Assembly (NCBI GenBank): GCA_037447655.1
Contig: JBBHKE010003558.1
Coordinates: 1-64,000, forward strand
DNA length: 64,000 bases
Source: Zygnema cylindricum
Lineage: Eukaryota > Streptophyta > Zygnematophyceae > Zygnematales > Zygnemataceae
Direction: 5' to 3'
Shown here: positions 1 to 64,000 of the stretch, piece after piece
Layout of the letters: every line of letters begins with the position of its first letter
Numbering within the stretch: the first letter of the stretch is position 1
The notes under the pieces: generated by a model
What the model was told of the DNA's origin: nothing
Database searches by the model: none
What the model saw: the letters and a program-made list of their open reading frames with translations, nothing else
Made by a program: the position numbers and the translations under genes

Positions 1-346
1 AAAAAAAAGTTTAGCGCATAAATTTCGACTACAATGATTTATAAAATCTTAACTTTTTGTTCTTCTTCTTTGACAACGTTAATTTTATTTTTTTTTTTTT
101 GGTGTATGAACACCCACAATGTATGCATTTATTTTTTTTTTTATTTTGTGTTTCTAATGCTAAAATCGACAATTTTTTTTATATATATTTTTTCAGGTTT
201 TGAAATTTACGCCTCTTAATTGTACTTTTGAGGACAAAATTTTGTCTACGGTTACGTATATTGGGTACAACAAATGGATATAAACATAATATTATTATTT
301 AACTTCTATACAAAAAATTTTAGTGCTATTTTATTTGTTATCGCTT

Positions 347-443
347 TTATTATTATTATTATTATTATTATTTATTTAGTGATATACATACACACAAACA
401 CACACACACACACACACACGCACACAATATATATATATATATA
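347..443. repeat. Compound microsatellite (ATT)n, (AC)n, (AT)n
   Basis: Three simple repeats follow one another: ATT units at about 347-372, AC units at about 388-425 and AT units at 427-443. The surrounding first 700 bases are AT-rich with no credible reading frame; the short frame at 34-219 is poly-T encoded low complexity. Confidence 0.95.
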
Positions 444-692
444 ATAGAAATACATAAGTATACAAACATATACATATATATAACTAGCTTAATATTTTAT
501 TTTATTTGTTTTTTATGCAGAATAACTTGTCATTTCATGAAATTTTGATTGTTTAAACATGCTATTTATTTTTATAGTTTACGTCTCAAATAAATTATAA
601 ATAATTATAGCATCAATTCATAGAAATATAAATGAATTATAACATTAGTCCTTGTTATTTATTTGTTTTTTTACATGTATTACTTTAAAAAA

Positions 693-1015
693 TGTAATGT
701 AAGCTTTTTCCGAAGAAAGAATAATAACAATAATTTTTAAAAAGGGGTACAAATAGAAATACAAATACTAAAAGAATATTTACTGTTATTTAGAAAAGGG
801 GTATAAATAAGAAAATTGATGTCAGCCTCAAAAGTTACACATTATTTTCTTGTTTATGATTCTATTTCACTTTTATTTTTTTGCATTCCTTATATCGAAA
901 AATGGGAGCTTTTTCCAAAAAAAATAAAAAAATCAATTGTTTAAATAATATTTTAGTAAAAAGGGGTACAAATAGAGATACTGACATCTGCCTCCAAAAG
1001 AGCTCTCCGGATTTC
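693..1015. repeat. Degenerate tandem duplication
   Basis: Two diverged direct copies lie side by side, about 700-875 and 903-1010. Both carry an AGCTTTTTCC block, then AAAAGGGGTACAAATAGA, then a GACATCTGCCTC-like or GTCAGCCTC block. I recognise no element family and no coding capacity. Confidence 0.5.
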
Positions 1016-1059
1016 TCGCATTGGCTCCTTTATATTTTCGCGAGTGAGGACGGCTGGGG

Positions 1060-1752
1060 AGAGGGGAGGGGGGGGAGGGAGAGAGAGAGAAAGGGGGGGA
1101 GGGGAGAGAGAGAGAGAGAGGGAGACGTTAGTATGCATTTTGCCTCTAACCCAGCGCACAAAAAACATTGTGTCGGGGTGAAAAAAAACAAAAATGAGGT
1201 GTCACGTCTAGCGTCTTTTGTCTCGTAGTGTGTGTACGCCGTTTTGGTCTGCAGTGAGGAATGGAGAACCGGTAGTACGGCAGGTATGACTCCTACAGTT
1301 AAGAAAGGAAGAAAGTTAACCAGTCTCATTGTGGAGGGAGAAGAAGGGAAGAAGAATGGCAATATTCTGATTAAGGAACATTGGGAGAGTAAGAGGTAGG
1401 AGAAAAGACTCCCCTCCCTCCCTCCCTCTCCCTCCCTCTCCCTCTCCCTCTCCCTCTCTAACTTGCATACAGGGAACTCCCTCTACCAAAAAAGTAGGAA
1501 GGGGCAAGAGGAGGGGTGGAGAGAAGGAAATATTTTGTGGTGAGAAAGGAGAGAGGAGAGGGAGGGAGGAGGGGAGAAGGGGAGGAGGGGGAGGACAGGA
1601 AGGACGAGGGGGGAGAGGAGGGGAAGGAAGGGGAGGAGAGGGAGGAGAGAGAGGAGGGGGGGGAGAGAGGAGAGGAGAAGGAGGGGGAGGAGCGAGGAAA
1701 GAGGGAGGGGAAGGAGAGGGAGGAAGGAAAGAGAGGGAGGAGAGGGAAGGTA
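1060..1752. repeat. Cluster of long homopurine/homopyrimidine tracts
   Basis: Three strand-asymmetric tracts occur here: G/A at 1060-1126, C/T at about 1410-1460 (CCCTCCCTCT units) and an almost pure G/A tract of about 250 bases at 1500-1752. Reading frames on both strands are compositional artefacts rich in Glu/Gly/Arg or Pro/Ser. Mirror-symmetric tracts of this kind can form triplex DNA, which is known biophysics and was not tested here. Confidence 0.9.
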
Positions 1753-2445
1753 TTATTACTTTCATTGCTCAGTTTTTGCCACACTTTCTCCAAACTTTCC
1801 GATAATTGGTCGAAAATGGCTGCCCGGATCAGAAACTTTTTAGCTGCCCAATTTTTTGAGGAATTCTTTTTCGAATTAAATATCGTAAAGCTGCTTGTCC
1901 CCTCCTGCGAATTATAAGTAAAGAATAAATAAATAAATACTATATTAATGAAGGGTTTTAAGTTAGGTTTTCTAATTTAGGGTTTTCAAAAAACAAAAAA
2001 GTAAATAAAAATGAGAAAAAAAAAGGAGTATACACAAAAAAGTCCGGAGTCTTGCTAATAACATCACTAGTTATAATATTCTTTATTATTTTCCCTTTTT
2101 CTTTCTTTTCTTTTTTTTGCCATTTTAATTTTTCTTTCAGTTTCCGTTCAAAAATAAATAAAAAATATGTATATATTCTTATTTTATTGTAATTGGTAGA
2201 TGTGAGTCAAGATATAAACAAACAGTGTTGCAAAATATGCAAACAAAAAAAAGAAACAGAGTTCTTCTTGCATCGTTATCTAATCAACTTCTTACTGTTT
2301 GGATTCAGTTCGAAAAGGCCTCAAAATATCTAAAAACATTTTTATGAAGTGTTTAAAAAAGTAGTAACATCCGTTGGTCGAAGGAAAAAAAAAAAAATCA
2401 CACTGATTGAAATTGTGCTCATAAGTTTAAAAATTCAAACAAAAA

Positions 2446-2735
2446 AATAAGTGTTAAAAAATATAGATTTTAAGTGTTTAAATGATATTTCAAGTGTTTT
2501 ACGAACGGTTTAAGTGTTTTTAAAAAATTATGTTTGAAGAAAAACATTTCTATATTATAAAAAAATTAAGCGCACAAAAAATGTTTTACATGTTTAAAAA
2601 ATCCTTTCGGCGTTTAAGAAAAAATCCTAAGTGTTTAAAAGACATTTTTTAAATGTTGAGAAAAATTATTTTAAGTGTTTGAAAATATTTTCAAGTGTTT
2701 CAAAACGATTTTGTGTTTTCAAAAAAAAGAGTTTA
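2446..2735. repeat. Degenerate AAGTGTTTAAAA repeat
   Basis: A core of AAGTGTTT followed by an A-run recurs about ten times at irregular spacing of roughly 20-35 bases, for example near 2470, 2498, 2510, 2628, 2675 and 2693. No reading frame is convincing. It looks like a decayed minisatellite. Confidence 0.6.
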
Positions 2736-2888
2736 AAATACTGCTGTAAAAATTGTGAAAAAAAAATGTGCACACGTTCTGTTTTTTTTGGTGAAAGTGT
2801 TTCAAAAAAAAAAAAACACAATTCAATTTTATCTATTGAAGAGGAAATACAAAAACACAGAGTTGTACCATATATGAAACTATAGATA

Positions 2889-3070
2889 TATATATAGATA
2901 GAGAGAGAGAAAGAGAGGGAGCGCGGGGGCAGAAAGACAGAGAGAGAGAGAGGTTGAGAGAGAAAGAGAGGGAGGAGGGAGGAAGAGAGGTGGAGAGCTG
3001 CGGAGGGAATAAGAGGGGGAGAGAGGGAGGGAGAAAGGAAAACGAGAGAGAGGGAAAAAAAAAGGGCAAG
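2889..3070. repeat. GA-rich tract
   Basis: A long, imperfect run of GAGAGA, GGGAGG and AAAGAGAGG. The long frame on the opposite strand is low-complexity Ser/Leu/Pro and is not a gene. Confidence 0.85.
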
Positions 3071-3397
3071 CTGAGAGAGCTAAAGAGAAAGAAAAAGAGC
3101 GGGGGGAAGAAAATGGAATGAGAGAGCAATTTGACAGAGAGGGAGAAAAATGGAAGAGTTAGCGAGAGAGAACGAACACAAACAGCTTTAAAAACCCTTA
3201 AAAAAAACCTAAAAAACCAGCACAACGTAGAAAAAAAGAGAAAAAAAGAACGTGTACATTAAAAATTTGACTGCCAACGAATCCAATGTCACCAGGTGTC
3301 GCCAGGAAGCTGCTCGTACGTGCGGTTCCATTTCGACTAATCAAAGAGCGCCGCGTGACGGAAATCTGGAGATTGTCAGAAGAGGACACAGTTCCAG

Positions 3398-3497
3398 GCA
3401 CGTGCAATATGCCACGTGGCAGGTTACTGTCTACTCTTCCTGTCCTCGTCTCTTTCCATTCACCGAGGGAACAATTGCTTACAATGACACGTGGCAC
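3398..3497. promoter_or_regulatory. Possible plant promoter segment with two G-boxes
   Basis: CCACGTGGCA near 3410 and ACACGTGGCA near 3487 are perfect plant G-box/ABRE-type cores. A (GA)n tract follows at 3526-3622, then pyrimidine-rich DNA with CCAACCCTAATTT, an arrangement often seen upstream of plant transcription starts. No downstream gene is recognisable, so this may be a relic or a transposon promoter. Confidence 0.3.
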
Positions 3498-3525
3498 TGT
3501 ATGTAAGGACATGGCCGATATGACG

Positions 3526-3551
3526 CGAGAGAGAGAGAGAGAGAGAGAGAG

Positions 3552-3622
<71 letters not shown>
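3526..3622. repeat. (GA)n microsatellite
   Basis: About 48 nearly perfect GA units, with one AAAG interruption near 3553. The Glu-Arg repeat frame over it is an artefact. Confidence 0.97.
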
Positions 3623-3625
<3 letters not shown>

Positions 3626-4052
3626 TTAAAATCCTCCAACCCTAATTTTTCTTCCTTTCTCTGCTTTGTTGACGCACTGTTTCATGCAAAAAGTTCATCT
3701 GACTCAAATCTAATTACTCGATGTAACGGGTAGCTTCGGTTTGCCTACTTGGACAAATCATAAATCGACATGTAAGTAAATCCTGCTAGCAGGATTTGCC
3801 ACAATATCCAGCTTCTCTGTATACAAATCGGATACATGTATGCGATAGCTGGCCTTACTCAGTTATAAATTAAACCAATGGAAAATCTACAAGTATACAA
3901 TCACGGTGGTTGTTACTGTGTCCAGTACAGCAATTCCAAAAACTTTACAGAAGCTGCACAAATCAAATAATTTTCTGGAAGGTTACGTGGATAATTGGCC
4001 ACTCTTTAAATATGTAGTGTGTCCGTACATCTCTCGTTTAATACGGTGATTA

Positions 4053-4564
4053 CAGTACACCGCGCATCGTAATTAGAGTAATGAAAAAATTAGAGTAAAA
4101 AAAGAGAAAAAAATAATTAGAGTAATTTACTCTAATTTATGTGATAGAACTGTTTCAGAAAGGAATTTACTCTAATTTATGCGGTGTACTCTAATTTGGC
4201 AAGTTAATATCCTCTACTGTAAATAAAGTATCCGTACAGAATCTGACAAAACGTACAGTTTATCGTCACTATGACGTTTGCACTACGCGGATTGTTAAAA
4301 CGCAGTTACATGATAATGGCTTGTATTAAATCATTATTTGTACTATTTTTATTTATAAAAGTACAATTTTGCACAGACGGACGTCATCCGTACTCCATAC
4401 TATTTAAAACGAACATATATTAGAATTAAAAACGCTAATTAAACCTTACCTAAATTATAATAATGAAAAAATTAGAATCATTTACTCTATTTGATGTCAT
4501 AGTGTCGAAATTTCGAGCGACCGAATTAGAGTAATTTACTCTAATTACGATTCGCGGTGTACTG
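4053..4564. mobile_element. TIR element, copy 1 (mariner-like MITE, 512 bp)
   Basis: The ends are inverted copies: the left begins CAGTACACCGCG and continues into ATCGTAATTAGAGTAA; the right is its complement, ending CGCGGTGTACTG. TA flanks both sides (4051-4052 and 4565-4566), the target duplication expected of Tc1/mariner-type elements. Extra internal copies of AATTAGAGTAA and its complement near the left end suggest a repeated TIR. No transposase is encoded. A second, diverged copy in inverse orientation lies at 11627-12253. Confidence 0.8.
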
Positions 4565-4566
4565 TA

Positions 4567-7477
4567 GAGTTATGGGCGCTATAGCTGCAGTGCTTATAGA
4601 AATAGTAAAAACGGATTCGACGTACCGTACACATTTGAACGATTTCAAGGAGTGTCGGCTACTGGACCTTAACGCCAATAGTAAAGTTTAACTAGGACAT
4701 TGAATATCCTAACTTACTGAAAACTGAATCTTTTGGGACCTTCTCAAACTTTCGGCCATGGCTTTCCTTATTTCTTTTTTTTGTCTTTTATTCTTCCGAC
4801 TTTGTCAACAAATTCGTTGTGCAATCATCAAGTACAGATAGCTTTCAAAATCCTTCATTTCTATCGTAAACATGTTGTCTTTTGCTTGCACTTTGTGTTT
4901 CAATGGTTCCCTCAAGATTTGCCTTTATTTCTTGTTTTGGTCTTTGACCACTTCCCACTCTATGTTTCGCCACATTTCATGTTAAAGTACTTGAAAATAA
5001 ATAAGAAAAGTTACACATTTCGTCTAATAACGAACTAACCGCGTTAAATTAGCTCTTACCACGCTAATATAGTTTGCAAATGCTATTAATTCACCTCTCA
5101 CCTTTTTGTACATCCATTTTGCTAGACCTCCTGTTAATCCCAATATGGGTATTCACAGTCACATCCACATAGAGCGAGCAAAGTCGACAAGGTGGGTAAA
5201 AATACATCGTAGCAAAGAGGTTTGGCAATTCCCCTAGAATGAGTGGACACCCTTTCTGTGAATATTCAAACATGTTGTACCTCTGATCGCACCCTCCGCA
5301 TATAATGTGGAAATCGTTGCCTTCTTACATCTACATCGTTTTTGTCCCCCTCGTCGTAGGGAGCAATTCCAAACGATAACTTTCAACTCTACCTCAAATT
5401 TTCCTCTTTGTCAAACACCATTGTATATTCATTCACTTCCTCCCCCGATCCATTCACCTTTCGTCCTCTCACCAATTTATAATTCTTCTCTATACAGCAT
5501 TTAGCTTCTCTCAAACGTAATACCTCTTAGTCCACGCTTCCACCTCTCAACCTTTGAACAACCTTTTTATTCCTTTTTGCCCAGTTGTAAACACTTCTTT
5601 ACCCTGATTGTATCTTAGGTCCTTCGTCTAGGTTGTTAAAAACCTTATGTAACATGCGTCAATTTGAAGAGACACCTCCAACCATGTTTCAATATCCACT
5701 TGGTTCCTTTTAATTCATAAAACGATTATCCCAAACATAATACCATTATCCAATGACATTCCTTTTACAACGATAAAGAGTTTATTCGTAATCGTAATTT
5801 CTTTGGGTGTTATCACTAGGGTTACCCTAAACCGCAGCCGTGCTCTCGTATTTTGTATCGTTTTTATTAAGTAATTCAAGCCGCATTTCGATTCTCACAA
5901 TGCCTTTTGGCAAACGACACCATTAACATATATTTTAATGTTGGCATCAACACGCCTTATTATAATCTCGAAGCATGTTGGAGGTGTTCGTCACACTAAC
6001 GCAAGGAGAAAAATTATATCATGTTTAAGCTATATAATTGTGTTTATTACTCCGATGGTATTTATATGATCACTTTTTCCCACATCACTTTCGCGAAGGC
6101 TGTGTGGCTATTACTATTATTTTTTTACCTCGATTTACTTCCACTCGGATTGGGTGGTTGTACAAGTTAGAGTATGATGCTTTCAACATTATCGATTGCA
6201 ACGCCATCTCCCGCGAGTGTCGACATGCCTTTTCTCTAATGAACCGAAACTTTCATTTTGTTCGTGTTTTTTTTCGCCAAACCAAGATTTATATTTTATC
6301 CAGTCAGGGGGTCATTAAAGAACGTTGCTATTTGCGATCGACAATCGTGAATCGCGAAAGTGATCACATAAAGCTCATTTTTCAAACTTTTCTCACCTAA
6401 AAGATTAAAAGAAAATCAACTAACACATTTGAGAATTGGTGTCCATTCATTTTCCTGATGGTACGCATATCACTAGATATTCGAACAAAGATATTTGTTC
6501 AAATCATTTTTTTCTCAAACGCCTTTCAAGATACGATTTTCGTCAAATTCTCAAAATGTGCCGTTGGGTATCCCTAAAGCCAGGCCATCAACGTTCCCTC
6601 TCTTATCAATATTTAAAATATTTATTATTTGTCTTTGTTAATAGTGCATCAAAGTGGTAGGTTCCATTAAATAAGCCTTTGCGTTTTTGAACAAGTTTGT
6701 TGAGGATTCATTGTTCGATGACCTTCCCCACTCCAAAGCTTTACCGAAATGTATTGATTTCACAAGTGGCATTCGCTACCTTATTTTGTTGTTTTTAAAA
6801 CGGCCTAGTGTACTTGGTGCGCATTTTACCCCCTACCCCTTATTTCATTCCCTCCCTTTCAAAGTTTATAACTCACCCTTCGAAGTTCGCCATCATTTTG
6901 TCCACTGATATTTTTGGCCACTTGGAAGGACTAGTCGCTCATGACAACTTGGTTTACCAATCACTTCTAGATGCCTAGGTACAATTCATATAACCACTAT
7001 AACATCAACAATATGCCTATGGAGTTAGTCTTTAATAGCACACATCATCAATTCACGCTCTTTACTGGACGACACAATTGTTTTGGCCTAGTTGGATTTT
7101 GAATTTGATGAGGGTTTGTTACCATTTGAACAATCATTATTGTTAGCTCGTTCCCTTTCACTGATCGAGGTGCAATATGAGGTTCCTTTGTTCTCTCCCC
7201 CCATCACATGAAGTCACTCGTGGGTGCAACAACAAGTCGGTGACAAGGTAGCCGATGTTGATTTGAATAACCTTAGGTGATTTTTCAATTGATGCACATA
7301 GTTGACTTCTCTTTGTTTTGGGGAAGGGTGTTGGAGCATGGTTTGTTGTTAAAACATTTTTGCTTCCCTTTTCTTGCCTTCTTAAAAAAAAATTGTTAGA
7401 ATTCGCTTAAGCTTGACTCTCCGCACCCTTCGCTCCTAAGCAAACCATGTTTCGTTTGTGTTTAAACTATAGATGAG
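4567..7477. other. No recognisable gene
   Basis: About 2.9 kb of AT- and pyrimidine-rich DNA. Short plus-strand frames, for example 4733-5038, 6038-6400 and 6687-6908, read as Phe/Leu/His/Ser-rich peptides broken by stops. The composition suggests a heavily decayed coding sequence, perhaps an old retroelement, but I recognise no domain and assign no function. Confidence 0.5.
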
Positions 7478-7921
7478 CAGGTCATCCGCTTGCCAAGGGT
7501 AAAAAAAGTCAAAATTCCAACAATTAGAATCTGGCATTTTTTTCTTCACATATGAACACCCGAAATCTTGGCTGGGTTATTGCACGCTCCTAAATTGTTA
7601 CCAGGTACTTGATACGCATTTCCGAAAAAAAAAAGTTAACGAAACTAGATTTATCAAGATTACTCGTACCCGAAAAAATACAGAATTAGTGGTACTATCC
7701 CCTTTTGCAAAAAAATACCTCGTCTTTTTATGGACCCTAATATAGTGGTACGTACCCTCGTTTTTTACTGACCCGGCCGTACCTGATTTTTTTTTTTTTT
7801 TGAATCACCGGGCTGAATCTAGCCGACTCCCAAATTTTTGCATCCTGAATCCGTTTTGGATCCGACGCAGTTGTCCGATTAAGGATCTGTTGCAGATTCG
7901 GGTACCCAATTGTGACCTCTG
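7478..7921. mobile_element. hAT-like non-autonomous element, copy A (degenerate)
   Basis: The segment parallels copies B and C: an AAAGTCAAAA-containing left part, a CACGCTCC-AAATTGTTA block, a TACAGAATTAGTGG block, a poly-T stretch followed by GAATCA, a TCCGACGCAG block, and a right end of TGACCTCTG. The left terminus is decayed and I cannot read a target duplication. Confidence 0.6.
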
Positions 7922-8097
7922 TTTTGATATTCCTATCATGCTGTGGTCGTATCGGTATTTTTAGTCATTTGCAAAAAGTTGTTCGTAACTTTGTATCGGT
8001 AAATTATTATGCAGGAACTTCGTGTATTGCTACCTGTGTTTAGTTTATTTTCCCCATTTAGCTGGAGTTTATTTTCTCCGTTTAGCTGGTATCCTGT

Positions 8098-8562
8098 CAG
8101 AGGTCGCAAAAGTCAAAATTTTAGATAACCGAAACCGACCATTTTTTTTTTCAAAATCTGAGTACTCAACGCCTAGCTGGGTTATGTCACGCTCCAAAAT
8201 TGTTAACCGTTACCCGAAACACGTTTACTGAAATAAAAGTTGACCGAAACTCTATTTCTGGTAACTACCCGTACCCGCCCGTACCTGAATAAGTACAAAA
8301 CTAGTGGTACATCTCATGTATACCTTCCACGATAACAAGAGTACAAAGTACAATAATGTTGGATTGTATGGAAAATACAAATTTTTCATTTTTTTTCGTT
8401 TTTTCCTTACCCAACTGTAACAGATTTTTTTTTTGTTTTTTGTGAATCAACCGCCCGAATCCGCCCGGCCCCCCAAATTTGGCAACCGAATCCGTTCCTG
8501 ATCCGACGCGGGCGGTCGGTTAACGGTCGGTCACGGTTTCGGTTGACCGTTTGCGATCTCTG
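8098..8562. mobile_element. hAT-like non-autonomous element, copy B (465 bp)
   Basis: The element starts CAGAGGTCGCAAAAGTC and ends with the near-complement GTTTGCGATCTCTG. It is bracketed by a perfect 8-bp duplication, TATCCTGT, at 8090-8097 and 8563-8570. CAG-type termini with 8-bp duplications are the hAT superfamily signature. No transposase is encoded, so it must have been moved in trans. Confidence 0.88.
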
Positions 8563-9032
8563 TATCCTGTCAACAGTTTAGCATGATATTTAAGGATTTT
8601 TGTACAAGTGCCGTACATTTACGAATTTGTATCCGATTCTGGAGAATCTCGATTATTAAGTAAATCGAGCCTAGCCAGTTCAATTTTGTCCTATTGCAGA
8701 AAATTACAAAATTCTGGTTCCTGTCGAATACATAAGGTTTGTGATCAAATTTTCAAATCTGCAAAAGTTCTGCTTACTTCGTTGTTCCTCGTTCATTTTT
8801 TTGCAGCCGAAAGTTCAAAACCTTAAAACTTTACTTGTTGCTCCTCATTCATTTTTTGCAGCCACAAGTCCCAAACCCTAAAACTTTACTTGTTGTTCTC
8901 GTTCATTTTTTTATGCAGTCCAAAACCGTAAAATTGTTTCAGCATGTTTATTTTTTGTTTTCCTCCTCTGACATTTCCATGACTTCTGTAAACGACATTG
9001 GGGAAGTTTTCCTTTCTCACATTTTATGATTT
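8563..9032 (+). other. Upstream region of the LRR pseudogene
   Basis: Contains open plus-strand stretches (8608-8826, 8835-9029) and three diverged repeats of a segment reading about TTGTTCTCGTTCATTTTTTGCAG near 8785, 8840 and 8895. TTTTTTGCAG resembles intron 3' splice sites, so these could be repeated intron or leader units of the following gene. No domain is recognised. Confidence 0.3.
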
Positions 9033-10106
9033 TTGGAAACCTCCGACTTCCATTCCGTACCTCTGGTATCGCAGTATTGGTATAAGGCTTCTTGCACGTG
9101 TGTGGATGAGCTTTCATTGGATCCAGATGATAGAGGCTTGCTTGAAACTCAACCCAAACTAGATAGGTTTGTAACTCGTTTCAGTAACGTAATGAAATTG
9201 AAACTGAAACGGTTTACAAAGAACCATCCACTTCTGCTCGAAACTGCCAAATCATTGTTAGAATCAAATGCTTCAAGGTTAGAAAGCTTTGAGAGCCCGA
9301 TCGTTGGATCAAAATTTGTGACAATGAAAGTTTTACTAAAAAAATTCTGAAATTGAATATTCTCAAGGTTGAAAATTGCCTAATTTCAAAGAAAAACTTA
9401 CATGATTATCTTCTTGATATCGTCACATGTTCACCATATATTACACATTTTGAATTGAAAGATTGCGGAGTTTGTGACTTGGCCTAGTTTTTTATAAAAT
9501 TAATAACTTTGTCATGTTTTCAACATTTGCAAGTTTTAAGTGTTAACAACGTCATACCTTTGCTAGTTTTGTTTTTGGTGTTTGAGAATTGCGTACTTTT
9601 GGAAGCTGTTAATCTCCAAGGTTCGGTAATTTAAAGTATTCAAGCAGAGTATATGCCACATACCCCTTCGTCTCGACTCAAGTACTTGCACTCTTTGACC
9701 GTGATATTTGACGGTGGATTTTTTTCGGACGTCAGTATGGGAAATTTATCTTTTCTCATGCCAAATATTCACATCCTTTGTGTGGGGATAGCCGTCGAAC
9801 GCATTCGGGGAAATTTAGATGTCCGCCCACTACTTTACTAACAAAGGAATTTCTGACAAAGGAATTTCTAGACTTGCCAGAAATTGTCCATTTCTTGAAC
9901 AGCTGGAGTTGTACATGCCACTTTTAATGCCCGGAGTCGGATTTTTGACTGGGTTTCCAAAACTTTGGAGATTAGAAATTTTGAGTGCATTCTCACGTGA
10001 CTCGAGAGAATTTGTACAAAAAGGATGTCCAAAGCTAAGATCTTTTTGTTGTAACGGTCACTTCGTTGGTTGTGATGGTCATGTTTATGATAGTTTCTTT
10101 ACATAA
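9033..10106 (+). pseudogene. Broken F-box/LRR-like gene
   Basis: The predicted protein resembles plant F-box/LRR proteins, which select targets for SCF ubiquitin ligases. Near the start, a VPLVSQYWYKASC stretch resembles the second half of an F-box. Further on come leucine-rich units such as KDCGVCDL, ENCVLLEAVNLQGS, RNCPFLEQLELY and KGCPKLRSF, spaced like the C-terminal LRRs of that family. The reading is broken: a one-base shift in an A-run near 9345, an in-frame TAG near 9486, a TAA near 9632, and a further shift between the frames ending at 9841 and starting at 9819. The last frame ends at 10106. Introns could account for some breaks but not for stops inside LRR units. The repeats are too few and too diverged to name the gene; another LRR-type protein is possible. 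Confidence 0.5.
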
Positions 10107-11224
10107 CATTGAAAGTTGTAACACAGATGATGTATTTGTCAATTTTCATACTATCATTTGATTCAGGTAGTCAGTAAAGGTTGTATCTAAGCTTCTTTTA
10201 TGATACTATTGTAACTCCTTTAATCATAGTATAACTCGTGGTTTCCAAAGAAATATTTGTGGCTTAACTCGTGATGTTGTTACGTGATTGTATTGTGGAC
10301 AACCTCGATCTGTTGTTTGTATGTTGATGTTTAATTTACTACTTGTGGCAATGTTTTGTACTTTTGACCTTTTTGTAACCCTTTTCATGTTGAATTGAAG
10401 GAGGAAACTTATCTAGGGAATGATTTCACAGTCATGGACAATCCCTAAAAACGGTATATAGTGTGAAATTAAATTTGAAATGTACGAAAGTTATGTAATT
10501 TATTTGATGTTGTTGCTTAGCATGTTTGTGTACATTTTGATAGGAATGGACAGTTTGAAAATATGCTTTAAAATAACAGGGAGAGGGGGAGGGAGGGAGG
10601 GGAGAGGAGAGGGAGAGGGAGAGGGAGAAGGAGAAGGAGAGGGAGAGGTAATAAGGTTAGAGAGGTTTTTTTATCGCTTTTTGTGCTGACTCTCTTCCTA
10701 AGAGACAGAGTAGACACGATAGCGATGTCACAATAAGCAAATTTGAGCAACAATTTTTGAAGCACCAATATAATCAGATTATTTTTAGAGAGTTGACTTT
10801 ACTTACAAGTCACAAGAATTTTACTCAAGAAGTTTTTAATTCTCGAAGAAAAAAGTGGTATTAAAGCTACAAAAAAAAAATCATGTTCACTCGAAGTATG
10901 GAAAAACTTACGTTATAAAGATTATGGTAACTTGAGAATTTTCTCCGTAGTTACTTGTAGGCTTATTAAGTATTAACTATTAAAAACTGAAGAGCAATGA
11001 CGGTAAAAGGTTTGAAAATTTGTTTCCCTGCCCTGTACGGTCTGATTCCCAACATTTATAAGGTTAACCAGTTCAATTCCAGTGAGTGCTATTTTGACCC
11101 GAATTGATCTATTAGTGTAAACAACACTGCTTAATAAACTGCCCCGTAATTATGTCGTTGGACATAATTTAGTGCTGTTAATTAATAATTATGATAGGGA
11201 ATTGATCATGACAGTGACTGTTTT
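10107..11224. other. No gene; GGGAGA microsatellite at 10579-10648
   Basis: AT-rich spacer. The only structure I see is a GGGAGA/GGAGAA run at about 10579-10648. The Gly/Glu and Leu/Pro frames over it are artefacts. Confidence 0.7.
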
Positions 11225-12872
11225 AGTGACTGTTTTGGTTGCGCACAGTCACTTACGTCACTTTGTCAAAAAATTTACGTTTGAAGTACATATTGGTACA
11301 AATAAAGTACCGTTGAGTAAAATTTTGACGGTCAATCGGTTGACCAACTTTGACTTTCAAAATATTGTTTCAACCACTTAAAATTTTGCCGCGCTTGCGG
11401 ACGTCGACCGTCATAATAAAATTAGCAATTCACACGGCAGACGAACGTTTACGGTAACAAAACTGCGGCAACCACATGTAAATAAAAATGGTTGCAGACA
11501 GTCACTTTTTGTCTTTACGTGAGCTCCACAGTGAGAGCACTTGGCCGCAAAATTGAAATTTAATCGTCTAAGCGTTACATTGAACTTAGACGCAAATTGA
11601 AATGAAATCTCTTTAAACTAAACTGAACTACACCGCGAATCGTAATTAGAGTAAATAACGCTAATTCGGTCGCCCTAAATTTTGACTCTATCACCTTAAA
11701 TAGAGTAAATGATTCTAAATTTTTCATTATGCTACTTGAGCTAAGGTTTAATTAGCGTAAAAAATTATATTATAGGTTTGTTTTAAATAGTGTGGAGTAT
11801 AGACGACGTCCGAACGTGCAGAATTGTACTTTTATAAGTAAAAAGGTACAAATAATGATTTAATAGAATCGCGCTCGCATGTGAAATCGCACTAAACAAA
11901 AAATCAATCACATCGAAAAAAAGTCGTTCGTATAACCGTCGTCCGTCGACAGCATTGTCGTCGGTGTGAACATTAATTGACATTCATCGCGACAAATAGT
12001 ACTAACGTCATAATGACGTCAAAACTATACGGACTGATAAATTTTGTACGTCTACGTAATTTAGTGTTCATAATTTCAGTGCGGATAATTATCGCCGACA
12101 TAACCCAATATAGACTACTTAAAGAAATTAGAGTAAACTTCCTATGTGAAAAACTCATATCACACAAATTAGCGTTCATAACTTTAATTGTTTTTTTTTT
12201 TGTTTTTTTACTCTAATTTTTTTTTTACTCTAATTACGATTCGCTGTGTACTGTAAGTTTTGTACGGAAATATTAAAACGCACGAAACGAAGTTTTGCTG
12301 TCAATGTAAGAATGTTGAATCGTAGATAGTGTGGCTCGATTTCGTCGCGCTTGACGAGGCGCATTTTTTTCATTTAATTTCAATTGATATTTTTACGCCG
12401 GTTTGTTTTATTATATTGTACAAAGTTTATTTCGTTTCGTGCGGTTTTATATTTCCGTACAAGACTTATAGTACTTTAGTTTAAAGAGGTTTCGTTTCAT
12501 TTTGCGTCTAAGTTCAATGTAACGCTTAGACGATTAAATTTCAATTTTGCGGCTAAGTGCTCTCACCGTGGAGCTCACGTAAAGACAAAAAGTGACTATT
12601 TGCAGCCATTTTATTTACATGTGGTTGCCTCGGTTTTGTTATCGTAAATGTTTGTCGGCCGTGTGAATTGCTAATTTTATTATGACGGTCGAAGTCCGCA
12701 AGCGCGGCAAAGTTTTAAGCGGTTGAAACAATATTTTGAAAATCAAAGTTGTTCAACCGATTGACCGTCAAATTTGTACCCAACGGTACTTTATTTGTAC
12801 AAATATGTACTTCAAACGTACAACTTCTGACAAAGTGACGTTAGTGACTGTACGCAACCAAAACAGTCACTT
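11225..12872. mobile_element. Foldback element with about 0.45-kb inverted arms
   Basis: The left arm (from about 11225, AGTGACTGTTTTGGTTGCG, to about 12295) and the right arm (about 12421-12872) are extended inverted copies, sharing blocks such as CCGCGCTTGCGGAC, TCTTTACGTGAGCTCCAC and GTACGGAAATAT. The left arm is interrupted by the TIR element at 11627-12253; without it the arms match in length. The unpaired centre is only about 120 bases and codes for nothing. Long arms with a short loop suit a foldback or Mutator-like non-autonomous element. I could not read a target duplication at the outer ends. Confidence 0.75.
11627..12253. mobile_element. TIR element, copy 2 (inverse orientation), nested in a foldback arm
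   Basis: The right end, ATTACGATTCGCTGTGTACTG followed by TA, matches copy 1 at 4053-4564; the left end, TACACCGCGAATCGTAATTAG, is slightly decayed. Internal sequence corresponds to copy 1 read in reverse. The intact right foldback arm (reverse complement: AACTAAAGTACTATAAGTC) shows the empty site and places the insertion at a TA. Confidence 0.75.
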
Positions 12873-13086
12873 GCGTGATTCACACTTGGAAAAATGGGAA
12901 AACGATGTTATAAATTTTGGGATCCGTACGCCAAATTTCATATAATGACAAAAAACGCGGCGGTGACGGTTGGGACGGTAGGTTTCGACCGTTTTGGAGC
13001 GTAGCGGCGGACAAAAGATGCAATTTTAAGCGTCAAAACTTGACAGCTGCGAATAGCAAACGGCAACTGCCGTCCGCTATCGGACA
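12873..13086. other. Spacer, no feature recognised
   Basis: Short overlapping frames on both strands, no recognised domain. Confidence 0.5.
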
Positions 13087-13322
13087 TCATGTTTGGAATG
13101 CACTTTTTCGTTTTTGAAGAATTACGAAACGAAGCGCACGGACGTGAGCCGTACAAGATATTATTCCCTCGCAAACTTATGAACAAATTAGAGGACCAAT
13201 CAGAAAAGAGAACATGTAATGTAAATAAAAAAAATGACGGAAAAAAGAAAAAAAAGGGTTACTTTTTTGTTTTTTCCCACTCCTTGCTGGTAAAACAACT
13301 CCTCTTCTTTTACTACAAATAA
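13087..13322 (+). repeat. Duplicated 0.2-kb segment, copy 1, with conserved short frame
   Basis: This segment recurs at 14430-14640. Over the first 137 bases the copies differ at three positions, all synonymous in a plus-strand frame starting MFGMHFFVFEELRNEA (ATG at 13089) and running about 45 residues before diverging in a Lys/Asn-rich tail. The second part matches less well (GGTTACTTTTTT, CCCACTCC, TTCTTTTACT). I do not recognise the peptide. It could be a duplicated exon, a domain captured by a transposon, or chance conservation. Confidence 0.5.
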
Positions 13323-13397
13323 ATTTTTTAGTGTTGTGTATCGGTAAAAAATTTATCGCGATAACACCGATACCGATAGTTATCAGTTATCGAACGA

Positions 13398-14211
13398 CAG
13401 AGGTCGCAAAAGTCAAAAAATTTCATACCCGAAACCGACCGTTTTTTTTTTTTTTTAATCTGAGTAACTGACGCCCGACCGAGTTTTGTCACGCTCCAAA
13501 ATTGTTAACCGTTAACTGACCGTTGTTTACGAAAAAAAAAATTAACCGAATCTTGATTTTTCGCGACTAACCGTGCCCGCCCGTAACCGAAAAAGTACAG
13601 AATTAATCAATGTACGACGGAATAAGCCAATAATTACGATTTGTCGCGTTCCCTAAGATTTGCGAAATGAATAGTGTACTACTGTGTCAGATTTGCGACG
13701 CTTTGTCGCGTTGCCTAAGATTTGCGAAATGAATAGTGTACTACTGTGTCAAATTTGCGACGCTTTGTCGCGTTGCCTAAGATTTGCGAAATGAATATTG
13801 TACTACCGTGTCAGATTTGCGACGCTTTGTCGCGTTCCCTAAGATTTTCGAAATTAATAGTGTACTACCGTGTCAAATTTGTGACGCTTTGTCGCGTTCC
13901 CTTTGATTTGCGAAATAAATAGCTTACTACAGTACCGTGTCAGATTTGCGACGCTAATCATGATGCCACGTACTTCCACGATGCCAAAGAGTACAAAGTA
14001 CAAGAAAGTTGGATTGTAGGGACAGTACAAAATTTTCATTTTTTTTTGTTTTTTGGTTGACCGACCGTAACCGACCGTTATTTTTTCCTGGTGAATCAAC
14101 CGACCGTAACCGGCCGACCCCCAAAATTTGGCAACCGAATCCGTTCCGGATCCGGCGCGGGCGGTCGGTTAATGGTCGGTCACGGTTTCGATTGACCGTT
14201 TGCGACCTCTG
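13398..14211. mobile_element. hAT-like non-autonomous element, copy C (814 bp)
   Basis: The termini are CAGAGGTCGCAAAAGTC and GACCGTTTGCGACCTCTG. The flanks are TCGAACGA (13390-13397) and TCGAACGG (14212-14219), 7 of 8 identical, an 8-bp hAT-type duplication. The ends and most internal blocks match copy B; the extra length is almost entirely a 62-bp tandem array at 13641-13955. No transposase is encoded. Confidence 0.87.
13641..13955. repeat. 62-bp minisatellite, five units, inside hAT copy C
   Basis: TTGTCGCGTT starts units at 13641, 13703, 13765, 13827 and 13889, exactly 62 bases apart. Each unit contains CCTAAGATTTGCGAAAT and GTGTACTAC, with few substitutions; the last unit has a small insertion (AGTACC). 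Confidence 0.95.
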
Positions 14212-14429
14212 TCGAACGGTCAGAGTTACCGATATATTTGTAATTTATGTACTTTCTGTCCGGAGTACACGTGGCAAGTTTTCAGTGGATCCCAAGGAAG
14301 AAAGGGACAAAGCCATGGCGTCGGATGTGAAAGGTACATCGTTTTAACTGGAGCCGTACTAAAGCCGTACACATCTTATGTCGGCTACTGTACTTTCGGC
14401 TTGTACAAATGATCTGATTGGTAGGAGGG

Positions 14430-14640
14430 TCATGTTCGGAATGCACTTTTTCGTTTTTGAAGAATTACGAAACGAAGCGCACGGACGTGAACCGTACAAG
14501 ATATTATTCCCTCGCAAACTTATGAACAAACTAGAGGACCAATCAGAAAAGAGAACATGTAATGTCAAAAATAAAAAAAATGGTTACTTTTTTCCCACTC
14601 CCTGCTAATATAGCCTCATTTCTTTTACTGCAAAGCAAAT
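14430..14640 (+). repeat. Duplicated 0.2-kb segment, copy 2
   Basis: Second copy of the segment at 13087-13322, in the same orientation, with ATG at 14432. The encoded peptide is identical for about 45 residues. The two copies flank hAT copy C but are not its termini. Confidence 0.55.
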
Positions 14641-15552
14641 TTCTCTCTCCTTCTCTCTCTCTCTCTCACTCTAAAAAATAATCTCTCATGTTAGTTTATA
14701 CCTGGCGTTTTTGGATCCCGGTTTTTACTTAGATGCTTATTTGTACTTTCGATTCCCTAAAGGAATCTTCCTTTTCCATACTATTCGTGGTCAGTAGTTA
14801 AGCTCCATTTTTCCATTTTTTCCAATATTTCTCTAAGTCCCGGTGGTCTCTGTCTATCTCGGTTCGCAGGTAAAGCTTAGTAAAGCTTACATAACAAATA
14901 GTATTACTGTGGTTTTGGTTTTTTTTTCACCAATTAGATGTGGTAAGAAGAGAAAGGAAAAATGACACACAAAAAAAGGAAAGGGGGAAGAGGGAGGGGA
15001 GGAGAGAGGGATCACAAAATGTTAATTTTTATGAATTTAGGCCTCTCTCTCTCTTTCTCTCGATCTCTCTCTCTCCCCTCTCCCTCCTTTTTCTCTTTCG
15101 CTTCTCTCTTTTTTAATGCAGGTGTCTAGAGGAAATCAGGTTTAAAAAAAATGAGGGAGGGAGAGGGAGAACATGAAAAATTAATTGAAAAGTTCAAGTA
15201 AATGTTCAGAAATCACACTCAAATTCTGGACCAAAAAAAGAAAAAAACATTTTTTGGTCGAGAAACTTTATCATATTTTTTCTTATGAAATAAAAATAAA
15301 CATATATTAAAAAAAATATAAAAAAAGCTTTCCGTCTCGAATTCTCCGTTTGATCACGGATCCCTCTCCGTGGACATCTCAAACCTACAAAAAAAATAAT
15401 TTTTTTTTTTTACTGAAATAAGTTTGTGATTGAAAAAATTCGTTTCAGTGTGGCTTTGTTGGCAAAATGTTAACTAAGTTATGTTTTGGGTTCTTTGTTT
15501 TATGTTTGAGATAAGGGAACTCACCAAATTAGGTGTGGCAAAAAACCCTTTA
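14641..15552. other. No gene; CT microsatellites
   Basis: AT-rich spacer with CT-rich runs at about 14643-14672 and 15043-15100 and a GA-rich run at about 14980-15010. No credible coding sequence. Confidence 0.7.
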
Positions 15553-16627
15553 GTAATGGTTAGTATGCACGAACTAATAATGTGCTAATACTAATTATAC
15601 AGACAAATAACTATACTGATAGAACTGTACTGATATTAATTGTACAAACTAATAACTGTGCCAGCACGAGTTATTCATACTAATAACTGTTCTAATTATA
15701 TAGACTATTAACTGTACTAATACTGATTACAAAGACTAATTATTGATGTAAGACTGATTATACATACTAATAACTGTACTCACACTACTTATACATACTA
15801 AAAACTGTACTAATATTATTACTAATTATACGTACCAAAAACTGAGTTAATACTAATCATACAGACTAATAACTGTACAAATACTGATTATATAATAATT
15901 GTCCTAATACTAATTATACAATACTAATAACTACACTAACACTCATCATATAGACTAATAACTGTACTCATACTAGTTATACAGACTTATAGCTATAATA
16001 ACACTAATTATACAAACTAAAACTGTGCTAAGACTGATTAAACAAACTAATAAATGTTCTAATACTAATTAAATAGACTAAAAACCGTGTTACTACTAAT
16101 TAAAACACTATTAATAACTGTACTAACAAATTAATATAGTGACTAATAACAGATCAATACTAATTATACAAACTTTAATTGTTTAATACTAATTATACAG
16201 ACTAATAACTTAACCAATACTGATTATACAAACTACTAACTATAAAACAATAATAAAACATACTAAAAATTGTAATAATACTTATTATACAAACTAACTG
16301 TAATTATTCTATACTAATGTTACAGTCTAAAAACCATACCATTAGTAATTATACAAACTCATAACTATCCTAATACTAATTATACGTACTAATAGCTGTA
16401 CTAATACTAACCGTACTAAGACGGATTATACGTACTAATAACTAGACTAATACTGATTTTATAATTAGTATTAGTACAATAGTACAGCTATAAGTCTGTA
16501 TAATCAATATAAGTTGTATAATCAATACAAGCTTTATAATCAATATAAGTACAGTTATGAGTCTGTATAATCAGTATTGGTAAACTTATTAGTCGGTATA
16601 ATTACGATTCATATAGTTATAGGTATA
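15553..16627. repeat. Degenerate 31-bp satellite, left block
   Basis: The repeating unit reads approximately ACTAATAACTGTACTAATACT plus AATTATACAG, about 31 bases, for some 30 diverged units. Near 16455 the orientation flips: from there to 16627 the units read as the complement (AATTAGTATTAGTACA, AAGTCTGTATAATC). The array is cut at 16627 by Cop-1 and resumes at 21222. Confidence 0.85.
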
Positions 16628-17575
16628 TGAAATTTTGTGGTCTCCATTAACCCACAAAATGAGCAGCCTATGTATAGCCTCTAGGATAATATTTGCCCCT
16701 TTCACTTTCGCACTGAATAAGTGCCGCCCAGACACACAAATAATATGACCACTCTCACCCTTGTGAGGACAAGACTCCCCTGAGTCAATCGCAAAACAAA
16801 TCACTGAATTTGCTCCCTTGCTCCCCTGAGCAGTTAGTTATGGCTGGCCAAAGATGGCCTATAAATACAAAAGGTCACCTGGAGAGAGGCGCCTCAAACA
16901 CGCTAAGTTCCTTAACTCCTACTCACAACTACTTACTACTCTACCCTCGGCCAATCAAAAGAGTGTATAGTACAAGAAGGTACAGTGGCCCGTTGTACTT
17001 CTTGTACGACCATTGTACAACATGGCCTTCTGGTTGACACTTGTCAACATGGGAGCCATCGTTCCTCCTCCCATCCTTTCCGGCGTCCAATGATGTGGTG
17101 CCACGTGGCACAGCGCGCCGCTATGTCCGAAAGCCGCCAAAGATTCATTCGGGTTTGGCGGGGGCGACGTCGTCCGTCCGATCATGTATTTTACACGGTT
17201 AGATTCGCGTCCGCGAGCGCCGTTTGACTATAGATGCCGTTTTGTCAATTTTGGTCTGTTTAAGTGAAAGTGACGTTTGCGTGACACTTTAATTAATTGC
17301 CAAACCATAAAAGTGTATCGTTTCGTTGACGTCTTAATGCTCAAGGCGAACGTCTATAAAGTACTTGGTAGACCCATGATCAAATCCTGTTTTGGGCAAC
17401 TTTTGGTGATCTATCAATTTGGCTGCCTGTTTCTTTCTGACTATGGCGGCAGCCACGGTGACTCTCTCTCTCTCTCTCTCTCTCTTCACTCTAGAGTGTA
17501 AATTAAGAAGTAAATATTAATTATTTCTTTTGAACATAGACAAATACAGACCTAGAAAATACACACATTTTAACA
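16628..17575 (-). repeat. Cop-1 3' LTR (948 bp)
   Basis: In plus orientation it begins TGAAATTTTGTGG and ends CATTTTAACA; read on the element strand this is TGTTAAAATG to CAAAATTTCA. It matches 20294-21221 almost throughout, with small length differences such as a longer CT run near 17461-17484. A CCACGTGGCA G-box is at 17101-17110. Confidence 0.9.
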
Positions 17576-17652
17576 CTCCCCTTATTTTCTAGTCTACTTC
17601 TCTTTCACCTCACTCTTAATAACAAAACACAATTATATATATATATATATAT

Positions 17653-18293
17653 CATAGTTCAAAAGTAGGCGTTTTTATGGTAGGCCTTTGGTAGGCGCAC
17701 AAAACTTGGCATTAAACTCGCGTAGAGTATGCATATTGTATGGGTGTGAGTTGCGGACACTCTTGTACAATCGTACGAATATGACGTATGATCATAGTAC
17801 TGCGCACACCACCTGACGAAATTTTTAGCGAACTGACGCGGCGTAGGATGACATTCCGCCGGAAAAAAAACCTGTAAAAAAAAAAAAAAAAACGCGGACG
17901 GGCAACCTGGTAGGTCAATTTGAGGCTTTATTTAGTGTGGCCTTCAAAATTGCAGACGCTAATATGACAAATAGTCCTATCGTAAGTTGTGTTATGGGCT
18001 TTTCATGTGATCTTCTTAAGATTGCTAGTTTGATCAGCGACCGTCCGATTGTCTAAATCTGACGGTTGAATAAAAAAAACCTCAAAATTCACAGAAAATA
18101 TATTTTTTATCCGATTTTTTTTCAAAATTTAGACATGCCGTTTAATTCTCTATCGATCGATGTGCAACTCAACCCTCTTAAACTTTTTTTTTCATTTTTC
18201 GACCAATACAATATGGGTCTTAAGGGCATATTGTATGTTTTGCATACAATAGGCATACAGTATGGGCCTACTTTCACCTACTTTTGAACTATG
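17653..18293. mobile_element. MITE inside Cop-1 (641 bp)
   Basis: Inverted ends CATAGTTCAAAAGTAGG (17653-17669) and its exact complement (18277-18293), with similarity continuing inward. Both ends abut AT-dinucleotide DNA, consistent with TA-type target duplication. No transposase is encoded. Family unknown; it is distinct from the CAGTACACCG and CAGAGGTCGC elements. Confidence 0.75.
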
Positions 18294-18297
18294 ATAT

Positions 18298-18309
18298 NNN
18301 NNNNNNNNN
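18298..18309. other. Assembly gap (12 N)
   Basis: Twelve undetermined bases directly after the right end of the MITE, in what looks like an AT-dinucleotide run. The flank of the MITE cannot be read across it. Confidence 1.
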
Positions 18310-18349
18310 CGAGCCTAAATACTTTTTACCGTACGTTTTATTTTACACA

Positions 18350-19139
18350 CTACGTAAATAATAAAGCCAAGTAGATTATTCCTTTTCCTTTTTCTTTTCC
18401 CTTATAAAACTTTAAGTGAATACCTCCGTATTTGAAACATTGTATTAGATGAACCGAAATAATAAATGCATCACACATTTTATTTTGCATGCCATTTTTC
18501 ATAAATCCGAGCATTTGGAGCAAGGATTTTATCCACCTCGTTTCTTTTTCATCCGAGCAAAATCTAGATTCCCACTTACATTTCAAACAGCAAGCCCCAT
18601 CCCCAACTTGCAACACACACCCAGATGCTAACCCTTTTACTGGCACACCTTCATAAATGGCATCACTCCCATTAGTGATGTCAAATCCATTACCCCTCAA
18701 ATTTATCTTAAAATCACGAGTCCCCACTAAGTTCCTCATAAAATCTACATCTTTCGTACTCATATATTTGTACATGATACTTACCCCATTTTCTGAACTT
18801 CCCTCACTCTCTCCCATGGAATTCTTTCCACTATCACTTTCTATTTTGATTCCCAAAAAAATTTTCTCCTCCCCTAAACCTTTCATTAAATATTCTTTTT
18901 CTCCCCTATCCTTTGGAGCCCCCTCTAGATTTACTTCTCCCCTTTCTATAGAATCCGTTGAAGTCTACTCTTTCAACCAGTTTTCTGTCACCAAAACACC
19001 TATGAGAATATCCTCATTATTTTTACATTTTTCAAGTACCTCCTTTCTTTTTACCTCTCTTATACCTCCAAAAGCACCTTGTTGCCTTCGTGGAATTTTT
19101 GTGTGCTTTTCTCTCTTCCCCATACTACGGATTTAAAGA
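18350..19139 (-). pseudogene. Cop-1 fused pol remnant (protease start, RT scrap, RNase H)
   Basis: Read on the minus strand, the order is a GAFGGIREVKR stretch matching the linker before copia protease, an acidic region, then FLGIKIESDS, which aligns with the ILGIQVERDR segment of copia RT. RNase H-like sequence follows (SGCVLQVGDGACC against SGYVLYVGDGACC of Cop-4, then GGIHLKFYKG against MDIRLKFVRD). The protease core, all of integrase and most of RT are missing, so no enzyme activity is expected. The best frame is 18350-18886. The deletion joints match those of Cop-5 (43376-44087), so the deletion predates both insertions. Confidence 0.75.
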
Positions 19140-20289
19140 AGCTCCGAAATATCTTCATCCAGTTTCTCCTCTTCCCCTTCTTCCTCCTCATTCACATTCC
19201 AACTTCTAATTTCTTCCAAACAAGGGCATTCCGCCATATAGTGACGCGGTTCCCTACAAAAGAAGCAAACCCTTCTTTTCAAAGCTCCTGTTTTTTTTCC
19301 TCTTCCTCTCTTTCCACCGAAGTTCCGATATGGCTTATCTTTATCTTTCTTCCTCTCATCACGCTTCCGCCATTCACCATCATTCCTCTCATCACGCTTC
19401 CGCCAGTCAACACTAGCTTGGTGGACGTCCTATTAAAGAATGTTTAATTATTGTGTGTGCTTCTAAAATAGGTTTGATTCTAAACAACATGATTGGAATG
19501 CATTCACCCTGTCACTTCCCCTACGAAGCTCCAAAGTGCTTTCCCTCACAAGAATCATCCATATGGTAATGCTCCAAGTCTATGAGGAGTAGTCCATTTC
19601 CTGTATACGGTTAATGATGTTTTCGTACTCATCTGGGAGTTTTATGATTAGTGTGTTAATCTTTCTCACCTCAGCTTCTACAAATCCTGCACTAACAAGC
19701 TCAACATATAACGCAACAATATCATTGCAAAACTCTACCATGCTACCGCCTTTATAAACATAGGCCTCTATTTCATGTTTTACTAATTGCTGCCTCCGTA
19801 TAGTCTCACTTTTAAATCTCAATTAGTGTTTCCCAAATTTTTGAAGACTTGGTTAGGTTTATAAGAGTGATAGCTATGGGTTAAGACACGTTTCTAAGTA
19901 TGATATGTTTTGCTTTAGTGTTTTGGTACTCCCAAATTTTATTGTCATTTTCTTCAGTTTTTGGTTTAGCTATAACCCCTACAAGTGGAACTGTAGGAGA
20001 GAGAGCCTAGCTTCCCTCACCACAGGCGTTCCTTTACCCTTCTCTTTTTTTCCCTCTTCCATGGCAATAATTTCCCTTTCACCTTTTGTTTCATCTGAAC
20101 TCTATTTGGTTTTCTGGGAAGCCCAGTTGAATCTCCATAGTGAGTTCCACCGAAGCCCGGTGGCGGACATCTCACTTGTCCTGAAACAATTCCCTATAAT
20201 TGCTTTTCGAAAAGCAATACCTCCATCGTAAATTCCCAGTAAGTGAAGTCTGTTCCATCAAACATAGGCACCCTAGATGGTGGGCCCAT
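19140..20289 (-). pseudogene. Cop-1 gag (degenerate)
   Basis: Copia Gag (UBN2/retrotran_gag family) builds the particle around the RNA. The frame begins at an ATG inside the primer-binding site (MGPPSRVP) and is broken near the start. The best-preserved part is 19580-19822, with AYVYKGGSMVEFCNDIVALY and INTLIIKLPDEYENIINR, typical of the family. A zinc knuckle follows near 19250 (CFFCREPRHYMAEC, C-x2-C-x4-H-x4-C), then a Glu-rich stretch. Stops and shifts separate the pieces. Several plus-strand open frames here (18657-19447, 19905-20231) are antisense shadows. Confidence 0.8.
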
Positions 20290-20292
20290 AAC
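20279..20292 (-). other. Cop-1 primer-binding site (half-tRNA iMet type)
   Basis: The plus strand reads GGTGGGCCCATAAC, identical to the anticodon arm of plant initiator tRNA-Met as I know it (anticodon CAU inside). The minus-strand element therefore carries its complement one base after the LTR. This is internal, copia/Ty5-style priming rather than priming from the tRNA CCA end. Confidence 0.8.
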
Positions 20293-20293
20293 T

Positions 20294-21221
20294 TGAAATT
20301 TTGTGGTCTCCATTAACCCACAAAATGAGCAGCCTATGTATAGCCTCAAGGATAATATTTGCCCCTTTCACTTTCCCACTGAATAAGTGCCGCCCAGGCA
20401 CATAAATATTCTGACCACTCTCACCCGTGTGAGGACAAAACTCCCCTGAGCCAAACGCAAAAAAAAACACTGAATTTGCTCCCCTGAGAAGTTAGTTATG
20501 GTTGGCCAAAGATGGCCTATAAATACAAAAGGTCACCTAGAGAGAGGCGCCTCAAACACGCTAAGTTACTTAGTTCCTACTAACAACTACCTACTACTCT
20601 ACCCTCGGCCAATCAAAAGAGTGTATAGTACAAGAAGGTACAGTGGCCGATTGTACTTCTTGTACGACCATTGTACAACATGGCCTTCTAGTTAACATTT
20701 GTCAACATGGGAGCCATTGTTCCTCCTCCCATCCCTTCCAGAGTCGAATGATGTGGCGCCACGGGCATAGCGCGCGACTATGCTCGAAAGCCGCCAAAGA
20801 TTCATTCGGGTTTGTGGGGGGCGACTTCGTGTGTCCGATCATGTATTTTACACGGTTAGATTCGCGTCCGCGAGCGCCGTTTGAATATCGATGTCGTTTC
20901 CTCAATTTTGGTATGTTTAAGTGAAAGTGACGTTTGCGTGACACTTTAATTAATTGCCGAACCACAAACGTGTATCGTTTTGTTAACGCCTTAATGGTCA
21001 AGGCGAACGTTTATAAAGTACTCGTTAGACCCATGATCAAATCCTGTTTAGGGCAACTTTTGGTGATCTATCAATCTGTCTGCATGTTTTCTGACTATGG
21101 CGGCAACCATGGTGACTCTCTCTCTCTCTCTTCACTCTAGAGTCTAAATTAAGAAGTAAATACTAATTACTTCTTTTCAACATAGACAAATACAGACCTA
21201 GAAAATACACACATTTTAACA
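20294..21221 (-). repeat. Cop-1 5' LTR (928 bp)
   Basis: Plus-strand limits TGAAATTTTG to CATTTTAACA; direct copy of 16628-17575. On the element strand this is the promoter-bearing LTR, upstream of the primer site and gag. Confidence 0.9.
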
Positions 21222-22437
21222 GTCTGTATAGTTAGTGTTAATACAATTATTAGTAATGTTTAATTAGTATTAAGACAGTTATTAGCAATGTATCTTTTCT
21301 ATGAGTATTAATACTAATTATTTAATACCTTTACTATCACTAATTATACAAACTAATAATTGGAAAAATGCCTATGATACAAAATGTACTAATACTAATT
21401 GCATGAACCAATAATGAGCTAATAGTAATTATACAAACAAAAAACTGATCTGATATTAATTGTAGAGAGTTATCTGTACTAATAACTGTGCTACCACTAA
21501 TTATACATACTAAAAACTATAGTGATAGAACTATTGTGATACAAATTGTACATACTAATAACTGTACTATTACTAGAAAACAGACTAATAATTTTGTTAT
21601 CACTAATTATACAAACATATAGATGTATTAATACTCAAATTTGGACTACTACTAATTATACATTACTAATAATTGTACTAACACTAATTATACACACTAA
21701 TAACTAATTGTACAAACTAATAACTAATTATCCAGACTAATAACTGTACTAACACTAACTGTTTTTTCGAATAATTTATTCGAATAACTGTACTACCACT
21801 AATTATAAAAACTAGAAATTGTACTAATACTAATTATATATACTAATAAGCGTACCAGTACTAGTTATACATACAAATAACTGTGCTAATATTGATTACA
21901 CAAACTAATTACTGTACTAATACTGATTCTACATACTAATAACTGTACTTATACTATTTATACTAATTATAGAGACGAAAAACCGAGTTAATACTAATCA
22001 TACAGACGAATAACTGTAGAAGTAATGATTATATAATGATTGTCCTGATACTAATTATACATAACTAAAAATTGTCCTAATACTAATTATACAGTATTAG
22101 AAGTGCACTAATACTAATTATATAGACTAATAACTGTGTTCACGCTGATTATACAAACTAATAACTGTTCTAATACTAATTATACAAACACTAATTATTT
22201 AGAGTAATAACTGTGTTAATACCAATTATACGGACTAATAACAATACTAATACTCATTATACATTACTAATAACTGTAGTAACTCAAATTATACATACAA
22301 ATTGTACTAATACGAATAACACAGACTAAAAACTGTACCAATCTTAATTATACACACTGATAACTGTTCTAATACTAATTTTACAATAACTTTTTTAATA
22401 CTTATTTCATACTAAAAACTGAACTGAAACTAAGTTT
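21222..22437. repeat. Degenerate 31-bp satellite, right block
   Basis: Continuation of 15553-16627. The first about 80 bases are in the inverted orientation (GTCTGTATAGTTAGTG), then the forward unit (ACTAATAACTGT...AATTATACA) runs to about 22437, some 36 units. It ends in a poly-T/CGGGCGCCCGAGG segment. Confidence 0.85.
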
Positions 22438-22689
22438 TTTTTTCGGGCGCCCGAGGTTTTTTTTTGGGCATGTTCTAAGTTCGTCCGGGGTTATTTTCGG
22501 TCTGTACAAACGCTTACGTGGCAGTACAGTTTGTTTTGGAAGGCTTCGTACATATCATGTCCGCAAAGCGTTTACGTTTCGTACGGACAAGAGGCTCAAA
22601 TCACGACACGCTAGTTGACGTAGGCTAACGTCACGTGCCAATTCACGGCGGACAAAAAAAAGTACTGTTTCATATGCTAAAATAACTAG
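22438..22689. other. Spacer, no feature recognised
   Basis: GC-richer stretch with a small CGGGCGCCCG palindrome at about 22443-22452; no reading frame or repeat family recognised. Confidence 0.5.
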
Positions 22690-23239
22690 TTTCGGGGTAT
22701 TTTCTAGGTCTAAATAGATTAGCGGAAAAAGATAAGAAAAAGTGCAGGCAACCTACCTCCATCTCTTCTCTCTTGCCCCCATACTTGTTGTAGTCACTGA
22801 AGGAGAGAGAGAGTGATGGAGCCATGGCTGCCTCAGCTCCATAGGCATGACTAAAGAGTGACTCAAGTCACTCTCAACAAAAGGTTGAGTCCCGCAGGAC
22901 ACGTACCTCCGACCGGCAGAGCGCGGCGTAACAGTTAGCTCTAATCAGTCTGTCGTAAAAGTCCGTTAGGATACATAGGGTTTGATATCTATTTAAACTT
23001 GTGTATGGTCCTGAAACCGATTAACTAAAATAGGAACATAGAACTAGTTAAATTTAAGTGCGGACGTCATTTTGCACGAAATAAAGAATCGGATATTTGT
23101 TTCGACAGCTAAAATTCAATGTCAGATTTTAATCTTACGGCATACATCGCTGCTGGGATCTCGGAATGGTCACTTTGGCGTTTATGGAAGTGGCATGACC
23201 TGGCGCCACGTGGAGGGATATTATTTGGTCGTAGGAATT
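22690..23239 (+). repeat. Copia LTR fragment, left part, cut by Cop-2
   Basis: From GGTATTTTCTAGGTCTAAA onward this parallels the plus-strand copia LTRs of the window (CACTTGTTGTAGTCACTGA-like block, GCCATGGCTGCC, GGGTTTGATATCT, a GCCACGTGGAGG G-box), and stops where the Cop-2 LTR begins. I do not find its right part next to Cop-2. Confidence 0.65.
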
Positions 23240-24308
23240 TGTAGAAATTAATCGTCCTTTTAAAGTATTTTCTAGGTCAAAATAGAAATATAGAAAGAAG
23301 TCGAGGCAGTCTACCTCTAACTTGTCTCTCCAACTCTCAAACTTGTCGTAGTCACTGAGAAATTGGAGAGGAAGCTAGAGCCATGGCTACCTAGACTATC
23401 CAGAGGTTTACGGGAAATATGTATATTAGTTTATTTATCGTTAGAGGTTTATTTACTAAAAGGATATGTGCTGCCCCCAGGATTTGATCCCGGTACCTGC
23501 CGGACGGTAAGCTGCCGTTAGCCGGTAGCCTTATCTGTTATGTCTAGACCTAGTGTTACCTACTATAGGGTTTGATATTTCATTAAACATTAACAAGTAG
23601 GATTATTCATTTAACTGAAACTGTTTACGGAGACATAGATCCATTAATGTAAAAGTACGGATTACAGTATGGATTAGAAACGAATACTGCGTATTTAATT
23701 CTTTAGCGAAACGAATACTGCGTATGTATTTATTACGGCTACGATTAAATGTGAATTTAATCAAACGGCCGGAATTAAACGCCGAGATCGCGGAAGATGA
23801 TTTTGGCGGTTTATGGTCATCGCCATATCGGATGACACGTGGCGGAACGACATTGGATCGCGGCATCTCCGAGGATTAAGGGAGCCAATCCGGATATACC
23901 ACGTGTCGACATTTAGACCATGTTGTACAATGTTTGTACAGAAAGTACACCGACAACTGTACTTTTGTGTACGGAAGTGTAATCTGATTGGCTCCGTACA
24001 TCAGTAGATAGAGTCTGTGAGAGAGATAGGACTTAGGAAAATTAGGAGATAGGACCCTCTCTCCCAGAGAGCTTCTGTACAAAAGGTCAACTTTGACCCT
24101 CCATAACTCACTGCTCAGGGGAGCAAATTCAGAGATTCTTTTTGCTATCGACTGAGGGGAGTCTTGCCTTCACAGGGGTGAAGTTGGTCAGAGTTTTTGT
24201 CTGCCATGGTGGCACTTGTTCTTGCTGAAACACAAAGGGGTCACGGTTATCCTAGAGGCTTCTTGGAAGCTGTCCACTCTGAGGACTTATGGAGTTCTCA
24301 GAGTTTCA
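23240..24308 (+). repeat. Cop-2 5' LTR (1069 bp)
   Basis: Begins TGTAGAAATTAATCG and ends GAGTTTCA, directly before the primer site. It shares TATTTTCTAGGTC near the start, GCCATGGCT, a T-arm-like CAGGATTTGATCC palindrome (23479-23491) and CACGTGGC (23836-23843) with the other copia LTRs here. Confidence 0.88.
23836..23843 (+). promoter_or_regulatory. G-box in Cop-2 LTR
   Basis: CACGTGGC, the plant bZIP/bHLH binding core. The same position carries CACGTGGC in the Cop-4 3' LTR (41028-41035) and CACGTGG in the Cop-5 3' LTR (55571-55577). Confidence 0.5.
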
Positions 24309-24309
24309 G

Positions 24310-24323
24310 GTTATGGGCCCACC
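24310..24323 (+). other. Cop-2 primer-binding site containing the gag start codon
   Basis: GTTATGGGCCCACC, complementary to the anticodon arm of initiator tRNA-Met. The ATG at 24313-24315, which pairs with the CAU anticodon, is also the first codon of gag. Confidence 0.8.
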
Positions 24324-25137
24324 CTCTAGGGTACCAATCTTTAATAGAACTTGCTTCATATACTGGGAAAGTATGATGATAAGAGCTCTATGGGAAAAGT
24401 GGTTTTGGGGGATAGTGAGTGGACGATTCGGGCGTCCATCAAGTCTTGGAATTCCTCCAGGGTTTGAAGGAAGCAGATTCACAAAGAAAGCAGGTCCTTC
24501 TTCAACGGAGGAGACAAAGGAAGGAGAGGTGGTGGACAAAGGAGCGGAGAAGGAGACGACCACACCAATAGCAACTGGTTCAGCATTCATGTCACCTATT
24601 CCGAGGAACGAGGAGAATGATACTCAAACCTGGGATTTCAACAATATGGAGGCAAAGCACTTCATCCTACGCCATCTTACTCAAGGACTTGCATGTCCTC
24701 ATTTGCAGGTAGAAAGGGCATCCGATCTGTGGATGGCTCTCATAGAGATGTACCGAAGTGGTACGATTCAGCAACAACAGTTGGCTGATCAGAAAGTTAA
24801 GGAGTATGTATACAAAGGGGGGAAGATGTTGGATTTTTGCAATGAGCTTGCTACACTTTTCATGGAGCTAGAGAGTGCTGGAAAAGATTTTAGTGAAAAA
24901 GAAAAGGTTAATTGTTTACTGATGAAGTTACCTGATGAGTTCGAGAACATAGTCAACCGTGTGCAGGACTTGCCGGACTCAAGGTGGATATGGAACTCAG
25001 TGGTAGGGATGATTCTCGTTTGGAAGAATACGATTGAGATCCGAAAGGGAGGAAAGAGTGGCCAAGCCTTGGCAACTTTGATTGATTGGAGGAACAAGGA
25101 TTCTCGGAAACCGGTCGGAAACTATGGGGGAAGGTAG
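24313..25137 (+). CDS. Cop-2 Gag (nearly intact, 274 aa)
   Basis: Ty1/copia Gag, the particle-forming protein. I start it at the ATG in the primer site (MGPPSRVPIF); an upstream ATG at 24289 lies in the LTR. The core of the UBN2-type domain is clear from about residue 110: HFILRHLTQGL, QLADQKVKEYVYKGGKMLDF, FMELESAGKDF and LLMKLPDEFENIVNRVQDL. The frame ends at a TAG at 25135-25137 just before the zinc knuckle, which continues in the same frame from about 25138. The stop replaces a codon of the Gag-Pol frame; Cop-4 is open at this position, so it is probably a mutation. Confidence 0.85.
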   Translation: MGPPSRVPIFNRTCFIYWESMMIRALWEKWFWGIVSGRFGRPSSLGIPPGFEGSRFTKKAGPSSTEETKEGEVVDKGAEKETTTPIATGSAFMSPIPRNEENDTQTWDFNNMEAKHFILRHLTQGLACPHLQVERASDLWMALIEMYRSGTIQQQQLADQKVKEYVYKGGKMLDFCNELATLFMELESAGKDFSEKEKVNCLLMKLPDEFENIVNRVQDLPDSRWIWNSVVGMILVWKNTIEIRKGGKSGQALATLIDWRNKDSRKPVGNYGGR

Positions 25138-25788
25138 CAAAAAAATCAGGCTGACGAGTTCGGACCAATGGCTCCCAAAGGTTTGTGTCATTTTTGTAAG
25201 AAACCGGGGCACTATATGGCAGAGTGCACTAACCTAACCGAGCTTCGGTTAAAGGAGGGGCAGACCGGTGGTACCCCAAGAGGAAAGAAAAAGGCCCTTG
25301 TGACACAGGTACATGAGGCGGAATCCGAGGACGAGGACGATGAGCTCCTTTTGGATGAGGAGTTGGAGGCGAAAAACGAGGTCGAAATTCCACGAAGGCA
25401 GAAATGTGCTTACGGTGGATTGAAAGGTGAAGCAGGTTGGATTATAGATTCAAGTGCCTCCATGCACATGTGTAAGGATAGGCACCTGTTCACTAAGATA
25501 AGAAAGATTCCCACCGTAGAGATAGAGTACGGGGATGGGAGGATAGTCACCACTACTCTTGTAGGATCGGTAGATCTGAAAGTGTTAGTAGAAGGAAAGA
25601 CATCCATAGTAACATTCTCTGATGTATTGTTTATTCCGGAGCTGAACAAAAACCTCATCTCTACATCTGTATTAGATGATAAGGGTTTTTTTACTAGCAC
25701 TAGGGAAGGAGTCTTTACTGCTAGTTTTGAGGAGGATGTCTATTTCCTTGCTGAGAAAGGTAGCCATGGGATGTCGGTGACTAGCTAA
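25138..25788 (+). pseudogene. Cop-2 zinc knuckle and protease, truncated
   Basis: Continues the Gag frame after its stop. A CCHC knuckle, CHFCKKPGHYMAEC, is followed by a basic and then an acidic linker and the aspartic protease region: GWIIDSSASMHMC, where the family has D-S-G-A (Gly changed to Ser at the active site), then VTFSDVLFIPELNKNLIST, typical of copia proteases. The protein breaks off at EKGSHGM; the last few residues come from foreign LTR sequence. The active-site change and truncation make it non-functional. Confidence 0.85.
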
Positions 25789-26005
25789 CGGTGACTTTGA
25801 CGGACGACAGGTACTAGGTTCAAATCTTCGGTCAGTCAAGAAATATTTTGGTTAATCTACCGATCTACTGTCTGTCTCCCTTTGGATAGTATAGACAACC
25901 ATGGCTCTAGCTCCCTCTCCAACTTTCAGTGATTGAAACAAGTGTGGGAGCCGAAGAGATAAGTTAGAGGCAGACTGCCTCTGCTTTTTTTCTGCATTTT
26001 ATCTT
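25788..26005 (-). repeat. Copia LTR fragment (Cop-3 3' end)
   Basis: Minus-oriented LTR piece matching about 31937-32160 (GACTTTGACGGACGACAGG, TACTAGGTTCAAATC, AGACTGCCT). Its plus-strand left edge is fused to Cop-2 protease and its right edge to Cop-3 RNase H. Confidence 0.75.
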
Positions 26006-27296
26006 TTACATAGATCTCTCAACCATAGATCTCTAGTTCGTATGAGATATCTAAGGACTCTTTTAGCTGCCTCCCAATCCTTCTTAGTGGGAGCATTCAG
26101 ACTCCTACTTAGTACTCCTACAGCTGCGCCTTTATCTGGGCGGGTACAAGTCATAAAATATATTAGGCTGCCCACTACTTGCCTATAAGGAATTGTCTGC
26201 ATAAATCTTTTCTCTTCAGGGCCAAACTCATCATCCAAGATTATAACTCCCTTTTCCACACTCCCTTTATTTCCCTTCTTTAGTTTTATTGGAGTGGTAA
26301 ATCTATTAGCCTTATCCATTTGGAATCTCTCTAACATGTTTGCAATGGCTTCATTCTGAGTTAATCTTAATATCTTTCTATCTCTGTCTCTCTTCTCCTG
26401 AATTCCCAAAATATGCCTTGCTTCTCCCATATCTTTTATCTCGAATTTACCTTTTAGATCAGTATTTAACTTATTAATTTTATCCATAGATTTGCTTAAA
26501 GCAACCAAATCATCAACTTAAATTGCAATAAAAATAATTCATTCCTCATCTTCAAACAAATAAATCGAGTGATCTGAGCTGATCCGAATATATCCCAAAC
26601 CTGTAAGAAACTTATCGAGCTTCTTAATCCATTGCCAGTGCGCCTATTTCAGCCCATACAAAGATTTGATCAATCGACATACCTTCTTCTCCTCCCCTTG
26701 CTCCACAAATCCTTCGGGATGTCGCATATAAATCTCCTCTTTTAACTCTCCATGAAAGCTCCTCTTCCAACTCTCCATGTAGGAAGGCTATCTTGATGTC
26801 CATTTGATGTACTTCCATGTCTTATGTTGCTGCCAGACTGAGAAGTATCCGGATGGAGGGAAACCTGACGACGGGGGCAAATGTCGCCTCGTAGTCAATT
26901 CCCTCTTTCTGGGGAAATCCTTTCTCCACTAACACAGCCTTATAGCGCTCAATGGTGTTATCCGGGTTGAGTTTCAACTTAAATACGCACTTACACCCAA
27001 TTGGTTTCCTGTAAAGAAGACAATCCCCCAATTCCCATGTATCGGCTGCCATAATTGAGGCCATCTCCTCATTAATGGTTGTCTTCCATCTGTTTCTCAC
27101 AGGACAAGTCATTGCCTCATTATAAGTTTGAGGTTCATCGGGGTGAGACAATTTTGTTACCTTATTGTTAACTTGTCTCTCTTGTAGTCTTTTGCTGCTT
27201 TTTCTTCCTCCATCAAACTCGGTTGCTGGAATAGACGGCTCTCTTAGATTCTTCCGAACAGTTTCTACTTCTCCCCTATCCCTTGATTCCGGGTCG
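25999..27296 (-). pseudogene. Cop-3 reverse transcriptase and start of RNase H
   Basis: Read on the minus strand, this starts with the integrase/RT linker (EIDPESRDRGEVE), passes NKVTKLSHPDEPQTYNEAM and WELGDCLLYRKPIGCK, then the RT fingers (LVEKGFPQKEGIDYEATFAPVVRF), MEVHQMDIKIAFLHGELEEE and the thumb (KINKLNTDLKGKFEIKDMGE). The palm is degenerate: the YVDD region near 26510 is broken by a stop and the preceding helix is frameshifted. It ends in YRQVVGSLIYFM and DWEAAKRVLRYLIRTRDL. Best frames are 26822-27346 and 25999-26508; the first of these begins inside the solo LTR. Confidence 0.88.
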
Positions 27297-27301
27297 ATTT
27301 C

Positions 27302-28565
27302 TGAAATTCTATGGGCTCCATTACCACATAGAATTCGCAGTTCCAAAGAAGCTTATCTAGATAGTGCCAGCTCGAAGTTGATAGAAACCTAAATGAATGA
27401 CACTTTTACACTCAAAACCCCAATACAATTTCACCCTTGTGAAGAGAAGACCTTTTGTGTGCTTAGTTCCACCAGAGAATGCAAAGCTTGAACCTGTGTT
27501 TTGGACAATATTCCCCACTTTGACTTTCCCACTGAATAAGTGCCACCCTGGCACATAAAAACTCTGACCGACTACACCCCTGTGTAGCTTGGACTCCCTT
27601 GAGTCTGCAGCAAAAATGAATCACTGAATTTGCTCCCTTGAGCATTAAGTTATGGCTGGTCAAAGATGACATTTATAGTTTACAAGCTCTCTTAGAGAGA
27701 GGTACCTAAATATCACTAAGTCTTGGTCTGCCTACTCACGACTACCTACTACTAAACCCTAGTCCAATAGGATCACTATATAGTACAAGAAGGTATAATG
27801 GGAGATGTACTTATTGTACGACCATTGTACGACATGGTCTAAAAGGTGACACCTGTCAAATCGGAGCCATGGTTCCTCCTCCCATCTTCTCCGGTATCAA
27901 ATAATGTGACACCACGTGGCACCGCGTGACGATATCTCTGAATGCTGCCAAAATCTCACTTCGCGTGGCGGCTAGAATGCCGGCCATCAGATCAAAACAT
28001 ATTTTACACGGTTCAGATTCGCGAAGATGCATGAATTGTTCCTCTTCGTTAGTCTGGTGTTAATTAGGTGTCACGTTAATGGTTATATATCTTTGAAACC
28101 TGTCACGTGTATCGTTTCGATAGCGCTTTAGTGGATAAGGGGTATCATTACAAAATATTACTATAGTCCTAGGTTCAAATCCCTTCGAGAGCAACTATTA
28201 CTTATTTGTCAATTTGTCTGGGAATTTTCTCTTCAAACACTTTTAAATACTTATTGTTCCCAATATACCTTAACGTTGCTTTATTCTATAGGGTAAAGCT
28301 ATCGGCTATTAACTTCTTCAACGGCTGGAAGGTACCAAGATCAAATCCTAGTTCTGGGAGACCAATTTTGGTACAAACTAAGTATTAGCCTATTCTTTGT
28401 CTCCTCAGACATTATAGACAGCCATGGCTCTAACTCTTTCTCCAGTCTTCAATGAATGCAACAAGTATGGGGACTGGAGAGTTTGAGCGAGAAGGAGGCT
28501 GCATTTGCTTTACTTGCTCTATTTATTTTTCCAATACAGACCTAGAAAATACATCAATTTCAACT
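27302..28565 (-). mobile_element. Solo copia LTR inside Cop-3 (1264 bp)
   Basis: A single LTR interrupts the integrase/RT linker of Cop-3. Plus-strand limits are TGAAATTCTATGGG and CATCAATTTCAACT, with ATTTC duplicated at 27297-27301 and 28566-28570. Removing the LTR and one duplication restores the reading VVEID of the relative Cop-4. The LTR start on the element strand is AGTTGAAATT, one change from TGTTGAAATT. A solo LTR is the usual product of recombination between the two LTRs of a full element. Confidence 0.85.
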
Positions 28566-28570
28566 ATTTC

Positions 28571-29690
28571 CACCACGTCTTCCGCTTCGGTTGGAGTTGA
28601 TACTAGGGGTTCCACATTTCGGTCCTTCTCGATCTGATCTGTACCTGCAAGATCATCATCTTCTTGAAATCTTGGATAGTTAGGAAGCTCAAAGTCATCA
28701 TATTTTTTTGACTCAAATCTGATTCTGATTGTCTTTGTGTGCTTAAAGGGATCTATAGATTTCCCTTCATCCATAACCACTAGATGCTTCACTAAGATTA
28801 TATCTTCTCTCTTGAGATCATAGACTCTATATCCTTTTACATCTTCATCATATCCCTGTAGATATCTTGGTTTTCCATTTGGATCTAACTTCCAGTTTGA
28901 CCGATCTATGTCTAAACCGAATACCTGACTACCGAAAACCTTTAAGTGTGAAACATCTAGTTTTCGGCCTGTCCATCTCTCACAAGGTGTTTGGCCTTTT
29001 ACTGCCGAAGTAAAAACAATATTCTTGAGATAATTTGCACAATTCATTGCTTCGGCCCAAAACTTCTTTCCTATCTTCTTATCTGACAATATACTCTTAG
29101 CACTATCACTCAGTGTTCTATTTAATCTTTCAACTACACCATTCTGTCAAGATTTTCAAAAACAGTTTTGGTGTTGCACTCCATCTTCTCTAAGAAAATC
29201 CTCAAATTGATTAGAGGTATACTCTCCCCAATTATCACTCCTCACTCTCTTAATAAAGGTTTCATGGAGTTTCTGACTCCATAATTTATATTCCTAAAAT
29301 ATATGTGGGGCTTCTGTGATATTTTTCAGGAAATACACTCTAGAATATCGAGACCAATCGTCAATGATTGTCATTATAAACCTCTTACCCCCCGGTGAAA
29401 GCACTTTGGCCGGTCCCCAATTATCAGTGTGTACTAAGTCTAAATTTTTTTCTCCTTTATAAGTGGCTTCTTTTGGAAAGGGTAACCTGTGTGCCTTACC
29501 TTGAGCACAACCACTACAGTCACTCAAGTTTTCACTTTCCCCAAAATGAATTCCTTCCACTATTCCCATCTTTTTCATTTCTTTCAACTTATCTAAATGC
29601 ACATGTACAAGCCTCTAATGCCACAACATAATATCATATACACCAACATAGTAAAGTTTCTTCTTTTCATTGCTTAAAATCAGCCTAAAC
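28571..29690 (-). pseudogene. Cop-3 integrase
   Basis: Copia integrase, the DDE enzyme that joins cDNA to chromosomes. Order on the minus strand: the His part of the zinc domain (CWH and similar, broken near 29610), CSGCAQGKAHRLPF (its Cys pair), the first catalytic Asp in LVHTDNWGPAKV, IIDDWSRYSRVYFLKN, then a broken middle (29090-29293), and from 29089 NKKIGKKFWAEAMNCA, TPCERWTGRKLDVSHLKVFG and RVYDLKREDIILVKHLVVMD. Frames 29294-29602 and 28523-29089 hold the best parts; the stretch between has a stop and a frameshift, so no active enzyme is expected. Confidence 0.88.
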
Positions 29691-29692
29691 AT

Positions 29693-30280
29693 CTATTGGC
29701 TACCTTTTTCAGCAGTGAAATTAACTTCATCCTCAAAGCTAGCAGTAAAGGTTCCCTTTTCAGTGCTAGTCTCAAAACCCTTATCATCCAACAAAGATGT
29801 TGAGATGAGGTTTTTGTTCAACTCTAGAATAAAAAACACATTAGAGAATGTCACTACGGATGTCTTCCATTCCACTAAGACTTTCACATCTACCGATCCT
29901 ACCATAGTAGTAGTGACTACCCTCCCATCCCCATACTCTATCTCTACAATGATAATTTTTCTCATCTTAGTGAATAGGTGTTTGTCCTTATATATGTGCA
30001 TAGAGGCACCCGAATCCACAATCCATCCTACTTCACCTTTTACTCCTCCGAAAGCACATTTCTGCTTTCGAGGAACTTCAACCTCGGTCTTCGCCTCAAA
30101 CCCCTCATCCAACAATAGATCACCGTCCTCTTCCTCGGATTCCTCCTCGTGTACCTGAGTCACAAGAGCCTTTTTCTTTCCTCTTGGAGGTCCATGGATT
30201 TGCCCCTCCTTCAACTGAAGTTCTGTTAGCTTAGTGCACTCCGCCATATAGTGCCATGGTTTCTTACAAAAATGACACAA
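29693..30280 (-). pseudogene. Cop-3 zinc knuckle and protease
   Basis: A CCHC knuckle, CHFCKKPWHYMAEC (Trp where relatives have Gly), is followed by an acidic linker and the aspartic protease with an intact active-site motif, GWIVDSGASMHIY, and the downstream NKNLISTSLLDDKGF. This 195-residue frame is open and is the best-preserved protease of the copia elements here. It joins gag upstream by a frame change near 30280. Confidence 0.88.
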
Positions 30281-31149
30281 ACCCTTAGGAGCCCTCGGTC
30301 CAACCTCATCAATCTGATTTTTCTACCCTTCCCCTCCATAATTTCCGACCGGTTTCCTAGATTCCTTGTTCCTTTTATCAGTCCCAGCTGCCAAGGCTTG
30401 CCCACTCTTTCATCCTCGTGGATCTCAATCGTGTTCTCCCGAACGAGAATCATCCCTACCATTGAATTCCATATCCACCTTGAGTCTATCAAGTCTTGCA
30501 CACGGTTAACTATGTTCTCCAAGTCATCAGGTAACTTCATGAGCAAGCAGTTAACCTTCATCTTTTCAGTTTCAACTTGTCCAGCACTCTCTAGCTCCAT
30601 AAAAAGTGTTGCGAGCTCATTACAAAAATACAACATCTTCCCCCCTTTGTATACATATTCGTCAATTTTCTGATCAGCCAACTGTTATTGCTCAATTGTA
30701 CCACTTTGGTACATCTCTATGAGACCCACCCAAAGATCTGATGCCCTTTCTATCTGCAAATGAGAAGATGCAAGCCCTTGAGTAAGATGGCGGAGGATGA
30801 AGTGCATTGCCGCCATATTGTTGTATTCCCAGGTATTAGTATCATTCTCTTCGTTCCTCGGAATAGGTCAAATGAATGCCGAACCGGTTGCTATCGGTGT
30901 GATCGTCTATTTCTCTTTTCCTTTGTCCACCACCTTTTTTTCCTTTGTCTCCTCTTTTGGAGATGAATCCGCATCTTTGGTGAATCTGCTTCCTCCAAAC
31001 CCTGGAGGGATGCCAAGACTAGATGGACGCCTCACCCGTCCACTCACTATTCCCCAAAACCTTTTTTCACACAGAGCTCAGGTCATCATATTTTCCCAGT
31101 ATATAAAGCTAGTTCCATTAAAGATGGGCACCCTAGAGTGTGGGCCCAT
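30226..31149 (-). pseudogene. Cop-3 gag
   Basis: Begins with the primer-site ATG (plus-strand complement at 31147-31149; MGPHSRVPIF) and follows the Cop-2 and Cop-4 Gag sequence, with stops between 30690 and 31100. The C-terminal half, 30226-30681, is open: ADQKIDEYVYKGGKMLYF, FMELESAGQV and MKLPDDLENIVNRVQDL. A frameshift separates it from the zinc knuckle. Confidence 0.83.
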
Positions 31150-31153
31150 AACG

Positions 31154-32196
31154 TGCAACACTGAGACCTCGATAGGTCCTAAGAGTAGGCAGCTCACACG
31201 AAGCCTCTACGATAACCCTAACCCCTTTGTGTTTCAGCAAAAATAACTACCACCTTGGCAGAAAAAAACTCCGACCACCTTCACCATTGTGAAGGCAAGA
31301 CTCCCTTGAGTCGATAGCAAAAAGAATCTCAGAATTTGCTCCCCTGAGCAGTAAGTTATGGTGGGTCAAAGTTGACCTTTTGTACAGAAGCTATCTCGAA
31401 GAGAGGGTCCTATCTACCAAAGTTTTCTAAGTCCTATCTCTCTCTAAAACTCTATCTACTGACGTACAGCATCAATCACAATACTATGTCGTACAGAAAG
31501 GTATAGGTGTCGGTGTACTTTTTGTATGGACATTGTACGACATGGCCAAAATGTCGACACATCTCATATATGGATTCGTTCGTGTAATTCCCGAAGATAT
31601 CGCAATCCAATGTGGTTGTGCCACGTGTTATTCAATGTGGCGATGACCGCTAAGCACCAAAATCCTATTCCGCGATCTCGGCTTTTTTCGCAACTGTCTG
31701 ATCGAAACCGCGTTTCAATCTTAGCCGTCATAAATACTTGCGCGGTATTTATTTCACACTTGAAACAAATGCGAGATATTCATTTTGAGATGTTTCGTAT
31801 CCCGCACAATACAAACTCTTTCTATGTCATAATATTCCATTAAATGAAATAGTCTACATGTAAAAATTTATTTAGTTATCAAACCTTATACTACGTAACA
31901 CTGGTGTTAGACTAATAGGATAAAAAAACCGGCTAACGACGACTTTGATGGACGGCAAGTACTAGGTTCAAATCCTTGCTTCGTCAATAACCATTTTTGT
32001 AAATCTACCAATCTACTGTTTGTTTCCCTCTGGATAGTATAGGCAGCCATGGCTCTAGCTCCCTCTCCAACTTTTAGTGACTGCGACAAGTGTGAGAGCT
32101 GAAAAGAGGAATTAGAGGCAGACTGCCTGTGCTTCTTTTCAGCATTTTATCTTTCACAAAACCCATAAAATACTAAAAGAACCTTTAATTTCTAGA
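31154..32196 (-). repeat. Cop-3 5' LTR (1043 bp)
   Basis: Plus-strand limits TGCAACACTGAGACC and TTAATTTCTAGA (family end TTCTACA). Contains GTGCCACGTGTTA, the complement of the LTR G-box, and a tRNA B-box-like GGTTCAAATCC at about 31967-31977. Confidence 0.83.
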
Positions 32197-32291
32197 GTCA
32201 CAATGTCACAAATCCCTAGACATCTACTATGTCACAAAAATTTAGGCGACTTCAACCGTCGCTAAAAATAAAGATTTCACTGATTGTCAAG
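32197..32291. other. Short spacer between Cop-3 and Cop-6
   Basis: 95 bases not matching any LTR in the window; possibly the older host sequence. TCAAG at 32287-32291 would be one copy of the Cop-6 target duplication. Confidence 0.4.
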
Positions 32292-32824
32292 TGTAACTCT
32301 AAGACCTCCATAGGTCCTCAGAGTAAGCAGTTCACACTAAGCTTCTAGGATAACCCTGACCCCTTTGTCTTTCAACAAGAATAATTGCCACCCTAGCGAA
32401 CAAAAACTTTGACCACCTTCACCCCTGTGAAGGCATGATTCCCGTGAGTCTATAGCAAAAAGACTCTCTAAATTTGCTCTCTTGATCAGTAAGTTATGGT
32501 GGGTCAAAGTTGACAGTTTTATACAAAAGCTCTCTGGGAGAGAGGGTCCTATCTACCAAATTTTCTAAGTCCTAACTCTCTCCAAAACTCTATCTACTGA
32601 GTACGACACCAATCATATTACTGTGTCGTATAGAAAGGTACAGTTGTCGGTGTACTTACTGTACAGACATTGTACGACATGGCCAAAAAGTCGACACATG
32701 TCATATCCGGATTCGTTCACGTTATCTCCAAAGATGCCGTGATCCAATGTCATTGCGCCACGTGTCATCCTATGTGGCGATGACCTCAAAACGCTGAAAT
32801 CCTCTTCCGCGATCGCGTCATCCT
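32292..32824 (-). repeat. Cop-6 3' LTR, part 1
   Basis: Minus-oriented; plus-strand start TGTAACTCTAAGACC. Contains CGCCACGTGTCATCC (G-box complement). Ends at the ATCCT copy 32820-32824 created by Cop-5. Confidence 0.82.
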
Positions 32825-33063
32825 TGTTGATATTTGAGTATTTTCTATGTCTGTATTAGGATAGAAAAAAACAGAGGCAGTCTGCCTCTAACTCCCCTCT
32901 CTAAGCCCCCACACTTGTCGTAGTCAGTGAAGGCTAGACAAGGAGCTAAAGCCATGGCTTCCTAAGCTCAATAGAGAAGACAGGGGTGAGTTTGGTAGAT
33001 TTACCAAAAGGTACTTGACGGACCCAGGAATTGATCTTGGTACCTGTTGTCCCTGAAGTCACC
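32825..33063 (+). repeat. Cop-5 5' LTR, part 1
   Basis: TGTTGATATTTGAGTATTTTC to TCACC, matching 44279-44517. TCACC at 33059-33063 is the duplication made by Cop-4. Confidence 0.88.
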
Positions 33064-33136
33064 TTTAGAAATTGATGGTTCTTTTAGTGTTTTCTAGGTC
33101 TAAAATAAAGTGCAAAAAAGAAGCCGAGGCAGTCTG
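33064..33136 (+). repeat. Cop-4 5' LTR, part 1
   Basis: Starts TTTAGAAATTGATGG (TGTAGAAATT in the 3' LTR). Interrupted after GTCTG by solo LTR A. Confidence 0.88.
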
Positions 33137-34158
33137 TGTTGATTTGAGGCAACTGGTGCCATTGAGGAAGATGAAGAAGCACCGATAGTTGTCACGACAA
33201 TCAAATATACAAAGAGGAAACTCTCACAAAATCCCACAAAGGACCAGCTTCACAATAAAGCCCCAAGCAAACCACACACACACTAGGTCTACATATTTGC
33301 CACAATATAGAATATACACCAAGGAAACAACATGCAAAATTTTATAAGGTTCTGCCAAAAGATCAGAATGATCTTACAATTCAAAAACACTCAAAAACTG
33401 CTTCGCAGTTTTCATACATTGAAATCCTACTTTCCTAAAATAATCTAAGTCCTATATAGACAAGTGAGCCTACAGCTGATTACGCTGTACCACAACTACT
33501 GTGGTCCATCGGTACACTACTTTTCATCAACAAACACACACCGTCGAATGTACATAAATGTTTTCACCAATCAGACAACCGCTAAAATGAAATTAGTACG
33601 CGGACAAAGTTCGTCCGCTGAAATGAAGGTACAATCAATATTTCTCTTCCAAAAATGACGGCGGACTTCGTCTGCCTTCTACGTATTCTTGCATCACCAA
33701 AGATGAACCTCCACGTGTAAGTTCGGTCCTCAATTGAAACAGTACTTCTTCTTATGGAACAATCAATCTTGACTTCCTCACGAAACGACTTCCTCACGGA
33801 ACGACACATGTGCCTGAAGTGCACCGAAGTTGTGTACTCCCTTTGGAGTTACATACTCAGTAAATCTTGTCCTCGTCAATTTCTCTTCACACAAACTGAC
33901 TAAAGATCAGAACACCTTTCTGCGCAAACTGCTACAGGTGCTATGACTCTGCTGTGACTGTTATGATTGCTGTGACTGCTATGACAACTATGACCTGTCA
34001 GCGCAGCTGTGATATTAGAGCAACGCTGCTGCGATGTCAAATCACCGCAGCATAGCAGCATGCGTAGTACTCAGGTTTCCAGCTACAATGTTAGACTTAG
34101 CGCAGCATGGCAATATAGCAGCAAGAAATAAAGAGGACTCAAGGTTTCCAAAACAACA
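33137..34158. mobile_element. Solo LTR A (1022 bp)
   Basis: Ends TGTTGATTTGAGG and CCAAAACAACA, with GTCTG duplicated at 33132-33136 and 34159-34163. Removing it restores the Cop-4 LTR (compare 40516-40530). The inside is unlike the other LTRs here and rich in GCAGC/GCTGC words; no coding. The family is unknown because no full-length copy is present, and I cannot tell its orientation. Confidence 0.82.
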
Positions 34159-34163
34159 GTCTG

Positions 34164-35140
34164 TCTCTAACTTCTCTCTCCAACTCCCACACTTGTTGCA
34201 GTCACTGAGAAGTTGGAGAGGAAGCTAGTGCCATGGCTGCCTATGCTATACAGAGATTTACGGGGTAGTAAAGTAGTTGATTTACTAAAAAGAAAGTTGT
34301 TGCGTACAGGATTTGATCCTAGTACCTATGGATAGGTAATGCCGCCGGTAGGTGGTAGCCTCATCCATTTAGTCTAGGATTAGTGGTAGACGATACAGGG
34401 TTTAATAAATATATAAACGCTAACAAATAGACTAATTCATTTAATAACAACAATATACGGGATACATAGAGTCAATTATGAAAAGTACAAATTACAAGTA
34501 CGAAGAATAAATAAGTACCGCGCATTTGTTTCAATAGCGAAACAAATACATCGCAAATATTTATGACGGCTATGATTGAAATCGACATTCAATCGGACGG
34601 CCAGACAGAATGCCAAGATCGCGGAAAAATATTTTGGCGGTTTATGGTCGCCGCCAAATCGGATGACACATGGCACCACGACATTGGATTTCGACATCTC
34701 CAGGGATTACGGAAACGAATCCAGAAAAGACACGTGTCGATATTTTAGACATGTTGTACAATGTTCGTACATAAAGTACACTGGCAGCTGTACCTTTCTA
34801 TACGGTACAGTAATATGATTGGTGCCGTACGTTAGTAGATAGAGTTTTAGAGAGAGATAGGACTTAGAAAATTTTGGTAGATAGGACCCTCTCTCTTAGA
34901 GAGCTCCATTACAAAATGTCAACTTTGACCCTCCATAACTTACTGCACAGGGGAGCAAATTCAGAGATTCTTTTGTCTATCAACTCAAGGGAGTCTTCCC
35001 TACACAGGGGTGAAGGTGGTAAGAGTTTTTGTTTGCTACGGTGACAGTTATTTGTGCTGAAAGACAAAGTGGTCTGGGTTATCATAAAGGCTTCGTGTGA
35101 GCTGCCTACTCTGAGGTTCTATGGAGGTCTCATAGTTGCA
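34164..35140 (+). repeat. Cop-4 5' LTR, part 2
   Basis: Matches 40524-41502 of the 3' LTR and ends CATAGTTGCA one base before the primer site. Carries the T-arm-like AGGATTTGATCCT palindrome at 34308-34320 and a degenerate G-box, CACATGGC. Confidence 0.88.
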
Positions 35141-35141
35141 C

Positions 35142-35155
35142 GTTATGGGCCCACC
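35142..35155 (+). other. Cop-4 primer-binding site containing the gag start codon
   Basis: GTTATGGGCCCACC one base after the LTR; ATG at 35145-35147 opens gag. Identical to the Cop-2 site. Confidence 0.82.
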
Positions 35156-36254
35156 ATCTCGGGTGCCCATATTCAATAGAGCTGGCTTCATATACTGGGA
35201 AAGTATGATGAGAGGAGCTCTATGTGAGAAACGATTTTGGGGAATAGTGAGTGGACGTGTGAGGCGTCCATCCAGTCTTGGGATACCTCCAGGGTTTACA
35301 GGAGGCAAATTCACTAGAGATGTAGATCCATCTTCAACGGAGGAGACAAAAGAAGGAGAGGTGGTGGCAAAATGCAAGGAGAAGGAGACGACAACACCAA
35401 TAGCAACTGGTTCGGCATTCATGTCACCTATTCCGAGGAACGAGGAGAATGATACTCATACCTAGGACTAGAACAATATGGCGGCAAAGCACTTCATCCT
35501 CCGCCATCTTACTCAAGGACTTGCATGTCCTCATTTGCAGGTAGAAAAGGCATCGGATCTTTGGATGGCTCTCATAGAGATGTATTGAAGTGGTACGATT
35601 CAGCAACAACAGTTGGCTGATCAAAAAGTTAAGGAGTGTGTATACAAAGGGGGGAAGATGTTGGATTTTTGCAATGAGCTTGCTACACTTTTCATGGAGC
35701 TAGAGAGTGCTGGAAAAGATTTTAGTGAAAAAGAAAAGGTTAACTGCCTACTGATGAAGTTACCTGATGAGTTCGAGAACATAGTCAACCGTGTGCAAGA
35801 CTTGCCGAACTCAAGGTGGATATGGAACTCAGTGGTAGGAATGATTCTCGTTCGGGAGAATACAATTGGGATCCGAAGGGGTCGAAAGAGTGGACAAACC
35901 TTGGAAGATGGGACGGATTGGAGGAACAAGGATTCCTGGAGACCGGTCAGAAATTACGGAGGGGGGGAGCAGAAAAATCAGACCGACGAGTTTGGACCAA
36001 GGTATCCCAAGGGTTTATGTCATTTATGTAAGAAACCAGGGCACTATATGGCGGAGTGCACTAAGATAACCGAGCTTTGGTTAAACGAGGGGCAGACCGG
36101 TGGAACCTTGAGAGGAAAGAAAAATGCCCTTGTGACACAGGTACATGAGGTGGAATCCGAGGACGAGGACGGTGAGCTCGTTTTGGATGAGGAGTTGGAA
36201 GCGGCAAACGAGGTAGAAATTCCACGAAGTAGAAATGTGCTTTTAGTGGATTGA
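35145..36254 (+). pseudogene. Cop-4 Gag and zinc knuckle
   Basis: Gag begins MGPPSRVPIFNRAGF in the primer site. It is interrupted by a TAG at 35463 and a TGA near 35587, with an open stretch from 35613: LADQKVKECVYKGG, FMELESAGKDF and LLMKLPDEFENIVNRVQDL. The CCHC knuckle is CHLCKKPGHYMAEC at about residues 137-150 of that frame, followed by the acidic linker. A shift near 36240 moves the frame before protease. The sequence is close to Cop-2 Gag but slightly more decayed. Confidence 0.88.
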
Positions 36255-37446
36255 AAGGTGAAGCAGGCTGGATTGTAGATTTGGGTGCCTCCATGCACAT
36301 GTGTAAGGATAAACACTTGTTTACTAAGATAAGAAAGATTCCTACCGTAGAGATAAAGTACGGGGATGGGAGGATAGTCACTATTACTCTTGTAGGATCG
36401 GTAGATCTGAAGGTGTTAGTAGAAAGAAAGACATCCATAGTTACATTCTCTGATGTATTGTTTATTCTGGAGCTGAACATTAACCTCATCTCTACGTTTG
36501 TATTAGATGATAAGGGTTTTGATACTAGCACTAGGAAAGGAGTCTTTACTGCTAGTTTTGAGGAGGAAATCTATTTCACTTTTGAAAAAGGTAGCCAATG
36601 GATGTTTAGGTTGATTTTAAACAATGAAAAGAAGAAACTTTATTATGCTGGTGTTCATGATGTAATGATGTGGCATAAGAGGCTTGGGCATGTGAATCTA
36701 GATAAGCTAAGAGAGATGAAAAAGATGGGAGTGGTTGAAGGAATTCAGTTCGGTGAGAGTGAGAATCTAAATGATTGTCGTGGATGTGCTCAAGGTAAAG
36801 CACACAGATTACCCTTTCCCAAAACAACCACCTATAAGGGAGAAAAAATTCTAGATTTAGTACACATAGATATTTGGGGATCGGCGAAAGTGCCCTCACC
36901 GGGGGGGAAGAGATTTATGATGAATATCATTGATGATTGGTCTCGGTATTCCAGGGTGTATTTTTTGAAAAACAAGTCTGAAGCTCAAGATTAATTTAGA
37001 CAATATAAAGCATGGAGCGAAAAACTCCATGAAACTCCAATCAAGAGAGTAATGAGTGACAATGGTGGAGAGTATACTTCTAACCAGTTTGAGGATTTTT
37101 TGAGGTAAGATGGAGTTCAACACCAAAAGAAGTTCCAGAAAACCCGAAACAGAATGGGGTAGCTGGACGATTAAATAAGACACTAAGTGATAGTGCTAGA
37201 AGTATGTTGTCAAATAAGAAGATAGGAAAAAGGTTTTGGGTAGAAGCAATGAACTATGCTAATGACCTCAAAAATAGAGTTCTTACCTCAGCTATAAAAG
37301 ATCAAACACCTTATAAGAGATGGACCGGCCGAAAACCATACATATCTCACTTAAAGGTTTTCGGCAGTCAAGTATTCAGTCTAGATAGAGATTGGTCTAA
37401 CAGGAAGCTAGATCCTAAAGGAAAACCGGGATACTTATTAGGATAT
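36251..37446 (+). pseudogene. Cop-4 protease and integrase, N-terminal part
   Basis: The protease has GWIVDLGASMHMC (Leu replaces Ser of D-S-G-A). The pre-integrase zinc domain shows MWHKRLGHVN and CRGCAQGKAHRLPF, a complete HHCC. The first catalytic Asp is in LVHIDIWGSAKV, followed by IIDDWSRYSRVYFLKN. A TAA at 36992-36994 ends this frame; VMSDNGGEYTSNQFEDF beyond carries the second Asp, a stop near 37107 follows, and the Glu region reads NGVAGRLNKTL, so the Glu itself appears lost. The last open part, 37204-37446, is broken at YLLGY by solo LTR B. Confidence 0.88.
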
Positions 37447-38401
37447 TGTTGATTTAAAAGTTAGTTTTGTGAGTACGAGATTAACTGTGCGTAACTCCTA
37501 AGTGAATTTAATATAGATGCTCGAATAAATTCACAGAGTGCGGGAGCTAACGTACGAATATAATTAAAGTGGCGTGAACAAGCACTAACAAATGAATGGC
37601 GGATCGCGAAACGATCCGATATGTCAAAACAAAATGTTAAAATAGGCGGAGCTGCGACGCAGTTGAGTCAACGCAGCTGCGGCTATTTTTATGATCCGTA
37701 CAGACAAGCGCTGCCACCGCAGCTAGAGCAACTGCGGATAATATGAATAGGATAGATTTCGAGTAATGATGGTTGTACGGTAGTGGTAGCTTAGTAGTTG
37801 CCTAGCGGTAGCTTGGTTTCTGACATACGAAGAGTGCGGTGTAAATATTCTGTAAAACAGAGGTTTGTCCTTTTGACTAATTAGTTTATTAGAGTAGATA
37901 CAATACGGCTGGTATGCATCCGTACATTCAGTAGTCTGAGTATAACTTGCAGGACTTAGATTATTTTATGTATCGCAGTCAAGTTAATCAAAGTAATGGC
38001 AAACTGTTTTCTGCATCTTTGACCTGTTGGTGTGATCAGTCTGTTTGGTTCTTTCATGTGAAACATTGTGAAGTTATTCTATGATATAGAATCTATATGT
38101 GTGTGAAGTTTCATTGTTTTCCAGTATTTGTGTAAGATTCTGTGAACATTCTAAGTGGTTAGTTTGTGAAGCTGTCAGCTATTTTTGGGAAACTCTGGAG
38201 CTTATATCTTCTAGATGCCTTGGTGGATTTAGCTGTAACTTTGGGAGTTTACATTGTATAAGGTATACTGCACATTGTTGCAGTTTTAGGTGATTCTAAT
38301 TATTGTGGAGTAATCTGTGTTGTCTGAAACACAGCTGTTTTTAAGGTAGTCTGTGGGTGTTTCCGAGAGTAATCCAGTGCTGAAATAGGCTATGGACAAC
38401 A
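37447..38401. mobile_element. Solo LTR B in Cop-4 integrase (955 bp)
   Basis: Begins TGTTGATTTAAAAG and ends CTATGGACAACA, with GATAT at 37442-37446 and 38402-38406. Removing it joins YLLGY to DEDVKGYRVYDL without loss. It shares the TGTTGATTT and ACAACA ends with solo LTR A and also has GCAGCTGCG words, but the bodies differ, so they may be distant relatives. No coding. Confidence 0.85.
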
Positions 38402-38847
38402 GATATGATGAGGATGTTAAAGGATATAGAGTTTACGATCTAAAAAAGGGAGATATAATCTTAGTAAAGCATCTATTAGTTATGGATAAAAGAAAATCTG
38501 TGGATCCTTTCAAGTATACAAAGTCAGTAAAAATCAGATTTGAGTCAAAAAATTCCGATGACTTTGAGCTTCCTAACTATCCAAGTTTTAGAGAAGATGA
38601 CATTATTGCAGGTACAAATCAGACCGAAAAGGACTCGGCTGCGGAAACTCTAGTGACAACTCTACCCAAAACGCAAGACGTGGTGGAAATTGATTCGGAA
38701 TCAAGGGATAGGGGAGAAGTCGAGATTGTTCGAAAGAGCCCACGAGAACCATCTATTCCGGCCAAAGATTTTGAGAGGGGAAGGAGAAGTAGCAAAAGAT
38801 TGCAAGAAAAACATGTTAATAACAAGGTAACAAAACTATCTCATTAA
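38402..38847 (+). pseudogene. Cop-4 integrase C-terminal part and linker to RT
   Basis: Continues integrase after solo LTR B: DEDVKGYRVYDLKKGDIILV, a region corresponding to the C-terminal domain of copia integrases, then the charged linker (FERGRRSSKRLQEKHVNN) leading to RT. An in-frame TAA at 38845-38847 separates it from the RT start. Confidence 0.88.
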
Positions 38848-39728
38848 GATGAACCTCAAACTTATGAAGAGGCGATGACTTGTCCAGAAAGGAACCAGTG
38901 GAAGATAGCCATCAATGAGGAGATGGTCTCAATTATGGCAGCCGATACTAGGGAGCTGGTGGACTGTCCACCAAACCGAAAACCAATCGGTTTATAACTG
39001 GGTTTTCAAATTAAAAGTGAACCCGGATAACACCATTGAGTGTTACAAAGCCCGATTAGTGGCAAAAGGATTTACACAAAAAGAAGGAATCGACTACGAG
39101 AAAACCTTTGCCCGGTAGTTAGATTTCCCTCCGTCCGCATACTTTTCAGTCTGGCAGCAGCGGAAGACATGGAGGTGCACCAGACTGACATCAAGACAAC
39201 CTTTTTTGCATGGAGAATTGGAATAAGAGATCTTCATGCAACAACCTGAACGAGTTGTGGAGGAAAGAGAGGAGAGTAAGGTATGCCGACTGATCAAATC
39301 TCTTTATGGTTTGAAACAGGCCCCTCAACAGTGGAATAACAAGCTTGATGAGTTTCTTACCGGCCTGGGATATATCCGGATCAGCTCACATCACTCAATC
39401 TATGTTTTTGAAGATGAGGAAGGTGTTATATTTATTGCAATTTATGTTGATGATTTGCTTGTTTTAAGTAAATCAATGGAAAAAATTAATAAACTGAAAA
39501 CCGATCTTAAGCGAAGATTTGAAATGAAGGATATGGAGGAAGCAAAATATATTTTGGGAATTCAAGTAGAAAGAGACCGAGAAAGAAAGATTATAAGATT
39601 GACTCAAAAAGAAGTAATAAGGAACATGCTGGAAAAATTTCAGATGGATAAAGCTAATAGTTGTACAACTCCAATGGAGTTAAAGAAGGGAAGTGAGGGG
39701 AGTGAGGAAAGAGGAGTCATAGTTTAGA
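38848..39728 (+). pseudogene. Cop-4 reverse transcriptase
   Basis: Copia RT: AMTCPERNQWKIAINEEM, VFKLKVNPDNTIECYKARLV, AKGFTQKEGIDYEKTFA, PVVRFPSVRI, MEVHQTDIKTTF, and from 39236 KVCRLIKSLYGLKQAPQQW and the catalytic FIAIYVDDLLVLSKS with both Asp present. The thumb follows (ILGIQVERDRERKIIRLTQK). Interruptions lie near 38995, 39116 and 39200-39250. A TAG at 39725-39727 ends the thumb frame. Confidence 0.9.
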
Positions 39729-40437
39729 CGAGGAATTAAGTCCTGAAGAACAGAAGTTCATGCAGACTATTCCTTAAAGGCAAGTAGTCTGAAGCCTAAT
39801 CTATTTTATGAATTGTACCCGACCGGATTTAGCTGCAGCTGTAGGAGTGCTGGATAGAAGTTTAAATGCTCTCACTAAGAAGGATTGGGAGGCAGCTAAG
39901 AGAGTCGTTAGATATTTGATAGGAACTAGGGATCTATGGTTGCATTTGGGTGGGAAGAATATTGACATCACAACTTGGAGTGATGCCAGATATGGTGATG
40001 CTCAGATGAGGAGATGTACTTCTGGATATGTATTATATGTGGGTGATGGGGCTTGCTGTTGGAGTAGCAAACAACAAAAGGTTATTTCTCAGTCCACCAT
40101 GGAGGCTGAGTATATGGCCTCTTGCTCTGCATTAAACGAACAGATGTGGGTAAAGTCTTTGTTTGGTGAGCTTGGTCACCTTAAGAGTGGTGTGCATAAT
40201 TTTTTTTGTGATAATCAGACAGCAATCGCTATTTTTGCCAATCCTAAACATCATTTTAAAGCCAAACACATGGACATTAGACTCAAATTTGTTAGAGATA
40301 AAGTAGAAAACAAAATAATCAGTTTAGAGTACCGACCAGAAAACGAGATGGTAGCACAAATGATGACCAAACCTGTGCCTTCCCCTAAGCTAATTTTATG
40401 CAGGGAGAAGTGTGGTCTGAAATTAAAGAGTGACTAG
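39729..40437 (+). pseudogene. Cop-4 RNase H
   Basis: RNase H removes the RNA template during cDNA synthesis. The open frame 39808-40437 (209 residues) contains DWEAAKRVVRYLIGTRDLWL, TTWSDARYGDAQMRRCTSGY (first Asp), STMEAEYMASCSALNEQMW (Glu), FFCDNQTAI (Asp) and HMDIRLKFVRDKVENKI. All catalytic acids are present. Only the connection to RT, with stops at 39725-39780, is damaged. The stop at 40435-40437 lies next to the polypurine tract. Confidence 0.9.
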
Positions 40438-40450
40438 AAAATAAGGGGAG
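40438..40450 (+). other. Cop-4 polypurine tract
   Basis: AAAATAAGGGGAG directly before the 3' LTR; plus-strand DNA primer of the family. Cop-5 has AAAATAAAGGGAG at 44266-44278, and Cop-1 and Cop-6 have complements. Confidence 0.88.
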
Positions 40451-41502
40451 TGTAGAAATTGATGGTTCTTTTAGTATTTTCTAGGTCTAAAATAAACTGC
40501 AGAAAAAGAAGTCGAGGCAATCTGTCTCTAACTTCTCTCTCCAACTCCCACACTTGTTGCAGTCACTGAGAAGTTGGAGAGGAAGCTAGTGCCATGGTTG
40601 CCTATGCTATCCAAAGATTTACCGGGTAGTAAAGTAGTTGATTTACTAAAAGGAAAGTTGTCACCTACAGGATTTGATCCTGGTACCAACGGATAGGTTA
40701 TGCCGCTGGTAGGCGGTAGCCTCATCCATTTAGTCTAAGATTAGTGGTAGACGATATAGGGTTTAATAAATATATAAACGTTAACATATAGGCTAATTCA
40801 TTTAACGGCAACTATATACAGAATACATAGAGTCAGTTTTGAAAAGTACGAATTATGAGTACAGAGAATAAATAAGTACCCCGCATTTGTTTAGATAGCG
40901 AAACAAATACATCACAAACATTTATGACGGCTATGATTGAAATTGACATTCATTCGGACGGTTTGAAAGAATGCCGAGATCGCGGAAGAAGATTTCGTCG
41001 GTTTATGGTCGCCGCCACATCAGATAACACGTGGCACCACAACATTGGATTTCGGCATCTTCAGGGATTACGGAAACGAATCCTGAAAAGACATGTGTCG
41101 ACATTTTATACATGTTGTACAATGTTCGTACATAAAGTACACCAATAGCTGTACCTTTTTGTACGTTACAGTAATATGATTGGTGCCATACGTCAGTAGA
41201 TAGAGGTTTAGAGAGAGATAGGACTTAGAAAAATTTGGTAGATAAGACCCTCTCTCCCAGAGAGCTTCTGTACAAAAGGTCAAATTTGACCCTCTATAAC
41301 TTACTGCTCAGGGAGAGCAAATTCAGAGATTCTTTTTGCTATCGACTCAAGGGAGTCTTGCCTTCACAAAGGTGAAGGTGGTTAGGGTTTTTTTTTGCCA
41401 AGATGGTTGTTCTTCGTGCTGAAAGACAAAGGGGCCAGGGTTATCCTAGAGGCTTTGTGTGAGGTGCCTACTTTGAGGTCCTATGGAGGTCTCAGAGTTG
41501 CA
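40451..41502 (+). repeat. Cop-4 3' LTR (1052 bp)
   Basis: TGTAGAAATTGATGG to CAGAGTTGCA. G-box at 41028-41035; CAGGATTTGATCCTG palindrome at about 40669-40683. Confidence 0.93.
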
Positions 41503-41507
41503 TCACC

Positions 41508-42404
41508 TGTAGCCGGTAGCTTTGTCAACTTAGTTTAGGACTAGTGCTAAGGTATGTTGGGTTTGATACGTATTTAAACATGTACACGTAGGTTTTTCCA
41601 TTTAACAAGATTACGGTTTATAAGGCATAGAAACAATTGTACTATTAGTACTAGACGAAATAAATAGTACGGACATTTGTTTCGACAGTCCGTATTAAAT
41701 ACCGATATAAATCAGACGGCCGTGGTAAGCGTCGGCTTTGCGGAAAAGACAATTTGGCGGTTTGCGGACTCCGTCTCTCTAGATGACATGTGGCAATATC
41801 ATACAGGTTAACGGAATCTCTGGAACGGAAGACAACAAAACTGGATGTGACAAATGTCGCATTATGGCGACGTCGTACACTGTCCGTACAGAAAGTACTC
41901 TGGCATTTGTACCTTATTGTACGGTACAGTCTCGTGATTGGTCAGTACCTTAGTACTAGGGGGTTTAGAAAGGGGTTTAGGTCTTATAATATTTTGGGTA
42001 GGCAGCCGCCTTTCCCACAGAGCATCTTGTATAAAAGACCAACTTTGGCCCGCCATAACTATTAACTCGGTTGACCATTTTCAGTGATTATTTTCGCTCC
42101 GGACTCCACGGAGTCCATGCTACATAGGGATGTAGTCGGTCTGAGTTGTTTGCCTGCCTGGGTCGTTACATTTTTAAGGGAAAGTCAAATTGGGTGAATG
42201 TATCCAAATCACATATTCTAGCTTTGCATTTTGTGGTGGAACTGAGCAAACATAAAGTCTTGTTTCACAGGGTGAAGCTTTAATGGGGTTTTGATTGTCA
42301 AGGGGTTAATCATTTGGGTTTATATAAACTTGGAGTCGGCACTATCTAGATTACCTTTTTTTGATCTGCAAATTTTGTGTGGCAATGGAGCCCATATAAT
42401 TTCA
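41508..42404 (+). repeat. Cop-5 5' LTR, part 2
   Basis: Resumes after the TCACC copy and ends CCCATATAATTTCA. Contains a TATAAAAG box at 42030-42037. Confidence 0.88.
42030..42037 (+). promoter_or_regulatory. TATA box of the Cop-5 LTR
   Basis: TATAAAAG in the 5' LTR; the 3' LTR has TATATAAAA at 55812-55820 at the equivalent place. Transcription would be expected to start about 30 bases downstream, defining the U3/R border. Confidence 0.6.
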
Positions 42405-42405
42405 G

Positions 42406-42419
42406 GTTAAGGGCCCACC
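42406..42419 (+). other. Cop-5 primer-binding site (one base changed)
   Basis: GTTAAGGGCCCACC; the ATG seen in the other copia elements is AAG here, removing both an anticodon pairing and the gag start. Confidence 0.78.
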
Positions 42420-43375
42420 ATCTAGGGTGCCTATATTCGATCGAACAGACTTCACTTTTTGGGAATTTACAATGGAGGGATGGCTTTTCGAGAAGCACTT
42501 ATAGGGAATTGTTTTGGGACAAGTGAGATGTCCGCCACCTGGCTTTGGAGGAGCTTACTATGGGTAATCATCTGAGGCTGCCCAGAATATCAACCGGCGT
42601 TCAGATGCAACGGAAGGTGAAGGGAAAAACCTTGCCGTGGATGGGGAGATATGGGAGAAGGAAAAATAGACACCTATGGTGAGGGGAGCTAGGCTCTCAG
42701 TTATGGTACCACTTATAGGGATTAAAATTGAAGAAAATGACAGAAAAAATATGGATATACAAAAACACTATAGCAAAGCATCTCCTACTTAGAAACGTGT
42801 CTAAGTCTATAGCTATCACTCTTATAAACTTAAAGAAGTTTTTAGAGATATGGGAAGCACTAATTTAGATTTATAAGAGTGAGACTATACAGAAGCAACA
42901 GTTAGTAAAACATGAAATAGAGGCCTACGTTTATAAAAGCGGTAGCATGATAGAGTTTTGCAATGATATTGCTGCTTTATATGTTGAGCTTGCTAGTGCC
43001 GAATATATAGAATATGAGAAAAGAAAGATTAATACACTAATCATGAAACTCCCACATGAGTACGAACACATCATTTACCGTATGCAAGGAATGGATGGCT
43101 CCTCGTTGACTTTGAGCATTACCATGGGGCTAATTCTTGTGAGGGAAAGCACTTTGGAGCTTCGTCGGGGAAGTTACAGGGTGACTGCATTTATAGCTGG
43201 TGGTGATTAGTGGAAGCGTGATGTGAGGAATGGCGGTGACGAGCGGAAGCGTGATGAGAGGAAGAACGACAAAGGTAAACCTTAACAAAACTTCTGTGGA
43301 AAAAGAGGGAGAGGAAAAAAAAGGGGAGCTTTGAAAAAAGGTGTTTGCTTCGCTTGAAGGAAATCGGGTCACTAT
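42420..43375 (+). pseudogene. Cop-5 gag (degenerate)
   Basis: Follows the Cop-1 Gag sequence: CLYSIEQTSLFGN-like N-terminus with shifts, then the better-kept 42947-43210 frame (IEFCNDIAALYVELASAEYI, INTLIMKLPHEYEHIIYRMQ). The zinc knuckle area near 43345-43385 reads CFACxKxxGHYMEEC with shifts. There is no start codon in the primer site. The protein would not be made intact. Confidence 0.78.
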
Positions 43376-44087
43376 ATGGAGGAGTGTCTTTGTTTGGAAG
43401 AACTTAGAAGTTTGTATGTGAATGAGGAGGAAGAAGGGGAAGAGGAGAAAGAGGATGAAGAAATTTTAGAGCTTCTTCACATCGGTAGAATGGAGAAGAG
43501 AGAAAAGCACACAGAAATTCAACGAAAGCAACAATGTGCTTTTGGAGGTATAAGGGAAGTAAAGAGAGAGGAGGTGCTTGAGGATGTCAAGGAGTGTAGA
43601 GTTTATGACTTAGAGATGAGAAAGTCAGATCTAGGGTCTATGAGTGAAAAAGAGAAAAATCAAAATATTGAGGATATTTTTATAGATATTTTGGAAACAC
43701 AAAACAAGTCGGACGGGGAGACTACAACGGATACCGAGGAAAAGGGAGAAGTAAATCTAGAGGGGGTTTTAAAGGATAGGGGAGAAGAGAAATATTTAAT
43801 GAAAGGTTTAGTGGAGGAGAAATATTTTTTTGGGAATAAAAATAGAAAGTGATAGTGAAAAGAAATCGATGGGAGAGAGTGAGGAAAGTTCAATTTTTGG
43901 GGGTAATGGGTTTGACATCACTAAAGGAAGTGATGGCATTTATGAAGGTGTGCCTGTAAAAGGGTTAGCATCTGGGTGTGTGTTGCAGATTGGAGATGGG
44001 GCTGGCTATTTGAATTGCAAGAGGGAAATTGGATTTACTGTGCATGGAAAAGAGATGTGGATTGAATCTTGGCTCGGATTTATGTAA
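43376..44087 (+). pseudogene. Cop-5 fused pol remnant
   Basis: The open frame 43376-43852 is acidic, then CAFGGIREVKREEVLEDVKE leads directly to CRVYDLEM. The first part matches the linker before copia protease and the second the integrase tail (DVKGYRVYDLKK in Cop-4), so protease core and most of integrase are deleted. After a shift near 43840 comes GIKIESDSEKK (RT thumb scrap) and LASGCVLQIGDGAG (RNase H). Cop-1 has the same RT/RNase H joints. No catalytic centre survives; the conserved fused structure marks a non-autonomous family. Confidence 0.78.
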
Positions 44088-44278
44088 AGTGGGATGCTAA
44101 AGAAAATGTGTGATGCAATTATTATTTCGGATTATCTAATGCACTGTTGTAAAAACGAGATTATTTTTCTTAAGTTTATTAAAGGAAAAGGAAAAAGAAA
44201 AAAAAGAAAAAAAAGGAGGGGTATTTGTTTATTTGTTTGTGGGAGTTGAAAGGAAAATGGACTAGAAAATAAAGGGAG

Positions 44279-44610
44279 TGTTGATATTTGAGTATTTTCT
44301 ATGTCTGTATTAGGATAAAAAAGAGCAAAGGCAATCTGCCTCTAACTCCCGTCTCCAAGCCCCCACACTTGTCGTAGTCACTAAAGGCTAGACAAGGAGC
44401 TAGAGCCATGGCTGCCTAAGCTCACTAGAGAAGACAGGGGGTGAATTAGGTAGATTTACCAAAAGGTATTTGACGGACCCAGGAATTGATCCTGGTACCT
44501 GCCGTCCGTCAAGTCACCCGTAGCCGGTAGCTTTGTCCATTTAGTCTAGGACTAGTGCTGAGGTATGTTGGGTTTGATACATATTTAAATATTTACACGT
44601 AGATTTTTCC
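44279..44610 (+). repeat. Cop-5 3' LTR, part 1
   Basis: TGTTGATATTTGAG to TTTTTCC; interrupted by Gypsy-1 after TTCC (44607-44610). Confidence 0.9.
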
Positions 44611-44614
44611 TGTC

Positions 44615-44804
44615 GTGCATGAGGGGAAAAGCAAGAGCGAACATGCATCCCAACCAGCAAAGTCATGCTCCAGACATATATATAAACGAAAATGAATGAG
44701 AAGGGAAAAATGTATATACAACATGCAAAAGAATAAAGGTGAAGATGACCAAAAGGAATAAAAGGGAAGAATACTCCCCTAGCGTGAAGTGACCCCTATA
44801 ATTC
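44615..44804 (-). repeat. Gypsy-1 terminal block B2 (190 bp)
   Basis: Plus-strand GTGCATGAGGGGAAAAGC to CCCCTATAATTC; direct copy of 45745-45933, differing by a few bases and one A. It lies outside the LTR-like block A2 and ends four bases (GACA on the element strand) before the target duplication. Confidence 0.93.
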
Positions 44805-44807
44805 AGC

Positions 44808-45738
44808 TGTCCGTGGGAGGGGCAGCCGGATCCGGATGCTTCTCCACACGAACTCCAATCCACCACTTCCCAAATATGACACAAGTTGGAGGGAAACCTT
44901 CCGGACTTGGCTTTGACCGCGTGCGATTAAAAGCGTGGGCAGAATTACAAGGGAGAATGTATGTAAACTATCTAGCCTCTACAGCTAGCTAGCAAAAGAA
45001 AAGAAAAACTTGAGCAATTGGTGAGAGAGAGACAGTAAGAGAAAAGCTCCGCTGCCAAGAGAAAATACTTGTCCAAAAGCTAGAAATTCTAAGTCTAAAA
45101 ATAGACTTAGTATTAGCTACGCTACGCCTACACAAACCATAACCTAAGTCTAGGCTAGTTTACATGAACGAACTACTTAAGATGTTTGGCCAATAGGCGA
45201 CCAACATCGTCTGCCTTACGCCTAACAAAATCCACCGTCCGAGGGTAAAAACCCTCCCTAACTACATGTACGCGCGAACCTACATGGGTTCGCGACTTAA
45301 ATATATAATGGTACATTGAAGCGTCGCTGGTACTCCCGGATATCGCGCTGCATCGCCAAACGATACTTCACGTATGTACTCCAAAATTGTGTACCTGCGT
45401 ACGAAAACGAAACAATAGTACGCACGCAATTAGTACATATACAAATAGACGTGTACGCGAATCGCGTACACGTCAAAGATAAGTGAACCAATGTGCCTTT
45501 GCACGTGCGAACATAAATCACGCACGCGCGCAAAAATAATTGTGCGTGCATGTATGATTTCGTTCGAGCGTGTCGAATATCGCGTGCGCGTGCACAACAT
45601 CGTGCGTGCGTGCAAAATATCGTGCACGCATACAAAATATCGCTCGCGCGTGCACAATATCATACGTGCGTGCGCAATATATCGTGCCCGCATGCAAAAT
45701 ATCGTGTATGCCCGCGACCGACACCATGCGGCATGATA
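44808..45738 (-). repeat. Gypsy-1 LTR-like block A2 (931 bp)
   Basis: Direct copy of A1 at 54450-55379. Plus-strand limits TGTCCGTGGGAGGGG and GCGGCATGATA. High similarity between A1 and A2 suggests a relatively young insertion. Confidence 0.93.
45565..45720. repeat. CG-rich tandem repeat in A2 (about 24-bp period)
   Basis: About six units of a GCAAAATATCGTGCGCG-like motif with alternating purine/pyrimidine (CGTGCGCGTGCAC). On the element strand it lies about 20-175 bases inside the LTR, where U3 control sequences are expected. Same array at 55206-55361. Open frames on both strands here are artefacts. Confidence 0.85.
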
Positions 45739-45744
45739 GTTGTA

Positions 45745-45933
45745 GTGCATGAGGGGATAAGCAAGAGCGAACATGCATCCCAACCAGCAAAGTCATGCTC
45801 CAGACATATATACAAACGAAAATGAATGAGAAGGGAAAAATGTTTATACAACATGCAAAAGAATAAAGGTGAAGATGACCAAAGGAATAAAAGGGAAGAA
45901 TACTCCCCTAGCGTGAAGTGACCCCTATAATTC
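45745..45933 (-). repeat. Gypsy-1 internal block B1 (189 bp)
   Basis: Between the PHD coding end and A2, separated from A2 by GTTGTA. Direct copy of B2. On the element strand it contains GCTAGGGGAG, which could serve as a polypurine tract. Confidence 0.9.
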
Positions 45934-45947
45934 CCCCTCCCAGCTCC

Positions 45948-46214
45948 TTAGCCTACGGTGGAGCTGGTCAAAACCGTTGAGAGCTCACGACAGCCATGGC
46001 AAAACCAATGGCCAGCTGGCACAGTTGTCAATGGAGGAACTAAACACTCCATGTGGAACCCTTGGTTACAATGGTCGCACAAGAGCATGGAAGTCTCGCC
46101 GTCTGCTCGCATGCAAATTGTACATTCCGTCGCCTCCGTGATCGGCATTCTCATCGGATCCATATCATGTGACAAATCCAGTAAGTAACAAGGTGCACAG
46201 TTCTTCGAATGCTC
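45948..46214 (-). pseudogene. Gypsy-1 PHD finger at the C-terminus of the polyprotein
   Basis: PHD fingers bind histone H3 tails and read Lys4 status. After one TGA (46215-46217) the integrase frame continues in phase and encodes a full C4HC3 finger at 45990-46124: CTIC, then CDHCNQGFHMEC, then WFCHGC. The spacings are C-x2-C-x11-C-x2-C-x4-H-x2-C-x14-C-x2-C with the conserved Trp two residues before the last Cys pair. It ends at a stop at 45948-45950, 15 bases before B1. Chromoviruses carry a chromodomain at this place; here a PHD finger may guide integration to particular chromatin (inference). The leading TGA may be a mutation, since Gypsy-2 has no stop there. Confidence 0.9.
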
Positions 46215-47883
46215 TCAAATTATCCTTGTATCCGCACCCTGCAAACCCAACATCCCATTAGCATCCATTTCCACCACACAAAGAATGAGTGGTGAAACAT
46301 CCGTGTCCAAAGTGTCGAAAGATTGTCGTCGAAGGTACACGTAATCTCCGACTTGGTAAGATTTCTGTTGAGGCTTGTAACTACCACTTCGCGTGGTGGC
46401 AAAGCGCAAAGTATCTCGATGTTGGGCAATCTGTAAATTATCAAAAGCCATGGGCATCTCACGAGCGAAAAGCAAAGCAAGGCGAGTTAGTTCTTCCAAG
46501 AATATGGTGTTAGACATTAGGGGCAAAGGTAAACTTGCTGCTTTATGAATATTCCGACCGAGCAAGGGTGCTCGACCGAAGAGAATATAGTACGGGCTGA
46601 AATTAGCCAAGCTAGCGTGTACGGACATCCAGTATCCCATGGTGATATAGCCCAAGGATTCGTCCCAGACGGAGATGTGTTTCTCCAAACAATGCTTACG
46701 GAGAGCCCGTTTGAAATTTTGGACAGCTCGTTCCGCCAAGCCATCGGCTTGTGGGTGATCACGACTCGTCCGACGATGATCAATTAAAGCTTCATCCAAC
46801 ATCTCTTGAAATTCCCCGCGGAACTCCGTACCCTGGTCCGTGAGAACCTCCGCAAGAGCTCCAAAAGGCATGAGAACGTGCTCTTTAAAAGTCGCGGTAG
46901 TCAATTTAGCGGTCTTGTGGGGAAGAGCAACCACTTCTACCCACTTGCTAAAATTTTCAATCATTATCATGATGTATTGTTTCCCTTTTCGAGATAAGGG
47001 AAACGGTCCGGCGAGATCCACGGACCAGCGATAAAACAATCCTCTGATGGGCAATGGCTGTAGTGACACTTGCCGATTAGAGAAAGAGGTGCGTAACCGG
47101 TCCCATGTGGCGCATTTGTGGAGAATGGCCGCCACATCCGCTTGCATTCCGGACCACCAATACCGTGCCTGTACAAGGCTCAAAGTACGCTTGGTCTCGT
47201 AATGGCCAAGCTCGGTATGTATCTGTTCAATCAAGGATAAGCGCTCGGTTGGCCGAGGGACATGTCGATGATTGCTGTCCGCTAGCAATCGAACTAAAGA
47301 TCCGCCGAGCCACAGATAATTTTTGGCTCGTTTCTTTACTCTGTCTTCCTCCTCCGCGGTAGTACCGGGCAGAAAGGTTTGAAAGGAGAGGAAGACGATT
47401 AACGGGCCGTCGCGCCATGGATCCGTGGCCGGCGTAGGGTGAGGAATAGAAGAGAGACAGTAAGTGATATAGGAACCGGCCGACATGGCCTGTACCTCGT
47501 CCTCGTCGAAATCTTGCCGGACACTGTTATCGATGGTCCGAGGTAGTGGATTCCGAGAAATCTCGTCGGCGTTCAAGCTTAACAAACCGGGCCGATGGAT
47601 GATCTCAACGTCGTACTCTTTCAAAATTAAAGCCCATCGGGCAAGCTTCCCTGAAAGCTTATTGTTGGTCATCAACCAATGAAGGGATTGATGGTCAGTT
47701 AGGAGCGTGAATGGCTTGTCGTGAAGATAATGTCGAATATGAACGATACCCCATACCGCGGCGAGACATTCACCCTCGTAACTATTGTAATTAGATTCAG
47801 CACGGTTATTGCTCCGGCTAGCATATGCCACTACGTATTCCTCTCCATTCAACTCTCTTTGCGTTAAAATAGCCGCAATGTGT
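46215..47883 (-). pseudogene. Gypsy-1 RNase H and DDE integrase
   Basis: A 545-residue frame (start 47852) preceded in phase, after a TAA, by TDFGKPHIAAIL at the RNase H start. RNase H shows GEEYVVAYASRSNNRAESNY, SYEGECLAAVWGI (Glu) and LLTDHQSLHWLM (Asp). Integrase follows: zinc domain HTELGHYETKRTL and HKCATWDR (second Cys of the pair replaced by Trp), then the catalytic core with Asp in YRWSVDLAGPFP, Asp in VLTDQGTEFRGEF and Glu in PQADGLAERAVQNFKRAL. The tail has VGDYVYLRRQSFDT. The DDE triad is complete. Confidence 0.92.
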
Positions 47884-49352
47884 GGCTTCCCGAAATCGGT
47901 TTATAGGCAAAAGGGAAGCTTGTGGTTAGGAGGTCGAAGAATGGGAGCGCTGGAGAGGGCGGTTTTCAATTTTTGAAACGCTTCTACTTGGGCGGGTCCC
48001 CAAACAAAAGGCACTTCTTTTTTGAGAAGGTCATTGAGGGGAGAAGCAATCGTACTAAAATTCAGAACAAACCGACGGTAATAATTGGCTAGTCCGAGAA
48101 AAGCCCTCAGACTAGTGAGATCCGTGGGGGGCGGCAGTTTGGTGATCGCCTCTACCTTAGCTTCCAAGGGAGTGATGCCCTCGGCCGAAATAAAATGGCC
48201 AAGATAGGGCACTCCCTCCCCACCGAAAGTACACTTGGCTAGGTGACACTTCAGCCCGACTTTCTTTAACTCACGGGGAACCCACTCAATATGGCGGGCG
48301 TGCTCCTCAACCGTGGCGGAAGCGATTATCAAGTCATCGATGTAGCACCGGGCAAATTTACATCCACACAGCACCGAATCCATGACTTTTTGAAACACGA
48401 CGGGTGCGTTCTTAAGACCGAAAGGCATGACTACCCATTCCCACCAACCATCACTGCCCCAAAATGCAGTTTTATGCCGATCTTTTTCCTCGATTTCAAT
48501 TTGGTTAAACCCTTGACGCAAGTCAAGAATGCTAAAGAACTTTGCACCACCTACATGGTCAAATATTTCCTCCGCTAGTGGCATAGGGTGGCGGTCTTGA
48601 ACGGTCCGGGCATTGAGCTCTCGGTAGTCCCCACACAATCTTCGCTCAGTAAAATTTCCGTCGAAATCTTTCTTCCTACGCATGACTGTGGGGGCGGCAA
48701 AGGTGGAATCCGACCGATAGATTAGACCGGCTTCTTCCAATTCTGCGCATCTTTTGTCCACCATCTCCCATTCCATTTCAGAGAGACGGTGTTTCGGCTT
48801 AAAGATAGGTCGATCGTCTTCAAGGTCGATTGATATTTTGTAAGTAGAATGACGTCCAAGGTCATTCATGGAGAAAGCAAACGCATCTATATGACAGGTG
48901 ACTGTGTCACTTAATAGTGCCTGTTCCGCCTTTGTGAGATTGGAACTGAACTTCCACTTGGGCGTCTCGGGACTCTTGATAGCGAAAGCTTCCATGGCCT
49001 CAGCAAATGCAATTTGCTCATCGGCGATGAGTGAGTGGCCTAACTCGTATTTTAGCGGAGTTTGCTGCAAGCAGTTCACCCAATGGTGCCAGCTACGAGT
49101 CGTAAATGCAGCTGTCCAGTGCAGTGCTGGACCAAGAAACGATGAAATTGTGGATTGAACGGCTGTATAGGCCAAGATTTCCCAAGACATATGACTGGGG
49201 TTGAGGAAATTATAGATGGAGATGTCCTTAACCGTTGGTGTGAGAGAAGGGAAGAGAAAAAACTGAAATGGATTTCCCTTGAGACTAGGAGAGGTGCGAG
49301 AGGAAACAAGACGTGAAGGAGCCGTCTTATTCCCCCCCCCAGCTGGTTGCAC
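47884..49352 (-). pseudogene. Gypsy-1 reverse transcriptase
   Basis: A 483-residue open frame whose N-terminal part still belongs to the methyltransferase-RT linker. RT motifs: VDKRCAELEEAGLIYRSDS, LCGDYRELNARTVQDRHPMP, FSILDLRQGFNQIEI (first Asp), TAFWGSDGWWEWVVMPFGLK, CYIDDLIIAS (catalytic pair), YLGHFISAEGITP and LRAFLGLANYYRRFVLNFS. The order is typical Ty3/gypsy with all catalytic acids. It ends at a TAA in PFCL followed in phase by RNase H; relatives read through, so the stop is probably a mutation. Confidence 0.92.
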
Positions 49353-49394
49353 GGGGTGATTCTGTGCATAACGACCAGCAACAAGGCCGAGACC

Positions 49395-50420
49395 TAAGAC
49401 AAATGATAAAGATTAAGGATCCATGACCCTACCCAACAAAGTGCAACGCTGTCTATTCGTAAGGCCGAGGGCAGCGGTAGTGCCTGGAATAAAATGCATG
49501 AGATGCTCCGTTTCTGTGGCCATAGGCTCCTCTAACTCTCCAGTGACATTATTCCGGAGCATACCTGGACCGTAATGAGAGAATGCATGAGAATTAGGGT
49601 AAGACACTTAAGTAGGAAGGGACTTGAGGGGCTGGCTAAGTACATTAATGTTGTAATTCGGAGGGTAGTCAGATTGGACACATGATTGGACTTGGTGGAA
49701 GGGAAGCAAAGCAGTCGCAATGTCTATAGTTGGAGGTCGTACCAACAAATTAGCTTCACGAAGACGACCAACATCGATTAGGTTCGTCCATTTGGAGCGA
49801 ACCCGATGTGCCAAGGACCGATGCCGAGCGGCATCAATAATTAGCGGGGGTCCGATAAGGTGTTCTATGCGCTTATAGTCAGCCAGAACTGTTGGCCGAG
49901 GATCATTATAAGCGGCGACGTTCTCTAAAATGTATCCGACAGGCTTGGCCATTGTTTGAAGAAAATGAAGGACCCTCAAAAGCTCAAAAAACAATTTGGT
50001 ACGGGGATCCGCCAAACCAAGACCTTTGCCGGCCCGAACATGCCTTGACACTCCCACCCTGCGAAAACAAGGTCTATCAGTTCGACATCCCGGAGATGAT
50101 GATTATTAATTATGCGGATGTCTAATGGAAGAGAAGTGTGCATGTGTATAAAGGCTGACTTTGGAAACAAGTGTGGATATTGTGAATGCAGGAGATTATA
50201 GTGGTGCAATTGTGCTTTCCTAGCTAATGCATCAATTTCTACCGCATAGTAGTGACGGATGAGAAGACCATTCCGTAAACATGACTATAGTGAAGTTCCA
50301 ATCCCAGCGAATAGGTCAAGAATAACGACCCTGTCCAAATGAGGACTCAACTGTACAAGCTTCCAACTGATTGGAAGGAAACCCGAACGATCGGTTGCAA
50401 CCGTCGGTATAGGAGGGATG
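49395..50420 (-). pseudogene. Gypsy-1 C5-cytosine DNA methyltransferase domain
   Basis: Transfers methyl from S-adenosylmethionine to cytosine C5. Minus-strand motifs in family order: I, RVVILDLFAGIGTSL (about 50290-50335); II, YYAVEIDALARKA; IV, LIDLVFAGWECQGM with the catalytic Cys codon at 50048-50050; VI, VGYILENV; VIII, IDAARHRSLAHRVRSKWTNL; then SYPNSHAF and a C-terminal MATETEHLMHFIPGTTAALG and QRCTLLGRVMD, as in the last motifs of eukaryotic DNMT3-like enzymes. The family Pro before the Cys is Glu here. It is damaged by a TAG after motif I, a shift directly after motif IV, a TAA near 49608 and a TAA near 49411. Located between protease and RT in one collinear polyprotein. No separate target-recognition domain is obvious. 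Confidence 0.9.
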
Positions 50421-50471
50421 GTCGTTAATGGAATAGATAATGTTGAATTATAAAAATTTTCAAAGATGTGA

Positions 50472-51646
50472 GAATTAATCTAGAAACCCGGTTCCGCAAA
50501 GAGCTCAGGTAAGGGAGAACTATCCGGTATAATTTCTTTGGCCGAAAGAGAGTGAAGAATTTCCTCCCCAACGGAGTTCCCCAAAAATGCAGGAAGAGCC
50601 GTGGCCGAGTGAGCCATAGTGGGCAAAGGTCGGCGGGCTGAAATGAGAGGAAGGAAGATTTTGCGCTCCGGAAAGTGTGTCGGTCGGTAAGAAAATGTTT
50701 GGTCGTGCATGTCCACACCACCATTAATTCGGAATATAACATCTTGACCCACCAAACACTCATAGTCGTCACATTTAGTGACTAATGGTCTGACACCAAT
50801 TTCAACGTACTTTTTTTTAGTTCTTGTCTCAAACCGAAAGATGAGCGGGTCCTTTGTGATTCCGAGGACCGGCTCCGTGGTCCCAGCCGAAGTAAGTGGT
50901 TGCCTGAAGCTTGTCTGCTGTCAGACCAAGCTTGAGCGCAAATCCGTATCCGAGGATCACGGTTTGGCCCCGGTGTCCATGAGAGAAAGAGTGGGGTGAA
51001 CACCGTTCACTAAGAATGATCCCCGTGAGTTATCAAGGAAACTGATATGGGGATTGAGATTACGACGCTCCTCCGTAGTAACGGGTTGAACCGCTGAGAG
51101 ACTAGGATTTAACAGCAGAGCCCTCAAAGCGACTGCCGCTGCGACCTCATCAACGAGGGGAACGGCTTTCGGTACATCCTCCAACATCGCTGAAAGAATA
51201 CTTAATCGCTCCTTTACCCGATGATCCTCATGAATAGTGCCATCCAATATGGTCAGTGCCTCTGCTACGATGGTATGAGCTGTGTCCGGTAGGGAAGGCA
51301 GAGGCTCTTCGGCAAATGAGAGTGGGAGACGAGAATTTTGTAATTTGCCCACTCGGTTATGGTCTGCTGAGCCTTTTTCAAATGTGGCCACCCGTTGTTT
51401 GACGTGGGAATCCCGAAGGGTTCGCCCGGCCAACAACGGCATGTGGACAACGGTCCTGGCCATCCCATTAAACTGGGGTTTCATTTCCGCCATGAAAGCT
51501 GCAAATTGCTCTTTCATTATGGCTGCCATTGTGGCTTGAAGCTTGGCCTTCTCTCTCTCTACGAGAGATCTTAGGGGGAGCTTCCTCTTTCCCGGTCTCC
51601 TTAGGCGGAGTGACTGGTTTCGCGAAACGGGCCGGAATTCCACCAT
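50472..51646 (-). pseudogene. Gypsy-1 aspartic protease with N-terminal linker
   Basis: The frame 50957-51646 carries a linker (ATMAAIMKEQFAAFMAEMK) and then FLVNGVHPTLSLMDTGAKP, the retropepsin active-site D-T-G-A. After a one-base shift it goes on VILGYGFALKLGLTADKL, and after a second shift CLVGQDVIFRINGGVDM, the C-terminal strand of retropepsins. It links zinc knuckles to the methyltransferase. Catalytic residues are intact but the frame is broken twice. It would process the polyprotein in the particle. Confidence 0.85.
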
Positions 51647-51839
51647 TCTTTATCTGATTTTGATAGGTGAAATTAGGGTCCTTGATGTGGCACCGATGGA
51701 CATAATGTCCCGTTTGGTGGCAATGAGTGCAAGTGGCCGCCTTGTTAGGACACATGCGAGCATTGTGCCCGGTTTTTCCACATCGAAAACACATTCGGTT
51801 TCCGGGACCAGCAGGTGGAGTTCCCATGGCTGGCGTCTT
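51468..51839 (-). pseudogene. Gypsy-1 nucleocapsid part: two zinc knuckles
   Basis: In phase with Gag after one TAG at 51840-51842. Two CCHC knuckles follow each other: CFRCGKTGHNARMC and CTHCHQTGHYVHRC, both C-x2-C-x4-H-x4-C, RNA-binding units of Gag. Past about 51570 the correct reading moves to another frame, and the rest of this frame (ISRREREGQ and on) is out of phase. The plus-strand frame at 51543-52040 is its shadow. Confidence 0.9.
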
Positions 51840-52715
51840 CTAGGGCCTATTGGGAGGCCATGGGTTTTTAGGTGGAGGAGGAGATGGATTAACCGGTTCT
51901 CTGTGAGGAGCTTTGGAACGCTCATGGGCGTCCCACCACGATGTCTGCATCTCATACTCTACGGCGTATTGAGCGGCTTGCTCAAAGGTGAATTTCAGTC
52001 CATACATCTGGCTGAGGTGGTTTTGGATAAACCTCTTTGATGGACCTGGAAACTGTCGGACAAATTTCAGGACAGCCTCCGCATCGGACATGAGGTCCGG
52101 TAATGCCTCTCGCAAAGTTTCTATCCGAGCTTGCAAGGCAGGAGCAGTTTCACCTGGCTTACGCTCGAAGTTCATCAACTCTTTGATCTGATCCGGATTT
52201 TGCATCCGGTACTCCTCTAGGAGGATGTCAAACATGACAGAGAGAGGGTCACGTAAAGGAATGGTTCCCCCCGCTCTAGTTGGGACCGCTGCTCGGGCAG
52301 CCACTGCATACTGACGAGGAACTTCGGAGATAGATGGATACAACTCGTCTCCATTAGCATCTAATAGCGCCGGTCTCGCGGCCTGATATGGGATATCCAC
52401 CTGACCGACGACTTCCGGTAACCCCGCAAAGGGAGCCACGTACTCTGTTATCGCAAGAACATCCTTGTACTTGCGAGTGTAGAGAGTGAGGGCCGTACCA
52501 CGGAGGTATCGACCAAGAAGGGAAAAGGCGACACGGAGGTCAAACCTATCCTGATATCTAAAGGCTAGATCTCGCATTTCCGTGTCGTATAACATCCGGA
52601 AATGCGATAAGGACATAGTATCTTTTAACCCGGAAAAGCAAAAGTGCATCTTACCCATGGATCCCTCTGAAGAGGAAGCCATGTCGTAAGGAGGCGGATG
52701 TGTCGGTTGTGCCAA
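51840..52715 (-). CDS. Gypsy-1 Gag (291 aa)
   Basis: Particle-forming protein, open from ATG at 52715. The central Ty3/gypsy Gag region is recognisable from YRMQNPDQIKELMNFERKPG, TAPALQARIETLREALPDLM and LKFVRQFPGPSKRFIQNHL, with a Pro-rich C-terminus (NPSPPPPKNPWPPNRP) leading to the zinc knuckles. It ends at a TAG that separates it from the in-phase knuckles; in related elements these are one protein. The nearest upstream in-frame sequence is non-coding leader. Confidence 0.85.
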   Translation of the reverse strand: MAQPTHPPPYDMASSSEGSMGKMHFCFSGLKDTMSLSHFRMLYDTEMRDLAFRYQDRFDLRVAFSLLGRYLRGTALTLYTRKYKDVLAITEYVAPFAGLPEVVGQVDIPYQAARPALLDANGDELYPSISEVPRQYAVAARAAVPTRAGGTIPLRDPLSVMFDILLEEYRMQNPDQIKELMNFERKPGETAPALQARIETLREALPDLMSDAEAVLKFVRQFPGPSKRFIQNHLSQMYGLKFTFEQAAQYAVEYEMQTSWWDAHERSKAPHREPVNPSPPPPKNPWPPNRP

Positions 52716-54449
52716 AGCTGGGCTGGTAGGGAACTAACGAGTGTGAGGAGTTGGAAAGGTTTCCTCCGGGAAGTCTTCTTCGGTCCCCTCTAGGTATGAC
52801 CTAGATGAAACCGAGGATAATGAGCACGTGGATGTCAGACCACACCGTAGTGACGGCGATCTGCGATCAACAATCGGATCGGACGTGGTCAACGATTCGG
52901 GAAAATCCGAATGATCTAACTGTTGAGAACGGTAAAATGTACTGCCTCGGGTAGAACCGGATTGGTAAGGAAGGTCATCTCAATCCATGGGCATAAACAA
53001 AGGGAGAACCCTTGACTATGATAATGAAATGTTTCGCACGACCTAACCGAGATGTAACACATGTGAAACCAATCCACTCGTCCAGCCAACACACTCAGTC
53101 ACTATCAAGACCCGATGGTCGTATCTAGCAAGAAGTCGGTTTACCACAACCTCTACCCTGCAAACAGTTGGCAAGGCCAAAGGGCCAGATCTATAAAAAC
53201 AAGAAAATTGTTATCCAAGCACCCTTGGGTGCAGATCTACAGCAACACAGACGGGAAAAGGTCTACATTGTGCCACCCACGGCAAGATCTAGCAAGAAAT
53301 CCCACTCTAGATAGTCACACGAAAATCCAAGGCCACTTGGGGCCAGATAGCATGTAGAGAAAGCAAGAAAATGCAAGTGTTCAATAAGAAAGGTTCACGA
53401 TAGAACCAATCCACACCGCTCCCCTACACGAGTGTCCACACTAAATCGGAACGCTCCTGCACGCGGAAGGAATCGACTACTTACAGACACCTTTAGTACT
53501 TTGGTGAGCACTAAGGGTGAACTTGACTTGTTCGAAGCAAGTCGGGTTTTGCAGAGCTCCCTGGGATGAAATTTGCTCCACGAAACTCCCTCCGAGCGTT
53601 CTCCGAAATAACCCTCCGCGAGACCTGTTCCGTACCGTGAAGATGTACGCCGGGGAATGTTAGGGAACCAATGGAAGGGAAAAAATAACGTAGGGTGGAA
53701 GGAAAATAACAAATAAGAAAAACAAATACGATAGATAAAAAAAGGGTGTTAGAATAAAGTCGGAGGCCGCTCAAACTCCAGATATACATCCAAACTTGTG
53801 ACCACAATAATCCAAAGCCAGCAGCCAAACTTAATTCCACTTGAAAAATCCTAATTCCAAAGCCAAACCCTAATTCCAGAGGGCCAAAACTCAAAATCTG
53901 CAGCCAAGGACTCAAAATCTGCAGCCAAGGAATAGAAGGATACCGACCTAAGAACTAGAAACAAAAGGAATAAACCCTAAATCTCCTGCAACCCTAATTC
54001 TGCAGCCAAAACCCTAATTCTGCCTCCGAACCCTAATTCTGCAGATTAACCCTAATTTTGCAGATTAACCCTAAATTTGATACAAAATTTAGGTTCAACA
54101 CGAAAGCCAAGAAATATAGTGGCAACAGAATAAGAGACAAAGATTGAAAGAAAGAAATAGCCGAAAACAAAAACAAAATGTTTTTTTTTTATATAAAATA
54201 AAATTTATATTTTTAATAGATATTTTTATTTTTATTTTCTTTTGGACAAGAATACTCAGCCAAAAGGTAGCCACTAGGCTCTTGGGTCTTCAATATATTC
54301 TTTACAAGAGTTATCTTATAAGAAAGCAACGAAGCAAGATAAATAATTCCAACCAAAAACAAGGAAAACTCCAAATTCGGCCAAATTTACCCTTCCATTC
54401 CCAACCGAAAATACAAACAACACAAATACAAACACCCAAACCGTTCAGC
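52716..54449 (-). other. Gypsy-1 5' leader
   Basis: 1.7 kb between A1 and Gag without a convincing gene. Near 53875-54078 there are repeated words CAAAATCTGCAGCCAAGGA and AACCCTAATTCTGCAG (about 20-bp period, six to eight units). Right after A1 on the element strand comes GCTGAACGGTTTGGG; I see no canonical TGG-initial primer site there. Confidence 0.6.
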
Positions 54450-55379
54450 TGTCCGTGTGAGGGGCAGCCGGATCCGGATGCTTCTCCACACGAACTCCAA
54501 TCCACCACTTCCCAAAAATGACACAAGTTGGAGGGAAACCTTTCGGACTTGGCTTTGAGCCGCATGGATTAAAAGCGTGGGCAGAATTACAAGGGAGAAT
54601 GTATGTAAACTATCTAGCCTCTACAGCTAGCTAGCAAAAGAAAAGAAGAAACTTGAGCAATCGGTGAGAGAGAGAGTAAGAGAAAAGCTCCGCCGCCAAG
54701 AGAAAATTCTTGTCCAAAAGCTAGAAATTCTAAGTCTGAAAATAGACTAAGTATTAGCTACGCTACGCCTACGCAAACCCTAACCTAAGTCTAGGCTAGT
54801 TCACATGAACGAACTACTTAAGATGTTTGGCCAATTGGCGACCAACATCGTCTGCCTTACGCCTAACAAAATCCACCATCCGAGGGTAAAAACCCTCCCT
54901 AACTACATGTACGCGCGAACCTACATGGGTTCGCGACTTAAATATATAATGGTACATCGAAGCGTCGATGGTACTCCCGGATATCGCGTTGCATCGCCAA
55001 ACGATACTTCACGTATGTATTCCAAAATTGTGTACCTGCGCACGAAAACGAAACAATAGTACGCACGCAATTAGTACATATACAAATAGACGTGTACGCG
55101 AATCGCGTACACGTCAAAGATAAAAGAACCAATGTGCCTTTGCACGTGCGGACATAAATCATGCACGCGCGCAAAAATAATTGTGCGTGCGTGTATGATT
55201 TCGTTCGAGCGTGTCAAATATCGCGTGCGCGTGCACAACATCATGCGTGAGTGCGAAATATCGTGCACGCATGCAAAATATCGCTCGCGCGTGCACTATA
55301 TCATGCGTGCATGCGCAATATATCGTGCGCGCATGCAAAATATCGTGCATGCCCGCGACCGACACCATGCGGCATGACA
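54450..55379 (-). repeat. Gypsy-1 5' LTR-like block A1 (930 bp)
   Basis: Plus-strand limits TGTCCGTGTGAGGGG and GCGGCATGACA; on the element strand TGTCATGCCGC to CACACGGACA. No B block lies outside it: the TTCC duplication follows immediately at 55380-55383. The CG-rich tandem array is at 55206-55361. Confidence 0.93.
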
Positions 55380-55383
55380 TTCC

Positions 55384-56187
55384 ATTTAACTAGATTACGG
55401 AATATAGGGCATAGAAACAATTGTAGTATTAGTAACGGACGAAACAAATAGTAAGAACATTTGTTTCGATGGTCCGTATTAAATACTGATATAAATCGGA
55501 CGGCCGTGGTTAGCGCCAGCTTCACGGAAAAGACAATTTGGCCGTTTGCGGACTCCGCCACTCCGGATGACACGTGGTAACATCATACGGGTTTACGGAA
55601 TCTCCGAAACAGAAGACAACAAATCTGGATGTGACAAATGTCGTATTATGGCGACGTTGTACACTATCTGTAAAGAAAGTACTATGGCATCTGTACCTTA
55701 TTGTACGATACAGTCCTGTGATTGGTCAGTACCTTAGTACTAGGGGGTTTAGAAAGGGGTTTAGGACTTATAATATTTTGGGTAGGCAACCGCCTTTCCC
55801 ACAGAGCATCTTATATAAAAGGCCAACTTTGGCCTGTCATAACTATTAACTCAGTTGACCATTTTCAGTGATTCTTTTTGCTGCGGACTCAAGGGAGTCT
55901 AGGCTACACAGGGATGTAGTCGGTCAGAGTTTTTGCCTTCCTAGGTGGCTACATTTCTAAGGGAAAGTCAAAGTGGGTGAATGTATCCAAATCACATATT
56001 CCAACTTTGTATTCTGTGGTGGATTTGAGCAAATAGAAAGTCTTAATTCACAGGGTGAAGCTTTAATGGGGTTTTGATTGTCAAGGGGTCAAGCATTTGG
56101 GTTTATATAAACTTGGATTCGACACTATCTAGATTAGTTTCTTTTGATATGCGAATTCTGTGTGGCTATGGAGCCCATAGAATTTCA
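55384..56187 (+). repeat. Cop-5 3' LTR, part 2
   Basis: ATTTAACTAGATTACGG to CCCATAGAATTTCA. With 44279-44610 this makes 1136 bp, equal to the 5' LTR. CACGTGG at 55571-55577 and TATATAAAA at 55812-55820. Confidence 0.9.
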
Positions 56188-56192
56188 ATCCT

Positions 56193-56707
56193 TTCCCGCC
56201 GCCAGATCGAAAAAAGATTTTGATCGTAGCCGTCATAAAAACTTGCGCGGTATTTGTTGCGCTATCGAAACAAAATGCGCAGTATCTGTTTCTTGTCCGT
56301 ATCGTACTCCGTATTTTTCATAACTGAATGTATGCATTCCGTATATAGTCGTCGTTAAATGAATTTGTCCACATGTAATTGTTTATATACTTATGAAACC
56401 CGATATCACTCAACACTAGCTTTAGACTAAACGGATAAAGCTATCGGCTATTTGGAACCAGAACGGACGGTAGGTACCAAGATCAAGTCATGGGTCTATC
56501 AGGCCAGTTTTTGGTAAATCAACCCATCTACTGCATGTCTTCTTCTTGATAGGATAGGCAGCCATTGCTCTAACTCCCTCTCCAACTTTCAGTGATTGCG
56601 ACGAGTGTGGGAGTTGAAGTGAGGAGTTAGAGGCAGACAGCATCGGCTTCTTTTCTGCAATTCATTTTAGACCTAGAAAATACTAAAAAGAACCATTAAT
56701 TTGTACA
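56193..56707 (-). repeat. Cop-6 3' LTR, part 2
   Basis: Resumes after the second ATCCT and ends TTAATTTGTACA, i.e. TGTACAAATTAATGG on the element strand, next to its polypurine tract (complement of CTCCCTTTATTTT). Confidence 0.85.
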
Positions 56708-56720
56708 CTCCCTTTATTTT

Positions 56721-56888
56721 CTAGTCACCTTTTAATTTCAGGCCACACTTCTCCCAGCTGAAAATAAGCTTAGGGGAAGGCAAAGGTATGGTCATCATAT
56801 CTGCTACAATTTCACTATCTGGTCTATATTCTAAATTGATTATTCTATCTTCTACCTTTTCCTTTACCAAGCTAAGTCTAATGTCCAT
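56721..56888 (-). pseudogene. Cop-6 RNase H, C-terminal end
   Basis: Minus-strand MDIRLSLVKEKVEDRIINLE, YRPDSEIVADMM and PSPKLIFSWEKCGLKLKGD, aligning with the last 55 residues of Cop-4 RNase H and ending at a TAG. It is cut at MDIR by Gypsy-2; the frame upstream (to 57014) is Gypsy-2 terminal sequence, not protein. Confidence 0.88.
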
Positions 56889-56896
56889 TGTCGAGC

Positions 56897-57191
56897 GTGC
56901 CTGATAAACGTGAGGGAAAGGCCCACGGCCCGAAGTCGTCAGCATTGGAGTCTTGCAAATAAACCCCGAATGCGAATGCTTCACAAAATGATAATCATGC
57001 CCGGTGCTGCCCACATCCCTCCTATAGATATGCAGGAAAATGGGAGAGAGATACTTAGAAAGGGAATATGGATGAGGGCAAGGGGAAGGTGAAAGTTATC
57101 CCCTCCCCCTTCTCCCCCCCCCCCCCCTCTGGCTGGGGGAAGGGATTTGGGCCTCTATAATTGGGCTGATATCCCAATTTGCTATGTCAAC
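56897..57191 (-). repeat. Gypsy-2 terminal block B2 (295 bp)
   Basis: Plus-strand GTGCCTGATAAACGTGAGGG to CTATGTCAAC; direct copy of 58367-58661 with scattered substitutions. Includes a poly-C run near 57112-57127. Confidence 0.9.
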
Positions 57192-58356
57192 GGGAAGTCT
57201 ATCGCACTTGTTCCCTCAAAACCAGCTGTCGTGATCTAAGGGGTTTCAGTTTACTCCGGAACAGTAACTCCAAAGCAAAGAGAACTCCAGATGAAGACAC
57301 AAATGCACTACCACGTAGATATATATATAAATAAATATGATTAGTTTTCCAGATTTATCAATATCACCTTGCCCAAAAAAAAAGAATAAAAGATAGAAAA
57401 TGTGAAATGTAGCTAAGCAAGCTTAACATACCCCAGCAATCAACGATGACAATTAGAAAAAGGTGACCCCTCTCCCGATAGTATCGTCAAAAGCTATGGT
57501 ACTCGTGCAACCTTCGGTGTCCGCAGCTCGGAACCTACCAGACTCTTCTCGGTTCTAAACAGCAAAAATGTCCAAAATCTCCCAAAAGCAAGATAGTGCC
57601 AACTATCCGCCTGGACTGTGATTTCCACAAAAGACAGATCCAAAACCAAGATGGTAATAGAGTCGAAAAAACACAAAGATTCTCCAAAAGAAAGTTTGTT
57701 GGAATTTTTCAGGGTTGTATCATGAGACAGTACTGAAAAGCAACCTGTCTCATTCGATCCCAAGTGCCTTATTCATCAAAGTTTGTCAAATTGCAGGTCC
57801 AAAAGTCAAAGCTACGCTATTAACGAATGAGAGGCAAGCAAGTGTAATTGAACTAACACAAGACAAAATAATCCGTACTACACTAGGGGCAATTTTTTTT
57901 GCTCCGGAGTGCGGCTAAATCCGCGGCCGGAAGTAATTATTCGGTCCACTATTATATAACAAAGTCCTGAAAAGGACACCAACTTGCCATACTTTGACCT
58001 AATGTAATTAATGGACAAAATGTCAGCTGAGTTTGAACTAAATTCCTACTGATGGCTACCAGCATAACCTTAATGCAAATCCGGAAAATGACGTGGCAAT
58101 CCACAATGTACCCCCCACTGGGGTTGGTTGCAAATGGTCTCGGTAACGAAATTGCAATCTTTGAGACGCTAGCACTTTGTCGGTCGGCCTCCGTTAGGCG
58201 CCAAATAAATTGCATTCCGCTCAGTTTAGGAAAAACAAGGATCTCGTCCGGCTTGGTGCACTCACTCCTCCGTACTTTGAAGACCGTACATGGTAAAAAA
58301 AACCCGAAAATCATTGGTGATATAAAGGTATGCCTGAAAAGCACATGAGCTTGACA
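57192..58356 (-). repeat. Gypsy-2 putative LTR-like block A2 (about 1165 bp)
   Basis: Non-coding sequence lying between the two B copies, in the place of A2 in Gypsy-1, ending ...CTTGACA on the plus strand as Gypsy-1 ends ...ATGACA. Its partner A1 would be outside the window, so the LTR nature is inferred from position. Confidence 0.65.
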
Positions 58357-58366
58357 GCTGTCAAGT

Positions 58367-58661
58367 GTGCCTGATTAACGTGAGGGAAGGGCCCACAGCC
58401 CGAAGTGGTTGGCATTAGAGTCTTGCAAATAAACCCCGAATGTGAATTTTTCCCAAAATGATGATCATGCCCAGTGTTGCCCACATCCCTCCATAGATAT
58501 GCATGCAAAATGGGAGAGATGCTTGGACAGGGAATAGGGATGAGGGTAAGGGGAAGGCAAAAGTTATCCCCTCCCTCTTCCTCCCCCCCCCCTGGCCGGG
58601 GGAAGGTATTTGGGTCTTTGTAATCGGGCTGATATTCCAATTTCCCCCCCTCTTAGTCAAC
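58367..58661 (-). repeat. Gypsy-2 internal block B1 (295 bp)
   Basis: Direct copy of B2, separated from A2 by GCTGTCAAGT. It contains a run of C near 58584-58593 and ends about 37 bases before the PHD-like coding end. Confidence 0.88.
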
Positions 58662-58698
58662 CGTGAATAAGTTATAAAAACAATTACCCGCTCCATTC

Positions 58699-58842
58699 GC
58701 AGTTCCCACAGAACCGGATGCTGGAGGGTAGAGGGTGTGGCTCCTAAGAGGAGGGTATACAAGCTGAATGCCAACACTGACCACTTTGATTGCAGACGAA
58801 TATGTCGTGCAACTGGGAGGGCTGATTGCAAGCTGATGAACA
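58699..58842 (-). pseudogene. Gypsy-2 PHD-like finger
   Basis: Follows integrase in frame. CSSAC, then VCNQSGQCWHSAC, a TAG at 58744-58746, then in phase RFCGNCEW. The His, the Cys after it and the final C-x2-C align with the Gypsy-1 PHD finger; the second Cys of the C-x2-C before the His is Ser, and an extra Cys lies two residues before the His. The preceding linkers also match (NVAPCHLQGL against NCAPCYLLDL in Gypsy-1), which supports common descent. With a missing ligand and a stop it is probably not functional in this copy. Confidence 0.7.
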
Positions 58843-59834
58843 AAAAGGGGGATCGGCAAAGTAAGTTAAGTGGAAAGTGGGTTCATCTTCCAATCCTTGA
58901 AGATGGCAGGGGGCCACATTGATCTGATTCTCTTTAATTTGTCGACCATCCTTTCCCTCCAATGTAAGAACCCCTTTGTTGGAAACCTCAACCACTTTCA
59001 AAATTACTCTCCCGGCAGAAATATCCAGCATGTCCTTCTTCTGTTGCATCCGATATACAAAGTCCCCCGGCATAAATCGTCGATGCCGAGGCACATAATT
59101 CTCGCTCCGGCGTTGAGAATACCACAACTGATCTCGGTGTTGAGCCGCCTGCAAATTGCCCATGGCGAGAGGCATCTCTCGGTGGAATATCTTGGCTCCT
59201 TCGGCGATCAGTTTTTTTACTGTCCCCTTGTCATCCATCTCCGAGAGGACCACCGCTTGGGTCAATACAGTTCCGCGCAAGATGGGATGCCGTCCAAATA
59301 TAATGAAATAAGGGCTATAGGAGTGGAGAGAAGCATGCCTGCTCAATCTGTAACCCATAGCAATCCAAGGCACTTTTCTGTTCCACTCCCCCAAATCTTC
59401 TTCAACTGCATATTTTCGTAGTGATTGCTTCACTTTCTATACGCACCTTTCGGCCAAACCGTCGGCTTGAGGGTGGTCACGACTGGTCAGCCGATGGTCG
59501 ACTAGGCATTTTTCGAAGAGGTTGGAAAATTCTTCAGCATATTCGGAGCCTTGGTCGGTTAGAACTTCCGCAGGCGCTACGAATTTGGCTAAAACCCTTT
59601 GCAAAAATGCATCTGCAATTGCCATGGACTCCTTCCGAGTCAACACCACAAACTGGATCTACTTGGAAAAATGTTGTATCATGACCAGCACGAAATGGTT
59701 CTCGCGCTTGCTGGTTGGAAGAGGTCCTAAAAGATCCAACGACCACCGATAAAACATCCCCCGGATAGGAAGCAAATAAAGCTCAGTCCCGCCCTTTTTG
59801 TCAAAAGGTGCCTTAACTCGATGGAGATTGGAAA
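58843..59834 (-). pseudogene. Gypsy-2 integrase
   Basis: Ty3/gypsy DDE integrase. The first Asp lies in YRWSLDLLGPLPTSKRE (about 59720-59770), followed by VLVMIQHFSK, a stop near 59660, then FVAPAEVLTDQGSEYAEEF with the second Asp, and PQADGLAERCV with the Glu. A stop at about 59440 precedes KQSLRKYAVEEDLGEWNRKV, MGYRLSRHASLHSYSPYFII and the C-terminal PGDFVYRMQQKKDMLD. The last frame is 58744-59433. The zinc domain is poorly preserved near 59800. Confidence 0.88.
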
Positions 59835-60544
59835 TCAGAGTTTCTCAGTTAGAGGGGGGAGGAACCACTTTCCTTGTGCCGTCTGACCATTTCCGAAGGA
59901 GAACGCCTCTTGCTCAATCATAGGCGCCATCAGGGTCTGTACTCGGGATAATTGATTTCCAGTTAAGTGGGGAAGAGGCGACCCCTGTTTGATAGATTGG
60001 AGAGCATCAAGGTCGTTCCAGATGTCCTTCCGTCCGGCCCCTATGGGCGCTTGCCCCTCCACGTCGGCCGAGAAAGTTGACAGTTCCCCCCCTGATTGGG
60101 GAAGCGAGATGAAAGGGGAGGATGCTCGAATGATTACCAGACTAATCTCAGGGTCCTCATCATGCCGAGCCCTGGTATAATCCATGGTGGAGGGATCAGG
60201 ATTTCGACTAAGTCCGTCGGCATTCCCATGGATTTCCCCTTCCCTATGAACAATGTTGAAATCATATTCCTGCATTATAAGAACCCATTCAGGCGAGTTT
60301 GCCGGTTAACTTACTATTTTCCATGATCCATTTCAGGGGTTGGTGATCCGTAATCAAGGTGAAATGGACTCCGTATAAATAAGGCCAGAAATGTTGGATG
60401 GCCCAATCCGCCGCGAGTTACTCTCCGTGGTAACTGCTATAATTCCCCTCTGCCTTGTTGTTGCTCCGGCTGGCGTAGGCCACCACATATTCAGCTCCGA
60501 CATCATCCACTTGAGCCAGAACCGCTCCCAATCCAAACCTACAA
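59835..60544 (-). pseudogene. Gypsy-2 RNase H and connection to integrase
   Basis: RNase H begins STDYCRFGLGAVLAQVDD (Asp), then EYVVAYASRSNNKAEGNY, a stop after SSYHGE, LITDHQPLKWIMENSK and, after a shift, MQEYDFNIVHREGEIHGNAD with ADGLSRNPDPSTMDY. The linker to integrase is long and variable. Best frames are 60418-60963 (its end) and 59835-60275. Confidence 0.85.
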
Positions 60545-61486
60545 TAATCAGTAGAAAGGAGGAAAGGTCTTTGGTGATCAGGCATCTGGAGCACGGGGTG
60601 CTGTTTCAAAGCATCCTTCAAGAACTGGGAGGAGATCTGTTGTTCTTCGGCCTTGTGCCACTCTTGGTCTTTCCGCAATAGCTGGTTAAGGGGCTGGACG
60701 TGACTACTGAACTCTGGGATAAACCGCCGATAGTAATTGGCCAGACCCAGAAAGGTGCGAAGGGCCGAGATGTCCTGTGGTGGGGGAAGGGCGTCAAGGG
60801 CTGCCACCTTGACCATGTGGGGACCCACAGTCGCGGGAGTCAGCTCATGTCCGAGGTAAATGATTTTCTGTACCCCCCTAAAATGCCTTTGCCCGGGTGA
60901 CATTTCAAACACGCTGCTTGGAGTGCCTGGAGAACGATCTGGATATGCCCAGGTGTTCCTCAAAAGTCTTTGATATTATAATAACATCATCATTATAGCA
61001 CCGGGCTCAATCGATTCCTCGGAGCGCTTCGTCCATTGTCTGTTGGAATTTTGCCGGTGTATTCTTAACCTCGAAGGGCATGTAAATCCATTCATAAAGT
61101 TTGGAACTAGCCCAAAATGCAGTTCTCTCCTAATGCTTCGGTTCCATGGCAATCAGGTGGAAACCATTCTTCATGTCCAGAGTGGAATATATAGTGGCGC
61201 CAGCAAGAGAGTCGAATATCTCTTCCGGAGTCAGCATCCGATACCGGTCAGAGATGGTGGTCGTGTTCACCATGTGATAATCTCCGCACATCCGGAAATC
61301 TACAATCTTCTCGGACGAGTCTTTCTTTGGAGGGAGAACTGTCGGGGAAGCAAACCCATGAAGTCCGGTACTTTCCTGAACGAATCTGGCTTCCACCAAA
61401 GTCTGGACTTTAGCCGTGATGAATTCCTTTTCCTTGAAACTGAGAGGATACTGCTTCTGCCAAACAGTAGTCGTCTTGTCGATCAA
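60545..61486 (-). pseudogene. Gypsy-2 reverse transcriptase
   Basis: From 61486: VQTLVEARFVQESTGLHGFA, FRMCGDYHMVNTTTISDRY and YSTLDMKNGFHLIAMEPKH (first Asp), then stops. The catalytic site near 60990-61005 reads CYNDDVIIIS, so the usual Val/Ile of Y-x-D-D is Asn. After further breaks come KIIYLGHELTPATVG, LRTFLGLANYYRRFIPEFSS and PLNQLLRKDQEW. Ty3/gypsy type, non-functional through several stops and shifts. Confidence 0.88.
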
Positions 61487-61853
61487 ATGGATTCAGAAAG
61501 GTGTTCCTTTGTAAATACCGTCATATGTTTCTGACCATGAGAACACCTGCTTGTTTTCGTCCAATAGCTCGAGAGCTGCGCCTTCTGCTGAGGATCCAAT
61601 TTCTCCCCTAGGGTCCAATCCATTTTCCCATGCTCTACAACAGCCCAAGCCTCTGGCGGTCTACCCAGAAGTTAATGTCGAATTCCAATCCTAGCGGTGG
61701 ATCTGCCTCTACCCATCCGGCTAGGACGCTGCTGCAGACAACTTCCGCTAAGTTGTCGCCATCTGAGCCACCGCCCCTCCCAAATGAGAAAACCTGCGGT
61801 GGTGAAATGTGAATTTGTCTTCTTTCTCTCCCCCCCTCAAGCTGCAAAGTTGC

Positions 61854-63058
61854 CTACATCGCTAACAAATGAGGAGCTTGAACGTAAACAACCATGGATT
61901 TCGGGGACTTGAGACTAGAAAAGCCGAGTGTATGCTTCAGTACCCATGTGATCGAATTCAAGTCCATACTCTGTCCAATTAGGTTGCACCTATAAAGTTC
62001 TGAGATACTTGGTGCTGCTGTGTTCCCTTTATGAAATCCCATCGCTTCTTCCCGTTCTGCAATCGTCGCTGTTGTCCAGATTCCTGCCATACTGTAAGAA
62101 ATCATTCCCACTGCTCCTTTCTGATATGCGTGACTATGAGGGAAAGAAACCAAAGTCGTGAGTGCTCTCCGTGGTAAATCTGGTTTGTTGCACCGAAAGA
62201 AAAGAGAGCGGTCTGGTCGCGTCATAGGGGTGGCCATCGTGCCTTCCCCAAGTATTTGCTGCACCAAATTCTGAGGGTCGGGAATTTGCTTGTCTAACAG
62301 TCGTCCGAGTACTGGAAGCGGGATCATATTGGTCCAATATGCCTTTACTCTATGTGCAGGGGATCCCATCTGTGCGGCGTCGAAAACCAAGGGAGCTCAT
62401 AAATTCCGGGTTACGTGATTCTAGTTGTCCGCAACCTGTTTTCTTTTATCATCTCTGGGTTGACATTTTCCAGAATGTACCCCACCGGTGTGTCCTGATG
62501 TTGATCAAGGCACGTGATTATTTCGATCATCCGGTGAAATGTTCCACTTCTGCGGTCTTGATGCCCTTTTCCTTGTCTCGCTAGGGAGTACCCTTGACAA
62601 GGCCAGCCTTCTAACGCCAAATCCACTCTTCCCAAACTGGCTAGATGAGGCGCAAGGATGTTGTCTATATTTTGGGGAAGACTTCAGTGAGCTGTGGAAA
62701 TAGCTTTCACTGAAAGCTGTTGAGGATATAGGTGATGAAGTTGGTGGAGGCGGTGTTCGCTGACAGCTCGCGCCTCGGGTGAAATTTCCATAGCTGCGTA
62801 TGACTCGACCAGATATCCTGTTTTCACAACCGCTTCCAAATCGCAACTAATTCCCGAAAATAGAGATAAAATACGTAGTCCATAATCGGGGACTGCCAAT
62901 GACACTACATGTCGATTGAACTCCTCGTTACCAAACTTAGGTTTGGAAGCATTAGACAGTTGTGTAGAAACGGCTTCCTTCAATGTTAAGGCTGAAAATG
63001 CCTTATCCACTCCCCGCCGAAGTTTTGCTACCTGGCACAATCTATTCTTATATTCCAC
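61854..63058 (-). pseudogene. Gypsy-2 C5-cytosine DNA methyltransferase domain
   Basis: Same enzyme family and place as in Gypsy-1, with the canonical catalytic motif. Motif I, YGLRILSLFSGISCDLEAVV, and II, YAAMEISPEARAV, lie in the frame 62684-63058. Motif IV, VDLALEGWPCQGYSLARQGK, has its Cys codon at 62597-62599 and is followed by HQDRRSGTFHRM. Motif VI is TPVGYILENVNPE, VIII is VFDAAQMGSPAHRVKAYWTN, and the C-terminal part reads FPHSHAYQKGAVGM, then AEREEAMGFHKGNTAAPSIS and LYRCNLIGQSMDLNSITWVL. The frames are 62684-63058, 62411-62635 and 61854-62390, separated by a shift between motifs II and IV and stops after VI. The motif VIII style (DA...HR...W.N) resembles eukaryotic DNMT3-like enzymes more than bacterial ones, by eye. 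Confidence 0.92.
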
Positions 63059-63279
63059 TTCCCACCGCTTGGAAATTGGGAATTGCTAGATTTCTTTGGC
63101 GATATCTATAGAACTGCCAAACAGTTCCGTCGGAGATGATGTAGTGTACACCGAGTAGCAACCAGACACTGGGACATTTGTCTTCCCCCGGTTCCATAAA
63201 TCCAAAGGAACCACCACTAGGGTTCCTTCCGGATTTTAGGGGTCCCGAACGGTACATTGTTCCTTCCACACGTTAAAAC

Positions 63280-63832
63280 TCACATTGAGCAGGTCCAAGT
63301 GGCCATTCCCAGCAGAATTTCGAATTGAGTCCCTTCCACCACCAAGAAGGGAAGCTCAATTTTCACCCGTTGGCCTCCATCATCAGAAAACTCGATTTCC
63401 ATGGCCTTGATTATTCCATGGATTGGTTGATTGCCGCTACTTACGATGCTTAAGCAGATATTGCTTGGGCAAAATTCAGGCCGAGGTTCCTCGGGCATTT
63501 TTTTGCAAAGCAGAGGTGGTAATGAGGTTGGGGAGAGCTGCGATGTCGACCACAGCGTCCTCGTATCCCCCGTAACCGTTGAGCGTCAAGTTCCCGGTCC
63601 GGTTCAGTATAATAGCCACTAATAAGGCTTTGTAGTCCCTATCCACTATAGGGGTTTTAGGATCGGTGGACAAAAATAATGCGATTGGCGGATTGGTCAT
63701 GTCTACCCCCCTCTTTCCAGAGTGGATCTCCTCTCCCAATGCCTGAATAAGGATTTCTTTAGACAGGTAATGGGAGGATGCTAGAGTCTTCACGTGTGTG
63801 AGGGCATAGGGCATGAGGTGTCGCACTAGCAT
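63280..63832 (-). pseudogene. Gypsy-2 protease region
   Basis: Frame 63476-63832: LTLNGYGGYEDAVVDIAALP then NLITTSALQK. This aligns with the retropepsin active site but reads D-I-A instead of D-T-G. Frame 63280-63498 continues GIIKAMEIEFSDDGGQRVKI and FLVVEGTQFEILLGMATW, the C-terminal protease strand that also precedes the methyltransferase in Gypsy-1. Between this and the methyltransferase, 63059-63279 is a degenerate linker. Confidence 0.75.
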
Positions 63833-64000
63833 GACAACCAGTTTCGGAATGGGAGTGTGGCTTTCGGTGAAGATGGGGATGAGTTCGGTTCTTGTAGATC
63901 TTGATCTTTTCCTTCTATCTCACTTTCGGAGCCTGAATCTTGGATTGGAGGTGTTTGGGGAGTGTTATTTTCCGGGCGTTTTGCCATATATCTCTCAAAT
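63833..64000 (-). pseudogene. Gypsy-2 upstream coding fragment at the window edge
   Basis: A minus-strand frame from an ATG complement at 63985-63987 reads MAKRPENNTPQTPPIQDSGS and an acidic, Ser-rich stretch, to a stop near 63830. It may be the start of a separate protease-pol frame or the tail of Gag; Gag proper is outside the window. Confidence 0.4.

Follow-up and report, generated by a model that had tools for sequence, protein, structure and literature searches.

The described system closest to our locus is KnitGypsy-Dnmt3 of Klebsormidium nitens, which according to the main text of PMC5890265 is an intronless element with an unrearranged DNMT3-class domain in its Gypsy Pol and with repeats in the order A-coding-B-A-B, an order that the paper calls typical of DIRS and that this element has despite its Gypsy domains. 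As described there, SymbioDIRS-Dnmt3 of Symbiodinium also combines a DNMT3-class domain in Pol with A-B-A-B repeats, and its domain order varies between families, as it does among the relatives of our element; it has a tyrosine recombinase, however, where ours has a DDE integrase. The precedent that a sequence-only reading of our locus had cited (retroelement-borne methyltransferases, de Mendoza and colleagues, 2018) does exist (PMC5890265), and a passage of PMC12344493, citing the 2018 paper, places some DNMT3 members in retrotransposons. The main text of PMC5784723 does not mention DNMT3, our literature search met the name KnitGypsy in one paper only, and among the matches listed there was no report on such elements in liverworts. 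The 2018 paper raised an open question, namely why a transposon should bring along the very enzyme with which hosts silence transposons (PMC5890265). The kind of element that we describe is thus already published for Klebsormidium, and its arrangement is rare; our additions are that the host range is wider, that the domain occurs in two placements, that several members have a PHD partner and that the catalytic motif can be unusual.

In the window, i.e. the whole analysed stretch of 64,000 nucleotides of Zygnema cylindricum DNA, we found on the minus strand a decayed Gypsy-type element of 10,769 bases (E1), whose parts follow each other as A1, a long leader, gag, CCHC, protease, methyltransferase, RT, RNase H, integrase, PHD, G-tract, B1, A2 and B2 (Table 1). 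E1 is almost certainly a dead Gypsy-type copy of the KnitGypsy-Dnmt3 kind, in which a DNMT3-class domain separates protease from RT and a PHD finger follows the integrase; the likeness to KnitGypsy-Dnmt3 is one of described structure. The Ty3/Gypsy Pol order RT-RH-INT with a DDE integrase was recognised by Pfam and is collinear with that of a related contig, L003 (see below), while a tyrosine recombinase, the DIRS feature, is not among the Pfam matches of the scanned frames, and Pfam gives no chromodomain, a chromovirus feature, at the integrase end of E1 (E up to 1) or L003 (E up to 0.1). In front of the Pol part, the CCHC frame additionally matches Pfam zf-CCHC_2 (2.8e-5, 24.3 bits, below the cut-off of 27), the gag-like frame has no match in L003, and the protease region, for which Pfam gives no match, is collinear with the first frame of L003. 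A related, uninserted repeat at 41503-42016 matches both flanks of E1 (97 bases at 90.7% and 421 bases at 89.1%). Because the two flank matches overlap by four bases (41596-41599), we conclude that 4 bp of the target were duplicated on insertion, reading GGAA in the minus-strand direction (GGAA/TTCC). Rfam reports nothing at gathering scores, and plasmid records gave no match.

Table 1. Features of the two related elements in the window; hold-out refers to the family profile described in the text.
Feature	Position	Strand	Evidence or remark
E1, whole element	44611..55379	-	termini TGTCATGC...GCACGACA
E1 repeat A1, left end	54444..55379	-	95.8% identity to A2, K2P 0.045
E1 gag-like open frame	51840..52733	-	37% identity to gag part of P0040, E 4e-44
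E1 CCHC zinc knuckle frame	51468..51839	-	Pfam zf-CCHC 1.7e-4, 21.9 bits, above cut-off 20.8
E1 protease region, two frames (50957-51649, 50480-50920)	50480..51649	-	weak matches to P0040, E 1.8e-6 and 4e-14
E1 DNMT3-class domain, first piece (motif I to IV), interrupted by a stop behind motif I	49979..50335	-	hold-out E 6.7e-24 (49979-50284); motif I read directly
E1 DNMT3-class domain, after motif IV to VIII, frame change just past motif IV	49611..50102	-	hold-out E 6.4e-39
E1 DNMT3-class domain, C-terminal block	49416..49607	-	hold-out E 1.6e-18
E1 reverse transcriptase frame	47901..49412	-	Pfam RVT_1 1.2e-26
E1 RNase H and integrase (H2C2, DDE core)	46215..47900	-	Pfam RT_RNaseH 2.8e-29, Integrase_H2C2 1.8e-12, rve 1.1e-11
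E1 PHD finger	45948..46214	-	Pfam PHD 6e-12; integrase frame, one stop between
E1 G-tract, likely polypurine tract, directly before B1	45933..45941	-	read directly; E2 has the same
E1 repeat B1	45741..45933	-	97.4% identity to B2
E1 repeat A2	44802..45738	-	partner of A1
E1 repeat B2, right end	44611..44804	-	partner of B1
E2, second related element, runs off the window	56889..64000+	-	collinear with L003
E2 DNMT3-class domain, three pieces (62687-63085, 62414-62683, 61857-62396)	61857..63085	-	hold-out E 1.2e-16, 3.5e-25, 4.3e-47

A DNMT3-type cytosine methyltransferase is built into the Gypsy coding region between protease and RT. On the minus strand, motifs I, II, IV, VI and VIII follow each other in order from about 50335, and a DNMT3-like C-terminal block completes the series at about 49380, so that direct reading and the profile described next bear out what the sequence-only reading had claimed; its span, 49395-50420, was right within about 100 bases. 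For the profile we used the relatives P0001-P0043 minus P0003, plus L003 (45 aligned segments), and ran it on the 2033 stop-to-stop frames of at least 20 residues in the window. Six frames matched, three of E1 and three of E2; the profile holds no window sequence, although the relatives in it came from searches started from E1 and E2, and the finding chain is to this extent not independent. When the window was shuffled in two-base blocks, 20 times over, the profile matched nothing. The E1 pieces cover profile positions 21-101, 101-246 and 248-310 of 323, rising along the strand, and the motif order is therefore not rearranged, unlike that of DRM. The domain itself is interrupted by a stop immediately behind motif I, by a frameshift immediately behind motif IV and by two additional stops; the last two pieces form one frame with the RT, interrupted by stops.

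The first refuting condition named with the claim, absence of a significant methyltransferase profile match, did not come true: the family profile matches strongly, although Pfam PF00145 (cut-off 22 bits), taken alone, has no passing score on E1. That model passes just one of the six pieces, E2 62411-62683 (30.5 bits, E 3.2e-7), scores two pieces of E1 below the cut-off (10.6 bits, E 0.36; 13.6 bits, E 0.044) and has no match in the other three. NCBIfam dcm gives E 0.0015 for E1 and 3.6e-10 for E2, both under the model's cut-off, and we rejected Pfam and NCBIfam alone as too weak to identify the E1 pieces. Against the PDB, E1 49608-50102 finds DNMT3A best, and weakly so (E 0.009), and E2 61854-62396 has no match up to E 10; DNMT1 and CMT are not among the matches listed (best 60) of the profile search, which is no proof against either. 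With animal DNMT3A/B the E1 domain shares the fold and the motif order, but it is part of a retroelement polyprotein, has a Glu in motif IV, and neither PWWP nor ADD was matched.

Several stops and no fewer than two frameshifts interrupt the reading frames of E1, and the copy in the window is dead. We had considered the fragmented frames as exons, an idea that is not needed because the relatives are single open frames. Compared with P0040, the methyltransferase is 43-49% identical, the gag 37%, the stretch after the protease 36%, the CCHC part 33% and the protease 26%; these identities would speak only indirectly for selection on the methyltransferase domain.

The gene order recurs in E2, with protease-like pieces, methyltransferase (GWPCQG), RT, RNase H, integrase and a decayed PHD stretch. 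Its B1 (58359-58643) and B2 (56889-57180) are 85.7% identical, and what lies between them is called A2 solely for its position; the partner would lie beyond the window. E2 is more decayed than E1 and adjoins a Copia-like remnant at 56686-56888, an inverted match to 40270-40472.

Protein searches, with about 8,000 candidates scored in each, gave 3, 36 and 13 matches, which correspond to 43 different proteins (P0001-P0043); no Klebsormidium nitens sequence was recognised among them. The search of genome contigs gave three matches, namely L003, L004 (Kribbella) and L005 (Streptomyces), of which L003, the one examined, is a relative. Two hits of an IMG/VR scan with the domain alignment (L001, L002) were set aside as phage- or bacteria-type C5 methyltransferases by eye, not retroelements, and a scan with the integrase frame gave no relative. 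L003 is a 9,285-base contig filed under a cyanobacterium, whose ends overlap by 127 bases, and it codes a Gypsy element. We infer that it is surely eukaryotic and that the cyanobacterial MAG bin holding it is probably contaminated. Its first frame, of 1162 residues with the start cut by the contig end, contains a gag-like part and CCHC (by eye), the protease (Asp_protease_2 7.8e-4, below the cut-off) and the methyltransferase (Pfam 6.8e-12); RT, RNase H, integrase and PHD (Pfam 4.3e-10) follow in the same frame after a single TAG, in 1047 residues. Between L003 and E1, identity is 48% from RT to PHD (1010 columns), 40.5% in the methyltransferase (232) and 26.5% on the protease side (388).

Leaky stop codons have the consensus CARYYA. 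In L003 (3470-3510), the TAG that separates gag-PR-DNMT from RT-RH-INT-PHD is followed by CAATCA, which fits this consensus, and the proteins P0004 and P0008 end at the same residues (...ALSATK), so that here the methyltransferase goes with Gag-protease. In this branch, the RT would probably need readthrough.

The domain lies before the RT in four open relatives, L003, P0027, P0031 and P0041, the last three with methyltransferase and RT in one open frame, although the start of P0027 lies too far downstream for a protease to be visible. The proteins P0035, P0037 and P0042 have it after the RT (by eye, after RNase H) and before the integrase, and P0036 and P0038 likewise have it before the integrase. 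The expectation that intact relatives carry the domain at the same position hence stands for the former group, but not for this sister lineage, in which it sits between RNase H and integrase. The two placements come out as separate groups (99/98 each) in a tree of 10 integrase rows, and one change of position suffices on this tree as well as on the domain tree. The latter has 44 rows, P0032, P0033 and P0039 being dropped for coverage; E1 is sister to P0040 (100/98; 48% identity), and P0035-P0038, P0042 and P0043 form one clade (99/95). A further clade (100/100), apart from E1, unites P0020, P0022 and P0029 with six liverwort proteins, P0023, P0025, P0026, P0028 and P0030 of Marchantia polymorpha and P0021 of Calypogeia fissa. 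All six have the domain, 44-51% identical to that of L003, after gag/protease-like sequence (by eye), with the start of an RT behind it in P0026 (by eye); GWPCQG is present in five, and P0026 is without the Cys. The dropped P0039, a Closterium relative, matches without the middle of the domain. The tree carries a long-branch warning, with E1 and E2 among the branches concerned. Since the deep forks are weak and P0003, which looks like an ordinary DNMT3, is the sole one of its kind in the tree, the tree fits one capture as well as several.

Pfam names the PHD finger in E1, L003, P0035-P0038 and P0042. In P0041, a polyprotein whose 2072 residues extend beyond the integrase, Pfam lists no PHD, and the PHD partner is therefore not universal. 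Usable rows for a PHD alignment were E1, L003, P0036, P0038 and P0042, while the E2 stretch did not align. In the main text of PMC5890265 on KnitGypsy-Dnmt3 the word PHD is absent, and no report on a PHD finger in such elements was among the literature matches listed.

Motif IV of E1 reads GWECQG, with a Glu for the Pro before the catalytic Cys. To our knowledge, this Pro is near-universal in C5 methyltransferases. Among 46 sequences, 35 have Pro-Cys, nine have Glu-Cys (E1, P0027, P0031, P0033, P0035, P0037, P0038, P0040 and P0041) and two lack the motif (P0026, P0039). On a tree built without that column, Glu-Cys requires at least five changes, and decay of a single copy was rejected as its origin in E1 because eight relatives share it; activity may differ in these nine. 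One could go further and assume that the domain has ceased to be a DNA methyltransferase, or is one in some lineages only, and that its role is instead to bind nucleic acid or to methylate RNA, with the Glu-Cys lineages as the foremost candidates. The recurrent Glu favours this idea, as does a yeast assay in which the KnitGypsy-Dnmt3 enzyme gave no methylation; the authors call that assay inconclusive, human DNMT3B being inactive in it as well (PMC5890265, main text). Against it, the 43 aligned rows keep the catalytic Cys in 42 (one gap), the Glu of ENV and the Arg of motif VIII in all 43, the motif I Phe in 39 (two Cys, two gaps), the motif X Gly in 38 and the Pro in 35. We regard this reading as rather unlikely.

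Our working model, to which we give slightly less than an even chance, is that the element methylates its own DNA and is tethered by the PHD finger. The methyltransferase would be produced as part of the polyprotein, the protease would free it inside the particle, and it would then mark the double-stranded or circular DNA of the element before or during integration, whereby a new copy would arrive already marked like host DNA; the PHD finger would anchor the integration complex on chromatin that bears a particular histone H3 tail. Against our explanation as a whole speak the failure of Pfam alone on the E1 pieces, the yeast result, the Glu of E1 and its eight relatives, and P0041 without PHD. 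If the enzyme acted instead on the host genome or on silent copies of the element, its role would be self-limitation or a reshaping of host methylation. Two SymbioDIRS enzymes of dinoflagellates indeed methylate CG in yeast DNA, and the authors discuss both self-limitation and host effects (PMC5890265, main text); the PHD finger after the integrase, which suggests chromatin binding, would fit as well. However, K. nitens, which has such elements, shows an ordinary plant-like methylome according to the same text, and the repeats of E1 do not decide the matter: 11 of the 23 transitions between A1 and A2 (and none of one in B) are in CpG context, with no expectation computed and A being CpG-rich, which hints at decay in a methylating host and does not point to who methylated. 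Taken together, we consider an action on the host unlikely. That a fragment of a host DNMT3 was captured by chance at this locus alone, or that the assembly is chimeric, is practically negligible: nothing was found in its favour, and against it stand the same order in E2, about 40 relatives and a target duplication around the whole of E1. The open relatives that carry the domain collinearly refute chance and a one-off capture.

The repeats of E1 are arranged as A-coding-B-A-B, and conventional LTRs at both ends were not found. A stray duplication of B beside the right-hand A is unlikely, as E2 has the same B-A-B; the left end of E2 lies beyond the window, and the full A-B-A-B order is visible in E1 only. 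At the B|A joint of E2 we read the palindrome GACA-GC-TGTC, and the same ten bases occur in L003 at 7051-7060. In E1 and E2 the G-tract immediately precedes B, and in L003 it precedes the palindrome by about 105 bases. We infer a route in which reverse transcription would make an LTR of the order B-A, with the G-tract before B; LTR ends would join into a two-LTR circle, and the DDE integrase would cut the palindromic B|A site inside one LTR. Such a cut would yield the A-coding-B-A-B order, the TGTC...GACA ends and the 4-bp target duplication. Against it, the palindrome is decayed in E1, the would-be repeats occur in a single copy in L003, and a tRNA-iMet-like primer site, searched with three patterns, is absent from E1, E2 and L003. 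We give the route about an even chance. As a whole, i.e. with the identity of E1, self-methylation plus PHD tethering and this route combined, the explanation is likely the best one. At 54400-54443, beside A1, there is likewise no tRNA-iMet-like primer pattern.

A joint reading, which we offer as speculative and would not expect to hold in all its parts, sees these elements as a Gypsy clade of long standing in the green lineage. In this clade a DNMT3-class enzyme, joined by a PHD reader in several members, would travel with the DDE integrase, with one change of place (PR-DNMT-RT versus RH-DNMT-INT) and, in several branches including that of E1, Glu-Cys motifs IV that differ from those of ordinary C5 methyltransferases; the palindrome-opened two-LTR circle would be a self-methylated, DIRS-like substrate for a Gypsy integrase. 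The liverwort relatives in Marchantia allow the question of 2018 to be tested in a laboratory plant. Specific leads that can be checked are the PHD finger and the Pro-to-Glu change that recurs in the catalytic motif, and the A-B-A-B order together with the target duplication bears on how a DDE integrase can yield DIRS-like ends.

Some further observations concern the sequence in and around E1. Repeat A has a CpG observed/expected ratio of about 1.5 and shows CpG-rich tandem motifs of 20 and 60 bases at 45576-45706 and 55216-55348. Several degenerate Copia-like elements, judged by eye from their frames, lie on both strands at 24283-40437. Finally, the leader of E1 contains, at 53972-54074, an array of 19-20-base units that hold the telomere-like AACCCTAA.
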